Assembly (NCBI GenBank): GCA_948144175.1
Contig: CANXME010002100.1
Span: forward strand, 417,604-481,603
Origin: Closterium sp. NIES-65
Lineage: Eukaryota > Streptophyta > Zygnematophyceae > Desmidiales > Closteriaceae
Direction: 5' to 3'
Length of the DNA stretch: 64,000 nt
Positions 1 to 64,000 of the stretch are shown piece by piece. How positions within the stretch are numbered: position 1 is the first letter of the stretch; every line of letters starts with the position of its first letter. The position numbers were made by a program, and so were the translations under genes. The notes beneath the pieces were generated by a model, which saw nothing but the letters and a program-made list of their open reading frames with translations, did not search any database and had not been told where the DNA came from.

Positions 1-802
1 CAAAGCTGTTCAGAAATTAGTCACAAGTGGGGGAGCGGACAAGTCGGTTCATGAGTGATTAACACAATTGGGGTGAGTCAGAAGCAAAGGGTGCGTGGTG
101 TAAAATCGCCAGATTTAGGGGAAGTTTGTTGATTACAGAAACACCTTTTCTGTGATTCAATCTGCCGATTTAAGGTTACGATTCAGGTTCTGTAATTGCA
201 GCTGAATGGAGCGGCGAATCTGGTACAACTGAGGTGAAGTATAGGCTGGTCTTGACCAATGGGAGTGGTTGGTGGTGTTCAAGGAGCGAGTCTGACTTTT
301 TGGTTTTGAGCGAACTGTTTTGGAGGTTCTGATTGGCTGCCGTTCTAAATGGTAGTTTCTCATGAGTTCGAGAGAGCAGCTGCTCGCGCTGCCACTGTTC
401 TAGGAGCGAGATTGGTCCTTGTGTCACCAAATATGAACTTGTGTCACAGTGTTGCGCGGGTGTAGATTGTGGTGTAGCGAATGTTGGAATGGAAGTTGAG
501 ATTGAGTAGGGGGAGGACGAATTTGACGTTAGGAATGGGAGGGAAAGGACCTAGGGGCGAAATGCATTGAACCAATCAGGGAGGACCAGCCCAAACTCGA
601 GCCGCACATTGTGAAATGTGCGACTTGAGCCTGGGCAAGGTAAGTTCAGTCAGGAACATCCAGTCCATGCTTTTCGCTTGTTATTCTCTTGTCGTGAAAT
701 CAGTTGCTCTAGATCCTACATCCAGCAGCACGCCACTAGGAGGGAACCTACGGGGTGAGGGAGGGAACTTCTTCATAACAAGCGAAAAGGGCGCATCATC
801 GC
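1..802. other. No gene recognised; upstream flank of the methyltransferase retroelement
   Basis: Only short overlapping open frames occur here and none carries a recognisable motif. A consensus-like splice donor (CAAG|GTAAGT) lies near 636-646, so part of this stretch could be a 5' leader of the retroelement that follows. I found no matching copy of this stretch downstream that would mark it as an LTR. Confidence 0.4.
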
Positions 803-2623
803 GTGAGCATGGACAAGCACGAGCGGCGATGGGGCTGGCAGTATAGTCGCCGTGAGCAGGAGGAACGGCCGCGGCGCGAGCGCTCGCAAGAACGCGGGCG
901 CTCTCTGGAAAGATCGCCGCGGAGGCCGGCTTTCCGCGCTGATTGGGTCCTCCAAGCGCCAGATGGACGTGGAGGAGGTTCGGCCCGGGATGAAACCGGT
1001 GGGGCGGGATCCGCCATGTCGAGAGGCGATCCGTGGCAAACGGATGCGCGCGACGGATCTGGAGGCGATCGTCGATATTGCCGTGACACGAGGGCACATC
1101 CCTCGCCGGAAGAAGGGTACCACCGACGCGGAGAAAGCGACCGCGCGCGAGGTCTGCCAGGAGGGCATCTTGGTCAACGAGGAGATCTCGAGACGGACAG
1201 CGAAGGGGAGAATTCCCCCGTGGGGAAAATGCGGGAGGAAGGCCGCGGAGAAGGCGCGGACGAGGGCAGCGAGGATCAGCGACGCCAAGTGGAGGACGCC
1301 AGTGGGAGTCACGGCTCCACCGCTGGAGCCGACGAGGCTAACGCCGCGCGGGCGGACAGCACGGCGGACCAGAGCGAGGCAAAGGCCGACGGGCCAGAGG
1401 GCGCACGAAAGGAGCAGCGAGAGGAACGCCGCAACTGTCAGGAGGGAGATCCCTGGCCCGACCTGTGACAGCAGGACCGAGGAGAGCGGAACACGGAGTC
1501 ACGCATGTCCGGGCAGCGAGGACGACGCGGAGGAGGACGAGATGAACGGTCGCGCACGCCGGAAAAGCGTCGGCAATGCGGAGCAAGGCGAGGCGAGGGA
1601 TCACGCTCGCCCGATCCACAGCAGCGACGCGATGGGTGGCGCGGTGGCGGGGAGCGCTCGCCAGATCCGCATCCGCGACGCGAAGGGTGGCGAGGCGGCG
1701 GGGAGCGCTCGCCAGATCCGCATCCGCGACACGAAGGGTGGCGCGGTGGCGGGGAGCGCTCGCCAGAGCCGCATCCGCGACGCGAAGGGTGGTGCGGCGG
1801 CGGGGAGCGCTCGCCAGATCCGCATCCGCGACGTGAAGGGTGGCGCGGCAGCGGGGAGCGCTCGCCCGAACTGCACCAGAGACGTGAAGGATGGCGTGAT
1901 GTCAGGTCCCCCTCGCCAGATCTGCGCAGGCAGCGGGAAGGAGCACGTGATGAGGAATGGCAGTCGCCGTACGGCCGTCGGCAGCGTGGAGGAAGAAGAG
2001 ACGAGAGGTCACCATCGCCAGAGAAGCATCGGCGTGAGACGCGGCGGGAAGAACGGGGGAGGGCAGACCACTCGCTGGATGGGCAAGGTCAACGCACAGA
2101 AGGGCGCGCGAGCTCATGGGATCTGCATAAGGAGGCAAGATGGGACCAGCGGGGAAGCAAGGTTGGGGGCGGGAGTTTGGCATATAGTGCGGAACGAGCC
2201 AAGGAGGCGAGGGAAGGAATAGAGAGAGCAAGGGAAAGGGGGACACACAGAAGGCAGGCGAGAGCAACAAGCGAGTCCTGGGGAGAAGGTCGAGGGAGTG
2301 CGGTGGCGGCACCTCATGTGGAGGTCCCGGCGAGGTTCTCAGGAGATCAACGTACGGGGCCCTCGCTAAAGAATTACCTCATGCAAGCGGGTAATGTGCG
2401 GTATCGGTGCGACAGGAGCGGCATGGACCCGGTAGACTTCTTTCTGAGCCTACCTAACACACTGGAGGGGGAGGCGGAGACATTGTATCGGATGAGGATG
2501 GATGAGCTGTTGCGGAGGGCGGGAAGGCACGGTGAAGACCCCATGGAGGCGTTCCTCCGCCGGCTGCAGCGACAGTTTCCGGGACACACTGCAGAACGGA
2601 TAAGGGAGTTTCAGGACTTTTAA
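803..2623 (+). pseudogene. gag N-terminal part, interrupted by in-frame stops
   Basis: This frame opens at ATG 803 and is interrupted by TGA at 1466-1468 and TAA at 2621-2623, both in the same frame as the downstream polyprotein at 2633. The first 450 residues or so are very rich in Arg, Ser, Glu and Gly. A 57-bp tandem repeat gives about six copies of a 19-residue unit around GERSPDPHPRREGW. From about 2310 comes a Retrotrans_gag-like core (PARFSGD, then a stretch around AFLRRLQRQFPG). That homology continues past the TAA into MESLLTYYNRLI, so the stop lies inside the gag core and not at a natural gag/pol boundary. Decay is the simplest reading. Stop-codon readthrough is possible but no known readthrough context is recognised. 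An overlapping long frame at 852-2222 looks like a composition artefact. Confidence 0.6.
1615..1880 (+). repeat. 57-bp tandem repeat in gag, about 4.5 copies
   Basis: A 57-bp unit containing GGGGAGCGCTCGCCAGA recurs from about 1615 to 1880 with few changes. Since 57 is a multiple of three, it encodes a 19-residue repeat rich in Arg, Ser, Pro and Gly. It resembles RS-type RNA-binding tails, but the function is unknown. Confidence 0.8.
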
Positions 2624-2632
2624 AGGGGGCGG

Positions 2633-5374
2633 ATGGAGTCATTGCTCACATACTATAACCGACTTATCAACGTGGCGGAGGACGTGATGTGCACGGACAC
2701 CAGCCTCCTGATTAGCAAGTTCTTGGGGGGGCTGGACGAGAGCTTGGGGGGTGGCCTAAGGATGAGGGTGTATGAGTTGGGGGCAGATGCGAGCCTAGAA
2801 GAGGTATTCGAGCTAGCGGAAAAGGTGGAGCTCGCACAAAGGAAGTATGAAGCATACCTGCCCAAGCCGTCAGAGCGCAGCCGCAGGCCGACATGGGCAG
2901 CAGCGATGATTCCCGAGGAACGAGGGAGACCAGAGGGTCGAGGGGAGAGCAGGACTGATACTCGGACCTGTCACAGATGCGGGCAAGTGGGGCATCTGCG
3001 CAGGGACTGCAAGAAGTGTGATTGCTGCGGGAAGCCAGGGCACCGAAGGAGAGACTGTCCTGACGCCCCAAGCTGTGAGATGTGTGGCAAGAGGGGGCAC
3101 GAGGCAAAAGATTGCTATCAGCAGGAGGGAGGAGCAAAGAGGAACCCAGCAGACCTTGAGCGGCAGATCAGTAGACTGCAGTCGCAGCTGCAAGCATTAG
3201 GACCGAGGCAGGAAGCAGAGGCGGGAATGTACGCCGGGGATGAAGAAGGAGAAGAGGTGGAACAGGATGTGCAGTGTGCCCTCATGGCCTCGAGAGGCAG
3301 GGAAGAGATGGGGCTGAGAAGCGGGGGGAGAGACGGTAGACATGATCATGTGAGGAAGGAGCGGGAGAAGGGACGGAAACCAGAGGAGCAAGAGCAGGAG
3401 AATGTGCCAGCGCGCCACCCACAAGAGAGGCTGGCTTGTCAGACCTCCGTGCTACTGGTGAAGGGGGGTGCAATGAAGGTAGAAGGGGAGAGGGTGAGGA
3501 CTGCCATCATAGACACCGGGGCACAAAGTGTGATGCTGGGCAAGAGCATGGCAGAAAGGCTAGGATTGATGGCACCAGAGAAGCACGTAGCGAAAGGAAT
3601 GCTGGTGATGATGGCAGAAGGGGGGGAACCGAAGTGGATGCCGTGCACACGCACTCCCATAGAGTTGACCCTGCTGCCAGGGGAAGAACATGAGACCAAG
3701 ATCAGGATGAAGTGTGGAATCTCAGACTCAGAGGACTCCGACGTCCTGGTGGGCACAGAGATGGTGTTTGCAGTGGGGATGACGATATGCACGTGGACGG
3801 AGAAAGTGGAGTTCCGGACGCGATACTGGAAGAAGGAAGGGCCCTTGGGGCAGCTGCCCGTACAGTTCGTGAAGGTGGAGCCAAAGAGAGCATACCAGAC
3901 GACTGCAGGGCAGACGCCAGGGGAACAGCAGGCAAGGGGACAGAAGGGACCGAAAGGAGCAGAAGAAGAGCCCAAGATGAAGCGCATGGATGAGCAGAGG
4001 CACCAGATTGACTGGCGGCAGCCCATCCAACTGGTGGAGCTGTTCGGGGGAATCGGGGCAGGATTGGCAGCTGTGGTGAGGAGTGGAATCGCCGTGAGAC
4101 AGTGGATATACGTGGAACAGGCACCAGCAGCGAGGAAGATGGCTGAACACCACGCGTTGAAGTTACACGCAGAGTTTCCAGAGCTACTGAGCAGGGAGGT
4201 GATCCGGGAAGCAATGGGCAGAACCATTCATGACGTGAGGAAGGTGACAGAGGCAGAGGTAGCCAGCTGGGGGCAGGTGGACCTGCTGGTGGCAGGGTGG
4301 GAATGTCAAGGGGTATCATGGGCCGGAAAGGGGAAGGGAGAACTGGACCCCAGGACGAAGCTGATGGAGGACCTGTTTCGTATCATGGACTGGTTGCAGG
4401 AGAGGCAAGGCAGGGTGGCATACCTGCTGGAGAACTTGGACCTGGAAGGGGACAGCCGCGAGCCAATTCGGCTAGTGAGAGAGAAGATTAAGAGACAGTT
4501 GGGCAAGGGGGTGAGCTCTGATGCGGCAAGAATGGGGCCGTATGCACACCGGCTCAGGATGTATTGGCAAAACGTCGTGCCAGTGCAAGACCTGCAAGAC
4601 GAGGCGGACGGGGTGAGGAGAGCTTCGGGGAGAAAGGTACAGGACATCCTGGAGCCCGGGCGGACCCCTGCACCAGTGTGCAGGAAGAGCTACAGCAGGC
4701 ACTACCCATGTAATCAGGTGGGGCAAGACAGGCGGGCGCTGCCCACTCTGGTCGCCTATCAGGGGGCAGCCGGCTATAAGTGGGAAGCGGGGAAGCCGGG
4801 GCCGGGGTTAATATATGACCATAAGAGACGACAATGGGAGGAACCAACCGCGCTGGAGCGAGAGCTGGCCATGGGATATGGGGCGGATGTCACAGCACCC
4901 ACAGGGGTGAGCGAGGAAGAAAGGAGGAGGGCGCTACTAGGGTTTAGGGTGGGGTTGCGCACAGGGAGCACTACTACCAGGTGGGGTTGCGCACAGGGAG
5001 CACTACTACCAGGTGGGGTTGCGCACAGGGAGCACTACTACCAGGTGGGGTTGCGCACAGGGAGCACTACTAACAGGTGGGGTTGCGCACAGGGAGCACT
5101 ACTACCAGGTGGGGTTGCGCACAGGGAGCACTACTACCAGGTGGGGTTGCGCACAGGGAGCACTACTAACAGGTGGGGTTGCGCACAGGGAGCACTACTT
5201 CCAGGTGGGGTTGCGCACAGGGAGCACTACTACCAGGTGGGGTTGCGCACAGGGAGCACTACTTCCAGGTGGGGTTGCGCACAGGGAGCACTACTACCAG
5301 GTGGGGTTGCGCACAGGGAGCACTACTTCCAGGTGGGGTTGCCCACAGGGAGCACTGTCAGAACATATCTATAG
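2633..5374 (+). CDS. gag C-terminus, CCHC knuckles, retropepsin and cytosine-5 DNA methyltransferase-like fusion
   Basis: The open frame from ATG 2633 encodes 913 aa, but only about residues 1-770 (to near 4947) are element protein. The rest is the 32-bp array and copia-1 LTR read through. Order: gag core end (1-80), three CCHC knuckles at about 105-160 (CHRCGQVGHLRRDC, CDCCGKPGHRRRDC, CEMCGKRGHEAKDC), retropepsin at about 275-400 with DTGAQS and DVLVGTEM, a linker, then a methyltransferase domain at about 463-765. The domain shows motif I (LVELFGGIGAGL), DVRKVT ahead of VDLLVAGWECQGVSWAGKG (motif IV with the catalytic Cys but Glu for the usual Pro), motif VI LLENLD, motif VIII AHRLRMYW, and a C-terminal LERELAMGYGADV segment like the motif IX/X region. 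Order and spacing resemble DNMT3/DRM-type enzymes. No stop occurs within the domain. Activity is inferred, not shown. No stop separates it from the repeats. Confidence 0.8.
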   Translation: MESLLTYYNRLINVAEDVMCTDTSLLISKFLGGLDESLGGGLRMRVYELGADASLEEVFELAEKVELAQRKYEAYLPKPSERSRRPTWAAAMIPEERGRPEGRGESRTDTRTCHRCGQVGHLRRDCKKCDCCGKPGHRRRDCPDAPSCEMCGKRGHEAKDCYQQEGGAKRNPADLERQISRLQSQLQALGPRQEAEAGMYAGDEEGEEVEQDVQCALMASRGREEMGLRSGGRDGRHDHVRKEREKGRKPEEQEQENVPARHPQERLACQTSVLLVKGGAMKVEGERVRTAIIDTGAQSVMLGKSMAERLGLMAPEKHVAKGMLVMMAEGGEPKWMPCTRTPIELTLLPGEEHETKIRMKCGISDSEDSDVLVGTEMVFAVGMTICTWTEKVEFRTRYWKKEGPLGQLPVQFVKVEPKRAYQTTAGQTPGEQQARGQKGPKGAEEEPKMKRMDEQRHQIDWRQPIQLVELFGGIGAGLAAVVRSGIAVRQWIYVEQAPAARKMAEHHALKLHAEFPELLSREVIREAMGRTIHDVRKVTEAEVASWGQVDLLVAGWECQGVSWAGKGKGELDPRTKLMEDLFRIMDWLQERQGRVAYLLENLDLEGDSREPIRLVREKIKRQLGKGVSSDAARMGPYAHRLRMYWQNVVPVQDLQDEADGVRRASGRKVQDILEPGRTPAPVCRKSYSRHYPCNQVGQDRRALPTLVAYQGAAGYKWEAGKPGPGLIYDHKRRQWEEPTALERELAMGYGADVTAPTGVSEEERRRALLGFRVGLRTGSTTTRWGCAQGALLPGGVAHREHYYQVGLRTGSTTNRWGCAQGALLPGGVAHREHYYQVGLRTGSTTNRWGCAQGALLPGGVAHREHYYQVGLRTGSTTSRWGCAQGALLPGGVAHREHYFQVGLPTGSTVRTYL
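4021..4947 (+). other. Cytosine-5 DNA methyltransferase-like domain
   Basis: This sub-region of the polyprotein is predicted to transfer a methyl group from S-adenosylmethionine to cytosine. The SAM-binding glycine motif (ELFGGIGAG), the motif IV loop with WECQG, ENL, RLRMYW and the terminal MGYGAD segment occur in the family order. The Pro-Cys dipeptide that is nearly invariant in this family is Glu-Cys here. Target-recognition residues are not assignable by eye. Confidence 0.75.
4948..5355 (+). repeat. 32-bp tandem array, left part, about 12.7 copies
   Basis: A unit containing GGTGGGGTTGCGCACAGG then GAGCACTACTACCA is repeated head to tail, with single-base variants (taaca, ttcca). It starts directly after a telomere-like TAGGGTTTAGGG at about 4939-4950. 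As 32 is not a multiple of three, translation cycles through all three frames, which keeps the polyprotein frame open. Copia-1 interrupts the array at 5356. Confidence 0.95.
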
Positions 5375-5493
5375 CTTATACTGCTGTGTAGGCTGTAGTG
5401 GGGTATCCCATAGGGGGTACAACCCAGTTAGGGTTTCATATTTGTACTGCTTTCATTCATAGTTCATTTCATTCCTGTTTTCCTATTATCACA
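5356..5493 (+). repeat. copia-1 5' LTR
   Basis: The 138-bp LTR begins TGTCAGAACAT and ends TTATCACA. It contains the core shared by the window's copia-type LTRs: GTAGTGGGGTA, then a GGGTACAACCC-like box, then TTAGGGTTT and ATTTGTA. Its sequence is identical to 12470-12607. Confidence 0.97.
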
Positions 5494-5524
5494 TGGTATA
5501 GAGCGGGTCCTACCTTAGGACCGT
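5494..5524 (+). promoter_or_regulatory. Primer-binding site and leader hairpin of copia-1
   Basis: TGGTATAGAGC at 5494 is the position and sequence expected for priming by initiator tRNA-Met (canonical TGGTATCAGAGC, one base shorter here). It is followed by a perfect 7-bp stem, GGTCCTA (5506-5512) with TAGGACC (5516-5522), loop CCT. Hairpins of different sequence sit at the same place in copia-2, -3 and -4. Confidence 0.7.
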
Positions 5525-5539
5525 TGTCTGGGCCCACCG

Positions 5540-6295
5540 ACGCGCGCCCCGAGGCGCGCCCTTTTTTTTTTTAGCGACCCCTCGGGTCGCCTTTTCACTC
5601 GCGGCCCCGCCGCCTCCTCTGACGCGGCTTTGCCGCCTCCCCTGACGCGGCCCAGCCGCCTCCCTTAACGCGGCCCCGCCGCCTCCTCTGACGAGGCCCC
5701 GCCGCCTCCCCTGACGCGACTCCGCCGCCTCCCCTGACGCGGCCCCGCCGCCTCCATTCACGCGGCCCCGCCGCCTCCCCTGACGCGGCCACGCCGCCTC
5801 CTCTGACGCGGCCCCGCCTCTACTGCCGACGGCCCCGCCGCTGCACTCTACGGCCCGCCGCTGCACCCTGCCGGCCCGTCGCTGCTCCTGCCGGCCCGCC
5901 GCTGCACCCTGCCGGCCCGCCGCTGCTCCTGCCGGCCCGCCGCTGCACCTACCGGCCCGCCGCTGCACCCATCGGCCCGCCGCCTCTTCCGGCCCGCCAC
6001 TTGCACCTGCCGGCCCGCCGCTGCACCTACCGGCCCGACGCTGCACCTGCCGGCCCGACGCTGCATCTCCCGCCCGAGCCGCCCCAGCAGCCGAGCCGCC
6101 CGGGACCCGAGCCGCCCTGCCGCCGAGCCGCCCGGGAGCCGAGCCGCCCTGCACCCGAGCCGCCCAGCAACCGAGCCGCCCTGCACCCGAGCTGCCCAGC
6201 CGCCGAGCCGCCCGGGAGCCGAGCAGCTGTGCACCCGAGCCGCCCGGTCGCTGAGCCGCCCTTCTGCTGACTGCACGACCTGCCCTGCCTGGTGA
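5540..6295 (+). repeat. GC-rich low-complexity leader of copia-1
   Basis: About 750 bp between the primer site and the gag ATG consist of degenerate GCC/CGG-rich units (GACGCGGCCCCGCCGCCTCC, later CCGAGCCGCCC). They leave long open frames on both strands, which I do not treat as genes. Comparable leaders occur in all copia copies in the window. Confidence 0.8.
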
Positions 6296-6358
6296 GCACT
6301 GTCCCACTGACACTGCGAGCTCTTTCCCTACTGCTTGCACTGCGTCGCTGTCGTCACC

Positions 6359-9300
6359 ATGGCTACCCCTAGTGTCCTAGCTTTTGACGCTGAGGGTCGC
6401 GCCATTGATTTTGAGGTCTGGTTAGACGACCTGCAGCTGTTCTTACAGTGCGACAGGGCTGACGACCTTTCTCTCTTTGACCTCACCTCTGGCGCCTCTC
6501 CTGCCCCTGCTGCTGATGCTGATCCCGCTGTCCGCTCTAAGTGGGCCACCCGCGATGCTGCTGCACGTCTTGCTGTGCGTCGCCACCTCCCTACCTCTGA
6601 GCGTGCGCACTTTAGTCAGTACAAGAGTGCTCAGACCTTGTACGACGCTGTAGTTGCGCGCTACTCCTCCCCTGCCACTGCTGCACTGAGCCGTCTCATG
6701 CTTCCCTACCTCTTTCCTGACCTCTCTGCCTTTCCCACTGTCGCTGACCTCATTACGCACCTCCGCACTAGTGACACTCGCTACCGCGCCGCCCTTCCTG
6801 CTGAGTTCTGCGCTAAGAACCCCCCCCCCATGTACATCGCTCTCTACTACGTAGTCGCGCGCCTCCCTGACTCCCTTCGCGTCGTCAGGGACCACTTTCT
6901 CGCAGTCTGTCCCACCACCCTCACCGTCGACCTCCTCGAGAAGGCCCTCCTTGCAGCGGAGAAGAGTATAGTCGCTGTAGGTGCTTCTCGTGGTGACCCT
7001 CGCACCCCCATCTTTGAGGGGTGCTCTCCTTCCCCCTTGCTGCCCTCTGTTGCCTCTGCTGCTGCTGCCGACCTGCTTGGTCTTGAGTCGGTCGGCGCGG
7101 CGTCTGCCCCTAGTGGGAGACGTCGCTCCAGCAGGGGCAAGGGGGGCAAGGGCGCGGGTGGAGCTGGAGGGGGCGGTGGCGGTGGCGGCGGTGGCGGCGG
7201 AGGGAGTGGGGGTGGCGGCGGGACTAGTGGCGGGGGTGGTGGTGGTGGTGGCAGCAGCGGCGGAGACGGTGGTGGTGGTGCCAGCGGTGGTGGTGGAGGC
7301 AGCGGCGGAGGTGGAGGCGGCGGAGGTGGAGGCGGTGGAGGCGGCAGCGGAGGAGGCGGTGGTGGTGGAGGAGGTGGAGCTGGTCGGGGTGGTACCCAGC
7401 AGCGTAGCGGCGGTGGTGGTGGCCAGCGCTCGCACCGGCAGCAGCAGCAGCGCTCGCGGGACATCCCTTCGCCTCAGCAGCTTCGTGAGTGGTACGCTGG
7501 GCGTCAGAGGGGTGGGGGTACTGGTCCCTGCACCTACGTTCTTCGTTCCGGCGACCGCGCGGGTGAGCAGTGTGGGGGTGCCCACGCCACCCAGCGCTGC
7601 TTTGGCCGCCTGACGGACGCTTGGCGTCAGCAGTTCCCTGGGGCTAGTGAGATCCCTCGCTGGGATGAGCTTCTCAGGGCTGGTGTAGCGATCTTTGATC
7701 TTGATTTTGATGCTATCCTTACTGCTATGTATGTTGTGGATTATAGTGAGGAGAATGAGGGTTACCGGTGTTTTCAGCCCGACCCGGGCATTGGTACTGC
7801 TGCGCTAGGTGCTTGTGAGGCTGCTGCTCTAGGTGCCAGTGCGTCTGCGCTCTCAGGTACTGGTGAGACTGCGCTCTCAGGTACTGAGTCGTCCTCGTCC
7901 TCCCTCACTTTCACACTTGACTCCGGAGCTTCTCGCTCCTTCTTTCGAGACCGCACTACCCTTTCGCCGCTCGCCAGGCCGGTTGCGGTCTCCCTTGCTG
8001 ACCCCTCTGGGGGTCCTGTCCTGTCTCACTTCTCCACTGTCCTCCCGTGTCCGGCTGCCCCTTCGGGCACCCTGTCGGGTCTGTACCTTCCCTCGTTCTC
8101 TACGAACTTGGTGAGTGGAGCGGACCTGCAGGATGGGGGTGTTCACCAGTTCACTCCTGCGCGTCAGAGGGTGACCCACTGCACGGAGGCTCGCACAGGC
8201 CGACACCTGGCCACGTTCTCACGTCGGCCGGGGTCGAGTCTCTACACCCTGACCGTTGAGTCTCCTCCTGTCCCTGCGTCTGGTCAGGTGGCTGCGTCGG
8301 GTCAGGTACTTGCTGCTGCGTCCCGGTCAGGTCCTGAGTCTGCCCCCTGTTCTTGTCGCCTCCTGTCTCACGAGACTCTCCTGTGGCACCACCGTCTTGG
8401 CCACCCCTCCTTGCCCCGTCTTCGGAGCATGGCTTCCCGTGTCCTTGTCTCTGGTCTTCCCCAGTCTCTCCCTCCTCTCCCCTCCGGGCCAGGACCTTCC
8501 TGTGTCCCCTGTGTCGAGGGTCGCCTCCGGGCTACTCCTCACTCCTCCCACTTCCCCCCGACAGAGGCTCCCCTGCAGACGCTTCACATGGATGTGTGGG
8601 GCCCAGCTCCCGTCCGTGGGCAGGGTTACGAGCGCTACTTCCTGTTGGTGGTTGACGACTACTCGCGTTACACCACAGTCCTCCCCTTGCGCAGCAAGGG
8701 TGCGGTCACTGAGGTGCTGATCGACTGGATCCGCGAGGCTCGTCTCCAGCTCAGGAAGAGCTTCGGCTCGGACTTTCCTGTTCTGCGTCTGCACTCTGAC
8801 AGAGGCGGAGAGTTCTCTTCTCGCCTTCTGCGAGACTACTGTCGTGCACGGGGGATCCGCCAGACCTTCACGCTTCCGGACTCACCACAGCAAAATGGGA
8901 TTGCTGAGCGCCGCATTGGCATGGTCATGGATGTCGCTCGTACGTCCATGATGCATGCGGCTGCCCCCCATTTTCTGTGGCCGTTTGCGGTGAGGTACGC
9001 GGCGCATCAGCTCAACCTTCACCCCCGGGTCTCTCGGCCAGCGATGTCCCCAGCCTTGCTGTGGACGGGGAAGGTTGGTGATGCGTCTGTGTTCCGTGTC
9101 TGGGGATCTCGGGCGTTTGTCCGCGACTTGTCTGCGGACAAGCTGTCCCCTCGTGCTGCTCCCTGTGTCTTCCTTGGCTTCCCCACTGACGCCCCAGGGT
9201 GGCAGTTTTACCACCCCTCCTCTCGTCGTGTTCTGTCCTCCCAGGACGTCACGTTCGACGAGTCAGTCCCCTTCTACCGTCTCTTCCCCTACCGCACTCC

Positions 9301-12262
9301 TTCCCTCCCCCCTCCCCCGGACTTCCTTGTGCCGGTTCCCCCCCCGGTAGACCCCCTCCCCCCTCAGGTTCCTGCCCCCTCAGGTGTATCCCAGGTAGAC
9401 GCCGTTGACCCGGTCGAGGTTACTGGTGACTCTGGTGCTGCTGCGGGTGCTGAGCCTGGGGGTGCTGACTCTGGGAGTGCTGTGCGCGGGGGTGCTGAGC
9501 CTGGGGGTGCTACTGCTGGGGGTGCTGGGCCTGAGGGTGCTACTGCGGAGGGTGCGGAGCCTGGGGGTGCTGAGCCGGGGGGTGCTGTGCCTGGAGGTGC
9601 TGGGTCTGGGGGTGCAGGGTCGGGAGCTGCTGAGCCTGGGGGTGCTGAGCTGGGAGCTGCTGAGCCTGGGGGTGCTGCGTCTGGAGCTGCTGAGCCTGGG
9701 GTTTCTCCTGCTGCTGCATCTCGCCGGGAGCCCCTCTCTCCACAGGAGCTGCGCGAGTGGTTCGCTCGCCGCTGGAGGCGTGCTGCTGAGTCTGGAGGTG
9801 CTGCTGGAGCTGGAGCTGGAGCTTCTTCGACCGTAGAGGGTGCGGGTGCAGCCGGTCCCGGAGCTGCTGGCCCTGCAGGTCCTCCTGGAGCTGGAGCTGC
9901 TGAGGGCGTTCGTGCTGAGCCTGCTGCTGTTGGTCCTGCCGCTGGAGGTGTGGGTGGCGCTGGTGCTGTCGCTGAGGGTGCTGGTGCTGTCCCTGCTGAG
10001 TCTGGAGCTGCCGCGCGGCCTCGGCCGTACTTCGTTCCGCTCCTTCAGCAGGTTCTTGGTCTTTCTCCTCCAGTAGAGGGTCCACCGCCTGTCCAGTCGC
10101 AGCCCCTACTGGAGCCTTCCTCTCCACTGCCTGCTCCCTCTCCTTACACTAGTCCTACTGGAGGTCTTGCTGAGCGTCGTGAGCCTGCGTCTCGTCCCGC
10201 GTCACCTGTTCGTGCTGCTCGCGCTAGTGGTCGCAGTTCGCGTCAGCGTCCTCCTCCTGTCCCTGGCACGCACCGGATGTCTTTACGTCCGTCCACTGCT
10301 CCTCTGCGTGCCCCTTTGCCTTCTCCTCCTGAGTCCTCTCTTCCTGCGCTTGCGGACCCTGAGTCGGACTCTCTTCGTGCTGCCAGTCCCACTGTCACGC
10401 GTCTCCTTGCTACTGTCGTCACTGACCCCTCTTTTGAGTCCACTGCTGCGTCTGCTCTAGTCGCTGAGCTCGTCGACTTTGCTGCTCGCTGTCGTCTCGA
10501 CTACGCTGCTAGTCTTGTTGCTGAGTCTGCGTCTGTCTGTCCTCCGTCCGTCGGGGGTGAGTGTGCTCTTGGCACGGACGTCCTAGAGGACAGGCAGGAG
10601 GAGTTACAGTGTCTAGCGGCTGCTTCACCTCATCTCGCGTCTGTACTGCTTGCCCCTGAGGGAGACCCGGATGCACTAGACATCCCGACTCCGCGTTCTT
10701 ACGCGGAGGCCGTAGAGGGTCCCTACTCCTCTCAGTGGCAGGCAGCTATGGATGCAGAGATGGCTTCCTGGAAGTCCACAGGCACCTACGTTGACGCGGT
10801 TCCCCCTCCTGGGGCGAACATCGTCAGTGGCATGTGGATCTTCCGGGTGAAGCGGCCGCCGGGCTCTCCACCTGTCTTCAAGGCACGGTACGTTGCTCGT
10901 GGCTTCAGTCAGCGGCAGGGAGTTGACTACTTTCAGACCTTCTCTCCCACCCCGAAGATGACTACTCTTCGGGTGCTGCTGCACATAGCCGCTCAGCGTG
11001 ACTACGAGCTTCACTCTCTCGACTTCAGCACTGCGTTCTTGCAGGGTAGCCTGCACGAGGAGATCTGGCTTCGCCGTCCACCTGGCTTCACTGGGACTTT
11101 CCCTCCTGGCACCCAGTGGAGCCTCCGACGGCCAGTCTACGGTCTCCGCCAGGCACCGCGTGAGTGGCACGACACACTGAGGACTACGCTTGCGGCTCTT
11201 GGGTTTGCTCCTTCTACTGCTGACCCGTCGCTGTTTCTTCGCACCGACACTTCCCTGCCGCCGTTCTACATCCTCGTGTACGTCGACGACCTGGTCTTTG
11301 CCACAGCGGACACTGCTGGACTCGCCTACGTGAAGTCCGAGCTGTTGAAGAGACACACGTGCACAGACCTGGGTGAACTGCGCAGCTACCTTGGCTTGCA
11401 GATCACTCGGGACAGAGCACGCCGCACCATTACCTTGACTCAGTCACACATGGTGCAGCAGGTCCTTCAGCGCTTCGGCTTCACGTACTCCTCGCCTCAG
11501 GCCACTCCTCTGCCTACTCGCCACTCACTCTCAGCTCTGCCTTCGGATGAGTCCGTAGAGTCGAGTGGTCCGTATGCGGAGCTTGTTGGCTGCCTCATGT
11601 ACCTGATGACCTGCACACGACCTGACCTTGCATACCCTCTGAGCATTCTTGCACGCTATGTTGCTCCTGGGAGACACAGACCGGAGCACATGGCTGCAGC
11701 GAAGAGGGTATTGCGCTACCTGTGCAGTACGTCAGGCATGGGGCTTGTGCTTGGAGGGCGGAGTCCAGTGGTCCTTACCGGCCACGCGGACGCTTCTTGG
11801 GCTGACGACCAGGCTACGCAGCGGTCGTCACAGGGTTACACCTTCAGCCTTGGTTCCGGCTCTGTCTCGTGGCGGTCTACTCGCTCGTCTTCGGTTCTCG
11901 GCTCCAGTTGTGAGGCTGAGATCTACGCCGGGGCCATGGCTGCACAGGAGCTTCGCTGGCTCACCTACCTGCTGACTGACCTTGGAGAGCCGCCTCGTTC
12001 TCCTCCAGTGCTGTACGTAGACAACAAGGCTATGCTGGCCTTGTGTCGAGAGCAGCGCTTGGAGCACAGAACGAAGCACATTGCTCTCCGCTACTTCCTT
12101 GCTCGTGAGCTGCAGCAGCGTGGTCAGTTGCGACTTGCGTACGTGGCCTCTGAGGCCAACACTGCTGATGTGTTCACCAAGGCACTTGCGCCTTGTGACC
12201 ATCAGCGCTTCTGCACCCAGCTGGGTCTTGTGCCTGTCTTGCCTCACTTGCTCTCCTCTTGA
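6359..12262 (+). CDS. Gag-Pol polyprotein of copia-1
   Basis: This intact Ty1/copia polyprotein has 1967 aa from ATG 6359 (MATPSVLAFDAEG, good Kozak ACCATGG, start conserved in copia-2, -3 and -4). An upstream ATG at 6335 would add 8 residues. Order: gag (1-390) with a poly-Gly tract at about 267-342; a Zn-like motif C-x13-C-x3-H-x4-C at about 390-415 in place of the usual knuckle; protease LDSGAS (about 518); integrase with WHHRLGHP and CVPC, catalytic HMDVWGP, HSDRGGEF and QNGIAER (about 677-960); a [12 protein letters not shown] repeat linker (about 1024-1117); reverse transcriptase with YVDD (about 1640); RNase H with HADASWADD, SSCEAEIY and YVDNKAML (about 1807-1957). All catalytic residues are visible, so it is probably competent. 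It supplies particle, protease, integrase and RT functions, possibly also for the non-autonomous elements nearby. Confidence 0.96.
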   Translation: MATPSVLAFDAEGRAIDFEVWLDDLQLFLQCDRADDLSLFDLTSGASPAPAADADPAVRSKWATRDAAARLAVRRHLPTSERAHFSQYKSAQTLYDAVVARYSSPATAALSRLMLPYLFPDLSAFPTVADLITHLRTSDTRYRAALPAEFCAKNPPPMYIALYYVVARLPDSLRVVRDHFLAVCPTTLTVDLLEKALLAAEKSIVAVGASRGDPRTPIFEGCSPSPLLPSVASAAAADLLGLESVGAASAPSGRRRSSRGKGGKGAGGAGGGGGGGGGGGGGSGGGGGTSGGGGGGGGSSGGDGGGGASGGGGGSGGGGGGGGGGGGGGSGGGGGGGGGGAGRGGTQQRSGGGGGQRSHRQQQQRSRDIPSPQQLREWYAGRQRGGGTGPCTYVLRSGDRAGEQCGGAHATQRCFGRLTDAWRQQFPGASEIPRWDELLRAGVAIFDLDFDAILTAMYVVDYSEENEGYRCFQPDPGIGTAALGACEAAALGASASALSGTGETALSGTESSSSSLTFTLDSGASRSFFRDRTTLSPLARPVAVSLADPSGGPVLSHFSTVLPCPAAPSGTLSGLYLPSFSTNLVSGADLQDGGVHQFTPARQRVTHCTEARTGRHLATFSRRPGSSLYTLTVESPPVPASGQVAASGQVLAAASRSGPESAPCSCRLLSHETLLWHHRLGHPSLPRLRSMASRVLVSGLPQSLPPLPSGPGPSCVPCVEGRLRATPHSSHFPPTEAPLQTLHMDVWGPAPVRGQGYERYFLLVVDDYSRYTTVLPLRSKGAVTEVLIDWIREARLQLRKSFGSDFPVLRLHSDRGGEFSSRLLRDYCRARGIRQTFTLPDSPQQNGIAERRIGMVMDVARTSMMHAAAPHFLWPFAVRYAAHQLNLHPRVSRPAMSPALLWTGKVGDASVFRVWGSRAFVRDLSADKLSPRAAPCVFLGFPTDAPGWQFYHPSSRRVLSSQDVTFDESVPFYRLFPYRTPSLPPPPDFLVPVPPPVDPLPPQVPAPSGVSQVDAVDPVEVTGDSGAAAGAEPGGADSGSAVRGGAEPGGATAGGAGPEGATAEGAEPGGAEPGGAVPGGAGSGGAGSGAAEPGGAELGAAEPGGAASGAAEPGVSPAAASRREPLSPQELREWFARRWRRAAESGGAAGAGAGASSTVEGAGAAGPGAAGPAGPPGAGAAEGVRAEPAAVGPAAGGVGGAGAVAEGAGAVPAESGAAARPRPYFVPLLQQVLGLSPPVEGPPPVQSQPLLEPSSPLPAPSPYTSPTGGLAERREPASRPASPVRAARASGRSSRQRPPPVPGTHRMSLRPSTAPLRAPLPSPPESSLPALADPESDSLRAASPTVTRLLATVVTDPSFESTAASALVAELVDFAARCRLDYAASLVAESASVCPPSVGGECALGTDVLEDRQEELQCLAAASPHLASVLLAPEGDPDALDIPTPRSYAEAVEGPYSSQWQAAMDAEMASWKSTGTYVDAVPPPGANIVSGMWIFRVKRPPGSPPVFKARYVARGFSQRQGVDYFQTFSPTPKMTTLRVLLHIAAQRDYELHSLDFSTAFLQGSLHEEIWLRRPPGFTGTFPPGTQWSLRRPVYGLRQAPREWHDTLRTTLAALGFAPSTADPSLFLRTDTSLPPFYILVYVDDLVFATADTAGLAYVKSELLKRHTCTDLGELRSYLGLQITRDRARRTITLTQSHMVQQVLQRFGFTYSSPQATPLPTRHSLSALPSDESVESSGPYAELVGCLMYLMTCTRPDLAYPLSILARYVAPGRHRPEHMAAAKRVLRYLCSTSGMGLVLGGRSPVVLTGHADASWADDQATQRSSQGYTFSLGSGSVSWRSTRSSSVLGSSCEAEIYAGAMAAQELRWLTYLLTDLGEPPRSPPVLYVDNKAMLALCREQRLEHRTKHIALRYFLARELQQRGQLRLAYVASEANTADVFTKALAPCDHQRFCTQLGLVPVLPHLLSS

Positions 12263-12469
12263 CTTCACTTGTACTGTGACATATATGTATACCTGCTCTT
12301 GCTTGTCTAGCTTTATATATATGTCTGTACTCTTGCTTGTGAACTGGCCTTTGGCCTTGCTCTTGTGCTCGGACTGTGTGGTGACTTTGTGATCCACCCT
12401 GAGCTTTGCTTTGTCTTGCTTGACTGGTCTTGTGACCCCTTGTTCTCCCCCACTTTGCCTATGGGGGTG

Positions 12470-12607
12470 TGTCAGAACATATCTATAGCTTATACTGCTG
12501 TGTAGGCTGTAGTGGGGTATCCCATAGGGGGTACAACCCAGTTAGGGTTTCATATTTGTACTGCTTTCATTCATAGTTCATTTCATTCCTGTTTTCCTAT
12601 TATCACA
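12470..12607 (+). repeat. copia-1 3' LTR
   Basis: This 138-bp LTR is identical to 5356-5493. It is preceded by a purine tract at 12461-12469 and followed by the agcac target duplication. Confidence 0.97.
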
Positions 12608-12852
12608 AGCACTACTACCAGGTGGGGTTGCGCACAGGGAGCACTACTACCAGGTGGGGTTGCGCACAGGGAGCACTACTTCCAGGTGGGGTTGCGCACA
12701 GGGAGCACTACTAACAGGTGGGGTTGCGCACAGGGAGCACTACTACCAGGTGGGGTTGCGCACAGGGAGCACTACTTCCAGGTGGGGTTGCGCACAGGGA
12801 GCACTACTACCAGGTGGGGTTGCGCACAGGGAGCATTACTACCAGGTGGGGC
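12608..12852 (+). repeat. 32-bp tandem array, right part, about 7.6 copies
   Basis: This is the continuation of the array at 4948-5355 after the copia-1 insertion, in the same unit phase apart from the agcac duplication. It decays after about 12850 into related CAGGGAGCA-containing sequence up to about 12960. Confidence 0.95.
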
Positions 12853-13886
12853 GCAGGGGAGCAGGAGGGCGTGGGGGGGCAGCACCAAGTGAGGCGCACA
12901 CAGGGAGCACCAGCATATGGGGCGCACACAGGGAGCAGCACCAGGCAAGGCGCACATAAAAATCACCAGCAGGTGGGAGCATCACATTCGGAAACTTGTC
13001 GAGTGCATTGGTGTTGAGTCAGAACGTGCAGGGGCATGCAGACGAGGTGAGATGCTATATAGGGAAACGAAGGGAGCCAGCAATGCTAACTGCCGTAAAG
13101 GTCGGTGGCACGAGCAGCGTTATGAGGCGAACCGTGACACTGAGGTGAGGTGTCACGATGCATTCTTGGCGGCAAGGATGTCAGTGGTGGTTGGAACACC
13201 GACGTTGTCTGAGACGTCTCAAAAGTTATGAGGTGAACCATGACGCTGAGGTGAACCATGACGCTGAGGTGACCCATGACGCTGAGGTGACCCATGACGC
13301 TGAGGTGAACCATTACGCTGAGGTGTCACAATGCAGTCTTGACCGCAAGGATGCCAGCGGTGGTTGGGAACACCGACGTTGGATGTGGTATGATGAACAT
13401 GCACGGTGGTCGGCGTGGGATGTCACCATGCAGTGAAATTCATTGAGGGAAGCAGCTTGAGTCAAGCGGCTTCACTGTTGTGGCGATGCAGAGGAGTGTG
13501 GTTGGAAATCCAAGGATGGTGGGGTAACCGGCAGTATGTGTTGGTTGGGGGTAGCCCTGACAAAATACATCCTACAATCTTACCTTGGCTTGCTACAGTG
13601 TGGCAGTAGGGGCCACGTGAGTGCAGGTTGATTGTAACAAGCGGGAGGAGGGATACAGCAGCAAGACGGTTGTCTTCATGTTTGCCAATAATGGTTTGCG
13701 ACGTGGCACACACAGCAAGATGGGCAGAATTTAGCTATGCTGCGCACAGACTAATCAATTTGGGACACAAGATCTGCTTCGGATGCCTTGTTGCATTCCT
13801 GCTTGCACGCATGCACCAAGAATCGTTACATATGTTAGATGTGGGGATTCATGTGTCCGTGTAACCGCATGTCCCTGTGAATCCAG
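12853..13886. other. Non-coding stretch with an 18-bp tandem repeat
   Basis: No gene is recognised. An 18-bp unit (GTGAACCATGACGCTGAG with variants) is repeated about six times at 13228-13330. No reverse transcriptase or integrase that would complete the methyltransferase retroelement is present. The remainder is unremarkable. Confidence 0.6.
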
Positions 13887-15103
13887 GCCAAGATCGCTGA
13901 CTTCGGGTTGCTCAAGAAGCTCGCTGAGTCAGATGGGGGCGGCGACACAACGCGGGTGGCGGGAACACCAGGCTACGTGGATCCGGACTACAACCGAACG
14001 CACGTGGTGACTAAGAAGAGCGACGTGTACAGGTCTGTTGCTCCCACAGAGAATAGCATATTATAGATACATTCACACACGCACGTTGCAGCTGTGGCAC
14101 ACACTGGCTTAGCCATGCGCTATTTATGTTCAGCGGATGCTATTGAAGCATCCACATGCAAAGTGCCATCTGTGAAACTGCCTGCACATGGGGAATCCAA
14201 TTCTGCTCCCCCTTTCTTTTACATTGTGGGCTGCTTTGGAGTTGTACTGCTATAGCTGCTGACAGGGCATGGGCCGCAGGTGGAGGGCACCAACCGGCAC
14301 ATCTGCCGTGGGTGAGAGCGTGAGGCCTGTGAGCATGAGGCCAGCGTGCATGAGGCCAGCGTGCATGATAGAAGTACAAGTGAATGGCAGCAATATCAAG
14401 CAGTATCAGCACGTGTGCGTGATAGCAACATTTATTGGTTGCAGCTTGGGTGCATCGCAGCAGCATGAAGTGATAACAGTGTGCGTGCATGCGCGTCACT
14501 AACATCATGTGATAGCACGGTGTGAGCATGAGAGCATTATTAGGTTATAGCAGCAAATGTTGCATAAGTGATAGCACAATGCGTGCATGGTACCAAGTTA
14601 GCAACATTCAAGGGTAGCAGCATGTGTCCATGGAAGCAATATTCAGTGATAGCCATGTCTGTGCATGATAGGAACTTTCATTGGAAAATGTGTGTGCATG
14701 GTAGTACTATCAATCGATTGACGTGTCTGTGCATGATAGAAACATGCACTGATAGCAGCGTCCGCCCATGTTTGTTTGTGTTTCCCCCCTTCCCACAACA
14801 TCCACACCACTCCCCACCGCACGGCAGGCGACCAGCAAGGTGCAGGCGTATGAGTTTGCGTCACTCAAGGACCCCAAGCTGGAGGCACCGGAGGAGGCGG
14901 TGGTGGAGCTGGCAGACATCGCTCTCGACTACGTCAAAGTGCCCGGCTCCCGCCGCCCCGACATGAAAGACCTCGCACGCCGCCTGCAGGGCATCCTCAC
15001 CAAGTACTGTGCGGACGGTTCTTCCAGTAGCAGCGCCAAACCTGCGATTCACGTGGAGGAGAGACCCGGCTTTGGAGGCGGCACAGCGTGGATACGCTTG
15101 TGA
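13887..15103 (+). pseudogene. Plant receptor-like protein kinase, C-terminal kinase-domain pseudogene
   Basis: Three exon-like blocks encode the second half of a Ser/Thr kinase domain. Block 1 (13887-14032, after AG, before GT) has KIADFGLL and GTPGYVDPDYNRTHVVTKKS, the DFG-to-APE activation segment of plant RLK type. Block 2 (about 14234-14311) reads FGVVLL, then TAG (14253-14255) where Glu is expected, then LLTG and VEGTNRHICR. The dinucleotide before it is TG instead of AG, and one base is missing before its donor. Block 3 (14828-15103) has LKDPKLEAPEEAV, LADIALDYVK and RRPDMKDLARRLQ, ending in TGA. The nonsense codon, the lost acceptor and the frameshift mark a pseudogene. Upstream lobes (P-loop, HRD) are not seen, so it may be truncated. 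Confidence 0.75.
14312..14827. repeat. Degenerate dispersed repeats in the kinase-pseudogene intron
   Basis: Imperfect units containing GTGCATGATAGCAAC or similar recur about every 60-70 bp with heavy divergence. I see no coding content. Confidence 0.5.
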
Positions 15104-15597
15104 GAAGTGAGCTGTCAGAGGAGGGACCCAGTGAGTGGGCTACATCCAGGATTCTTAGCTCGTCTCTGTCAAGCAAGTGGTGGTCATTCCAGTAGGGACT
15201 ATGAAGGGGCCTATTTCTCGTCTTACACCACTTATTACCATATAGTTCCGGCTAGAAGACCCGGGGGACTCTCTAGAGTTGCTTGAAAAAAAAGCTAGGG
15301 TGGACATCTTGGCGGTTGCAAATTTTGAAGACCTGGGGTACACTTATTTATCATCTATCAATCTGTTATTTAGGGTGTACAGCTCAATTTGGGGCGGGGG
15401 GGGTCTTATATTCGTACCGAATTCACGCAAATTTCACACGAGCAGCACGTCAGATCTGTGTCAGAAAACGAGTCTGACACAAGTGAAGTGTCAGAATTCG
15501 AGTCTGACACAAAAAAAGTGTCAGAATTCCAATTTATGACAGTAAAAACGTATGCACAATAGCATTAATAACTACTGTATACAGAAAAGAGGGGGGG

Positions 15598-15920
15598 TGT
15601 TAGGCCCGATGGCCTAAGTCCGCTAAAGAATTTGCGGGGTCGACTAAGTCGAGGATGAAACGCGGCGGAAGACTTTGGCGAAAGAACTTTTAGCGAAATA
15701 GGCGAAGAAGTTACTGAGTAATTGAAGAAGAGTTGAATGAGAATTGGTTGATATTGGTGGATACAAACAAGGATGATATAGCATGCATGGTCGAATGTCG
15801 GAAAGTACTTCGTGGGACTAGAAAGTAGAAGCAAGAAAAGTAGAGTGCCACGTGGCACTAGAAAATCTAGGAAGATAAGGATAAGGGTGAGTTGGAAAGT
15901 ACTGTTCGGAATGAACAGTA
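15598..15920 (-). repeat. Gypsy 3' LTR, distal part
   Basis: This matches 31018-31338 with scattered substitutions and one 3-bp indel. In plus orientation it runs from TGTTAGGCCCG to GAACAGTA. The rest of this LTR is at 18947-18963, beyond the inserted TIR element. Confidence 0.92.
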
Positions 15921-15996
15921 CCGTCAGCCCCCGGATAGAAGTGCCCCTGGGGGTATAAAAAAACACTGTTTTTTAGGGGGTGCGCTTATATTTGAG

Positions 15997-16343
15997 GAAT
16001 TGAGAAAGCTTGCTTTCTGTTCTTGCAAAGGCAACGGGCTTCATTACAATTGCAGTAATACAACATTCTCGTCCAACTATTATGATATACAATATACGAC
16101 TAGGGTGGGTGGGTGGGGAGTGGAACTGCAAAGTTCCGAAATGAAGTCGTGGGTGGAGGCCGAATGGCCTCCAACCCTCGTTATATACTCGGCGAATTGT
16201 AATTCGCCGTTGCTTTGCTTCGTTACAGGTAGCTGCGCTTTCACAATACGCATTTTTAGAAAGTGTTACACACTTTCGAAAAAATTCATATTGAGAAAGC
16301 TTGCTTTCTGTTCTTGCAAAGGCAACGGGCTTCATTACAATTG
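15997..16343. repeat. Direct repeat pair with AGAAAGCTTGCTTTCT hairpin
   Basis: About 54 bp starting ATTGAGAAAGCTTGCTTTCT occurs at about 15997-16052 and again at about 16290-16343. The 16-base core is a perfect inverted repeat with almost no loop. Confidence 0.8.
16120..16285. repeat. Hairpin-string cassette, copy A
   Basis: Within 165 bp lie at least four perfect or near-perfect hairpins: GGAACT-gcaa-AGTTCC (a GNRA-type tetraloop if RNA), GGAGGCC-gaat-GGCCTCC, CGGCGAATT-gt-AATTCGCCG, and AAAGTGT-tac-ACACTTT. The whole block is repeated at 18283-18447. No coding potential is evident. Confidence 0.85.
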
Positions 16344-17015
16344 GGTCTTCTGAGACATGTGCGGTTGGGGCGTTGTAGACGCGGTGGGTGTGGTTGCGGT
16401 TGATGGTCGTCACGAAGTGACAAGAGAGGCGGTGTTGGCGATCACGATTTCCAAGTCGATGACGTTTGGAATGCTGTGTGTGTGAAGGTTGCTCGATGGG
16501 TTGATGTGGATGTCTCTGTTTGTTGGTGCAAGAGGATACCGTAGTGGTACACAAATTTTGTCTTTAACTCCCAAAGGTCTATCCAAGTTCTTAACGAGTG
16601 GCGAGCTTGTGATTGCATGCAAGTCGTTTCACACGAATAGTTGTATTTCCTTGTTGGGTGCGATCAAACACAGTGGGATGTGTGCATGATGGCGAACACC
16701 GATCTCCTGCAGCATTGCTCTTATTTGGGGAAAACATTGAGTGCGGTGTATACCGGTAAGAGTGTGTGTGCACCACCGTAGTCAAGACAGATTCAGAATT
16801 CATATTGAGTTGCACTCTACCAACTGTTTGTAACAACATCACTTAAAAGCAGTTGCTTCCTTGGAAGTTGGTGGGGCTCCAAACCAGCCTTTTTTTTTTT
16901 TTTTTTAATAATTATTACCGTATACGATACATCAATAGCCAAGAATGATCCATCCATCCACTCAAATTTCAGCCCATCTTACGGTAAGGCCAGCATGGAG
17001 GCCTTCGGGTCCCTT
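16344..17015. other. TIR-element interior, no gene recognised
   Basis: AT-richer sequence without a convincing gene; open frames are short and unrelated to known domains. A run of T lies at about 16890-16906. Confidence 0.5.
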
Positions 17016-17457
17016 CCCCCACTGGGACGGCTTTAAAGCCACACGAGGACCCTCGGTCCCCTTCCTCCCCTGGGGGACGGCTCTCAAGCCACACGAGGAC
17101 CCTCGGTCCCCTTCCCCCTCTGGGGGACGGCTCTCAGGCCACACGAGGACCCTCGGTCCCCTTTCCCCCCTGGGGGACGGCTCTCAGGCCACACGGGGAC
17201 CCTCGGTCCCCTTCCCCCCCTGAAGGACGGCTCTCAGGCCACACGGGGACCCTCGGTCCCCTTCTCCCCCTGGGGGACGGCTCTCAGGCCACACGGGGAC
17301 CCTCGGTCCCCTTCCCTCCCTGGGGGACGGCTCTCAGGCCACACGGGGACCCTCGGTCCCCTTCCCCCCCTGGGGGACGGCTCTCAGGCCACACGGGGAC
17401 CCTCGGTCCCCTTCCTCCCATGGGGGACGGCTCTCAGGCCACACGGGGACCCTCGAT
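17016..17457. repeat. 50-bp tandem array, about 9 copies
   Basis: Units contain GGGGGACGGCTCTCAGGCCA followed by an ACCCTCGGTCCCCTTCC-type segment. The spacing of CTCTCAGGCC is exactly 50 bp (17131, 17181 and onward). Early units have AAGCC and ACGAGG, later ones AGGCC and ACGGGG. Confidence 0.93.
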
Positions 17458-17721
17458 TTCATCTTTCCGTTCAAGGGCCTCCTTAGGTGTGCGTGTAGTT
17501 GATCGTGTCGTCGGTGCGATTTCCCAGCGCGACGAGCAGGGTCCCACTTCTTATAAACTTATTTCCCCAATCGTGGCGTTGAGCTCGTGTTTCTGCCATG
17601 AAGGGATTCACGGGGCATAGAGATTAATCGAGAGAAAACGCAGGTGACATGTTGAAAAACAATAATAATTAAAAAAAAAGGAAATGAAATGCACTTGCAG
17701 CACTTATATGCAACTTATATG

Positions 17722-18062
17722 CACTGGCGCCAGTGGCGATTTCGTCCTTGGCGCGCGCCACTGGCGCCAGTGGCGATTTCGTCCTTGGCGCGCGCCACTG
17801 GCGCCAGTGGCGTTTTCGTCCTTGGCGCGCGCCACTGGCGCCAGTGGCGATTTCGTCCTTGGCGCGCGCCACTGGCGCCAGTGGCGATTTCGTCCTTGGC
17901 GCGCGCCACTGGCGCCAGTGGCGATTTCGTCCTTGGCGCGCGCCACTGGCGCCAGTGGCGATTTCGTCCTTGGCGCGCGCCAATGGCGCCAGTGGCGATT
18001 TCGTCCTTGGCGCGCGCCACTGGCGCCAGTGGCGATTTCGTTGCTGGCACGTGCCACTTGCG
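17722..18062. repeat. 37-bp tandem array built of palindromes, about 9 copies
   Basis: Each unit contains the perfect palindrome CCACTGGCGCCAGTGG, then ATTTCGTCC and a TTGGCGCGCGCC segment that is itself largely self-complementary. Reading frames are open on both strands because of composition; no protein is inferred. Confidence 0.93.
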
Positions 18063-18282
18063 CGAGTGGCAGAAGCAATTTCGTCCTTGGCGCGCCAGTT
18101 GCAGTTTCTCCGGCGCACTTCGATCTCAGTTAGGCGCACGCAAAGTACAGTCGCAGGCGTGATTATGTCGCCCTTCTAGGTGCACATGCAAGGGAGTCGG
18201 GCATGTGGCAGTTGGTTGATGTTTCCTAGTACTAAAGCACTACTAGTGGGAGGGGAACTTCAGTGGTGGTTGGACGAGAATG

Positions 18283-18447
18283 AGTGGAACTGCAAAGTTC
18301 CGAAATGAAGTCGTGGGTGGAGGCCGAATGGCCTCCAACCCTCGTTATATACTCGGCGAATTGTAATTCGCCGTTGCTTTGCTTCGTTACAGGTAGCTGC
18401 GCTTTCACAATACGCATTTTTAGAAAGTGTTACACACTTTCGAAAAA
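18283..18447. repeat. Hairpin-string cassette, copy B
   Basis: This is a nearly identical direct repeat of 16120-16285 with the same series of hairpins. A GGTTGGACGAGAATGA segment just upstream is the inverse of CATTCTCGTCCAAC at about 16063. Confidence 0.88.
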
Positions 18448-18946
18448 TTTCATTTTTTATAAGCGCCGGGTCTTATATAATGACATATATGAAATCTAGT
18501 TTTTTTTTACACTAAAGTGTTCATCTCGTCCTTGCGATTTGAATCGAATCGATATTGTAGAGGGCATTGAATTTGAATTTTGCGTGAATTGGCAATGGCT
18601 GATTCCCTACCAACACACACAGTCAGAATGAGTCAGATTGACTCCCTGCCAACACACACAGTCAGAATGAGTCAGATTGACCCCATGACAGCTCATTCTG
18701 ACTGGACGCGAAGGCATTGAGTCGTGCGAGGGGCAAGGGTTTCGAAATTCTGAATGTGGGGATGCAATATTGTGTTTCGTTTTAGCGTTTTCAGTAAAAA
18801 TATAAAAAATATTACAGAGGGTGGCGCTTATAATCCGTAAGCCTTCAGGGGTGCGCTTATAATCGAGGACCGGATATAAGCGCCCTCATCCTTTTATAAG
18901 CGCCGGCGCTTATCCGAGGCCTGCGCTTCTATCCGGGGGCTTACGG

Positions 18947-18963
18947 TAAATCCCCCCTTAACA
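18947..18963 (-). repeat. Gypsy 3' LTR, proximal end
   Basis: These 17 bases (TAAATCCCCCCTTAACA in plus orientation) complete the 3' LTR after the inserted TIR element. The integrase frame's TAG (18964-18966) touches the LTR boundary, and the purine tract GGGAGGGGGG lies immediately inside the element. Confidence 0.85.
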
Positions 18964-21524
18964 CTACCCCCCTCCCAAGGAGGCGACGTCCGCGGCGCCT
19001 GCAGACTGGAGGTACGCTTGGAGGCAAGCGTTGTCAGGAGACAGCGAGGACGAAGGAACCCAGCTGTCGTCGGCTGCGTCGTAACCACGCCAACGAACCA
19101 AGAAGGTGATGAAAGAGACACCCCCCTGCAGACGGCGCCGGTGCCTGAGGATGCGCTGGATCTGGTAGTCGGGCTCGTCGGTGTCAACAGCTAGCGGCAG
19201 TGGATTGCGATCACGGCCCGAGAAGGTGGCGTTGGGATCGGTGTAAGGTCGAAGAAGAGACACGTGGAATGACGGGTGCATGCGGAAATGAGCGGGAAGG
19301 CGGAGGCGGTATGCGACTGGACCAAGTGTGCGCTCAATGACGAATGGACCAATGAAGCGAGGGCGAAGCTTGCTGTCCTGTGGCAGTCGGAGGTTGCGGC
19401 TATCCAAGAGAACACGATCGCCGACTGCGAACGACACCTCACGACGACTTCGGTTGGTGGTGCGTGCCATGCGTGCATTTACGAGCTCAAGGTGCTTCCT
19501 CACGTGATCATGGATGAATGTAAGATGCTGGTGGAAGTTGTCCGCACGAGGGACTGTGGGTGTGAGATCGACACGAGTGGGGACATTGGGGTGCTGACCG
19601 TACAGTGCAAAGAACGGTGACATGCCTGTGGACGAGTGGTGCGTGTTGTTGTAGGCGAACTCGGCCATGCTCAGCTTCTTGTCCCATGCGGCTGCGTCGT
19701 GCATTGTGATGCTGCGAAGAATCTGCTCAAAGGTCTGGTTCACACGCTCGGTCTGTCCGTCTGTCTCTGGATGGTACGCAGACGACATGGCTAAGCGAGT
19801 CCCAAACAGTGCGAAAAGCTGCTTCCAGAACTTCGAAGTGAAACGAGGGTCGCGGTCTGAGATGATGGAATCTGGAACCCCGTGCAGTCGGACTACGTTA
19901 TCTACGAACAGCATCGCGGCTTCCTCTGATGTGACCTTGCCGTGCGTGGGGATGAAGTGCGCTGCTCGAGAAAACTTATCCACTACCATGAACATGGCGT
20001 CGTGACCCCTAACTGTGCGCAGTAAAGCCATGATGAAGTCCATCGTAACTACCTGCCAAGGGCGGTCGGGTGGTGGAATCGGCTGCAAAAGTCCTGCCTT
20101 GCGCTGGCGAGAGGACTTCGTACGCTGACACTTGTCTCACGAGCGAATGTAATCCTCTACGTCTACTGCAAGCCCTGGCCAGAAGTACATGCGACTAAGC
20201 GTCTTAGCCGTCTTATCTGCTCCGAAGTGCCCTGCACTAACTACGTCGTGCGCCTGTGAGAGAAGGAGCTGTCGAAGAGGGCGGTAGGCAGGTACCCAAA
20301 TCCGTGTGGTACCCTTCCTTATATAGACACTACCCTACACCTCTGCTCCTACGGGCGGCTGCGGTGTGAAGTCGGGATCTATTGTGTAACCGTGCTTGAA
20401 GAGTGCTGTGAGAAGTGGATGGCCGGCAGTAACTGCGAGACTAGCGAGCTGGCAACTAGGGCGAGTGAGCGGATCTGCAGGGTTGCGAACGCCTGGCTTG
20501 TACTCTATCCTGTAGTGAAAACTCCCCTCCATGAACTCCATCCATCTAGCCCGGCGACGACTCAGCTGCGGTTGTGACTTGAGAAAGCGAAGCAAGCAAT
20601 GGTCCGCGCGTATCACACTATCTGCCCCCTCTAGGTAGCACCTCCACACCTTATACGCATGGATGATCGCGAGCGCCTCCTTGTCGTGCATGGGATAGTT
20701 CGACTCCGCTCCCCTAAGCTTACGCGACTCGTACGTGATCGGCTGCAACCCGCGTCCCTGACCCTGAAGAAACACTGCTCCTATGGCCTGATCTGAAGAG
20801 TCGGTCACTACAACGTACGGGCAAGTGGGATCAGGGTACGACAGTGTCGGTGAAGACGTGAGCGACTGCTTCATCTGCTCGAACGCCTGCTGCTGCGCTG
20901 GACCCCAAACGTACTCTACGCCCTTCCGAAGAAGGTCGGTGAGTGAACTAGCGATCGATGCGTAACCCTGAACGAAACGACGATAATAATTGGCGAATTC
21001 GAGAAAGCTCTGCAACTCTTTGACTGAGGTCGGTGCTACCCAATCCTGTACTGCTGCGATCTTCTTCGGGTCGGTCCTAATGTCACTAGGGATACGACGT
21101 GTCCTAGGAACTCGACCTCGGGGAGAAAGAATTCGCACTTTGACTGCTTCGCGTACAGCTTCTCCCTTCGCAAGACCTCAAAGACCCTCTGCAAGTGTTG
21201 CACGTGCTCCTCTTTCAACTTGGAGAAGATCAGGATGTCGTCTAGGTAAACGACCACGAACGAACCTAGGAACTCTGAAAGGGCGGTGTTCATGAGCGTC
21301 TGAAACGTCGCTGGGGCGTTGGTCAAGCCGAACGGTAGAACTCTAAACTCGTACAACCCCTGCTTCGTACGAAACGCCGTCTTGTGCTGGTCCTTTGGAA
21401 TTACACGAATCTGATGGTAACCCGAACGAAGGTCGATCTTTTAGAAGACTCTAGCGCCCTGCACTGCATCGAGAAGATCCTCTACTCTCGGCACCGGGAA
21501 TCTATTCTTGACGGTGGCGGCGTT
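18964..21524 (-). pseudogene. Gypsy pol, 3' half: RT fingers/palm, RNase H, integrase, chromodomain
   Basis: Read on the minus strand from the copia-2 junction at 21524, it has RT with [18 protein letters not shown] and [10 protein letters not shown]; RNase H with TDSSDQAIGAVF and HDKEALAI; integrase with an HHCC finger, TMDFI, SDRDPRF and HPETDGQTERVN (D, D, E present); and a C-terminal chromodomain around YQIQRILRHR and FLVRWRGYDAADDSW, which places it among chromoviruses. Lesions: TAA in the RT (21441-21443), a frameshift near 21090-21130, a stop at 20335 ahead of the integrase finger, and TGA (20137-20139) where the last Cys pair of the finger starts. The longest open piece (18964-20088) is the integrase core plus chromodomain. 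The element cannot make functional Pol. Confidence 0.93.
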
Positions 21525-21649
21525 TGTCAGATTTATATGACATAGCTACTGTACGCTATAGTGGGGTAGCACATATGGGGTACAGCTTTCTAGGGTTTGT
21601 ACTTGTACCCAACTTTCCTTTAGTCATTCCATTCTCGTTCAGTTTCTCA
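21525..21649 (+). repeat. copia-2 5' LTR
   Basis: A 125-bp LTR starting TGTCAGATTTATATGACATA, with the shared core TATAGTGGGGTAGC, ATGGGGTACA, CTAGGGTTT and ACTTGTA, ending CTCA. Confidence 0.95.
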
Positions 21650-21699
21650 TGGTATTGAGCAGGTTCCCCTGTGGGAAGTGTTCCTAGGGCCCACCACCT

Positions 21700-22660
21700 T
21701 TTTCCTGCCCGGAGCGCGCTCTACACTGCCCGAGTCGCGCTCCCCTCTCACGGCCCCGTCGTGCCGCCCTTTCGACCCTGTCGCGCCGCCTTAGCGGCCG
21801 CGTCCCGCCGCGCTTGCGGCCCCGTCGCGTCGCCCTCGCGGCCCCTTCACGTCGCACCGCCCTAGCGGCCGCGTCGCGCCGCCCTCGCGGCCCCAATCCG
21901 CCGCCCTCGCGACTCCGTCGCATTGCACCGCCCTCGCGGCCACTTTCACGCCGCCCTCGCGGCCTCTTCAAGCCGCCCTCGCGACCCCCCCCCCCCCCCC
22001 CCCCCCCCCCCTCCTAGCCGCCCTAGCGGCCCCGTCGCCTACCCCTGCGGCCCCGGCGCCGCCCTTCCCTACCTCTGCTGGCCCCGTCGCCTACCCCTGC
22101 GGCCCCGGCGCCGCCCTTCCCTGCCTCGGCGCCGCCTCTGCTGGCCCCGTCGCCTACCCCTGCGGCCCCGGCGCCGCCCTTCCCTGCCTCGGCGCCGCCT
22201 CTGCTGGCCCCGCCGCCTACCCCTGCGGCCCCGGAGCTGCCCTTCCCGGCCCCGACGCCGCCTCTACTGGCCCCGACGCTGCTCCACCCGGCCCCGCCGC
22301 CGCTCCACCCGGCCCCGCCGCCGCTCCACCCGGCCCCGCCGCCGTCCCCACGCAGCCCCGCCGTCACCACCGAGCCGCCGGCGCTGCCGAGCTGCTGCCG
22401 AGCGGCCCGATCCGCCCGAGCCGCCGCGCCACCTGAGCCGCCCGAGCTGCTGGGTCGTCGAGCCGCCGAGCTGCAGTTGCTGCCGAGCCGCTGTACCACC
22501 AAGCCGCCCGAGCCGCCCGAGCCGCCGAGTCGCCAAGCCGCAGTTGCTGCCGAGCCGCCGTACCGCCGAGCCGCCCGAGCAGCCCGAGCCGCCAAGTTGC
22601 CGAGCCGCCGAGCCGCCCGAGCCGCCCTGTCCGGTAAGAGCAGCGCCTCTGTCACTGCAC
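21700..22660 (+). repeat. GC-rich leader of copia-2 with 27-C homopolymer
   Basis: Degenerate GCGGCCCCGTCGC-type units precede the gag start, with a run of 27 C at 21985-22011. Long open frames on both strands are compositional. Confidence 0.75.
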
Positions 22661-22701
22661 TGCCCTTACCCTACTGTTTGCGCTGCTAGCCTACTGCTGT
22701 C

Positions 22702-25700
22702 ATGGCTACCCCTAGTGTCCTCGCTTTTGACGCTGAGGGTCGGGCCATTGACTTTGACGTCTAGGTAGATGACCTGCAGCTTTTCCTACAGTGCGATAGG
22801 GCAGACGGTCTCTCCCTCTTTGACCTCACCTCTGGTGCCTCTCCTGCCCCTTCTGCTGATGCCGACGCCACTGTTCGCTCACAGTGGGCCAAATGCGATG
22901 CTGCTGCACGTCTTGCTGTGCGTCGCCACTTGCCTACCTCTGAGGGTGCGCACTTTAGCCAGTACAAGAGTGCTCAGACCTTGTACAACGATGTAGTTGC
23001 GCGCTACTCCTCCCCTGCCGCTGCTGCACTGAGCCGCCTCATGCTACCGTACCTCTTCCCTAACCTTGCTGCCTTTCCCACAGTCGCTGACCTCATTACG
23101 CACCTCCGCACTAGTGACACTCGCTACCGCGCTGAGCTTCCTGCTGAGTTCTGCGCCAAGAACCCCCCCCCCATGTACATCACCCTCTACTACATAGTCA
23201 CCCAGCTCCGTGAGTGGTACGCTGCACGGCAGCGGGGTTGGGGTACTAGTCCGTGCACCTACGTCCTACACACCGGCGACCGCGCGGGTGAGCAGTGCGG
23301 GGGTGCGCACTCCACCCAGCGCTGCTTTGGCTGCCTGACGGACGCTTGGCGTCACCAGTTCCCTGAGGCCACTGAGATCCCCCGCTGGGGCGAGCTGTCT
23401 AGGGCGGGAGTAGCTGTCTTTGACCTTGACTTTGATGCTATTCTTGCTGCCATGTATGTTGTGACTATTGGTGATGAGGGTGACTGTTACCGGTGTTTTC
23501 CGCCCAACCCGGGCATTGAGACTGCTGCTCTAGGTACTGGTGAGGCTGCTGCTCTAGGTGCTAGCGAGGCTGCTGCTCTAGGTGCTCGTGCGTCTGCTCC
23601 CTCAGGTGCTGGTGAGTCTGCTCTCTCAGGTACTGCGTCAGCTTCGGCCTCCCACACCTTCACCCTTGACTCGGGGGCTTCTCGCTCCTTCTTTCGAGAC
23701 CGCACCACACTCACGCCGCTTGGCCGGCCGGTTGCAGTCTCTCTGGCACACCCCTCTGGGGGTCCTGTCCTTGCTCACTTCTCCACTGTCCTCCCGTGTC
23801 CGACGGCCCCCTCTGGCACCTTCCCTGGTCTTTATCTCCCCTTGTTCTCTACAAACTTGGTGAGTGGTGCTTCCCTACAGGATGCGGGGGTTCACCAGTC
23901 CACTCCTGCGAGTCAGCGGGTGACCCACTGCACGGACGCTAGGAGAGGCCGACACCTGGCCACGTTTACACGTCGGTCGGGGTCGAGCCTGTACACACTG
24001 ACCACTGCGTCTCCTCCAGCCACTGCGTCTGGTCAGGTAGCTGCGTCGGGACAGGTGTTTGCTGCAGCATCCAGGTCTGGTCCTGAGTCTGCCCCCTGCT
24101 CGTGTCGCCTCCTGTCTCACGAGACTCTCCTCTGGCACCACCGCCTTGGTCACCCCTCCTTGCTTCGTCTCCGAGGCATGGCCTCCCGTGTCCTTGTCTC
24201 TGGTCTTATTCGGTCCCTCCCTCCCCTTCCACCGGGGCCTGGCCCTACCTGCGTCCCCTGTGTCAAGGGGCGGCAGCGGGCTGCCCCTCACTCCTCCAGG
24301 TTTCCTCCGACAGAGGCCCCGCTGCAGACGCTTCACATGGACGTGTGGGGCCCGGCTCGCGTCCGTGGACAGGGTCACGAGCGCTACTTCCTGCTGGTTG
24401 TTGACGACTACTCGCGTTACACCACAGTCTTCCCCTTGCGCAGCAAGGGTGATGTCACTGAGGTGCTGATCGATCGGATCCGCGCAGCTCGTCTCTAGCT
24501 CAGGCAGAGCTTCGGCTCGGACTTTCCTGTTCTGCGTCTGCACTCTGACAGAGGCGGAGAGTTCTCCTCTGGCCTTCTGCGAGCCTACTGTCGTGCACGA
24601 GGCATCCGCCAGACCTTCACGCTTCCGGACTCTCCACAGCAAAATGGGATTGCTGAGCGCCGCATTGGCATGGTCATGGACGTCGCTCGTACGTCCATGA
24701 TCCATGCGGCTGCCCCCCATTTTGTGTGGCCGATTGCGGTTCGGTACGCGGCGCATCAGATCAACCTTCACCCCAGGGTCTCCATGCCAGAGACCTCCAC
24801 AGCTTTTCTGTGGACGGGGAAGGTTGGCGATGCGTCTGCGTTCCGTGTCTGGGGATTTCGGGTGTTTGTCCGCGACTTGTCTGCGGACAAGCTGTCCCCT
24901 CGTGCTGCTCCTTGTGTCTTCCTTGGCTTCCCCCCTGACGCGCCTGGGTGGCAGTTCTACCACCCCACCTCTCGCCGTGTTCTGTCCTCCGAGGACGTCA
25001 CGTTTGACGAGTCGGTCCCCTACTACCGCCTCTTCCCCTACCGCACTCCGTCCCTCCCCCCGCCACCGCTCTTCCTTGTGCCAGGTCCCCCCCCGGTAGA
25101 CCCCCTCCCCCCTCAGGGTCCGTCCCCTTCAGGTGCGCCTAGGTAGAAGCAATCGAGCCTATCGAGGTTACTGGTGACTCTGGTGCTGCTGAGGGTGCTG
25201 AGCGTGGGGGTGCTGACTCTGGGGGTGCTGAGCGTGTGGGTGCTACGCCTGGGGGTGCTAAGCTTGAGGGTGCTACTACTGGGGGTGCTGAGCTTGGTGG
25301 TGTTGAGCCTGGGGGTGCTACCACTGAGGGTGCTGAGCCTGGAGGTGCTGAGCCTGGGGGTGCTGAGCCTCGGGGTGCTACACCAGGAGGTGCTCAGCTT
25401 GGGGGTGCGGAGCCTGAGGGAGCTGGGCCTGCTCGTGTGGCGTTTGGCGGTGCTGGGTCAAGAGGTTCTCCGGGTCCTTCGTCTCGGCGGGAGCCACTCT
25501 CTCCACAGGAGCTGCGCGAGTGGTTTGCCCGGCGCTGGAGGCGTGCTGCTGGAGCTGGAGGTTCTTCGGTTGCTGAGGGTGCTGGTGCTGCGGGTCCCGG
25601 AGGTTCTCGTACTGGGAGTACTGGAGCTGCTGGGCCTGTGGGTACGACTGGAGCTGGAGCTGCTGAGGGTGTTGGCGCTGAGGCTACTGCTGTCGGTCCT

Positions 25701-28594
25701 GGAGGCGCTGGGGGTGCTACAGGTGCTGCTGGACGTACTGGAGCTGGGGGTGCTGCTGGCGCTCGTGCTGCCGCTGGGGGTACTAGGGCTGTCCCTGCTG
25801 TGTCTGGAGTCGCCGCGCGGCCTCGGCCGTACTTCGTTCCGCTCCTTCAGCAGGTTCTTTGTCTCCCGCCTTCTATTGGTCCTCCTCCTCCCTTAGAGTG
25901 TCCACAGCCTGTCCCGTCACAGTTATAGTTACAGCCGGCCTCCCCAGTGCCTGCTCCTTCTCCCTACACTGGTCCTACTGGAGGTCTTGCTGAGCGTCGT
26001 GAGCCTGCGTCTCGCCCTGCGTTGCCTGTCTGTCCTGCTCGCACTAGTGGTCGTGCTTCGCGTCAGCGTCCTCCTCCTGTCCCTGGCACGCACCGGATGT
26101 CTCTACGTCCATCCACTGCTCCTCTGCGTACCCCTTTCCCTTCTCCTCCTGAGTCCTCTCTTCCTGCTCTTGCCGACCCGGAGTCGGACGCTCTTCATGC
26201 TGCCAGTCCTACTGTCACGCGTCTCCTGGCTACTGTTGTCACTGACCCTTCCTTTGAGTCCACTGCTGCGTCTGCCCTAGTTGTTGAGCTCGTCGACTTT
26301 GCTGCTCGCTGTCGTCTAGACTACACTACTAGTCTTGTCGCTGAGTCTGAGTCTGTCTGTCCTCCGTCCGTCGGGGGTGAGTGTGCCCTTGGCACGGACG
26401 TCCTTGAGGACAGGCAGGAGGAGTTCCAGTGTTTGGCTGCTGCTTCACCTCATCTCGTGTCCGTACTACTTACCCCTGAGGGAGACCCGGATGCACTTGA
26501 CATCCCGACTCCGCGCTCTTACGCGTAGGCGATAGAGGGTCCCTACTCCTTTCAGAGGCAGGCAGCTATGGACACAGAGATGGCTTCCTGGAAGTCCACA
26601 GGCACCTACGTTGACGAGGTTCCCCCGCCTGGGGCGAACATCGTCAGTGGCATGTGGATTTTCAGGGTGAAGCGGCCGCCGGGTTCTCCGCTTGTCTTCA
26701 AGGCGCGTTACGTGGCTCGTGGCTTCAGTCACCGGCAGGGAGTTGACTACTTTCAGACCTTCTCTCCCACCCCGAAGATAACCACTCTTCGGGTACTGCT
26801 GCACATAGTTGCTCACCGCGACTACGAGCTGCACTCTCTTGACTTCAGCACTGCTTTCTTGCAGGGCACCCTGCACGAGGAGATCTGGCTGAGTGTGCCC
26901 TTCGCACGGACGTCCTTAAGGACAGGCAGGAGGAGTTTTAGTGTTTGGCTGCTGCTTCACCTCATCTCGTGTCCGTACTGCTTACCCCTTAGGGAGACCC
27001 GGATGCAGTTGACATCCCGACTCCGCGCTCTTACGCGGAGGCGATAGAGGGTCCCTACTCCTTTCAGAGGCATGCAGCTATGGACACAGAGATGGCTTCC
27101 TGGAAGTCCACAGGCACCTACGTTGACGAGGTTCCCCCGCGTGGGGCGAACATCGTCAGTGGCATGTGGATTTTCAGGGTGAAGCGGCCGCCGAGTTCTC
27201 CGCCTGTCTTCAAAGCGCGTTACGTGGCTCGTGGCTTCAGTCAGCGGCAGGGAGTTGACTACTTTCAGACCTTCTCTCCCACCCCGAAGATGACCACTCT
27301 TCGGGTACTGCTGCACATAGCTGCTCACCGCGACTACGAGCTGCACTCTCTTGACTTCAGCACTGCTTTCTTGCAGGGCAGCCTGCACGAGGAGATCTGG
27401 CTGCATCGCCTACCTGACTTCACTGGGTCTATTCCTCTTGGCACCCATTAGAGCCTCCGGCGGCCAGTCTACGGTCTCTGCTAGGCTACCCGTGAGTGGC
27501 ACGACACACTGAGGACTACACTTGCGGCTCTTGGGTTTGCTCCTTCTACAGCCGACCCGTCGCTGTTTCTGCGCACCGACACCTCTTTGCCGCCGTTCTA
27601 CATCCTCGTGTACGTCGACGGCTTGGTCTTTGCCACAGCTGACACTGCTGGACTCGCCCACGTGAAGTCCGAGCTGCAGAAGAGACACACGTGCAAAGAC
27701 CTGGGTGAACTGCGCAGCTACCTTGGCTTGCATATCACCCGGAGCAGAGCACGGCGCACCATTACCCTGACTCAGTCACACATGGTGCAGCAGGTCCTTC
27801 AGCGCTTCGGCTTCACGTACTCCTCGCCTCAGGCCACTCCTCTGCCTACTCGCCACTCGCTCTCAGCTCTGCCTTTGGATGAGTCCGTAGAGTCGAGTAG
27901 CCCGTACACAGAGCTTGTTGGCTGCCTCATGTACCTGATGACCTGCACTCGACCTGACCTTGCATACCCTCTTAGCATTCTCGCACGCTATGTTGCTCCT
28001 GGGAGACACAGACCGGAGCACATGGCTGCAGCGAAGAGGGTGTTGCGCTACTTGTGCAGTACGTCGGGCATGGGGCTTGTGCTTGGAGGGCGGAGTCCAG
28101 TGGTCCTCACTGGGCACGCAGACGCTTCTTGGGCTGACGACCAGGCTACGCAGCGGTCGTCACAGGGTTACACCTTCAGCCTTGGTTGCGGCTCTGTTTC
28201 GTTGCGGGCTACCCGCTCGTCTTCTGTTCTCGGCTCCAGTTGTGAGGCTGAGATCTACGCCGGGGCCATGGCTGCACAGGAGCTTCGCTGGCTCACCTAC
28301 CTGCTGACTGACCTCGCAGAGCCGCCTCGTTCTCCTCCAGTGCTGTACGTAGACAACAAGGCCATGCTGGCCTTGTGTCGAGAGCAGAGACTGGAGCACA
28401 GAACGAAGCACATTGCTCTTCGCTACTTCCTTGCTCGTGAGCTACAGCAGCGTGGTTAGCTGCGCCTTGGGTACGTGGCCTCTGAGCCCAACACTGCTGA
28501 TATCTTGACCAAGGCACTTGCGCCTTGTGATCATCAGCACTTCCGTACTCAGCTGGGTCTTGTGCCTACCTTACCTCACTTGCTCACCCCTTGA
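22702..28594 (+). pseudogene. Gag-Pol pseudogene of copia-2
   Basis: Similarity to copia-1 runs the full length: start MATPSVLAFDAEG at 22702, Zn-like motif, protease LDSGAS, integrase WHHRLGHP, RT, RNase H HADASWADD. It is non-functional. TAG occurs at codon 21 (22762-22764), at 24496-24498, near 25141-25146, and at 25926-25928, 26526-26528, 27449-27451, 27482-27484 and 28457-28459. The YVDD motif reads YVDG (about 27610). The end of the capsid-like gag part and the whole poly-Gly tract are deleted (about 23205). About 512 bp around the RT start is tandemly duplicated (26380 and 26890). Several nonsense codons are CAG to TAG or TGG to TAG changes relative to copia-1 and copia-3. Confidence 0.95.
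26380..27410 (+). repeat. 512-bp tandem duplication within copia-2 pol
   Basis: The segment from GAGTGTGCCCTTGGCACGG (about 26378) through the first part of RT recurs 512 bp downstream (about 26890). For example, the same MDTEMASWKSTG codons are at 26568 and 27080. The copies differ at a few sites. Confidence 0.85.
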
Positions 28595-28815
28595 CCTTGT
28601 TTGTACTGTTGCATATATATATATATATATATATATACACCTGCTCTTGCTTGTCTAGCCTTATATATATATGTAATCCTGCATGTGAACTGGCCTTGTG
28701 GCCTTGAACTTGTGCTCGGAATGTGTGGTGACTTTGTGATCCACCCTGAGCTTGCTTTGCTTTGCTTGACTGGTCTTGTGACCCCTTGTTCTCCCCCACT
28801 TTGCCTATGGGGGTT
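28595..28815 (+). other. copia-2 3' untranslated segment
   Basis: A TA-dinucleotide microsatellite at 28613-28636 and a conserved stretch also found before the copia-1 and copia-3 3' LTRs (GACTGGTCTTGTGACCCC then TTCTCCCCCACTTTGCC) end in the purine tract ATGGGGGTT. No gene. Confidence 0.7.
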
Positions 28816-28940
28816 TGTCAGATTTATATGACATAACTACTGTAGGCTATAGTGGGGTAGCACATATGGGGTACATCTTTCTAGGGTTTGTACTTGTACC
28901 CAACTTTCCTTTAGTCATTCCATTCTCGTTCAGTTTCTCA
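28816..28940 (+). repeat. copia-2 3' LTR
   Basis: A 125-bp LTR, three substitutions from the 5' copy, followed by the gcgtt target duplication. Confidence 0.95.
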
Positions 28941-29860
28941 GCGTTCAGTGCGCGGTAATCTATGCACATCCGTAACCCTCCGTCTTTCTTAGGCACGAAC
29001 AGGATCGGTGCTGCCCAAGGCGATCTAGATGGTTGTATGAACCCCTGCGCGAGAAAGTGCCTAGCCTGCTGCGTCATCTCTTCTGTCTTAGCTGGACTAA
29101 ACCTCCACTGCGGCTTCGCTACTGGCCTGCTCCCCGGCTCCAACTCTATTCGATGGTCTACTGCTCGGCTGGGAGGTAACCCTGGGGGCAACTCGTCGGG
29201 GAAGACGTCTGCGAACTCTGCTAATAGTGCACTCACCTCAGCAGGAAGAGTCGCCTTCGCACCAACTGCTGCACTCCCTCCTTTCCCCTCCTCAGCTTCC
29301 ACCTCCTCAAGGAAAACCGCGAAGATCCGTGCCGGACACTTCAGTAACTGTCGCACACGAACAGCATTAATAATAGCTGTGGATGATGTGGCCCCATCGC
29401 TCCACTGTGGCAGCTCCCGGAAATCCCCGTCTACCTTGACGCTGCAGCTTCCCTGAGCCCAATTGAATTGAGTACTAACTGTTCGTAGACAATCCCTACC
29501 GAAGATGAAGTCGTAACCGTCCAGCGTCGCTGAGTCGAAGTCGCGCCTAACTGTGATCAGTCCTAATACTACGCGCAACTTGCGGATAACCGGTCCAATG
29601 TGAAGAGGCGTCCCATCTATCATGCGAGCATCCTTGAAGTTGACTGCGGAATCTGCTTCAAGATGGAGGCGGCTGACTAACGATGAAGACACGAACGAGT
29701 GGCTAGCTCCGCTATCTACGAGAATCTTAACAGGAACTCCGCGAAGCTTCCCTAGAAGCACGACTGGTTGGTCAATAGTGTCTACCTCGTTCTCCGTAGA
29801 TGACTGCTGCAAAGCCGTCTCCTCTATGTTGGTAGACGTGGCGGGTACGGGAACCTCCAC
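28941..29860 (-). pseudogene. Gypsy pol, 5' half: retropepsin and RT N-terminus
   Basis: The minus-strand frame from 29860 encodes a retropepsin-like domain (VKILVDSGASHSFVSS, then YDFIFGRDCL) and the start of RT (LPPGLPPSRAVDHRIELEPG, FIQPSRSPWAAPILFVPKKD, LRMCIDYRALN). It is cut by copia-2 at 28941 and continues at 21524. Sequence read beyond 28941 in the same frame belongs to the copia LTR. Confidence 0.92.
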
Positions 29861-29879
29861 ACCAGCTAGCGACCCGCTA

Positions 29880-30902
29880 TCTACTGGCGGTTTCCGTTTC
29901 CCTGCTGCTGCTTCTTGAACTCTATGCAGTCCCGCTTCATGTGTCCCGGCTTTTTGCAGTAGTGACAGTCCCCCCTAAAACCCGTTCGCTGCGAGCTGCA
30001 CTGTTGACTGCACCAATCTCCATGGGCGATGGTCCGTCCCTCGATCGAGCGTCGTTGATCGGTCTGTTGTATCCCCTATCGCGATCGTCACGACCCCGTC
30101 GGCTTCGTACTACGTCGACGCGTTCTACGGCTGCGACAACTGACTCAAAGGTGGACAACCCATGAATCGCTATAACTTCCGCTATGTCCGGCTTCAACCC
30201 CTCGATGTAGCGGTCGCGCATCTCTGCTTCCGTGATATCGTCTATCTCGTTGCAGATGCTCAAGAACCGTCGTGTATATTCCTGGACATTTCCTATCTGT
30301 CGGAAATGACGCAGACGCTTCCTAGCAGCTTCGGAGGCGTTCACCAAATCGAACCTACTTTTCAGCGCCACTTCAAATCCTTCCCATGTCGTCGGAAGCG
30401 TGGTTACACCCAAAGCTAAACTCCCTAAGCTCGAAGTTGCAGCTGCATGCCCCACGCCCTGTTGATGCCCGTCTGTCTGAGCCCTTCTTTCAGCAGTTTG
30501 CGTGAGTTGGCGCCACCACTCCAAGGCCGGGCCCCTCAGCAGCGTAACGGCGTACTCGATCCGCTGCTGCGCGTCCGCCTCTTGCACCCCGCTCGCGGCG
30601 AAGTAGTTGTTGAGCATGAAGAGCCACGTCCGCACGTTCGCGTCGCGTTGACTCGGGTCGAACGACTCGGGTTTCTGCGGCTTGAGCGCGCTTCGACGTT
30701 CCGGTAGCGCTTCCGCGCCAGTCGACGTGTTGGGCGCAAGAGTTGGAGCGGCATGACCATGGGAGTTAGAAGACAATTTACGAAGTTGTTGCATTTCAGC
30801 TCGTACCTGACGATTTTCCAACGTCAACTCTTGAAGTTGGCGCATGAGTTCGACAAGCGTGTTGCCCATGTCATGGGGGAGAGCGTGCATGGTTTCGTCC
30901 AT
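29880..30902 (-). pseudogene. Gypsy gag with frameshifted CCHC knuckle
   Basis: From ATG 30902 on the minus strand, a coiled-coil-like N-terminus (LMRQLQELTLENRQVRAEMQ) leads to a Retrotrans_gag core (FDPSQRDANVRTWLFMLNNY, LRGPALEWWRQL, YTRRFLSICNEI, YIEGLKP) and a Pro-Met-Glu-Ile motif. The frame ends at 29937. The zinc knuckle CHYCKKPGHMKRDC lies in another frame at about 29935-29975, so a one-base indel in a G-run around 29978 has broken gag. Confidence 0.88.
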
Positions 30903-31002
30903 GTTCGCTCGACGACTCCAAGTCTGCAAGTCGGCACCGCGGGACGATGACGTCGTAGTCTCGTCATCGACGGTCGCTCGTTGGAAGTCGCTCCCCGCGA
31001 AG

Positions 31003-31015
31003 GCTCCTGATACCA
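31003..31015 (-). promoter_or_regulatory. Gypsy primer-binding site
   Basis: The minus strand reads TGGTATCAGGAGC two bases inside the 5' LTR, matching the initiator-Met tRNA 3' end for the first eight bases. Confidence 0.75.
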
Positions 31016-31017
31016 AG

Positions 31018-31351
31018 TGTTAGGCCCGACGGCCTAAGTCCGCTAAAGAATTAGCGGGGTCGACTAAGTCGAGGGTGAAACGCGGCGGAAGACTTTGGCG
31101 AAAGAACTATTAGTGAAATAGGCGAAGAAGCTACTGAGTAATTGAAGAGTTGAATGAGAATTGGTTGATATTGGTGGATACAAGCAAGGATGATATAGCA
31201 TGCAAGGTCGAATGTCGGAAAGTACTTCGTGCGACTAGAAAGTAGAAGCAAGAAAAGTAGAGTGCCACGTGGCACTAGGAAATCTAGGAAGATAAGGATA
31301 AGGGTGAGTTGGAAAGTACTGTTCGGAATGAACAGTAAATCCCCCTTAACA
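31018..31351 (-). repeat. Gypsy 5' LTR
   Basis: A 334-bp LTR; on the minus strand it runs from TGTTAAGGGGGATTTACTGT to GGCCTAACA. It is the uninterrupted counterpart of 15598-15920 plus 18947-18963. Confidence 0.95.
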
Positions 31352-31479
31352 GGGGGTCTTATGATGATTAGAGGCAAAGGGGGGGTCCTCACAAAATCTG
31401 CCACAATAAGAGTCCCCCTACCCATTCAAGAGTCCCGGGGGACCTTACCGGCGGGTCTTTTATCCGGAACTATACGGTA

Positions 31480-31850
31480 ACATACTTCCCATTCTCTTGA
31501 GCGTTGGTTTTCAGGACAGCTGATTCAAAATTCCTTAATTTCAGGGTTGTATGGGAGCTTTACTCCAAAGTGTTACAATGAGTAGAAGCATTCAGTCAGG
31601 ATTTCTCGGGGCTGGGAAAGGCATGAGGGTGCGCATGACAGGGAAAGGTGGTAAAGGGAGGAGTTTCTTGACAGTGTTACTGCTGGACTGAAACCTGCAT
31701 TAGCAAGTTCAAAAGCTGTAGATGTCATTGTTATTGGCGTCTTCGATTTTGTTCAAGAGAGGGATGTGAGCACAGGCTATCCGCACACAGGACAATAGCG
31801 CAGCGGTACCTGAATGCATTCTTTTCCTGGCAGGCCTAGCAGGCAGGCAG
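31480..31850. other. Intergenic, nothing recognised
   Basis: No motif-bearing frame, repeat or RNA gene was identified between the outer TIR element and the degenerate receiver-exon copies. Confidence 0.5.
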
Positions 31851-31879
31851 GATGCTACAGAACCCTCCTGTGCGGCGTT

Positions 31880-32500
31880 ATGATACATAGACGCTCATGT
31901 CGTAGTAACTCTTGCGCCACTCTCAAGGTGCCTGCTGCTGTGAGCGTTGCAAGAAGCTCCTGTGCCACAATCAGTTCCGTTCCTCCCTTTCAATCCTACC
32001 ATACATTCCAAGTCAGCAGTCAACGCTCTGATACAAAGGCACTCGTGTGGTGGTGGACGTTGGAGTCAGAGCACTGCTTCCCTCTCTGCCTCCTCCCCGC
32101 GAGCACTAAAATCAGTTCCTGGGTCACAATCAGCCTCGTCAATGCCTCAGCTTCCCCAGCTTCCCTCTCTGCCTCCTCCCCTGCTTCAACCCTACATCCG
32201 ATTCGGCAGTCAGTGCCATGCTATAAACCCACTCATGTGGTGACCGTTAAAGTCAGAGTCAGATGGTGCCTGCTCCAGACCCTGCTGCTATGACTGCTGC
32301 AAGAAGTTCCTGTGCCACATCAGCTTCCTCACTTTTCCATCATCCTCACTGCCCCACCTTCCTCACAGCCCCGCATTCCTCACTGCCCCACCTTCCTCAC
32401 TGCCCCACATTCCTCAGCTTCCGTCTCTGCCTCCACGCACGTTCGCGTGAACTCTACACCCAAGTCAGCAGTCAGTGCTCTTATCTGGTGACTGTTGGGT
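31880..32500 (-). repeat. Degenerate copies of the histidine-kinase receiver exon
   Basis: At least three divergent blocks downstream of the kinase stop codon resemble the end of its last exon. They share, in plus orientation, GCTGCAAGAAGTTCCTGTGC-like and AAGTCAGCAGTCA-like segments (about 31905-32060, 32150-32250, 32265-32500). Read on the minus strand, the nearest still resembles the receiver end (IRALTADL and GAVRK). They are broken and non-coding. Confidence 0.7.
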
Positions 32501-32504
32501 TGAC

Positions 32505-33613
32505 TCAAAAAGCGGCTGCTCCAAACCCTGCAGCTATGAGTGCTGCCAGCAGTTCCTGTGCCACGATCGGTTTCCTCACTGCTCCATCCATGCCGGCCTC
32601 CAAGCACGCTCGCTTCACTCCTGCATCCAAGTCAGCTGTCAGCGCTATGATACACAGGGGCTCGTGCTGCGCCTTTGCATCAACTGCACTTGCTGCTGCT
32701 GCTGCTTCTGTTCCTGTTCCTGCTGCTACTGCTGCTGCTGCTGCTGCATCACTAGGGGTATTGTCTCCCTCTGGCATCACGTGTGTTGTCTGGCTGCTGC
32801 TGCTGCTGCGCTGTGCCCTCTCCATGGCTCGAATCCGAGAAGCCGTCTCGAAACTGTTGGGAAATGGGACGCAATGGGTGTCACGAAAGGGATAACAATG
32901 CAGAACCACAGGAGCAGAGCACGTAGCAACCACAATCTCACAGTAGCAGCGGCGGCAGAACAAGCAATCTCAAGATTGGCGATGGCAACAAAGCTCAACC
33001 ATGGGTGGCACGTGGATGGGCAGGGAGGGTGCAGCACAGATGAGGAAAGCACGGCACTCACCCGTCGATGCCGGGCGGCATGTGCAGGTCCAGGAGCAAC
33101 AGGTGGATGGGCGGGGAGGAGGGCGTGGGAGAGGAGAAAGCAGAGGAGAGCGCTTGCAGCACATCCTCCCCGGAGGGGAGCAGCAGCACGTGCGCCCCGT
33201 AGCCCTGCAGCGTTCTGCGCGCCACCATGCGGTTCACCGCGTTGTCATCCACCACCGCCACCGACCGCCCCGCCACCACTGCTCGCACCAGCACCTCCGC
33301 CTCCTCCGACTCCTCCGATCCCTCCACGTGCGCACCATGCATTCTGGGGAGAGAGTGCACCCGTCTTGTCCGCCGATCCGACGCCACCGCTGGGGCCGGC
33401 GCCTCCGCGTCTCCCAGGCCCTCCGTGTGGAGATGAGGCTTGGGGAGCGAATGCGACCGTGCTGTTCGCCGCCCCCCCTTCACCACCGCTGGTATCGGCT
33501 CCTCCTCTTTCGCTGCTGCCACCGCTGGCAACTCCCCCTTGGCCTCTCCTGCATTCTCTAAGGCATTGGATACGCTGGCCTGTGGCTTGAGGTGAGAGTG
33601 AGTTCGTGATGCC

Positions 33614-33645
<32 letters not shown>

Positions 33646-33894
33646 ATTAGGTTCCTGCTGCTGCACAGATGCCTGCTGCAGCATGCCTGGCTTTGTGCCA
33701 CTCTCATATTCCACACACTCCCCTTCACTTCCTGACCCGCACCCATCCCTTTCCCCACCACCCTCCTCCTCATCCCACTCCCCGTCCCCGCAGCTGTCAG
33801 CGTCCTCCCCTCCCCCCAAGGGCAGCGCCAGCAGAATGGTGGTGCCAGTGGCGGCGTGTGACAGCACTGCCATGTCTCCCCGCATCTCAGCCAC
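32505..33894 (-). other. Exons 11-12: end of ATPase domain, poly-Q linker and receiver domain
   Basis: Exon 11 starts [19 protein letters not shown], the last strands of the ATPase fold. It then has an acidic and Gln-rich linker with a CAG/CTG run (33614-33655) and the first half of the receiver, ending MPPGIDG. The codon for that Gly is split, and exon 12 continues FETASRIR, a 45-residue Ser/Ala-rich insertion, then IIALTADL and GAVRKP. The Asp-Asp pocket, phospho-acceptor Asp, Thr and Lys are all present, so the receiver looks functional. Confidence 0.85.
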
Positions 33895-36800
33895 CTACGA
33901 GGGGGGAGAAAGGGTTCAAGAGGGACAGGGAACGAGGTGTGGGTGAGGGGACGGGGAGAAGGGGGAAGGGGGGGACTTAACAATGAGTCTCGTCAGTTGG
34001 TGACTGTAGGCATGAATACAAAGACCAGTCCTGGATCGGCCCACGACAAACCAGTTCCTCATGCCATGAACCAGGCACAAATCTTGGCCCATGACAAACC
34101 TGGACAGGTTTGGGTCAGTTGACCAGCCGGGTTCGTTTCAAGTGTGGTTGCTAACGCCTTGCAAAGGCCTTGTTGCCAACAAGGTGCCAAGGGAAGGCGA
34201 CAGGCTTTAAGCCTGGCGTGGCTCAACTCAACCTCGATCGAGCCATGAGGAACTGGTTTGTCGTGGGCCAAGGTAGAAGGTGCCTGACCGATTTGAACGA
34301 GGCCCGGCCCGAGGCAGGCCTTTTGGATGCACTTCTCAGCCACAGTTGGAGCCTTTTGAATGCACTTCTCAGCCACAGATGGATGCCTTTTGGATGCACT
34401 TCTCAACCACAGTTGGATGCCGTCTGGTTGATTAACGTTCACGCCATGCCTTAGTTGACCCAACGTTGGCCACAGCAAGATTGGCCGTTGCAACCTTTAT
34501 ATATTGCTGGGCGCTTTTTGTAACTATGTTTTTGGCTGATGCGTTTGTGTGGACCTCGTCTACTTGTTGCAGATAGCGGGATGGGAATCCAACCGGATCT
34601 CCATGGTGAGGTGGCACATTGTGGGAGGATTCCAACTGGATATGAGATCCAACAAATCCAAACCTAAGCTCTGGGAGGAGGTGGCACTCACAAGGGCGGT
34701 GGAGAGCAGGAAGCGAACGGGGTAGGGCGTCCAGCGCGGGCGAGCACCTGCCTTCTGCTCGTGCGAGAGACCAGCTATGGATGCTGCCCTGCTGGAGCGG
34801 CGCATGAGAGAGAAGGGAAAGAAAGAGCCCTGCTGGAGGGTGGCGGGCACAGAGGAGGGGAGAAGCGGAAGGGAAAAGGGATCGATTGAACTCTTGTCAT
34901 CGCATGTCTCTGAATGTCCATGGGCATTTCTTGGCAGCGAATAAATAAACCAGAGGCTTGAATACTGGCGGCGGCAAACCAAGGAAGCAGCCCTCCTGTG
35001 CGTTTACTCACCTTGACACCTTGGCCATTCTGATCGTCACCATCACCATCACCATCACCATCACCATCACCATCAGCAACAGCATCTGCAGAGAGTGCAT
35101 GAGAGGTGTGTGCGGCATGGTGAGTGTCCCCGTGTGGATCCAGCACCCATCGCATCTCCTCGGGTGGTATACCACCACCCGTGTCCTCACATGTCACCAC
35201 CACCATCCACTCGCCCTCCTCCCTCGCCCTGCACGCCTCCTCCACCCACTCCCTCACCTCCTCCCCCAACCGCCCATCCCCACCCTGTGCCTCCGCTCCT
35301 CCCTTCCCACCTGATCCTTCGTAATCCCCCGTGCTCCCCGCGCCCATGCCTGTCACCGCTGCCACACGCCCGCAGCAACGCTCAACCAACCCCATCCGCC
35401 GATGCTCCTCACCCCCTCTGCTGTTGGCCCCGCCGCCCAGCCTTCCTGCCTGGATCCGAGGGAGGCATGCGAGAGCGGTGGGCGGAGGGAAGCGGCGCAC
35501 ACAGGCAGCCAGCTGGTGCCTTGCGGCTGAGGAGCCCCCTCCTGGTGCTGAGGGAGGCGGAGAGGCGTGCGAGGCTGGCAGCGCATGCACGGGGGCAGCA
35601 CTAGTGGATGGGCCGTGCAGATCGAAGCAGTTGATGGAAGCGGGGAGGGGAGGCGGGGGAGGGATGCAGGCGACATGCAAGGTCACGTGGCCCCCTGTGG
35701 TGTTGCCCATGGCGTGCGCTGTGAGTGAGAAGGAGTTGAAGTGGACAGACGCACAAAGGGTGTATTAAAGGCATGCAATATAGGTGCTGAAAAGAGGGCG
35801 GTGAAAAGGGCTGTCGTCAAGAGCTGTTATTGAATCTGACCCAAAAGGGATGTGATGAGGGCTTGTATCACAGGCTGTCACAAACAAAGGGCTTGTATCA
35901 CAGGCTGTCACAAACAAAGGGCTTGTATCACAGGCTGTCACAAACAAAGGGCTTGTATCACAGGCTGTCACAAACAAAGGGCTTGTATCACAGGCTGTCA
36001 CAAACAAAGCAAGGAGATTGTTTTGGGGAGGTACTAGGTGAATTTGTGTTAACGCACATGCAATGCACATGGAAAGCACATGCACAGATGAGAGCAGCAT
36101 CATGCGAGTCTGTCTGCCAACAACCCATCACCCACCCATGAGCTCCCCAATCACTTGCAAGAGGCGAGTCGGATCGCCCATGAGGACAGCTGGCACACCC
36201 TCGTCCACGTGGCACGTCACTGCAGCGCAGCGCGCACAGCAAGATAAGGCAAGACCAGGAAAAGAGCAATGGGTTGGAATGGAACGCGCGGCCTGTGTGA
36301 AGCCAACTTGAAAGCAGCTGGTGCAGGCAGAGCAAGCATGCTCATACCGTGCGACTCCTTAGTGTGCGCATCCGAGGCAGCGAGTGCCGTCGCGTCACGC
36401 ACGATGCGGCGCAGGCAGCACGGGAGGGTCTCGAGCCGCAGCCTGCCGGCCTGCAGCTTGGCGAGGTCCAACACTCGGTTGATTAGCTCCACCGTCTCGC
36501 CCGCACACACCCTCGCATCCCTCAAGTCCGCCATCTGCCACTCTTCCAACCGCGACTCCAGCAGCTCCTCTATCATGCCTGTGTGTGAGGGGGGAGGAGG
36601 AGAGTGAGTGGGGAAAAGGGGAGGGTTGAGGTCCAACACTCGGTTGATGAGCTCCACTCTCTCACCCACACACGCCCTCGCCACCCTTAGGTCTGCATAC
36701 TGCCACTCCTCCAATCATGACTCCAACAGCTCCTTTATCATGCCTGCACAAAAGGGGGAGCAAATGTTGACAGAAGAGGAACATGTTAGAGCGATGATTG

Positions 36801-39800
36801 ATCTGAAGAGGAACTGCATAAAAATGCTGATGCTGGTCCGACATTTGTTAAATAACCTTATTTCAGTTGCAATGCTTGAGCCAAAAGTGCTCCCACCAAT
36901 GCAAGTCAATGAGAGTCACCGCGAGTCAAGTCAATGTGAGTCAATGTGAGTCAATGCGAGTCAATGTGAGTCACCGCGAGACAACGAGTCAATGTGAGTC
37001 AATGTGAGTCAATGCGAGTCAATGTGAGTCAATGCAAGTCAATGTGAGTCAATGCGAGCCAATGTGATTCAATGCGAGTCAATGTGAGTCAATGCGAGTC
37101 AATGTGAGTCAATGCGAGGTACTGTGAGTCAATGGGAGTCAATGCGAGTCAATGCGATCCAATGTGAGTCACCGCGAGACGACGAGTCAATGAGAGTCAA
37201 TGCGTCACCAAAGTGTGGTCGAAGCGTGATTGGCTCATCCTCAGTTATCCATGCCAGCTCATATGTTTCCACCTCCGCTAGTAAGCTTTCCCTTGCATCA
37301 TGCAAATGATTAGTGCAACTCACGCACCTCTCCACAGCCTCGCCTATCCGCCAATGATTGGGAGCACGTCCCACACGTTTACGGCCTCAACTACCCTGCA
37401 AATGAACAGTGCAGCTCACACATACATCTACAGCTTCGCCAAACATGCCAATGTTACAATGGTTGTTGCAACTCGCACATACGACCTCACCTATCATGCC
37501 AATGAGTGGCGTGCGCAGCTCATGCGAGGTGTTGGCGACGGTCTCACTCTTGGAGCGCTCAGCTCTCTCCAGCGCCAGCGTGCACAGCTGCATCTCCCTC
37601 ACGCCCTCCTGCATCTCCCCTTGCTTCCACGCTAGCACCGCAATCACAGTAGACACCAGCACCGCCACCAGCAGCACAAGCAGACCCAGCAACATAGGGG
37701 CATACACGAGTTCCCACTTGGGGTACTCGCCCTCATACCTGCACATGGGGATGCATGTGAAGATGAAATACATAAGTCAAACTTCACAGGGATGTTTCAA
37801 ACCACGAGCAGCACCCACTTGGGGTAACCTGCGTTTGGGGTAAAACCTAGGGACGTCATGCAGCAAATTGATTTTCAAGTCGACTCATAAGTCACCTTCA
37901 ACCTAGGAAGGTCATCCAGCAGTCGAGGGGTGGCAGTCTTCCCCCGAGGGGTCCCACCCCGAGCAGTCTTCCCCCGAGGGGTCCCACCCCGAGCAGTCTT
38001 CCCCCGAGGGGTGTCACTTGATGCTAGGTTGTTGTGAAGTACAGCCTCTCTACAGCCTCTCTACAGCCTCTCTACAGCCTCACACCGCAGCACATCTCTG
38101 AAGTAATCACTCTTGGCAGTCGAAGGTGCACCTCCCTTTTCACAACTTCAGTGATTACTATTGTCACCGGCTGCACTGCGCCTCCTCGCCTCACCTGCAG
38201 TGCGCCTCGCCTGCAATGCGCCTCACCTGCAGTGCGCCTCACCTGCAGTGCGCCTCACCTGCAGTGCGCCTCACCTGCAGTGCGCCTCACCTGCAGTGCG
38301 CCTCACCTGCAGTGCGCCTCGTACGTGCGACCCAGCAGGTCCTCGGGAAACAGCTCAACATGCTTGGGGTACGGCACTACGGGCCCGGGCAGCACGTAGG
38401 GGTACAGGGACCCACTCTCCACTCGCAGGGGCTCTGGGCCCAGCACCTGAATGGGCTGCCCTGGGTTGGTGGTGTCGTACAAGGCCAGCGAGTAGCGAGG
38501 GCTGGTTCCTGCTTGCAGGCACATGCATGCAACGAGGAACACACATGCATGGCATTGGGCACAGCATGCATGGCATTGGGCACAACATGCATGGCATTAG
38601 GCACAGCATGCATGGCATTCGGCACAACATGCATGGCATTGGGCACAACATGCATGGCATTGGGCACAACATGCATGGCATTGGGCACAACATGCATGGC
38701 ATTGGGCACAACATGCATGGCATTAGGCACAACATGCATGGCATTAGGCACAACATGCATGGCATTGGGCACAACATGCATGGCATTAGGCACAACATGC
38801 ATGGCATTAGGCACAACATGCATTGGCCATTGGGCACAACATGCATGGCATTGGGCACAACATGCATGGCATTGGGCACAACATGCATGGCATTGGGCAC
38901 AACATGCATGGCATTGGGCACAACATGCATGGCATTGGGCACAACATGCATGGCATTGGGCACAACATGCATGGCATTGGGCACAACATGCATGGCATTG
39001 GGCACAACATGCATGGCATTGGGCACAACATGCATGGCATTGGGCACAACATGCATGGCATTGGGCACAACATGCATGGCATTGGGCACAACATGCATGG
39101 CATTGGGCACAACACGCATGGCATTGGGCACAACAGGCATGGCATTGGGCACAACACGCATGGCATTGGGCACAACATGCATGGCATTGGGCACAACACG
39201 CATGGCATTGGGCACAACATGCATGGCATTGGGCACAACATGCATGGCATTAGGCACAGCATGCATGGCATTCGGCACAACATGCATGGCATTGGGCACA
39301 ACATGCATGGCATTAGGCACAACATGCATGGCATTGGGCACAACATGCATGGCATTGGGCACAACATGCATGGCATTGGGCACAACATGCATGGCATTGG
39401 GCACAACATGCATGGCATTGGGCACAACATGCATGGCATTAGGCACAACATGCATGGCATTAGGCACAACATGCATGGCATTGGGCACAACATGCATGGC
39501 ATTGGGCACAACATGCATGGCATTGGGCACAACATGCATGGCATTGGGCACAACATGCATGGCATTGGGCACAACATGCATGGCATTGGGCACAACATGC
39601 ATGGCATTGGGCACAACATGCATGGCATTGGGCACAACATGCATGGCATTGGGCACAACATGCATGGCATTGGGCACAACATGCATGGCATTGGGCACAA
39701 CATGCATGGCATTGGGCACAACATGCATGGCATTGGGCACAATATGCATGGCATTGGGCACAACATGCATGGCATTGGGCACAACATGCATGGCATTGGG

Positions 39801-42800
39801 CACAACATGCATGGCATTGGGCACAACATGCATGGCATTGGGCACAACACGCATGGCATTGGGCACAACATGCATGGCATTGGGCACAACACGCATGGCA
39901 TTGGGCACAACATGCATGGCATTGGGCACAACATGCATGGCATTGGGCACAACATGCATGGCATTGGGCACAACATGCATGGCATTAGGCACAACATGCA
40001 TGGCATTGGGCACAGCATGCATGGCATTGGGCACAGCATGCATGGCATTGGGCACAGCATGCATGGCATTGGGCACAGCATGCATGGCATTGGGCACAGC
40101 ATGCATGGCATTGGGCACAGCATGCATGGCATTGGGCACAGCATGCATGGCATTGGGCACAGCATGCATGGCATTGGGCACAGCATGCATGGCATTGGGC
40201 ACAGCATGCATGGCATTGGGCACAGCATGCATGGCATTGGCCCTTGGGCACAGCATGCATGGCATTGGGCACAGCATGCATGGCATTGGGCACAGCATGC
40301 ATGGCATTGGGCACAGCATGCATGGCATTGGGCACAGCATGCATGACATTGGGCACAGCATGCATGGCATTGGGCACAGCATGCATGGCATTGGGCACAG
40401 CATGCATGGCATTGGGCACAGCATGCATGGCATTGGGCACAGCATGCATGGCATTGGGCACAGCATGCATGGCATTGGGCACAGCATGCATGGCATTGGG
40501 CACAGCATGCATGGCATTGGGCACAGCATGCATGGCATTGGGCACAGCATGCATGGCATTGGGCACAGCATGCATGGCATTGGGCACAGCATGCATGGCA
40601 TTGGGCACAGCATGCATGGCATTGGGCACAGCATGCATGGCATTGGGCAGAGCCACACATTACACTAGATGCAGAACCACAGCAGCAGGCAGCAACTGGG
40701 TAGAAGAAAACACACTAGAAGGTGGGAGAGCTGGGTACAAAGTTGCTCAAAATCGTTGCAATGACGGGCTTAAGTTGGGAAGAGGAGGAGAGATGGGGAG
40801 GAAGAGGAGAGATGGAGAGGAAGAGGAGTGGCGGGGAAGAAGAGGAGTGGTGGGGTGCAGGGCAATGACGTGAAATAGAGGGATGATGGGGAAGAAAAGG
40901 GGGATGGGGAGGAGATGGAACCGTTATGAAGCAGCGCGAGGACGCTTGTCATTTCCTCCTGCAGAAAATTGAACCCCGCCCACATGGTGCTCACGCTCTC
41001 CCTCTGCTGCTCTGCTGTCGCGCCCGGTGGAATCGAATGGCGCTGGATGGGTATCAACATCACTGCATGCATGGCGGGATGGATGGATGAATGGGCGGAT
41101 GGACAGGTGGATAGATCGAGGGACAAATGGATGGATGGATGGATGGATGGATCATGGCACATTGCGATGGCACACATCCACCCGTGCCTACACATTCACC
41201 CGTCCCCACACATTCACCCGTGCCCACACATTCACCCGTGCCCACACATTCACCCGTGCCCACACATTCACCCGTGCCCACACATTCACCCGTCCCCACA
41301 CATTCACCCGTGCCCACACATTCACCCGTCCCCACACATTCACCCGTGCCCACACATTCACCCGTCCCCACACATTCACCCGTCCCCACACATTCACCCG
41401 TCCCCACACATTCACCCGTCCCCACTCCCCACACATCCACCCATGCCCACACACCCACCAATGCCCACAAGATGTTTGCCGAAGAAAATAGGCGCAGAGG
41501 CGGCAGGAACGCCCTGGAGCACGGAGGCGAGGGTGGCTGGGGGCACGCTGGCAGAGAAGTCCGTGAGGGGCGGGATGGGGTCCGACGCCTCGATGCTGCC
41601 CAGCACGTTCACTATGTAGAGTGGCTTGCGGGGGGCCGGGAGGCCAAGGAGGGTCAAGATGGGCCGCCCTGTGATGCGCTCCACTGTAGGTCTGCGTAGG
41701 CGGGCGGGCAGGCAGGAAGACGCATGGTTAGCATGCACGGTTGAATTCAGGGATTCTCAGAATTGACTCCGCGATGGGCGCCCGCCCTGTGATGCGCTCC
41801 ACCGTGGGTGTGGGCGGGCAGGCGGAAGATGCATGGTTCAGGTTCTGCGTCTGCTTTTGAGTCGACTCAAAAGAAGATGCATGGTTCAGGTTCTGCGATT
41901 TCCATCAAGTGACTCCACCATGGGCCGCCCTCTGATGCGCTCCTCCACTGGCCTGGTGTGGGGGGGGAGGAGGGCCGGCAGGCAGGCGGGCGAATGGTGA
42001 AGGCAAGTGGCAGGAAGAAAAGTGAGAGGGAGAAAAGGGTCAAGATCAGTCGAGCTGATTGTCGGGCAGGTAGGCGCATGCCAGGCACTCAGGCAGGAGG
42101 CAGGAAGCAGGAAGAAGAACAAGTGGACCGGATCAAACATGGGTTTGACCGAACGGTCAATACTGGCACAGTAGGTCGGCAGGCATGATGCGGAGCCATG
42201 TAACGTTACCCTACAATGTGCCTGTAGTGGGCACCACCAGGCTGGGGGTGCCAGCCAGCCAGCACTACAGTCTGGGGCAATCCTGCTTGGCAAGTCGGCT
42301 CAGCTCCAGCCAGCCAGGCTGACTCGGTGAGCCGCATGCAGTTGAAACCGTACCGCCAAGCTCACTCTGGCTCGGGTCGTCCTCCACCCCCTCCCCCGCC
42401 CCTTGTCCCGCCCCCTCCATCCCCCCTTCCCCCTCCCCCTCCCCTCTCTCACGCACACCTGTCAGCGTCCTCCACGAGCATGATCAGGGTGCCCGTGGCG
42501 AGGTCCGACATGCCGAGGCACGTCGCCGCCCACTCCTCCCCATCCACCCTAGACCGTGAACCCGAATTCCTCGCTCCTCCTCTCACACACACCTGTCAGC
42601 GTCCTCCACGAGCATGATGAGCGTGCCGGTGGTGAGGTCAGCCATGCCCAGGGTGGCCGCATTGTACAGCTCCATGCTGCGGTTGTCCGCACACCCCGCC
42701 AGCCCCCAGTACGTGAGGTTGGTGCTGCTGCGCTCGCCGTACCCGTTGAATACGCGCACCAGCGCTGACATCTCCTGCCGTGGCGGGGGGGTGGGGGAGA

Positions 42801-44424
42801 GGGGAGGGAAAGCAGAAAGATTCCGTTGAACACGCGCACCAGCGCTGACATCTCCTGTGCTCGCAGCCAGCCCCACAGGCCGAAGCGGAATAAGGGGAGA
42901 GGGGGGGGGGAGGAGGGGGGGGGGGAAGGGGGGGGGGGGGGGGGGGGGTGTGTGGGAGGGAAAGCACAAAGCTCCCATTGAACGCGCGCACAGCACTGAC
43001 ATCTCCTGCCCTCCTCGCAACCCACAGGGCGAAGCACACCAAGGGAGGACGCGGAAACGTGGCAAAGGGAGAGAAGGCCGTGGCAGAGGCAGGACAGGCA
43101 TGCCAGCACGGAAGGGCATGGCATGGAAAGGGGCAAGGGAAGGGTGCGATGGCAGGTTGGAGGGTGGTGCTGGTCGGTGCAATCTCGCTGAGCCCAGCTA
43201 CTTCTTCCCCAGCCCCATCAACCCTTCTCCTTCCTCTGCCGCCTCGCCTCCCGTCCCTCTCCACTACGCCCCTCCTCTCCTCTCCTCTCCGCCCTCTCCT
43301 CTCCGCCCCTATCCTCTTCTCGTCCCCTCTCCTCTACGCCATTCTCCTCTCTGCACCGCTCCTCTACGCCATTCTCCTCTCTGCACCGCTCCTCTACGCC
43401 ATTCTCCTCTCTGCACCGCTCCTCTACGCCATTCTCCTCTCTGCACCGCTCCTCTACGCCATTCTCCTCTCTGCACCGCTCCTCTACGCCATTCTCCTCT
43501 CCACCCCTCGCCTCTCTCCTCTCCGCCCCTCTCCTCTCTGCCCCACTCCTTTCCGCCTCTTCCTCTACGCCTCTCTCCTCTCCGCCCCTCTCCTCTCTGC
43601 CCCACTCCTTTCCGCCTCTTCCTCTACGCCTCTCTCCTCTCCGCCCCTCTCCTCACCGCCCCTCTCCTCTCCGCTCCTCCCCGCTACGCCCCTCTCCCTA
43701 GGTGGAGAACAAGGGATCGGCGCAGAAGGGGGCGGCTGGAGCGGAGGGCATTGCTTCCCCTCTGATACAAAGGCGTTTCGAGGGTCTCAAACAGCGTTTC
43801 GAGGGTCTCAAACGGCGTTTCGAGGGTCTCAAACGGCGTTTCGAGGGTCTCAAACGGCGTTTCGAGGGTCTCAAACGGCGTTTCGAGGGTCTCAAACGGC
43901 GTTTCGAGGGTCTCAAACGGCGTTTCGAGGGTCTCAAACGGCGATTCGAGGGTCTCCAACGGCGTTTTGAGAGTCTCAAACGGCATTTTCAGGGTCACGC
44001 GGCATTCGAAGGTCACCAAGGGTCGCGAGCGGCATTTCGCGTATCTCAAGCGGTGCAACGGGAGGGACAGGCGCGGCTGACGATTGCCGCCGGTGTCAGT
44101 CGTTCCGTGGTCGACGGAGCAAGCGAGCCGCCCGCACAGTTGTCTCTCGCGATCATTGCTAGCAATGCCGCGGTGCGTTGCTGTGGGGCGTCGCACCTGC
44201 ACGCGCGAGACGGACGAGAGAAGGCGCTGGTAGAAATAACGCACGCGCAAGCGGCACCACCCGCGCATCGCCTCCTCCCGCGGATTTGCGGCCTGCGTGT
44301 GCGCGAACCACACAACCCACGCGCACAGGCCCAACCATCCCGCCACCCACGCCGCCCCTAGCAGCGCCCTCCACACACCCCACGGCGGCGCGCCTCGCGG
44401 CGAAAGGCGCCACGGTCGGTGCAT
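32505..44424 (-). CDS. CHASE-domain hybrid sensor histidine kinase (cytokinin-receptor-like), 12 exons
   Basis: Proposed exons (minus): 44424-44197, 42774-42593, 41691-41459, 41062-40922, 38508-38307, 37738-37491, 36578-36348, 36219-36136, 35718-35012, 34754-34692, 33894-33062, 32853-32505. All introns are GT-AG, all phases agree, and the product is 1166 aa without a stop. Order: TM1 at about 20-40; extracellular CHASE domain at about 60-330 ([41 protein letters not shown]); TM2 at about 340-365; HisKA with SHELRTP (His401); a CA domain; a Gln-rich linker; one receiver with [12 protein letters not shown], Asp1042 (LLLLDLHMP) and Lys1145. By family, it would sense a ligand (cytokinin in land plants) at a membrane and pass phosphate His to Asp. 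The CA domain keeps EDTGGGIP but lacks the N-box Asn pair and G2 glycines, so ATP binding is doubtful. Splicing is inferred, not observed. Confidence 0.85.
34038..34269. repeat. 28-bp inverted repeat in the kinase intron 10
   Basis: 34038-34065 (starting GGCCCACGACAAACCAG) and 34242-34269 are inverted copies matching at 26 of 28 positions, 176 bp apart. This could be a small MITE or fold-back. A 33-bp unit (GCACTTCTCAGCCACAGTTG) is repeated three times just after it (about 34328-34420). Confidence 0.75.
35858..36010. repeat. 30-bp tandem array in kinase intron 8, 5 copies
   Basis: GGGCTTGTATCACAGGCTGT followed by CACAAACAAA is repeated five times almost without change. Confidence 0.95.
36628..36752 (-). 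repeat. Pseudoexon: degenerate duplicate of kinase exon 7
   Basis: About 125 bp upstream of exon 7 in gene orientation repeats its acceptor and first 110 bases (IKELLES, then TGA, then [10 protein letters not shown] and [10 protein letters not shown]). The in-frame stop and a poor downstream donor make it a non-functional copy, but its acceptor-like end could compete in splicing. Confidence 0.8.
36905..37205. repeat. 10-bp tandem array with many TGAGTCA sites, kinase intron 6
   Basis: Units GAGTCAATGT and GAGTCAATGC alternate for about 300 bp. Many junctions create TGAGTCA, the GCN4/bZIP consensus. Whether any factor binds is unknown. Confidence 0.9.
37290..37470. repeat. Degenerate copies of the exon 6 donor region
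   Basis: Two diverged copies (about 37315-37360 and 37412-37455) of the exon 6 end and donor (about 37471-37510) lie in the downstream intron. All share a CAACTCRCACAT-like segment and a GCCAATG-like segment. Confidence 0.65.
37918..38012. repeat. 30-bp tandem array in kinase intron 5, about 3 copies
   Basis: GCAGTCTTCCCCCGAGGGGT plus CCCACCCCGA is repeated three times. Confidence 0.9.
38180..38322. repeat. 16-bp tandem array repeating the exon 5 splice donor, about 9 copies
   Basis: On the minus strand the unit TGCAGGTGAGGCGCAC begins inside the end of exon 5 and repeats about nine times. Every copy contains the consensus donor CAG|GTGAGG. The true exon end is placed at 38307, where the phase matches exon 6. 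Confidence 0.9.
38541..40655. repeat. 21-bp minisatellite, about 100 copies, in kinase intron 4
   Basis: The unit ATGCATGGCATTGGGCACAA plus C is repeated over 2.1 kb. Up to about 40010 most units end CACAAC; from there on they end CACAGC, so there are two homogenised blocks. Irregular junctions occur at about 38824 and 40237. As 21 is a multiple of three, several frames on both strands are open for hundreds of codons. These are not genes. Confidence 0.97.
41170..41430. repeat. 18-bp tandem array in kinase intron 3, about 14 copies
   Basis: CACACATTCACCCGTGCC, alternating with CACACATTCACCCGTCCC, is repeated. A GGAT tetranucleotide run lies nearby (41130-41155). Confidence 0.93.
41760..41965 (-). 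repeat. Two degenerate copies of the exon 3 acceptor region
   Basis: Segments at about 41780-41835 and 41925-41965 repeat, with changes, the exon 3 start and its acceptor (plus-strand GTGATGCGCTCCACTGTAGG at 41671-41690). They lie upstream of exon 3 in gene orientation. Confidence 0.7.
42455..42530 (-). repeat. Degenerate copy of the exon 2 end and donor
   Basis: About 75 bp repeats the end of exon 2 ([15 protein letters not shown] then GTG) downstream of the true copy at 42593-42670. The donor is preserved, so it could act as an alternative terminal piece, but no acceptor is evident. Confidence 0.75.
42815..43020 (-). repeat. Two degenerate copies of the exon 2 acceptor region
   Basis: Copies of the exon 2 start (plus strand CGCGCACCAGCGCTGACATC, then TCCTG) occur at about 42825-42860 and 42980-43010. 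Each is followed by intron-like TTTCCCTCCC sequence, with a poly-G stretch between them (42900-42950). Confidence 0.75.
43265..43700. repeat. 30-bp tandem and CT-rich arrays in kinase intron 1
   Basis: GCTCCTCTACGCCATTCTCC plus TCTCTGCACC is repeated about five times (43330-43500), followed by related CTCTCCTCTCCGCCCC units. The resulting Leu/Ser/Pro frames are compositional. Confidence 0.9.
43775..43995. repeat. 21-bp tandem array in kinase intron 1, about 10 copies
   Basis: GTTTCGAGGGTCTCAAACGG plus C is repeated, with slightly diverged units at the right end. Confidence 0.93.
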
Positions 44425-45855
44425 TCGGCGGAGGTGTTTGGTACGAGCAAGTAGAGTGTGCACAGCTGATGTGAATGATGGAATGTGTAGGGAGGATAGG
44501 TGGAGAATGGAATAGATTTGAAGGATTGGTTGGGTGGAAAAATCATATGGAAAGCAGATTTTTCTGACTTGTTCTGGTTTGGATGTGTGGTGGTGGCGGT
44601 GGTGGGAAGGGAAAGCGCGTTGATTTGAAGTGGAGAATTGCTGCAGAATCCAGATCTGTCCCACCGCAAACACACGACCAACAGTACAACAATTGTGGAT
44701 GGCTGATATATTTAGATATTTTAAAGCAAGAGGACCCTCTCGGAAATCAGACTGGCGGTCCGGACAGAAAACAAAGGGAAAATATCAACGAGGGGCCGAA
44801 CAGTGCCAGAGGGGTGATCGACCAGGGGCCGAGAGGCCCGGAACAGGGTTGTCGCTTGCTTTGGGTCCAGAACTTAGCGGGCTGAATTCAGCCCTTAATT
44901 ATCCGGGTTGAGTCAGATTTCAACACTTAGATCCAGGGCTACACAACCTTCTGCACTTGAGCTTAACACATCGTGAACGTAGATGATGTTCAAATACACC
45001 TGAGGGCTGCGGTACATAGCCGGTCTACCATGCTAGGGGGGGGGGGGGGGGGAGTATGTATGAAGGTTCTATGTAAGCAGGGGTAACATATCAAAGGAAA
45101 TGAGGGGGTAGGGTGGTAGGTGAAGGCTCTGAGCGTACGTGAAATCCGGGTTAGGCGTTCAACCAGCCCGTAAGGAAAACGGGCCGCCCTCAAAGCCAGC
45201 CCTTGAATTCTCTGAGCTGGGCCTGAACCAGCACGTGAATTCAAGGGCAAAAAGGGCAAATGCCCTTGTAGCGACAGGCCTGGCTTGGAACTTCCCAAAC
45301 CGCTACGCATAGAGGGATTAACATAGGGTCTTCTTTTATTGCACGTAATTATGTTATTAGTGGCATGTACCGGCTCGCATTTTCGCTCGCGTGTCGTTTA
45401 GCGAGCCGAATCTACTGGAAACTCTTAGGGCAGCCAAAAAAAACTACAACTCTTAGGGAACCTGGATGCATTTTCGGGATGGGTCAACCCTAAAACGGAT
45501 AACTTCCTGGTATTTAGGGTTGATGCCTCCCGAGTCGCATCTGTTTCCGAATGGGTAATATATTTTTTTCCAGTGCGTCTACGATTGGGTAGGTGATATT
45601 TATCACCCATAATATAATATGCTATACGTACTCACGATTTGATCCGCTGAACTTTACTTCCAGAAGAAGGCGTCGCGTGCGCTGTAGTAGACGGAGGTCA
45701 AAACCCTCAATAAAAAACATGAATACACAATTTGGTTCTTCTAGCAAATATCGTTTACTTCCGGTTCGGCATGTTCGCCAAGTCAGTTTGGCAGCTCTGG
45801 GCTGAAATCCTACGGTCGAGATTTACCGGCCCTACTTTGAACACTCCTCTGGCAA
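44425..45855. other. Upstream region of the histidine kinase; no gene recognised
   Basis: This should hold the kinase promoter and 5' UTR, but no clear TATA box or start can be named. A 16-base palindrome GGGCTGAATTCAGCCC lies at about 44879-44894. A 12-bp inverted repeat (GCCCTTGAATTC and GAATTCAAGGGC) lies at about 45200-45250, and a poly-G run at about 45037-45052. Short open frames are not supported. Confidence 0.5.
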
Positions 45856-45860
45856 TGTTC

Positions 45861-45992
45861 TGTCAGAACATATAGCTTACTTGTTTCTGTAGGCTATAGT
45901 GGGGTATCCCATAGGGGGTACAACACAATTAGGGTTGCATATTTGTATCACTTTCATTCCTTAGTCATTCATTCTCGTTCTTTGATTTCACA
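45861..45992 (+). repeat. copia-3 5' LTR
   Basis: A 132-bp LTR starting TGTCAGAACATATAGCTTAC, with the shared core TATAGTGGGGTATCC, AGGGGGTACAAC and TTAGGGTT, ending TTTCACA. Confidence 0.96.
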
Positions 45993-46059
45993 TGGAATCA
46001 GAGCAGGTTCCCTCCTAGGGACTGCTTCTAGGGCCCACCGACCCGCGCCCCGAGGCGCG

Positions 46060-46900
46060 TTTTTTTTAGCGACCCGTCGTGTCGCCCCTAGCGGCCCGTT
46101 GCGCCGCCCTTCCCCTAGCGGCTCCGCCGCCCTTCCCTAGCGGCCCCGCCGCCCTTCGATCGCGGCCCCGCCGCCCTCTGCTACGCGGCCCCGCCGCCGC
46201 CCTTCGATCGCGGCCCCGCCGCCCTCTGCTACGCGGCCCCGCCGCCCTCTGCCACGCGGCCCCGCCGCCCTCTGATACGCGGCCCCGCCGCCCTTCGATT
46301 GCGGCCCCGCCGCCCTCTGCTACGCGGCCCCGCCGCCCTCTGCTACGCGGCCCCGCCGCCCTCTGCTACGCGGCCCCGCCGCCCTCTGCTACGCGGCCCC
46401 GCCGCCCTCTGCTACGCGGCCCCGCCGCCCTTCGATCGCGGCCCCGCCGCCCTCTGCTACGCGGCCCCGCCGCCCTCTGCTACGCGGCCCCGCCGCCCTC
46501 TGCTACGCGGCCCTGCCGCCCTCTTCAGTCGCGGCCCCGCCGCCCTCTGCTACGCGGCCCCGCCACCCTCTGCTACGCGGCACCGCCGCCCTCTGCTACG
46601 CGGCCCCGCCGAGCCGCCCAGCATCAGCCGAGCCGCCCAGCAGCAGCCGAGCCGCCGCCGAGCCGCCGCCGCCTGAGCCGCCGCCCGGGCCACCTGAGCC
46701 GCCGCCCGAGCCGCCGCCGAGCCGCCGCTGAGCTGCGGCCGAGCCGCCGCCCGAGCAGCCCGAGCCGCCCGAGCCGCCCGAGCCGCCCGAGCCGCCCGAG
46801 CCACCCGAGCCGCCCGAGCCGCCCGAGCCGCCCGAGCCGCCCGAGCCACCCGAGCCGCCCGAGCCGCCTGAGGAGCCGTGCTGCTGTTCCTGAGCTGTGT
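46060..46900 (+). repeat. GC-rich leader of copia-3
   Basis: Units of about 23 bp (TACGCGGCCCCGCCGCCCTC) and then GAGCCGCCC units fill the leader. The gag frame happens to be open through most of it, adding about 290 low-complexity codons upstream of the conserved ATG; I do not count these as protein. Confidence 0.8.
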
Positions 46901-46957
46901 CCCTCTGCTGCTGACCTACCCGACTCTCCCAGCCCAGTGAGACTTTCAGCTGCTGCC

Positions 46958-49900
46958 ATGGCCACCCCCAATGTTCTTACTTTTGACGCTGAGGGGAGGG
47001 CCATTGACTTTGCCGTCTGGATTGAAGACCTGCAGCTGTACTTACTGTGTGATGCGATAGATGAGGTCTCTCTCTTTGACTTTGTCTCTGGCGCTGTCCC
47101 TGCCCCACTTGCTGATGCTGACTCTGCCGTTCGCTCCAAGTGGGCGACCCGCGATGCTGCTGCACGTCTTGCTGTGCGTCGCCACCTCCCTTCCTCTGAG
47201 CGTGCCCACTTTAGTCAGTGCAAGACCGCTCAGGCCTTGTACGACGCTGTAGTTGCACGCTACTCCTCCCCTTCCTCCGCTACCCTTAGCCGCCTCATGC
47301 TACCGTTTCTCTTCCCTGACCTCGCTTCCTTTCCCACTGTCGCTGACCTCGTTACCCACCTCCGTGCTAGTGACACCCGCTACCGCGCTGCCCTTCCTGC
47401 TGAGTTCCGCGCTGCGAACCCTCCTCCCATGTACATCACTCTCTACTTTCTCGTCACCCGTCTCCCTGAGTCCCTTCGTGTCGTTCGGGACCAGTTTCTC
47501 TCTGTCTGTCCCACCACTCTCACTGTCGACCTCCTTGAGGAGTCCCTGCTAGCGGCTGAGAAGAGTATTGTCGCTGTAGGGGCCTCTCGGGGTGACCCTC
47601 GCACCCCCATCTTTGAGGGGTGTGGTCCTTCCCCCCTGCTGCCCTCTGTCGCCTCTGCCGCTGCGGCCGACCTCACTGGTTTTGAGTCGGTCGGCGCGGC
47701 GTCTGCCCCCAGCGGCAGACGCCGCTCTGGCAAGGGCAAGGGGGGCAAGGGAGCGGTTGGAGCTAGAGGGGGCGGTGGAGGAGGCGGTGGGGGTGGCGGG
47801 GGGAGTGGGGGTGGCGGTGGGGGTGGTGGCAGGAGTGGAGATACTGGTGGCGGCGGTGGCGGCGGAGGTGGCGGCGGAGGTGGTAGCGGAGGAGGCGGTG
47901 GGAGCGGTGGGAGCGACGGTCCTGGTGGGGGAGGTGGCGGTGGAGACGGGGGTGGCGGTGGAGGCGGGGGTGGCGGTGGAGGCGGGGGTCGGAGTGGCTC
48001 GTCCCAGCGGAGCAGCTCTGGGGGTGGTCAGCGCCAGCAGCAGCAGCAGCAGCAGCCGCAGCAGCAGCCACAGCAGCAGCAGCGCTCTCGCACCGTCCCC
48101 GCCCCTCAGCAGCTCCGTGAGTGGTACTCGCAGCGTCAGCGTGGTGGTGCGCTTGGTCCTTGCCCCTACGTTCTTCGCACCGGTGACCGTGCAGGGGAGA
48201 GGTGTGGAGGCGCCCACACAGCCCGCCGCTGCTTTGGCCGCCTGACTGACGCCTGGCGTCAGCAGTTTCCGGAGGCAGCTGAGATCCCCCGCTGGGGAGA
48301 GCTGTCTCGGGCTGGTGTAGCTATTTATGATCTTGATTTTGATGCTATTCTCTCTGCTATGTATGCTGCGATTGGTAGTGATGAGGATGACTGTTACCGG
48401 TGTTTCCCGCCCGACCCGGGCATTGGTACTGCCACGTCAGGTACTAGTGAGGCTGCTGCTCTAGGTGCCAGTGCGTCTGTGCTCTCAGGTGCTGGTGAGT
48501 CTGCCCTCTCAGGTACTGTGTCGGCTTCGGCCTCTCACACCTTCACCCTTGACTCTGGAGCGTCTCGCTCCTTCTTTAGGGACCGCACCACTCTCACGCC
48601 GCTGAGTCGGCCGGTTGCGGTGTCCCTGGCTGACCCCTCTGGGGGGCCTGTCCTGTCTCGCTTCTCCACTGTCCTCCCGTGTCCGGCGGCCCCCTCTGGC
48701 ACCCTGACTGGTCTCTACCTCCCCTCGTTCTCGACGAACTTGGTGAGTGGTGCTGACCTCCAGGATGCGGGTGTCCACCAGTTCACCCCTGCTCGTCAGC
48801 GGGTGACCCACTGCACGGAGGCGGATACAGGTCGCCACCTGGCTACGTTTACACGTCGGCCAGGGTCGAGCCTGTACACACTGACCACTGCTTCTCCTCC
48901 AGGTGCTGAGTCTGGTAGGGTCCCTTCGTCTGGTCAGGTGTTTGCTGCAGCGTCCAGGTCTGGTCCTGAGTCTGCCCCCTGCTCGTGTCGTCGTCTGTCT
49001 CACGAGACCCTCCTCTGGCACCACCGCCTTGGCCACCCCTCTCTGCTTCGGCTCAGAGGCATGGCCTCGCGAGTCCTTGTGTCTGGTCTTCCCCGGTCTC
49101 TCCCTCCCCTTCCTCCGGGCCCTGGCCCTACCTGTGTCCCCTGTGTCGAGGGGCGCCAGCGTGCTGCCCCTCACTCCTCCCAGTTTCCTCCGACAGAGGC
49201 CCCGTTGCAGACCCTTCACATGGACGTGTGGGGCCCAGCCCGCGTCTGTGGACAGGGTCAGGAGCGCTACTTCCTGCTGGTGGTTGACGACTACTCGCGT
49301 TACACCACGGTCTTCCCCTTGCGCAGCAAGGGTGAGGTCACTGAGGTGTTGATCGACTGGATCCGCGCAGCTCGTCTCCAGCTTCGGAGGAGCTTTGGCT
49401 CTGACTTCCCTGTTTTGCGTCTGCACTCGGACAGAGGCGGAGAGTTCTCCTCTGGCCTCCTGAGTGCCTACTGTCGTGCACGAGGCATCCGTCAGACCTT
49501 CACGCTTCCGGACTCACCACAGCAGAATGGGATTGCTGAGCGCCGCATTGGCATGGTCATGGACGTCGCTCGTACGTCCATGATGCATGCGGCTGCTCCC
49601 CATTTTCTGTGGCCGTTTGCGGTCAGGTACGATGCGCACCAGATCAACCTCCACCCCAGGGTCTCTCGACCGGAGACCTCCCCAGCCCTACTGTGGACGG
49701 GGAAGGTTGGCGATGCGTCGGCGTTCCGGGTCTGGGGATCTCGGGCGTTTGTTCGCGACCTGTCTGCGGACAAGCTGTCCCCTCGTGCTTCTCCCTGCGT
49801 CTTCCTGGGGTTCCCCCCCGACGCCCCTGGGTGGCAGTTTTACCACCCCACCTCTCGACGTGTTCTGTCCTCCCAGGACGTCACGTTCGACGAGTCGGTA

Positions 49901-50761
49901 CCCTACTACCGCCTCTTCCCCTACCGCACTCCGTCCCTCCCCCCACCCCCGCTCTTCTTGGTACCAGGTCCCCCCCCGGTAGTCCCCCTCCCCCCTCAGG
50001 GTCCTGCCCCTTCAGGTGTGTCCCAGGTAGACGCGGTCGAGCCTGTCGAGGTCACTGGTGACTCTGGTGCTGCTGCGGGAGCTGAGCCTGAGGGTGCGGA
50101 GTCTGGGGGTGCTGAGCCTGGGGGTGCTGAGCCTGGGGGTGCTGAGCCTGGAGGTGCCGAGCCTGGGGGTGCTGTGCCTGGGGGTGCTGTGCCTAGGGGT
50201 GCTGAGCCTGGGGGTGCTGCGCCTGGGGGTGCTGTACCTGGGGGTGCTGAGCCTGGAGGTGCCGAGCCTGGGGGTGCTGTGCCTGGGGGTGCTGAGCCTG
50301 GGGGTGCTGAGCCTGGGGGTGCTGTGCCTGGGGGTGCTTCGTCTCGCCGGGAGCCACTCTCCCCACAGGAGCTGCGTGAGTGGTTTGCCAGGCGCTGGAG
50401 GCGTGATGCTGGTGCTGGTGGTTCTTCGGCTGCAGAGGGTACTGCTGCCGCGCGTCCCGCCGGTGCTCGTGCTGTGGGTGCTGGAGCTGCTGGGTCTGAA
50501 GTTCTCCTGGAGCTGGTACTGCTGAGGGTGTTGGCGCTGAGCCTGCCGTTGGCGGTCCGACTGACAGTGCTCCTGGTGCTGCTGCTGGAGATTCTGGAGC
50601 TTCTGGTGGTGCTGCTGGAGGTGCTGCTGGAGTGGGTGCTCCTGCCGGGGCTGCTGGTGCTGTTCCTGCTGTTTCTAGTGTCGCCGCGCGGCCCCGACCG
50701 TACTTCGTTCCGCTCCTGCAGCAGGTTCTTGGTCTTCCACCTCCTCCTCCTCCTCCCTTAG
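46958..50761 (+). pseudogene. copia-3 gag, protease and integrase (frameshifted before RT)
   Basis: The start MATPNVLTFDAEG at 46958 matches the other copies. It has gag with a poly-Gly tract, the Zn-like motif (CPYVLRTGDRAGERCGGAH), protease LDSGASRSFF, and integrase WHHRLGHP, HMDVWGP, HSDRGGEF, QNGIAERR, then a long GGAEPGGA repeat linker. The frame shifts near 50500, in a stretch reading GCTGGGTCTGAAGTTCTCC where one G appears to be missing. Out-of-frame translation then continues to 50761. Everything before is intact. A programmed shift is not excluded, but the copia-1 ORF is continuous, so a mutation or a sequencing error is likelier. Confidence 0.88.
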
Positions 50762-52947
50762 AGGGTCCGCAGCCTGTCCGGTCACAGCCACAGCTACAGC
50801 CTGCCTCCCCTTTGCCTGCTCCTTCTCCCTACACTGGTCCGACTGGAGGTCTTACTGAGCGTCGTGAGCCTGCGTCTCGTCCTGTGTCGCCTGTTCGTAC
50901 TGAGCGCGCTAGTGGTCGCGGGTCGCGTCAGCGTCCTCCTCCTGTCCCTGGCACGCACCGGATGTCACTGCGTCCGTCCACTGCTCCTCTGCGTGCCCCT
51001 TTGCCTTCTCCTCCTGCTTCCTCTCTTCCTGCTCTTGCCGACCCGGAGTCGGACTCTCTTCGTGCTGCCAGTCCTACTGTCACGCGTCTCCTTACTACTG
51101 CTGTCACTGACCCTTCCTTCGAGTCGTCTGCTGCGTCTGCCCTTGTCACTGAGCTTGTCGACTTTGCTGCGCGCTGTCGTCTAGACTACGCTGCTCGTCT
51201 TGTCACTGAGTCTGCGTCCGCCTGTCCTCCGTCCGTCGGGGGTGAGTGTGCCCTTGGCACGGACGTCCTTGAGGACAGGCAGGAGGAGTTCCAGTGTCTG
51301 GCCGCCGCTTCACCTCGTCTCGCGTCTGTACTGCTAGCCCCTGAGGGAGACCCGGATGCACCAGACATCCCGACTCCGCGCTCTTACGCGGAGGCGATAG
51401 AGGGTCCCTACTCCTCTCAGTGGCAGGCAGCTATGGATGCAGAGATGGCTTCCTGGAAGTCCACAGGCACCTACGTTGACGCTGTTCCCCCTCCTGGGGC
51501 GAACATCGTCAGTGGCATGTGGATTTTCAGGGTGAAGCGGCCGCCGGGTTCTCCGCCTGTCTTCAAGGCGCGTTACGTGGCTCGTGGCTTCAGTCAGCGG
51601 CAGGGGGTTGACTACTTTCAGACCTTCTCCCCCACCCCGAAGATGACCACTCTTCGGGTTCTGCTGCACGTTGCTGCTCACCGTGACTACGAGCTGCACT
51701 CTCTCGACTTCAGCACAGCTTTCTTGCAGGGCAGTCTGCACGAGGAGATCTGGCTGCGTCGCCCACCTGGCTTCACTGGGTCTTTCCCTCCTGGTACCCA
51801 GTGGAGTCTCCGGCGTCCAGTCTACGGTCTCCGCCAGGCGCCACGTGAGTGGCACGACACACTGAGGACTACGCTCGCGGCACTTGGGTTTGCTCCTTCT
51901 ACTGCCGACCCGTCGCTGTTTCTGCGCACCGACACCTCTCTGCCACCGTTCTACATCCTCGTGTACGTCGACGACTTGGTCTTTGCCACAGCTGACACTG
52001 CTGGACTCGCCTACGTGAAGTCCGAGCTGCAGAAGAGACACACGTGCACTGACCTGGGTGAACTGCGCAGCTACCTTGGCTTGCAGATCACCCGGGACAG
52101 AGCACGCCGCACCATTACCCTGACTCAGTCACACATGGTGCAGCAGGTCCTTCAGCGCTTCGGCTTCACGTACTCCTCGCCTCAGGCCACTCCTCTGCCT
52201 ACTCGCCACTCGCTCTCAGCTCTGCCTTCGGATGAGTCCGTAGAGTCGAGTGGCCCATTTGCAGAGCTTGTTGGCTGCCTCATGTACCTGATGACCTGCA
52301 CACGACCTGACCTTGCATACCCTCTTAGCATTCTCGCACGCTTTGTTGCTCCTGGGAGACACCGACCAGAGCACATGGCTGCAGCGAAGAGGGTGTTGCG
52401 CTACTTGTGCAGTACGTCGGGCATGGGGCTAGTGCTTGGAGGGCGCAGTCCAGTAGTCCTCACAGGGCACGCAGACGCTTCTTGGGCTGACGACCAGGCT
52501 ACGCAGCGGTCGTCACAGGGTTACACCTTCAGCCTTGGTTCCGGCTCTGTCTCGTGGCGGGCTACCCGCTCGTCTTCTGTTCTCGGCTCCAGTTGTGAGG
52601 CTGAGATCTACGCTGGGGCTATGGCTGCACAGGAGTTACGCTGGCTCACCTACCTGCTGACCGACCTTGGAGAGCAGCCTCGTTCTCCTCCAGTCCTGTA
52701 CGTAGACAACAAGGCCATGCTGGCCTTGTGTCGAGAGCAGCGACTGGAGCACAGAACGAAGCACATTGCTCTCCGCTACTTTCTTGCTCGTGAGCTACAG
52801 CAGCGTGGACAGTTGCGACTTGCGTACGTGGCCTCTGAGGCCAACACTGCTGATATATTCACCAAGGCACTTGCGCCTTGTGATCATCAGCGTTGTTGCA
52901 CGCAGTTGGGTCTTGTGCCTGTCTTGCCTCACTTGCTCTCCTCTTGA
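50632..52947 (+). pseudogene. copia-3 RT and RNase H (downstream of the frameshift)
   Basis: The frame resumes in the linker and carries an intact RT (FKARYVARGFSQ, LDFSTAFLQG, YVDDLVFATAD) and RNase H (HADASWADDQATQ, SSCEAEIYAGAM, YVDNKAML, NTADIFTKAL). The start given is the first in-frame ATG, not a true initiation site. The domain is catalytically complete, so a single-base difference separates this copy from an intact element. Confidence 0.93.
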
Positions 52948-53158
52948 CCTTGCTTGTACCTTCGCCTATATATACTCTTGCTCTTGCATGCTTGACTCTT
53001 GTATATCTCTATTTATGATCTTGCATGTGAACTGGCCTTCTGGCTTTGAACTTGTGCTCGGAATGCGTGGTGACTTTGTGATCCACCCTGAGCTTTGCTT
53101 TGCTTTGCTTGACTGGTCTTGTGACCCCTTGTTCTCCCCCACTTTGCCTATGGGGGTG

Positions 53159-53290
53159 TGTCAGAACATATAGCTTACTTGTTTCTGTAGGCTATAGTGG
53201 GGTATCCCATAGGGGGTACAACACAATTAGGGTTGCATATTTGTATCACTTTCATTCCTTAGTCATTCATTCTCGTTCTTTGATTTCACA
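53159..53290 (+). repeat. copia-3 3' LTR
   Basis: Identical to the 5' LTR; followed by tgttc. Confidence 0.96.
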
Positions 53291-53295
53291 TGTTC

Positions 53296-53512
53296 GGCCC
53301 TTGGTTTATCTTTTCCCGAAAACAAACGATCCACCTTCATAAAATCTGGCATGGGCGTTCGGAAGGCATCAACTTCAAACGAATGAGCGAACGGAGTTGG
53401 TATCCAATCCGTTCCTTTCTGCCTGCGGTCTGGGTCTGCGAGGTGTCGGCTACGCTGCTGCTTTTCGCGGTAATAATGATAACCGTCCAGCGATTACGCG
53501 GCGAACCGTCTG
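53296..53512. other. Possible exon sequence, unidentified
   Basis: A frame is open through 53290-53544 (IWHGRSEGINFKRMSERSWY and further), but no domain is recognised. It may be an interrupted part of the hAT-like gene to the right. Confidence 0.25.
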
Positions 53513-53866
53513 TTAGTAGATCTGCACTGTGGATGCCCGATTGATCCTACGGGGGGTTACAGGCGCGTTTGCCTCGGGGGTTATGGGCGCACTCTGACCC
53601 GCTACTTAACAAGCCCTTCTATCCCAATGGTCTAGTGACTGGGATTCTGACATGGTGTCAGAGTGGTCTCGGGTTCGAATCCCGGTGTATGCACATGTAG
53701 GCCGTTGCCGCTGTGCTCAGTCCTGGGCCTCCCAGTGTGGGGGGGGTGTCAGTAGATCTGCACTGTGGATGCCCGATTGATCCTATGGGGGGTTATGGGC
53801 GCACTCTGACCCGCTACTTAACAAGCCCTTTTATCCCAATGGTCTAGTGGTTGGGATTCTGACACC
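53513..53866 (+). repeat. tRNA-derived SINE-like repeats, two partial copies
   Basis: A block starting GTAGATCTGCACTGTGGATG occurs at 53514 and again at 53752. In the first copy it ends in a tRNA-like segment: A-box-like TGGTCTAGTGACTGGG, stem TCTGA-CATGGTG-TCAGA, and B-box GGTTCGAATCC (about 53621-53697). The anticodon loop lacks the invariant U33 and no acceptor stem closes, so it is not a functional tRNA. The second copy stops after the A-box half. Confidence 0.55.
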
Positions 53867-54104
53867 GTCGACTCCGCTGGTCTTAAAGTTCAAGTACTGC
53901 ATTCCTCGACGTCAAAGGGATGTTGGTGAATGTCAACCCTCGGATCTACGGTTCCAACGGTCCATATTCACCGACGACACTTCAAATGTAGACATAAACG
54001 TTCCACCTCCCCGCCTTCCTTTTTCTCCGTCCCAATCATGCCTGCCGAGCAAGAACCACCAGATCCGCCAGAAGGTCACCGAAACGGCCTCTCCATGCTT
54101 GGCG

Positions 54105-54284
54105 TGTCAGAATGTTATGCTCTAGCCTGTAGTGGGGTGCTCTATAGCGAGTACAACCCTTCTAGGGTTTGCTATTTGTATCCTCATTCTTGCTAGTGCA
54201 ATCCTCTCTCTTTTGCCTAAACTGTCTCTTGCCTAGCTAGGACTCTCCTAGCTATGGCTCCTAACCCTACTGCTTATTTTCACA
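54105..54284 (+). repeat. 5' LTR of the non-autonomous element
   Basis: A 180-bp LTR, TGTCAGAATGTTATGCTCTA to ATTTTCACA, with the core TGTAGTGGGGTGCTC, GAGTACAACCC and CTAGGGTTTGC. Confidence 0.93.
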
Positions 54285-54629
54285 TGGAATCAGAGCACAC
54301 ATGCTCCTGGCCTGTGGGCCCCACTACTACTTCCGCTGCCCTACGTTGTGTCGCGCGCCCCGTGGTGCGCGACCTCTTATTTTTCATCCCGCCGCGCGCT
54401 CGGGTCGCGCGGCGGTTTTTTTGCCCGCCGTGCGGCCCGAGGCGCGCGGCGGTTTTCTCCTCGTCGCGGCGCCCTGGGGGCCCGCGCGCCGGCCCCTCCC
54501 GTCACTTCGTCGCGGCACCTTGGGGGCCCAAGCACAGACCCCTCCCGTCGCCTCGTCGCGGCGCTTTTGGGGCCCGTGCGCTGGCCCCTCCCGTCGCCTC
54601 GTCGCGGCGCTTTGGGGGCCCGGGAGCCG

Positions 54630-54885
54630 TGTCAACTTATATTTGTAACTGCCTGTAGCTGTAGTTAGTGTAGTTATTTAAACTTTGTGTGGTGGTGCAC
54701 CTTATGTGTTTCCTTTGCTATATGTACTTCGAACCCTATAGTGAAGCACACATTCTCCCAACTTTTCTCAACTCACTCGATACTCTCCCCTAGGAGCAAC
54801 CCGCTCGACATTCAAGTAGGGCCTAGGCTACTAAGCCTAGGCCCTAGATTAATCTACACTTTAACTCTCGTTCTCAATTTCGACA
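54630..54885 (+). repeat. LTR of the nested non-autonomous element (5')
   Basis: Begins TGTCAACTTATATTTGTAAC and ends TTTCGACA; identical copy at 55679-55934. Confidence 0.93.
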
Positions 54886-55678
54886 TGTTATCGGAGCTTT
54901 TTACGACCTGGCCTGTGGGCCCGCCCTACGCTTCCGCTATGATTTTTCGGTCGCGCGCCTAGGGCGCGTGACGATTTTTTACTTAGTCCCGCCCACGGGT
55001 GTGTGACTCCTACTCTGCCCGTCGCGCGCCCCGAGGCACGCGACGGTGCCCTTCATCTGCCCATCGTGCGCCCCGTGGCACACGATGGTGCCCTGCTCGT
55101 CGTGCGCCCCTAGGCGCACGATCGGGCCCTTTTTTCTTCTACTACCCGTCGTGCGCCCCGTGGCACTGGCACGCGACGGGCCTTTCCGCCCCTGCTCTCC
55201 CTGAAGCCGCCCCTGACCCATCTGCACCGACACCTTTTCGCCGCTCTGCGGCTTTCTTCCTTCCCACCCCCTTCTTCCTTTGTCTCCCTGCAGCCGTGGG
55301 GAGGAGGGTATGGGGGTGGAGGGTGTTGGAGTGTGGGGTCAACTCTCTCCCTTCCCCTCCTCCTTCTTTCAGTCCCACCGCTGCAGCTGCCGCTGGGGGG
55401 GGAGGGTGTGAGGATGTGGGGGAGCAGGGGGAGTGGTACCCGGGTGGCGGGTGTGAGGCAACATGCAGCCATCCCTCTACCTCTCCTCTCTTCCCCCCTT
55501 CTCTGCTGCTCCTGCAGCAGTGTGGGGGAGGGGAAGGAGGAGGGTGAGGAGATGGAGGGGGTGACCACTTAGTGTCAGCCCGCCTGCATTACCTGCTGTT
55601 GCTTGCCTTTTATTTTGCATGTGTACACCTGCAGGTTGCATTCTGCACATACTCCTGCTGCAGGCAGTTATGGGGGAG

Positions 55679-55934
55679 TGTCAACTTATATTTGTAACTG
55701 CCTGTAGCTGTAGTTAGTGTAGTTATTTAAACTTTGTGTGGTGGTGCACCTTATGTGTTTCCTTTGCTATATGTACTTCGAACCCTATAGTGAAGCACAC
55801 ATTCTCCCAACTTTTCTCAACTCACTCGATACTCTCCCCTAGGAGCAACCCGCTCGACATTCAAGTAGGGCCTAGGCTACTAAGCCTAGGCCCTAGATTA
55901 ATCTACACTTTAACTCTCGTTCTCAATTTCGACA
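55679..55934 (+). repeat. LTR of the nested non-autonomous element (3')
   Basis: Identical to 54630-54885; followed by the agccg duplication. Confidence 0.93.
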
Positions 55935-56775
55935 AGCCGGCCCCTCTCGTCGCCTCGTCGCGGCGCTTTGGGGGCCCGCGCGCCGACCCCTTACATCGCC
56001 TCGTCGCGGCGCTTTGGGGGCCCGCGCGCCGGCCCCAACCGTCGCCTCGACGTGGCGCCTTCGGGGCCCGCGCGCGGCCCCTCTCGTCGCGCGTCGAGCC
56101 GCCCTCGTGGGCCGCGCCCTGCTTCTTCGTGGCGCCCTGGTTACCCCCTGCTGCCTCCCTTTCCTTTCGTGACCCGCCCCTCCTACTTCCCACGCTCCTC
56201 CCTCCATTAAGGTTTGGGGTAAGGAGTGTGGGGGTGGCGGGTATGGGGGTGGCAGTTGTGCATTCCTCCCTTTGCTCCTCCTCCTCCTTCGTCTCCCACT
56301 GCTGCAGTTGTCGCTGCGGGGGTTGGATGAGTGGGAGACTGGGGTTTAGGGTTTAAGGGGGGTGCGTGGGAGTGGAGCTAGGGTTTGAGCAGTGGGCGTG
56401 TGCCGGGAGTGTGGGGCAGTTGGGGGAGGTTGAGTGGAGGCAGCAGTCTTGTCGTCAACAGCAACAGCAGTCCGGAGGCTACAATCTCCGGTAGTCGCCA
56501 GTCGCCCGTGGGTCCGTTGCTCATCTGCCGCTACTTCTAGCCGCGGGGCCAGTTACTCCAGTAGTCCGGAGCGCTGTTCCGGTAGCCATTGAGCCAGCAG
56601 CTCGTGTGTGTGTCTGCAACGTCAGCAGTCGCCTCCCATCTTCTCTCCCCCACAGCTCCTCCTCCTCCTCACTTGTCCGCTGTGATTAGCTCTAGCTTTG
56701 CTTATCTGTGTAATCTCCTGCTCTATACTTGCTTTCTCACTGTGCTGATTACACCCCACTTTGGCTATGGGGGTG

Positions 56776-56955
56776 TGTCAGAATGTTATGCTCTAGCCTG
56801 TAGTGGGGTGCTCTATAGCGAGTACAACCCTTCTAGGGTTTGCTATTTGTATCCTCATTCTTGCTAGTGCAATCCTCTCTCTTTTGCCTAGACTGTCTCT
56901 TGCCTAGCTAGGACTCTCCTAGCTATGGCTCCTAACCCTATAGCTTATTTTCACA
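56776..56955 (+). repeat. 3' LTR of the outer non-autonomous element
   Basis: Matches 54105-54284 with very few differences; followed by tggcg. Confidence 0.93.
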
Positions 56956-56983
56956 TGGCGTGCTTCCCCCTTGTTGCAAAACT

Positions 56984-58888
56984 TGTGAAGAAATGAGGAG
57001 TGAAGAAGAGAGGAGGAGTTCACTAGCAAACATTGGGATACATATAGCAAACCCTAAAAGGGTTGTACTTACTATAGAGTACCCCACTGCAGACTAGAGA
57101 AACATAATATTCTGACACACCCCCATAGTCAAAGTGGGGTGTAATCAGCACAACAAGCAAAGCAGAACAAGCTCAGGGTGGATCACAATGTCACCACACA
57201 TTCTGAGCACAAGTACAAGAAGCAACAGTTTAAAGTTCACAAATGTAAGCAAAGCTAGAGGCTATCGCAGAGGGCAAGTGTGGAGGAGGAGGGACTATGA
57301 GAGGAAAGGAGGTAGTGGGTGGCAGCTGAAGCTGCTGGCACATGGCGCAACTGGAGCAACTGGCACACGGGCAACTGGAGCAACTGGCACACTAGCAACT
57401 GGAGCAACTGGCACACGGGCTACTGGAGTAACTGGCTCTGCGGCTAACTCTGAGCGGCAGGAGCAACGGACTCACGGGCGACTGGAGCAACGGGCTCACG
57501 GGCGACTGGCGCAACGGGCTCACGGGCGACTGGCGCAACAGTCTCACGGGCGACTGGAGCTGCGGGCTTCACGACGGCCACCCCCTTCAACCTCCCCAAA
57601 CTATCCCACCCCCATTTCACACACCCCCTACTGCACCCCTAGGTTCACTCACACCCCACCCCCTAGCACCACTCCGTCGACTCCCACACACCCACCCCCC
57701 TCAGCGGCAGCTGCAGCAGTGGGAGACAGAGGAGGAGGAGGAGCAGGGGAGACCACACACCCGCCACCCCCTACTCGCCACCCCCAAACCCTAACAGAGG
57801 GCAGGGCGGGATGGCGGGTAGGGAGGTTACAAGGGGGGGGGGGGGGACGCGCGGCCTCCCTGGGCGCCAAAGCAGGCGGCAGAAGGGGCGACGCGCCCCC
57901 CCCCCCCCCCCCCAGGTTGCGCGGCCCCCTCAGGTCGCCTCGACAGGCGACGGGAAAAGGGGGGGGGGGGGGGGGGGGGCAGTGCACGTGCCCCCGGTGC
58001 GCCGCGGCTGGCGACGGAGCATGGCCGGGGCGGGGCTGGGGCCGCAAGTGGCGGCGACGGGGCCGCTGGAGGCGGCGACGGGGCCGATAGGGGCGGCGAC
58101 GGGGCCGCAAGTGGCGGCGACGGGGCCGATAGGGGCGGCGACGGGGCCGCAAGTGGCGGCGACGGGGCCGATAGGGGCGGCGACGGGGCTGCAAGTGGCG
58201 GCGACGGGGCTGATAGGGGCGGCGACGGGGCCGCTAGGGTCGGCGACGGGGCCGCTGGCGGCGACGGGGCCGATAGGGTCGGCGACGGGGCCGCTGGCGG
58301 CAACGACGGGGCCGCTGGCTGCGGCGACGGGCCGATAGGAGCGGCGACGGGGCCGCTAGGGTCGGCGACGGGGCCGCTGGCGGCGGCGACGGGGCCGCTG
58401 GCGGCGGCGACGGGGCCAATAGGAGCGGCGACGGGGCTGCTAGGGTCGGCGACGGGGCCACTGGCGGCGTCGACGGGCCGATAGGGGTGGCGACGGGGCC
58501 GCGAAGGGGCCGCGAGGGGCCTGGAAGGGCGGCGACGGGCCGCGAAAGGGGCGGCGACGGGGCCGCGAAGGGGCCGCGAGGGGCCTGGAAGGGCGGCAAT
58601 GGGGCCGCGAAGGGGCCGCGAGGGGCCTGGAAGGGCGGCAACGGGGCCGCTAAGAGTAGCGCGAGGGGCACTCCACGGGGCGTGCCAAACTCAGAGTAGC
58701 AGCGGAAGAAGTTAGGTGGGCCCACAGGCCAGGAGCGTAGATGCTCTGATAGCATGTGAAGAAATGAGGAGTGAAGAAGAGAGGAGGAGTTCACTAGCAA
58801 ACATTGGGATACATATAGCAAACCCTAAAAGGGTTGTACTCACTATAGAGTACCCCACTGCAGACTAGAGAAACATAATATTCTGACA
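56984..58888 (-). mobile_element. Non-autonomous copia-like LTR element, minus strand, 1.9 kb
   Basis: 134-bp LTRs (56984-57117 and 58755-58888, one substitution) are flanked by aaact (56979-56983 and 58889-58893). On the minus strand the primer site TGCTATCAGAGC follows the LTR at 58754 and the purine tract CTATGGGGGTG precedes the other LTR. The interior is a GC-rich array of GGCGACGGGGCCG-type units plus Pro-rich frames, with no gag or pol. The LTR core (TGCAGTGGGGTACTC, AGTACAACCC, TTAGGGTTTGC) is that of the copia group, closest to 54105-54284. Confidence 0.93.
57780..58660 (-). repeat. GC-rich tandem units in the minus-strand element
   Basis: Units such as GGGGCCGATAGGGGCGGCGA and, later, GGGGCCTGGAAGGGCGGCAA repeat many times, with C and G homopolymers of 10 or more (57832-57846, 57897-57913, 57958-57979). 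They correspond in type and place to the leaders of the copia elements read on the other strand. Confidence 0.8.
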
Positions 58889-58893
58889 AAACT

Positions 58894-60400
58894 ATAATAT
58901 TATCGTCGAGCAATTGCCTCGTCCTCCCTCTCCTGTGCGAACTGTGGGTACCGTATACCTGTTCGAGACTCCGATCTCACCCACTGCATTCAAGCCACGC
59001 TCTTCTATCGTCCTTGTTCCTGGTGGTGGCGAAGGGTCTTCCAAAGGTGTCACGGAGATGCTATCGACCGCGCAGAGTACGCCCGTGAAACGTCCGTGAG
59101 TAGGTGCAATGTCAACGTGACGCTGACCGCATTGAGTCACTCTTTGTTGTTGATGTTGACATTGGTAATTCCTTTACTTGTTTACAGAAAAAAATTTGTG
59201 TTTTTGTTTATATGGCAGCTATGGTTTCAATGAGAATTTACACGCAATCTCCACGTACCTACAAGAGACGCAACGGATCGGGCTCTCGATCGTCGAGAGC
59301 ACCTACAGGATACACGGGAAGCATTTGATTGTCTATTCCACCTTCTTCAAAGGGAGAGAGGTGGCCATAGAGTTTCTGACTTTGCTCACCCTTGACCGCA
59401 CTAACGCAGCCTCTCTGGCGTCTCTTCTCCTGCATTGCACGTTGCTCATTAGTGTTGATCTGCAAAACGTCTGTGCTAACTTTACGGACGGGGCCAATGT
59501 CATGGCAAGGAAGCACACCGGCATCGCCGCTCGGCTGAGGTCGCGGATTTTGCATCTCGTCTCTATGCATTGCATCGCGCATCGGTAAGTTTGTTGTTTG
59601 TATCTACTTATTCTCTATTTGGTTTCCGCTTCCTTCTCAACTGACCTTCATTCTTGATTATGATGTGGCAGTGAGGCGCTCGCTGCCTCTGACGCGGCTA
59701 TTGCTGTCCCTAAGTTTTGCGTGGTGCATGACGTGGTCAGAGATTCTCGGGTGAAGTGGTGTGAAGTACCTGCAACTATCGTCTTGCACAAAGAGTACCG
59801 GCGGGATTTGTATGAGGTGATCGCCTCGTTCATAATTCACTAGCTCCTTCGGTTCTTGGTGGATGTGCTGTCGGACGTGAATTCGCTCAACATGCGATTC
59901 CTACAAAGAAAGGTCAGTACTAAATTATGAGTACAAAATTCGTTACCTTTGCTATATTCTCTCGTACGAACTACATGCGCTGTGTGCGTCACGTTGAACA
60001 AACGCGAATGTGACTCAAGAGTCGGTACTTCAGCTCCCATCAAGGCACCAATTCAGGAGAGGTGAGAAGATGGGCCAGCTAGATTTCATCAAGAACCACC
60101 AATCCAATGAGAGGCGGGAAATGCGCGTTGACGGGATTGATATTTGCCTTCGACCTGCACGAACGTGACCTTGACGGGCAGGAGAGTGGGGGCGATGTGA
60201 CTGCGTGCTACAAACTCTCACTGAAGTTTGTGCGGGTGGTCGACAAGGATTTGGAGTGGCATTATCGTGATTCCAGAATTTGGAAGGTCCTAAGATGTTT
60301 GACACGATCTCTTACCTTCCAGACGATGACAAGCGGCTGGCAGCCTTTAAATGATGGCTACAGCAACTGCACAAGCTCTACCATGGTGCCCTCCTTGGTT
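58894..60400 (+). pseudogene. hAT-transposase-like gene (DUF4371/ZNF862-type), decayed
   Basis: Exon-like blocks: 58894-59096 (Pro/Ser-rich, ends before GTGAGT); 59219-59584 with GLSIVESTYRIHGKHLIVYS, FTDGANVMARKHTGIAARLR and HLVSMHCIAHR, which is typical of hAT-derived transposase-like proteins; then a GT-AG intron (59585-59671) that keeps phase; 59672-59912 with EALAASDAAIAVPKFCVVHD and FLVDVLSDVNSLNMRFLQRK. A TAG at 59841-59843 interrupts the last block. Weaker remains (GPKMFDTISYLPDDDKRLAAF) occur at about 60285-60350 in another frame. By family it would be a cut-and-paste transposase or a domesticated derivative. The stop and frame changes suggest decay. Its 5' part may lie beyond the LTR insertions to the left. 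Confidence 0.6.
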
Positions 60401-61370
60401 TGCTTTCCTTACCTTGCCGTCACAATCTGCTCATATGTGCCGTTCTGTATATTATGATGATGTTAGGTGCATGCATTCAAGCATTGGATGGTACTGATGC
60501 TTGTATTGTGTGTTGGTCTGTTATCGTTGGATTTATACTGCCCTCTCCTCCACCTTTTTTTGAGCTTCGTACGGTGTATATCTTCCCCATATGTTAGGCT
60601 TCATTTACAGCAAAGCGCGCTGGGAGCTCTGGATGTTCACGTCGACAATGTTTTTGCAGCGTCACAATGAAGATTTCCATCACTCTAGCCAATATGTTAC
60701 GAGACGATTCGTGGCAGCAATCCTTCCCGAGCATAATGATGCTTTGACAAGCAGTGGCCGTCCTGCCACTTAGCACCGACGAGTATAAGAGAAGGCTTCA
60801 GCAAGCAGAACTCGATTGAAACCTGGGGACGCGGCAGCATCCCTAACAGCTGCCTTGCTCCAGTATGAAATTGACTAGTTCGAGGTGGGTGGCGATTTTC
60901 AGGCGGGAGAAGCTAAGGCGCCCCACCAAAGACTTCACTGGGACTCGGGAGAGCTATACGCAGTTTGTAGGCAACAATGATGAACTACAAGGTAGCTTGC
61001 CTAGCTCTGTCTGAGTAGTGCTTGTGCATGTCATTGATACATGAATAAAAAAACGTTGCGATGAATACTTCACAAACTGAGCCGAAAGAAGAAGCTGTGA
61101 AGGATGCGGTGCAGATGGAATTGCAAGAGTGAATGCTCTCACAACTTGAGCCGAAAGAAGAAGCTGCGAAGGATGCGGTGCAGATGGAATTGCAAGAGTG
61201 CAAGTTCACGATTCAGTATCGACTAGGGAAGAGAATGCAGCATGTGTGATGGCTTATCTTGGAATCTGCAGATGGTGAAGCTGTTAATAGCTTTCATGAC
61301 ATCGGCACCGGAGCCGTCCACCAAGCTATGAGCTGAGCTAACGAAAGGAGCGCCACGGACCTTGGGCGGA
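60400..61370. other. No clear gene; one 65-bp tandem duplication
   Basis: The segment GAGCCGAAAGAAGAAGCTGT, with surrounding bases through GATGGAATTGCAAGAGTG, occurs at about 61078-61132 and 61146-61200. No domain is recognised, and the remainder looks like decayed or intronic sequence of the hAT-like locus. Confidence 0.4.
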
Positions 61371-61457
61371 TATGGAGACTGGCATCGTTTACAAGGGGAG
61401 ACGAGTCAAAAATGCGTGTGGTATCTGTAGGGCACATAAAAGGGGGCAACACTGTAG

Positions 61458-61865
61458 GTGGCTCCAAGGTCAAGTGCAAATGAGAACTCTAGACCGATGG
61501 AAGAAGTCACGGAGTGCCTTGGGCGAGAATCCATTATTCCGAAAGTCCAGAACCAGTTGGGTCTTTATGGGTTGCCTATGCGCATAACAGCTGCTATAGA
61601 CAAGATGGTGGTGGGCAGGGATGAGACACTGGGTGGCTATGTGAGAGTTCTATATCCGGAACAGAGCGGCGCTCGCATGAAGCAAAGCGGCAGTGCCCAT
61701 CATGGGATTCGAGTTCCACTGGTCGTTGGATATAGTTGGAGGGCAGTCATAGCCACGCAAAGGCAGGAGGAAACCAAGCAGGTCATGATAGAGGACCGTC
61801 AACAAGGGGGCAGAAATACGGGCCTAGACAATGAAGTATGTAGCAACTGTAGTACAGACATGTGA
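61458..61865 (+). CDS. Unidentified open frame, 135 aa
   Basis: The frame encodes a hydrophilic protein (RVLYPEQSGARMKQ, HHGIRVPLVVGYSWR) without a recognised domain. It overlaps another frame with a Cys-rich stretch (CGICRAHKRGQHC). It could be a chance ORF or an exon remnant. No start context or neighbour supports function. Confidence 0.2.
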   Translation: MAPRSSANENSRPMEEVTECLGRESIIPKVQNQLGLYGLPMRITAAIDKMVVGRDETLGGYVRVLYPEQSGARMKQSGSAHHGIRVPLVVGYSWRAVIATQRQEETKQVMIEDRQQGGRNTGLDNEVCSNCSTDM

Positions 61866-61869
61866 GGGA

Positions 61870-62308
61870 TAGTGTCAACTTGGCCTGGAGCATGTGGGGA
61901 GGTTGCTGATAAACCAAGAAACGTTTTTTTTTTTAATAATAAAAGTATATTTTGAACTAAGGACCTCCTCCTTCCTATGACACAAAGAACCTGACCACCT
62001 CTTGATACACCCATTAAGTGACGAACCAACTGAGCGAATGGCGCCAACTGAAAAGGGACTTGTGTGCATACGGCGAAATGCAAAAGCGGAATGTTATTGG
62101 CTCTTACCATGGATCATGGTTGGGTAAAAATCAGCAAACATGCTCCATACCTTTTTTTTTTTTTTTTGGGAAAATGCTGATGCTTGTAGTGGAGCACCAA
62201 GGATGCAAATGGATGAGGTAAAGCCAAGGATAATAAACAAATGGGTAGCACTGGCAACGGCACTATGAAATTTTCGAAGTCAAGTGTTACCAGCAACAAT
62301 AGAGAATC
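61870..62308. other. Intergenic, T-rich runs, nothing recognised
   Basis: Poly-T tracts lie at about 61925-61935 and 62152-62167. No gene or RNA is recognised before the copia-4 LTR. Confidence 0.5.
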
Positions 62309-62437
62309 TGTCAAACTCATATGCTATGGTCTATCCTAGGCTGTAGTGGGGTAGATACTATAGGGTACAACATTTCTAGGTTTTCCTACTTGTACCCACA
62401 TTTTGCCTAGTCATTTCATTCCTCGTAATTGGTCACA
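62309..62437 (+). repeat. copia-4 5' LTR
   Basis: A 129-bp LTR defined by the TG...CA ends, the shared core and the adjoining primer site; the partner LTR is not in the window. Confidence 0.85.
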
Positions 62438-63179
62438 TGGTATAGAGCAGGTTCCCTAGTGGGAACGTTTTCTAGGGCCCACCACTATTACGATTCTTTA
62501 TTTCCTTACCTGCCCGGAGCGCGCTTGGCGCCTTGCCCTAGTCCGCGCCCCGTGCGCCTGCCCTCCCGTCGCGTCCCCTGCCCTTAGCGGCCCGTCGCGC
62601 CCCTTAAGGCCCCTTCGCGGCCCCCTTCTCGGCCCTTCGCGGCCCCTCTTTCAGCCCTTCGCGGCCCCTTCGCGGCCCTTCGTGCCCCCCCCCCCTCACG
62701 GCCCTTCGCGGCCCCTCGCGGCCCCTTCGCGGCCCTTCGCGGCCCCTTCGCGGCCTCTCCGCGGCCCTTCACGGCCCTTCGCGGCCCCTTCACGGCCCCT
62801 CCGCGACCCTTTCGCGGCCCCTCCACGGCTCTTCACGGCCCTGCCGCCCCGTCGTCGCCGCACCAGCAGCAGCTTGCCGTCGCGCCTGCTGCCGCTGCTA
62901 CTTCCGCCACGGCCGTCCGCGTCCCGCCGCCGCTGCTGCCGTGACAGCCACCGCCGCTGCTGCTGAGACAACCGCCGCTGCCACTGCCGTGACAGCCGCC
63001 GTCGCCGTCCCGGCCCTCCCTGCAGCCGAGTTGCGGCCCTGTTCCTGCCGGCGCACCTCGGCCCTGCCCCACCACTTGCGGGCTTCTACCCACCCGCCCC
63101 TGGTAAGAGCACCGCCGAGCCGCGCCCCTCCTGCTGCTGCTACTGCTAACCTGCTTCTGCTGCTGCTGCTGCTGCTGTC

Positions 63180-64000
63180 ATGGCTACCTCCAATGTGCTC
63201 ACCTTTGATGCTGAGGGTCAGGCTGTCGACTTTCAGGTCTGGGTTGATGATCTACAGCTTGTTCTGCAGTGCGATAGAAAAGACGGTCTCTCACTGTTTC
63301 GATCTCACGTCTGGCGCCTCTGCTACCCCTACTCCCGATACTGACAGTACTGTTCGCTCACAGTGGGCCACACGCGATGCTGCTGCCCGTCTTGCTGTGC
63401 GTAGTCACCTGCCATCCACTGAGCGCGCCCACTTTAGTCAGTACAAGAGTACTAAGACCTTGTACGACGCTGTAGTTGCACGCTACTCTTCCCCTGCCAC
63501 TGCTGCCCTTAGTCGCCTCATGCTGCCGTACCTGTTCCCTGACCTCGCCGCCTTTCCCACAGTCGCTGACCTCATTACGCACCTCCGCACTAGTGACACC
63601 CGCTACCGCGCTGCGCTTCCTGCTGAGTTCTGCGCTAAGAACCCCCCCCCCCCCCCCCCCCCCCCCCCATGTACATCACCCATACTACCTAGTCACCCGG
63701 CTCCGTGACTCCCTTCGCTCGGTCAGGGACCACTTCCTCTCTGTTTGCCCCACCACACTCACCGTTGACCTCCTCGAGGAGTGCCTCCTGGCAGCTCAAA
63801 AGACTATAGTCGCTGTAGGAGCTTCTCGTGGTGACCCTCGTGCCCCCTCTCTTGAGGGGGCTCCCCCTCCCCCCTTTTGCCCTCTGTTGCCTCTGCTGCT
63901 GCTGTCGACCTCGTTGGCACCGAGTCGGTCGGCGCTGCGTCTGCTCCTAGTGGGAGACGCCGCAACGGCAAGGGCAAGGGGGGCAAGGGCGCTGGAGGAG
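63180..64000 (+). pseudogene. copia-4 gag, frameshifted, incomplete at the window end
   Basis: The start MATSNVLTFDAEGQAVDFQV at 63180 matches the other copies. A base insertion near 63300 (CTGTTTCGATCTC where other copies lack one C) shifts the frame; similarity continues with TRDAAARLAVRSHLPSTERA and FPTVADLITHLRTSDTRYR. A run of 27 C (63642-63668) replaces the short Pro codon run of the other copies, and another base is missing just after it. The poly-Gly region is beginning at the window edge. The lesions next to homopolymers could be biological or assembly errors. Confidence 0.85.

Follow-up and report, generated by a model that had tools for sequence, protein, structure and literature searches.

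A probable truncated Ty3/Gypsy-type copy carrying a DNMT3-like methyltransferase domain with a variant motif IV in Closterium

Introduction

The stretch of Closterium sp. NIES-65 DNA analyzed here (64 kb, referred to as the window) contains near its start a reading frame in which retrotransposon gag and protease motifs run into those of a DNA cytosine-5 methyltransferase. This raises the questions of whether the frame represents a genuine retroelement fusion, what became of the remainder of the element and what such an enzyme might do. Fusion of a methyltransferase with a retrotransposon is itself a known rarity. DNMT-carrying retrotransposons of dinoflagellates and one charophyte were described in 2018, according to passages of that report (PMC5890265), and DNMT3 members within streptophyte and dinoflagellate retrotransposons are mentioned in part of a second paper (PMC12344493). 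Nothing in print was found on Closterium elements of this kind in a literature search that had preprints and most subscription journals outside its scope, and the main text of a paper on Closterium genomes (PMC10407611) contains no occurrence of either "methyltransferase" or "retrotransposon". That paper gives PRJEB57781 as the project for its raw data.

Results and discussion

On the plus strand an open reading frame of 913 aa at 2633–5374 contained gag-end, zinc knuckle, protease and methyltransferase motifs in order, confirming an earlier note that had described one continuous frame. The domains within the span it gave (2633–4947) proved real, but the gag frame reaches further upstream, to about 809, and is interrupted by stops at 1466 and 2621. 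The start, picked by eye, was placed at 809, where the first ATG following a GTG at 803 lies. Between 809 and 4933 this frame contains two in-frame stops in 1375 codons, whereas the five remaining frames have 16 to 48 over this span; the pattern is that of a long polyprotein frame that has decayed. The gag part (809–2620, plus strand, in-frame stops at 1466–1468 and 2621–2623) was delimited from its translation, its tandem repeat and the alignments of relatives. It consists of an Arg/Ser-rich N-terminus, a 51-bp in-frame tandem repeat at 1604–1896 and the gag core, and no Pfam gag domain was matched in a profile search of the window copy. Alignment with the related protein P0001 spans the stop at 2621, running from 2423 to 4732 at 77% identity, and that with P0005 begins at 2492 and likewise crosses it. 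The gag C-terminal part (2633–3115, plus strand) ends in three C-x2-C-x4-H-x4-C knuckles located by pattern at 2969–3010, 3017–3058 and 3074–3115 (zf-CCHC, PF00098, 6.7e-9). A retropepsin-like protease follows at 3470–3760 (plus strand, outer limits approximate), matching Asp_protease_2 (PF13650; 1.3e-5, 26.2 bits, cut-off 24.3) with the active-site sequence IIDTGAQSV at 3506–3532. The three knuckles and DTGA protease upstream of the methyltransferase are as expected of a Ty3/Gypsy element. No further copy of positions 1–4950 was present in the 64-kb window.

The methyltransferase domain occupies 4010–4936 on the plus strand and contains motifs I to IX, with a break within motif X, as delimited by profile, PDB match, structure model with fold match, and alignment. 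Its assignment to PF00145, which the earlier note had left to a profile search, held (DNA_methylase, 1e-5, 25.6 bits, above the cut-off of 22). DNMT3 was closest among known C5-methyltransferases, DNMT3A being matched in the PDB at 2.6e-7 by single sequence and at 8.6e-17 by an alignment of five, and a structure model and fold match agreed with a C5-methyltransferase domain. Motif sequences lie at 4037–4063 (ELFGGIGAG), 4295–4318 (GWECQGVS), 4421–4441 (YLLENLD), 4547–4567 (HRLRMYW) and 4862–4888 (ELAMGYGAD), and the marks of a C5-methyltransferase, namely motif I, the motif IV Cys, the motif VI Glu and the motif VIII Arg-x-Arg, are present in order. Motif IV reads Gly-Trp-Glu-Cys-Gln, lacking the usual Pro-Cys dipeptide; PCQ is described as the conserved motif IV triad in a section of PMC6709928. 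Judged by predicted fold and the other motifs, the domain is a putative C5-methyltransferase with a variant active site. Kinship to fungal RID/Masc1 was considered and rejected, as the oddity of those enzymes, in the same section, lies in motif VI while motif IV stays PCQ.

A first protein search returned at least 39 matches, of which 37 bore the name Closterium (NIES-53, -54 and -65); identity reached 82% across a portion of the query. A third, with at least 62 matches, added Closterium NIES-67 and Naga37s-1, homologues that were not counted as fusions, and the liverwort Calypogeia fissa. Both searches scored 8000 candidates sharing most words with the query, so that these counts are lower bounds. 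Proteins of the separate Closterium assemblies NIES-53 and NIES-54 carry the same gag-protease-methyltransferase fusion, and protease and methyltransferase lie on one protein in a metagenome entry (P0083) and in P0152, a predicted Calypogeia fissa protein in which a retroviral-type protease is joined to a Glu-Cys methyltransferase; this kind of retrotransposon may therefore reach land plants. Together with the above-threshold PF00145 match, this recurrence supports the fusion proposed earlier and refutes the alternative that host exons were fused by misassembly only. That an assembly error joined unrelated pieces is hardly credible. The one feature in its favour is the sudden passage into repeats at 4937–4948, a type of site where assemblers can err; against it, separate assemblies and different species share the join of protease and methyltransferase, and the array contains a nested element with identical long terminal repeats and a 5-bp duplication (below). 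A scan of viral contigs gave 43 pattern matches, with no relative among them.

The relatives also indicate what an intact element would look like. In P0020 the methyltransferase is followed by reverse transcriptase (RT; residues 450–554), RNaseH (639–740), an integrase zinc domain (844–898) and rve (918–1010), and in P0125 the order is knuckle, protease, methyltransferase, RT, RNaseH and integrase zinc domain. The Ty3/Gypsy pol order RT-RNaseH-integrase is thus present in relatives, while the window copy ends short of RT, and the family order as reconstructed from their sequences is gag, zinc knuckle, protease, DNMT3-like methyltransferase, RT, RNaseH, integrase. A second search identified 90 matches, among them a large set (P0040–P0127 and P0037) of algal or metagenomic Gypsy-type pol proteins with RT, RNaseH, methyltransferase and integrase. 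A PHD finger (PF00628) was found in 64 of the 90 matches, and six proteins of the set were named Chlamydomonas eustigma (examples from the set are P0044, P0089, P0115 and P0123); P0123 also gave a weak chromodomain match.

Homology of the window copy to P0005 and P0020 stops at 4936, within motif X, with a weak P0019 alignment extending to 5074. At the junction relatives read RRRALGNAMDG and onward, whereas the window copy reads RRRALLGFRVG and then enters a 32-bp minisatellite (4948–5356, with a second part at 12608–12851, plus strand; detected by TRF and repeat analysis); the tail of the open reading frame from 4948 is read-through of this minisatellite and contains no domain. Nested in it is a Copia element (5356–12607, plus strand) with identical 138-bp LTRs at 5356–5493 and 12470–12607, an open reading frame at 6335–12262 encoding integrase and RT domains, and a target duplication, AGCAC, at 5351–5355 and 12608–12612. 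The Copia insertion into the 32-bp array is recent. A telomeric origin of the junction was rejected, since TTTAGGG, although present at it, is found at 11 places across the window.

The suggestion that an element without RT or integrase and with an attached tandem array might be a new architecture did not stand, since Closterium relatives carry RT, RNaseH and integrase behind the methyltransferase and this copy breaks off at motif X; the missing domains and the array represent one copy's history. No close pol was found elsewhere in the window: tblastn with P0020 detected, outside the element, pol stretches at 19576–21524, 28943–29131 and 61184–62319 with 27–37% identity and one 21-residue piece at 57%, and P0005 and P0019 matched pieces within 20776–21524 at 31–44%. 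Positions 809–4936 are probably a truncated, non-autonomous Ty3/Gypsy-type copy from a Closterium-like alga, in which a break in motif X joined to the 32-bp minisatellite would have removed pol, the Copia element jumping into the array afterwards. The window copy is very likely inert.

A domesticated host gene, in which the alga keeps a gag-protease-methyltransferase protein for silencing and the window copy is one member, appears very unlikely. In its favour, de novo methylation is established by DNMT3-like enzymes in other hosts, and several database proteins (e.g. P0001, P0015 and P0016) end after the methyltransferase without an RT. Such short gene models may, however, be mere fragments, other copies continue into RT, RNaseH and integrase, many diverged copies exist per strain, and the copy in the window is truncated and interrupted by two stops.

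Domains were compared across the returned proteins, of which 177 of 181 matched the domain profile; 118 with at least 225 aligned residues were kept, fragments and split rows being dropped. The residue preceding the catalytic Cys was Pro in 78 of these full-length domains, Glu in 39 and Asp in one, with the Cys itself retained in all 118. Across all 153 motif-readable rows of any length the corresponding counts were 91, 61 and one, with neither Ala nor Gln seen at this site; the catalytic Cys was lost in two readable rows, being Ser in P0026 (Closterium) and Gly in P0168. Thirty-three of 59 Closterium rows were readable, and these had Glu (32) or Asp (one) and never Pro, whereas the 120 readable non-Closterium rows comprised 91 with Pro and 29 with Glu. 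Clustering at 80% identity dropped 28 rows and left 91 (window copy included), 60 with Pro and 31 with Glu or Asp. With the motif IV column withheld from tree building, the Pro versus Glu/Asp label changes at least six times over the tree, with starred branches forcing at least three changes, and seven times when two more columns are omitted; this was a quick tree with SH-aLRT values only, a single distant outgroup (one DNMT3A chain) and several rows of odd composition, on which gain and loss are not separable. A single clade for the 31 Glu/Asp rows was rejected (AU test, p 0.009), and these sequences suggest more than one origin of the unusual active site. By the genetic code, a change from Pro to Glu takes two base changes. 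Linkage of the motif IV Glu to a motif I Phe or a non-Val residue in motif VI was tried and dropped, with two independent pairs on supported branches and significance out of reach. No Glu-Cys (ECQ) motif IV was found in print among the literature matches listed, preprints and most subscription journals lying outside that search.

With a residue other than Pro in front of the catalytic Cys, activity is not to be taken for granted. The domain might be a dead or non-methylating passenger, for instance a nucleic-acid binding module, with the Glu marking a lost reaction, as the uniform Glu or Asp of readable Closterium copies would allow. In M.HhaI the carbonyl of the motif IV Pro is hydrogen-bonded to the motif VI Asn, as described in part of PMC4802922, and that Asn is replaced by His in four of the 31 Glu/Asp rows. 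Such a passenger is nonetheless unlikely given the invariant Cys of the full-length domains and given that none of the 31 Glu/Asp rows has lost the Glu of motif VI or either Arg of motif VIII; decay, moreover, is not expected to yield the same Glu repeatedly.

The position of the domain within pol also varies. It precedes RT in Closterium and in metagenomic P0033, and P0083 has protease, methyltransferase and a C-terminus that matches the Closterium RT start and preceding stretch at 26–31%. Sixty proteins were scored for both domains (a count leaving out P0083 and the split-domain Closterium rows), and in 56 of them the methyltransferase lies behind RT, the exceptions being P0019, P0021, P0031 and P0033. 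One clade for the thirteen protease-side rows (Closterium, P0033, P0083 and P0152), a group named partly after the tree, was rejected (p 0.013). In an RT tree with one non-DNMT Gypsy as outgroup, Closterium grouped with P0033 at SH-aLRT 90, on an unstarred branch, and the RT-before-DNMT rows at 69. Rejection of the protease-side clade and the differing slots suggest that the methyltransferase module was probably moved or captured more than once.

Among known systems, KnitGypsy-Dnmt3 of Klebsormidium nitens is, by description in passages of PMC5890265, similarly a streptophyte-alga Gypsy-type LTR retrotransposon with an unrearranged Dnmt3-related domain in Pol, although its repeats are arranged as in DIRS; no K. 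nitens protein was among the matches listed in the three protein searches. The same passages describe SymbioDIRS-Dnmt3 and SymbioLINE-Dnmt of Symbiodinium, likewise retroelements encoding a cytosine methyltransferase but belonging to tyrosine-recombinase DIRS and LINE types, whereas relatives here have Gypsy-type integrase and RNaseH. The algal and environmental Gypsy-type pol set has a homologous methyltransferase (P0020 at 4.5e-31 and P0125 at 1.7e-25 in the second search) and differs from Closterium in that the domain is mostly behind RT, a PHD finger is frequent and motif IV is Pro-Cys in most, not all. Mammalian DNMT3A and DNMT3B differ as free cellular enzymes with Pro-Cys in motif IV and no gag, protease or RT. 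With these matches, the known range of such elements grows to include Closterium, Chlamydomonas eustigma, one gene model of a liverwort and a large number of environmental sequences, in at least two pol slots and often beside a PHD chromatin reader.

As to function, we tentatively propose, without regarding it as the probable outcome, that the domain is a working C5-methyltransferase travelling with RT and methylating the element's cDNA or new insertion. As part of pol the enzyme would stay with the reverse transcriptase during cDNA synthesis; there it would most likely methylate cytosines of the newly made copy, a role put forward in PMC5890265, and the methylated copy could be taken for host DNA or could shape chromatin where it inserts. 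In the yeast assays of that source, two DIRS enzymes from dinoflagellates methylated CG sites, and no methylation was seen with the K. nitens enzyme, a result called inconclusive there. CpG in the window copy showed depletion across the protease and methyltransferase parts (0.57) and none in gag (1.14; window median 0.715), giving no clear self-methylation mark, and CpG depletion was rejected as proof of self-methylation because it is uneven along the element. A broader and somewhat more speculative proposal is that retrotransposon methyltransferases of algae and early land plants constitute a widespread module that moved between Gypsy-type pol slots and repeatedly swapped the near-universal Pro for Glu. 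Under this proposal Glu-Cys would not reflect decay; it would adapt the enzyme to a substrate of the retroelement, such as single-stranded cDNA or an RNA-DNA hybrid, or to a changed reaction on cytosine. The repeated exchange of Pro and Glu next to the catalytic Cys offers a direct handle on what these enzymes do.

Several further features were observed in the window. Downstream of the array, 13888–14033 and 14829–15103 (plus strand) read like exons of what we take to be a plant-type protein kinase (KIADFGLLKKL...GTPGYVDPDY). Another Gypsy pol, with integrase, RNaseH and RT pieces in open reading frames and no methyltransferase homology by tblastn, lies on the minus strand at 18964–21524; its C-terminus is presumably a chromodomain. 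An integrase-like Gypsy piece at 61184–62319 (plus strand) is about 30% identical to P0020, and a 21-bp unit is repeated about 100 times, with 96% matches, at 38543–40649.
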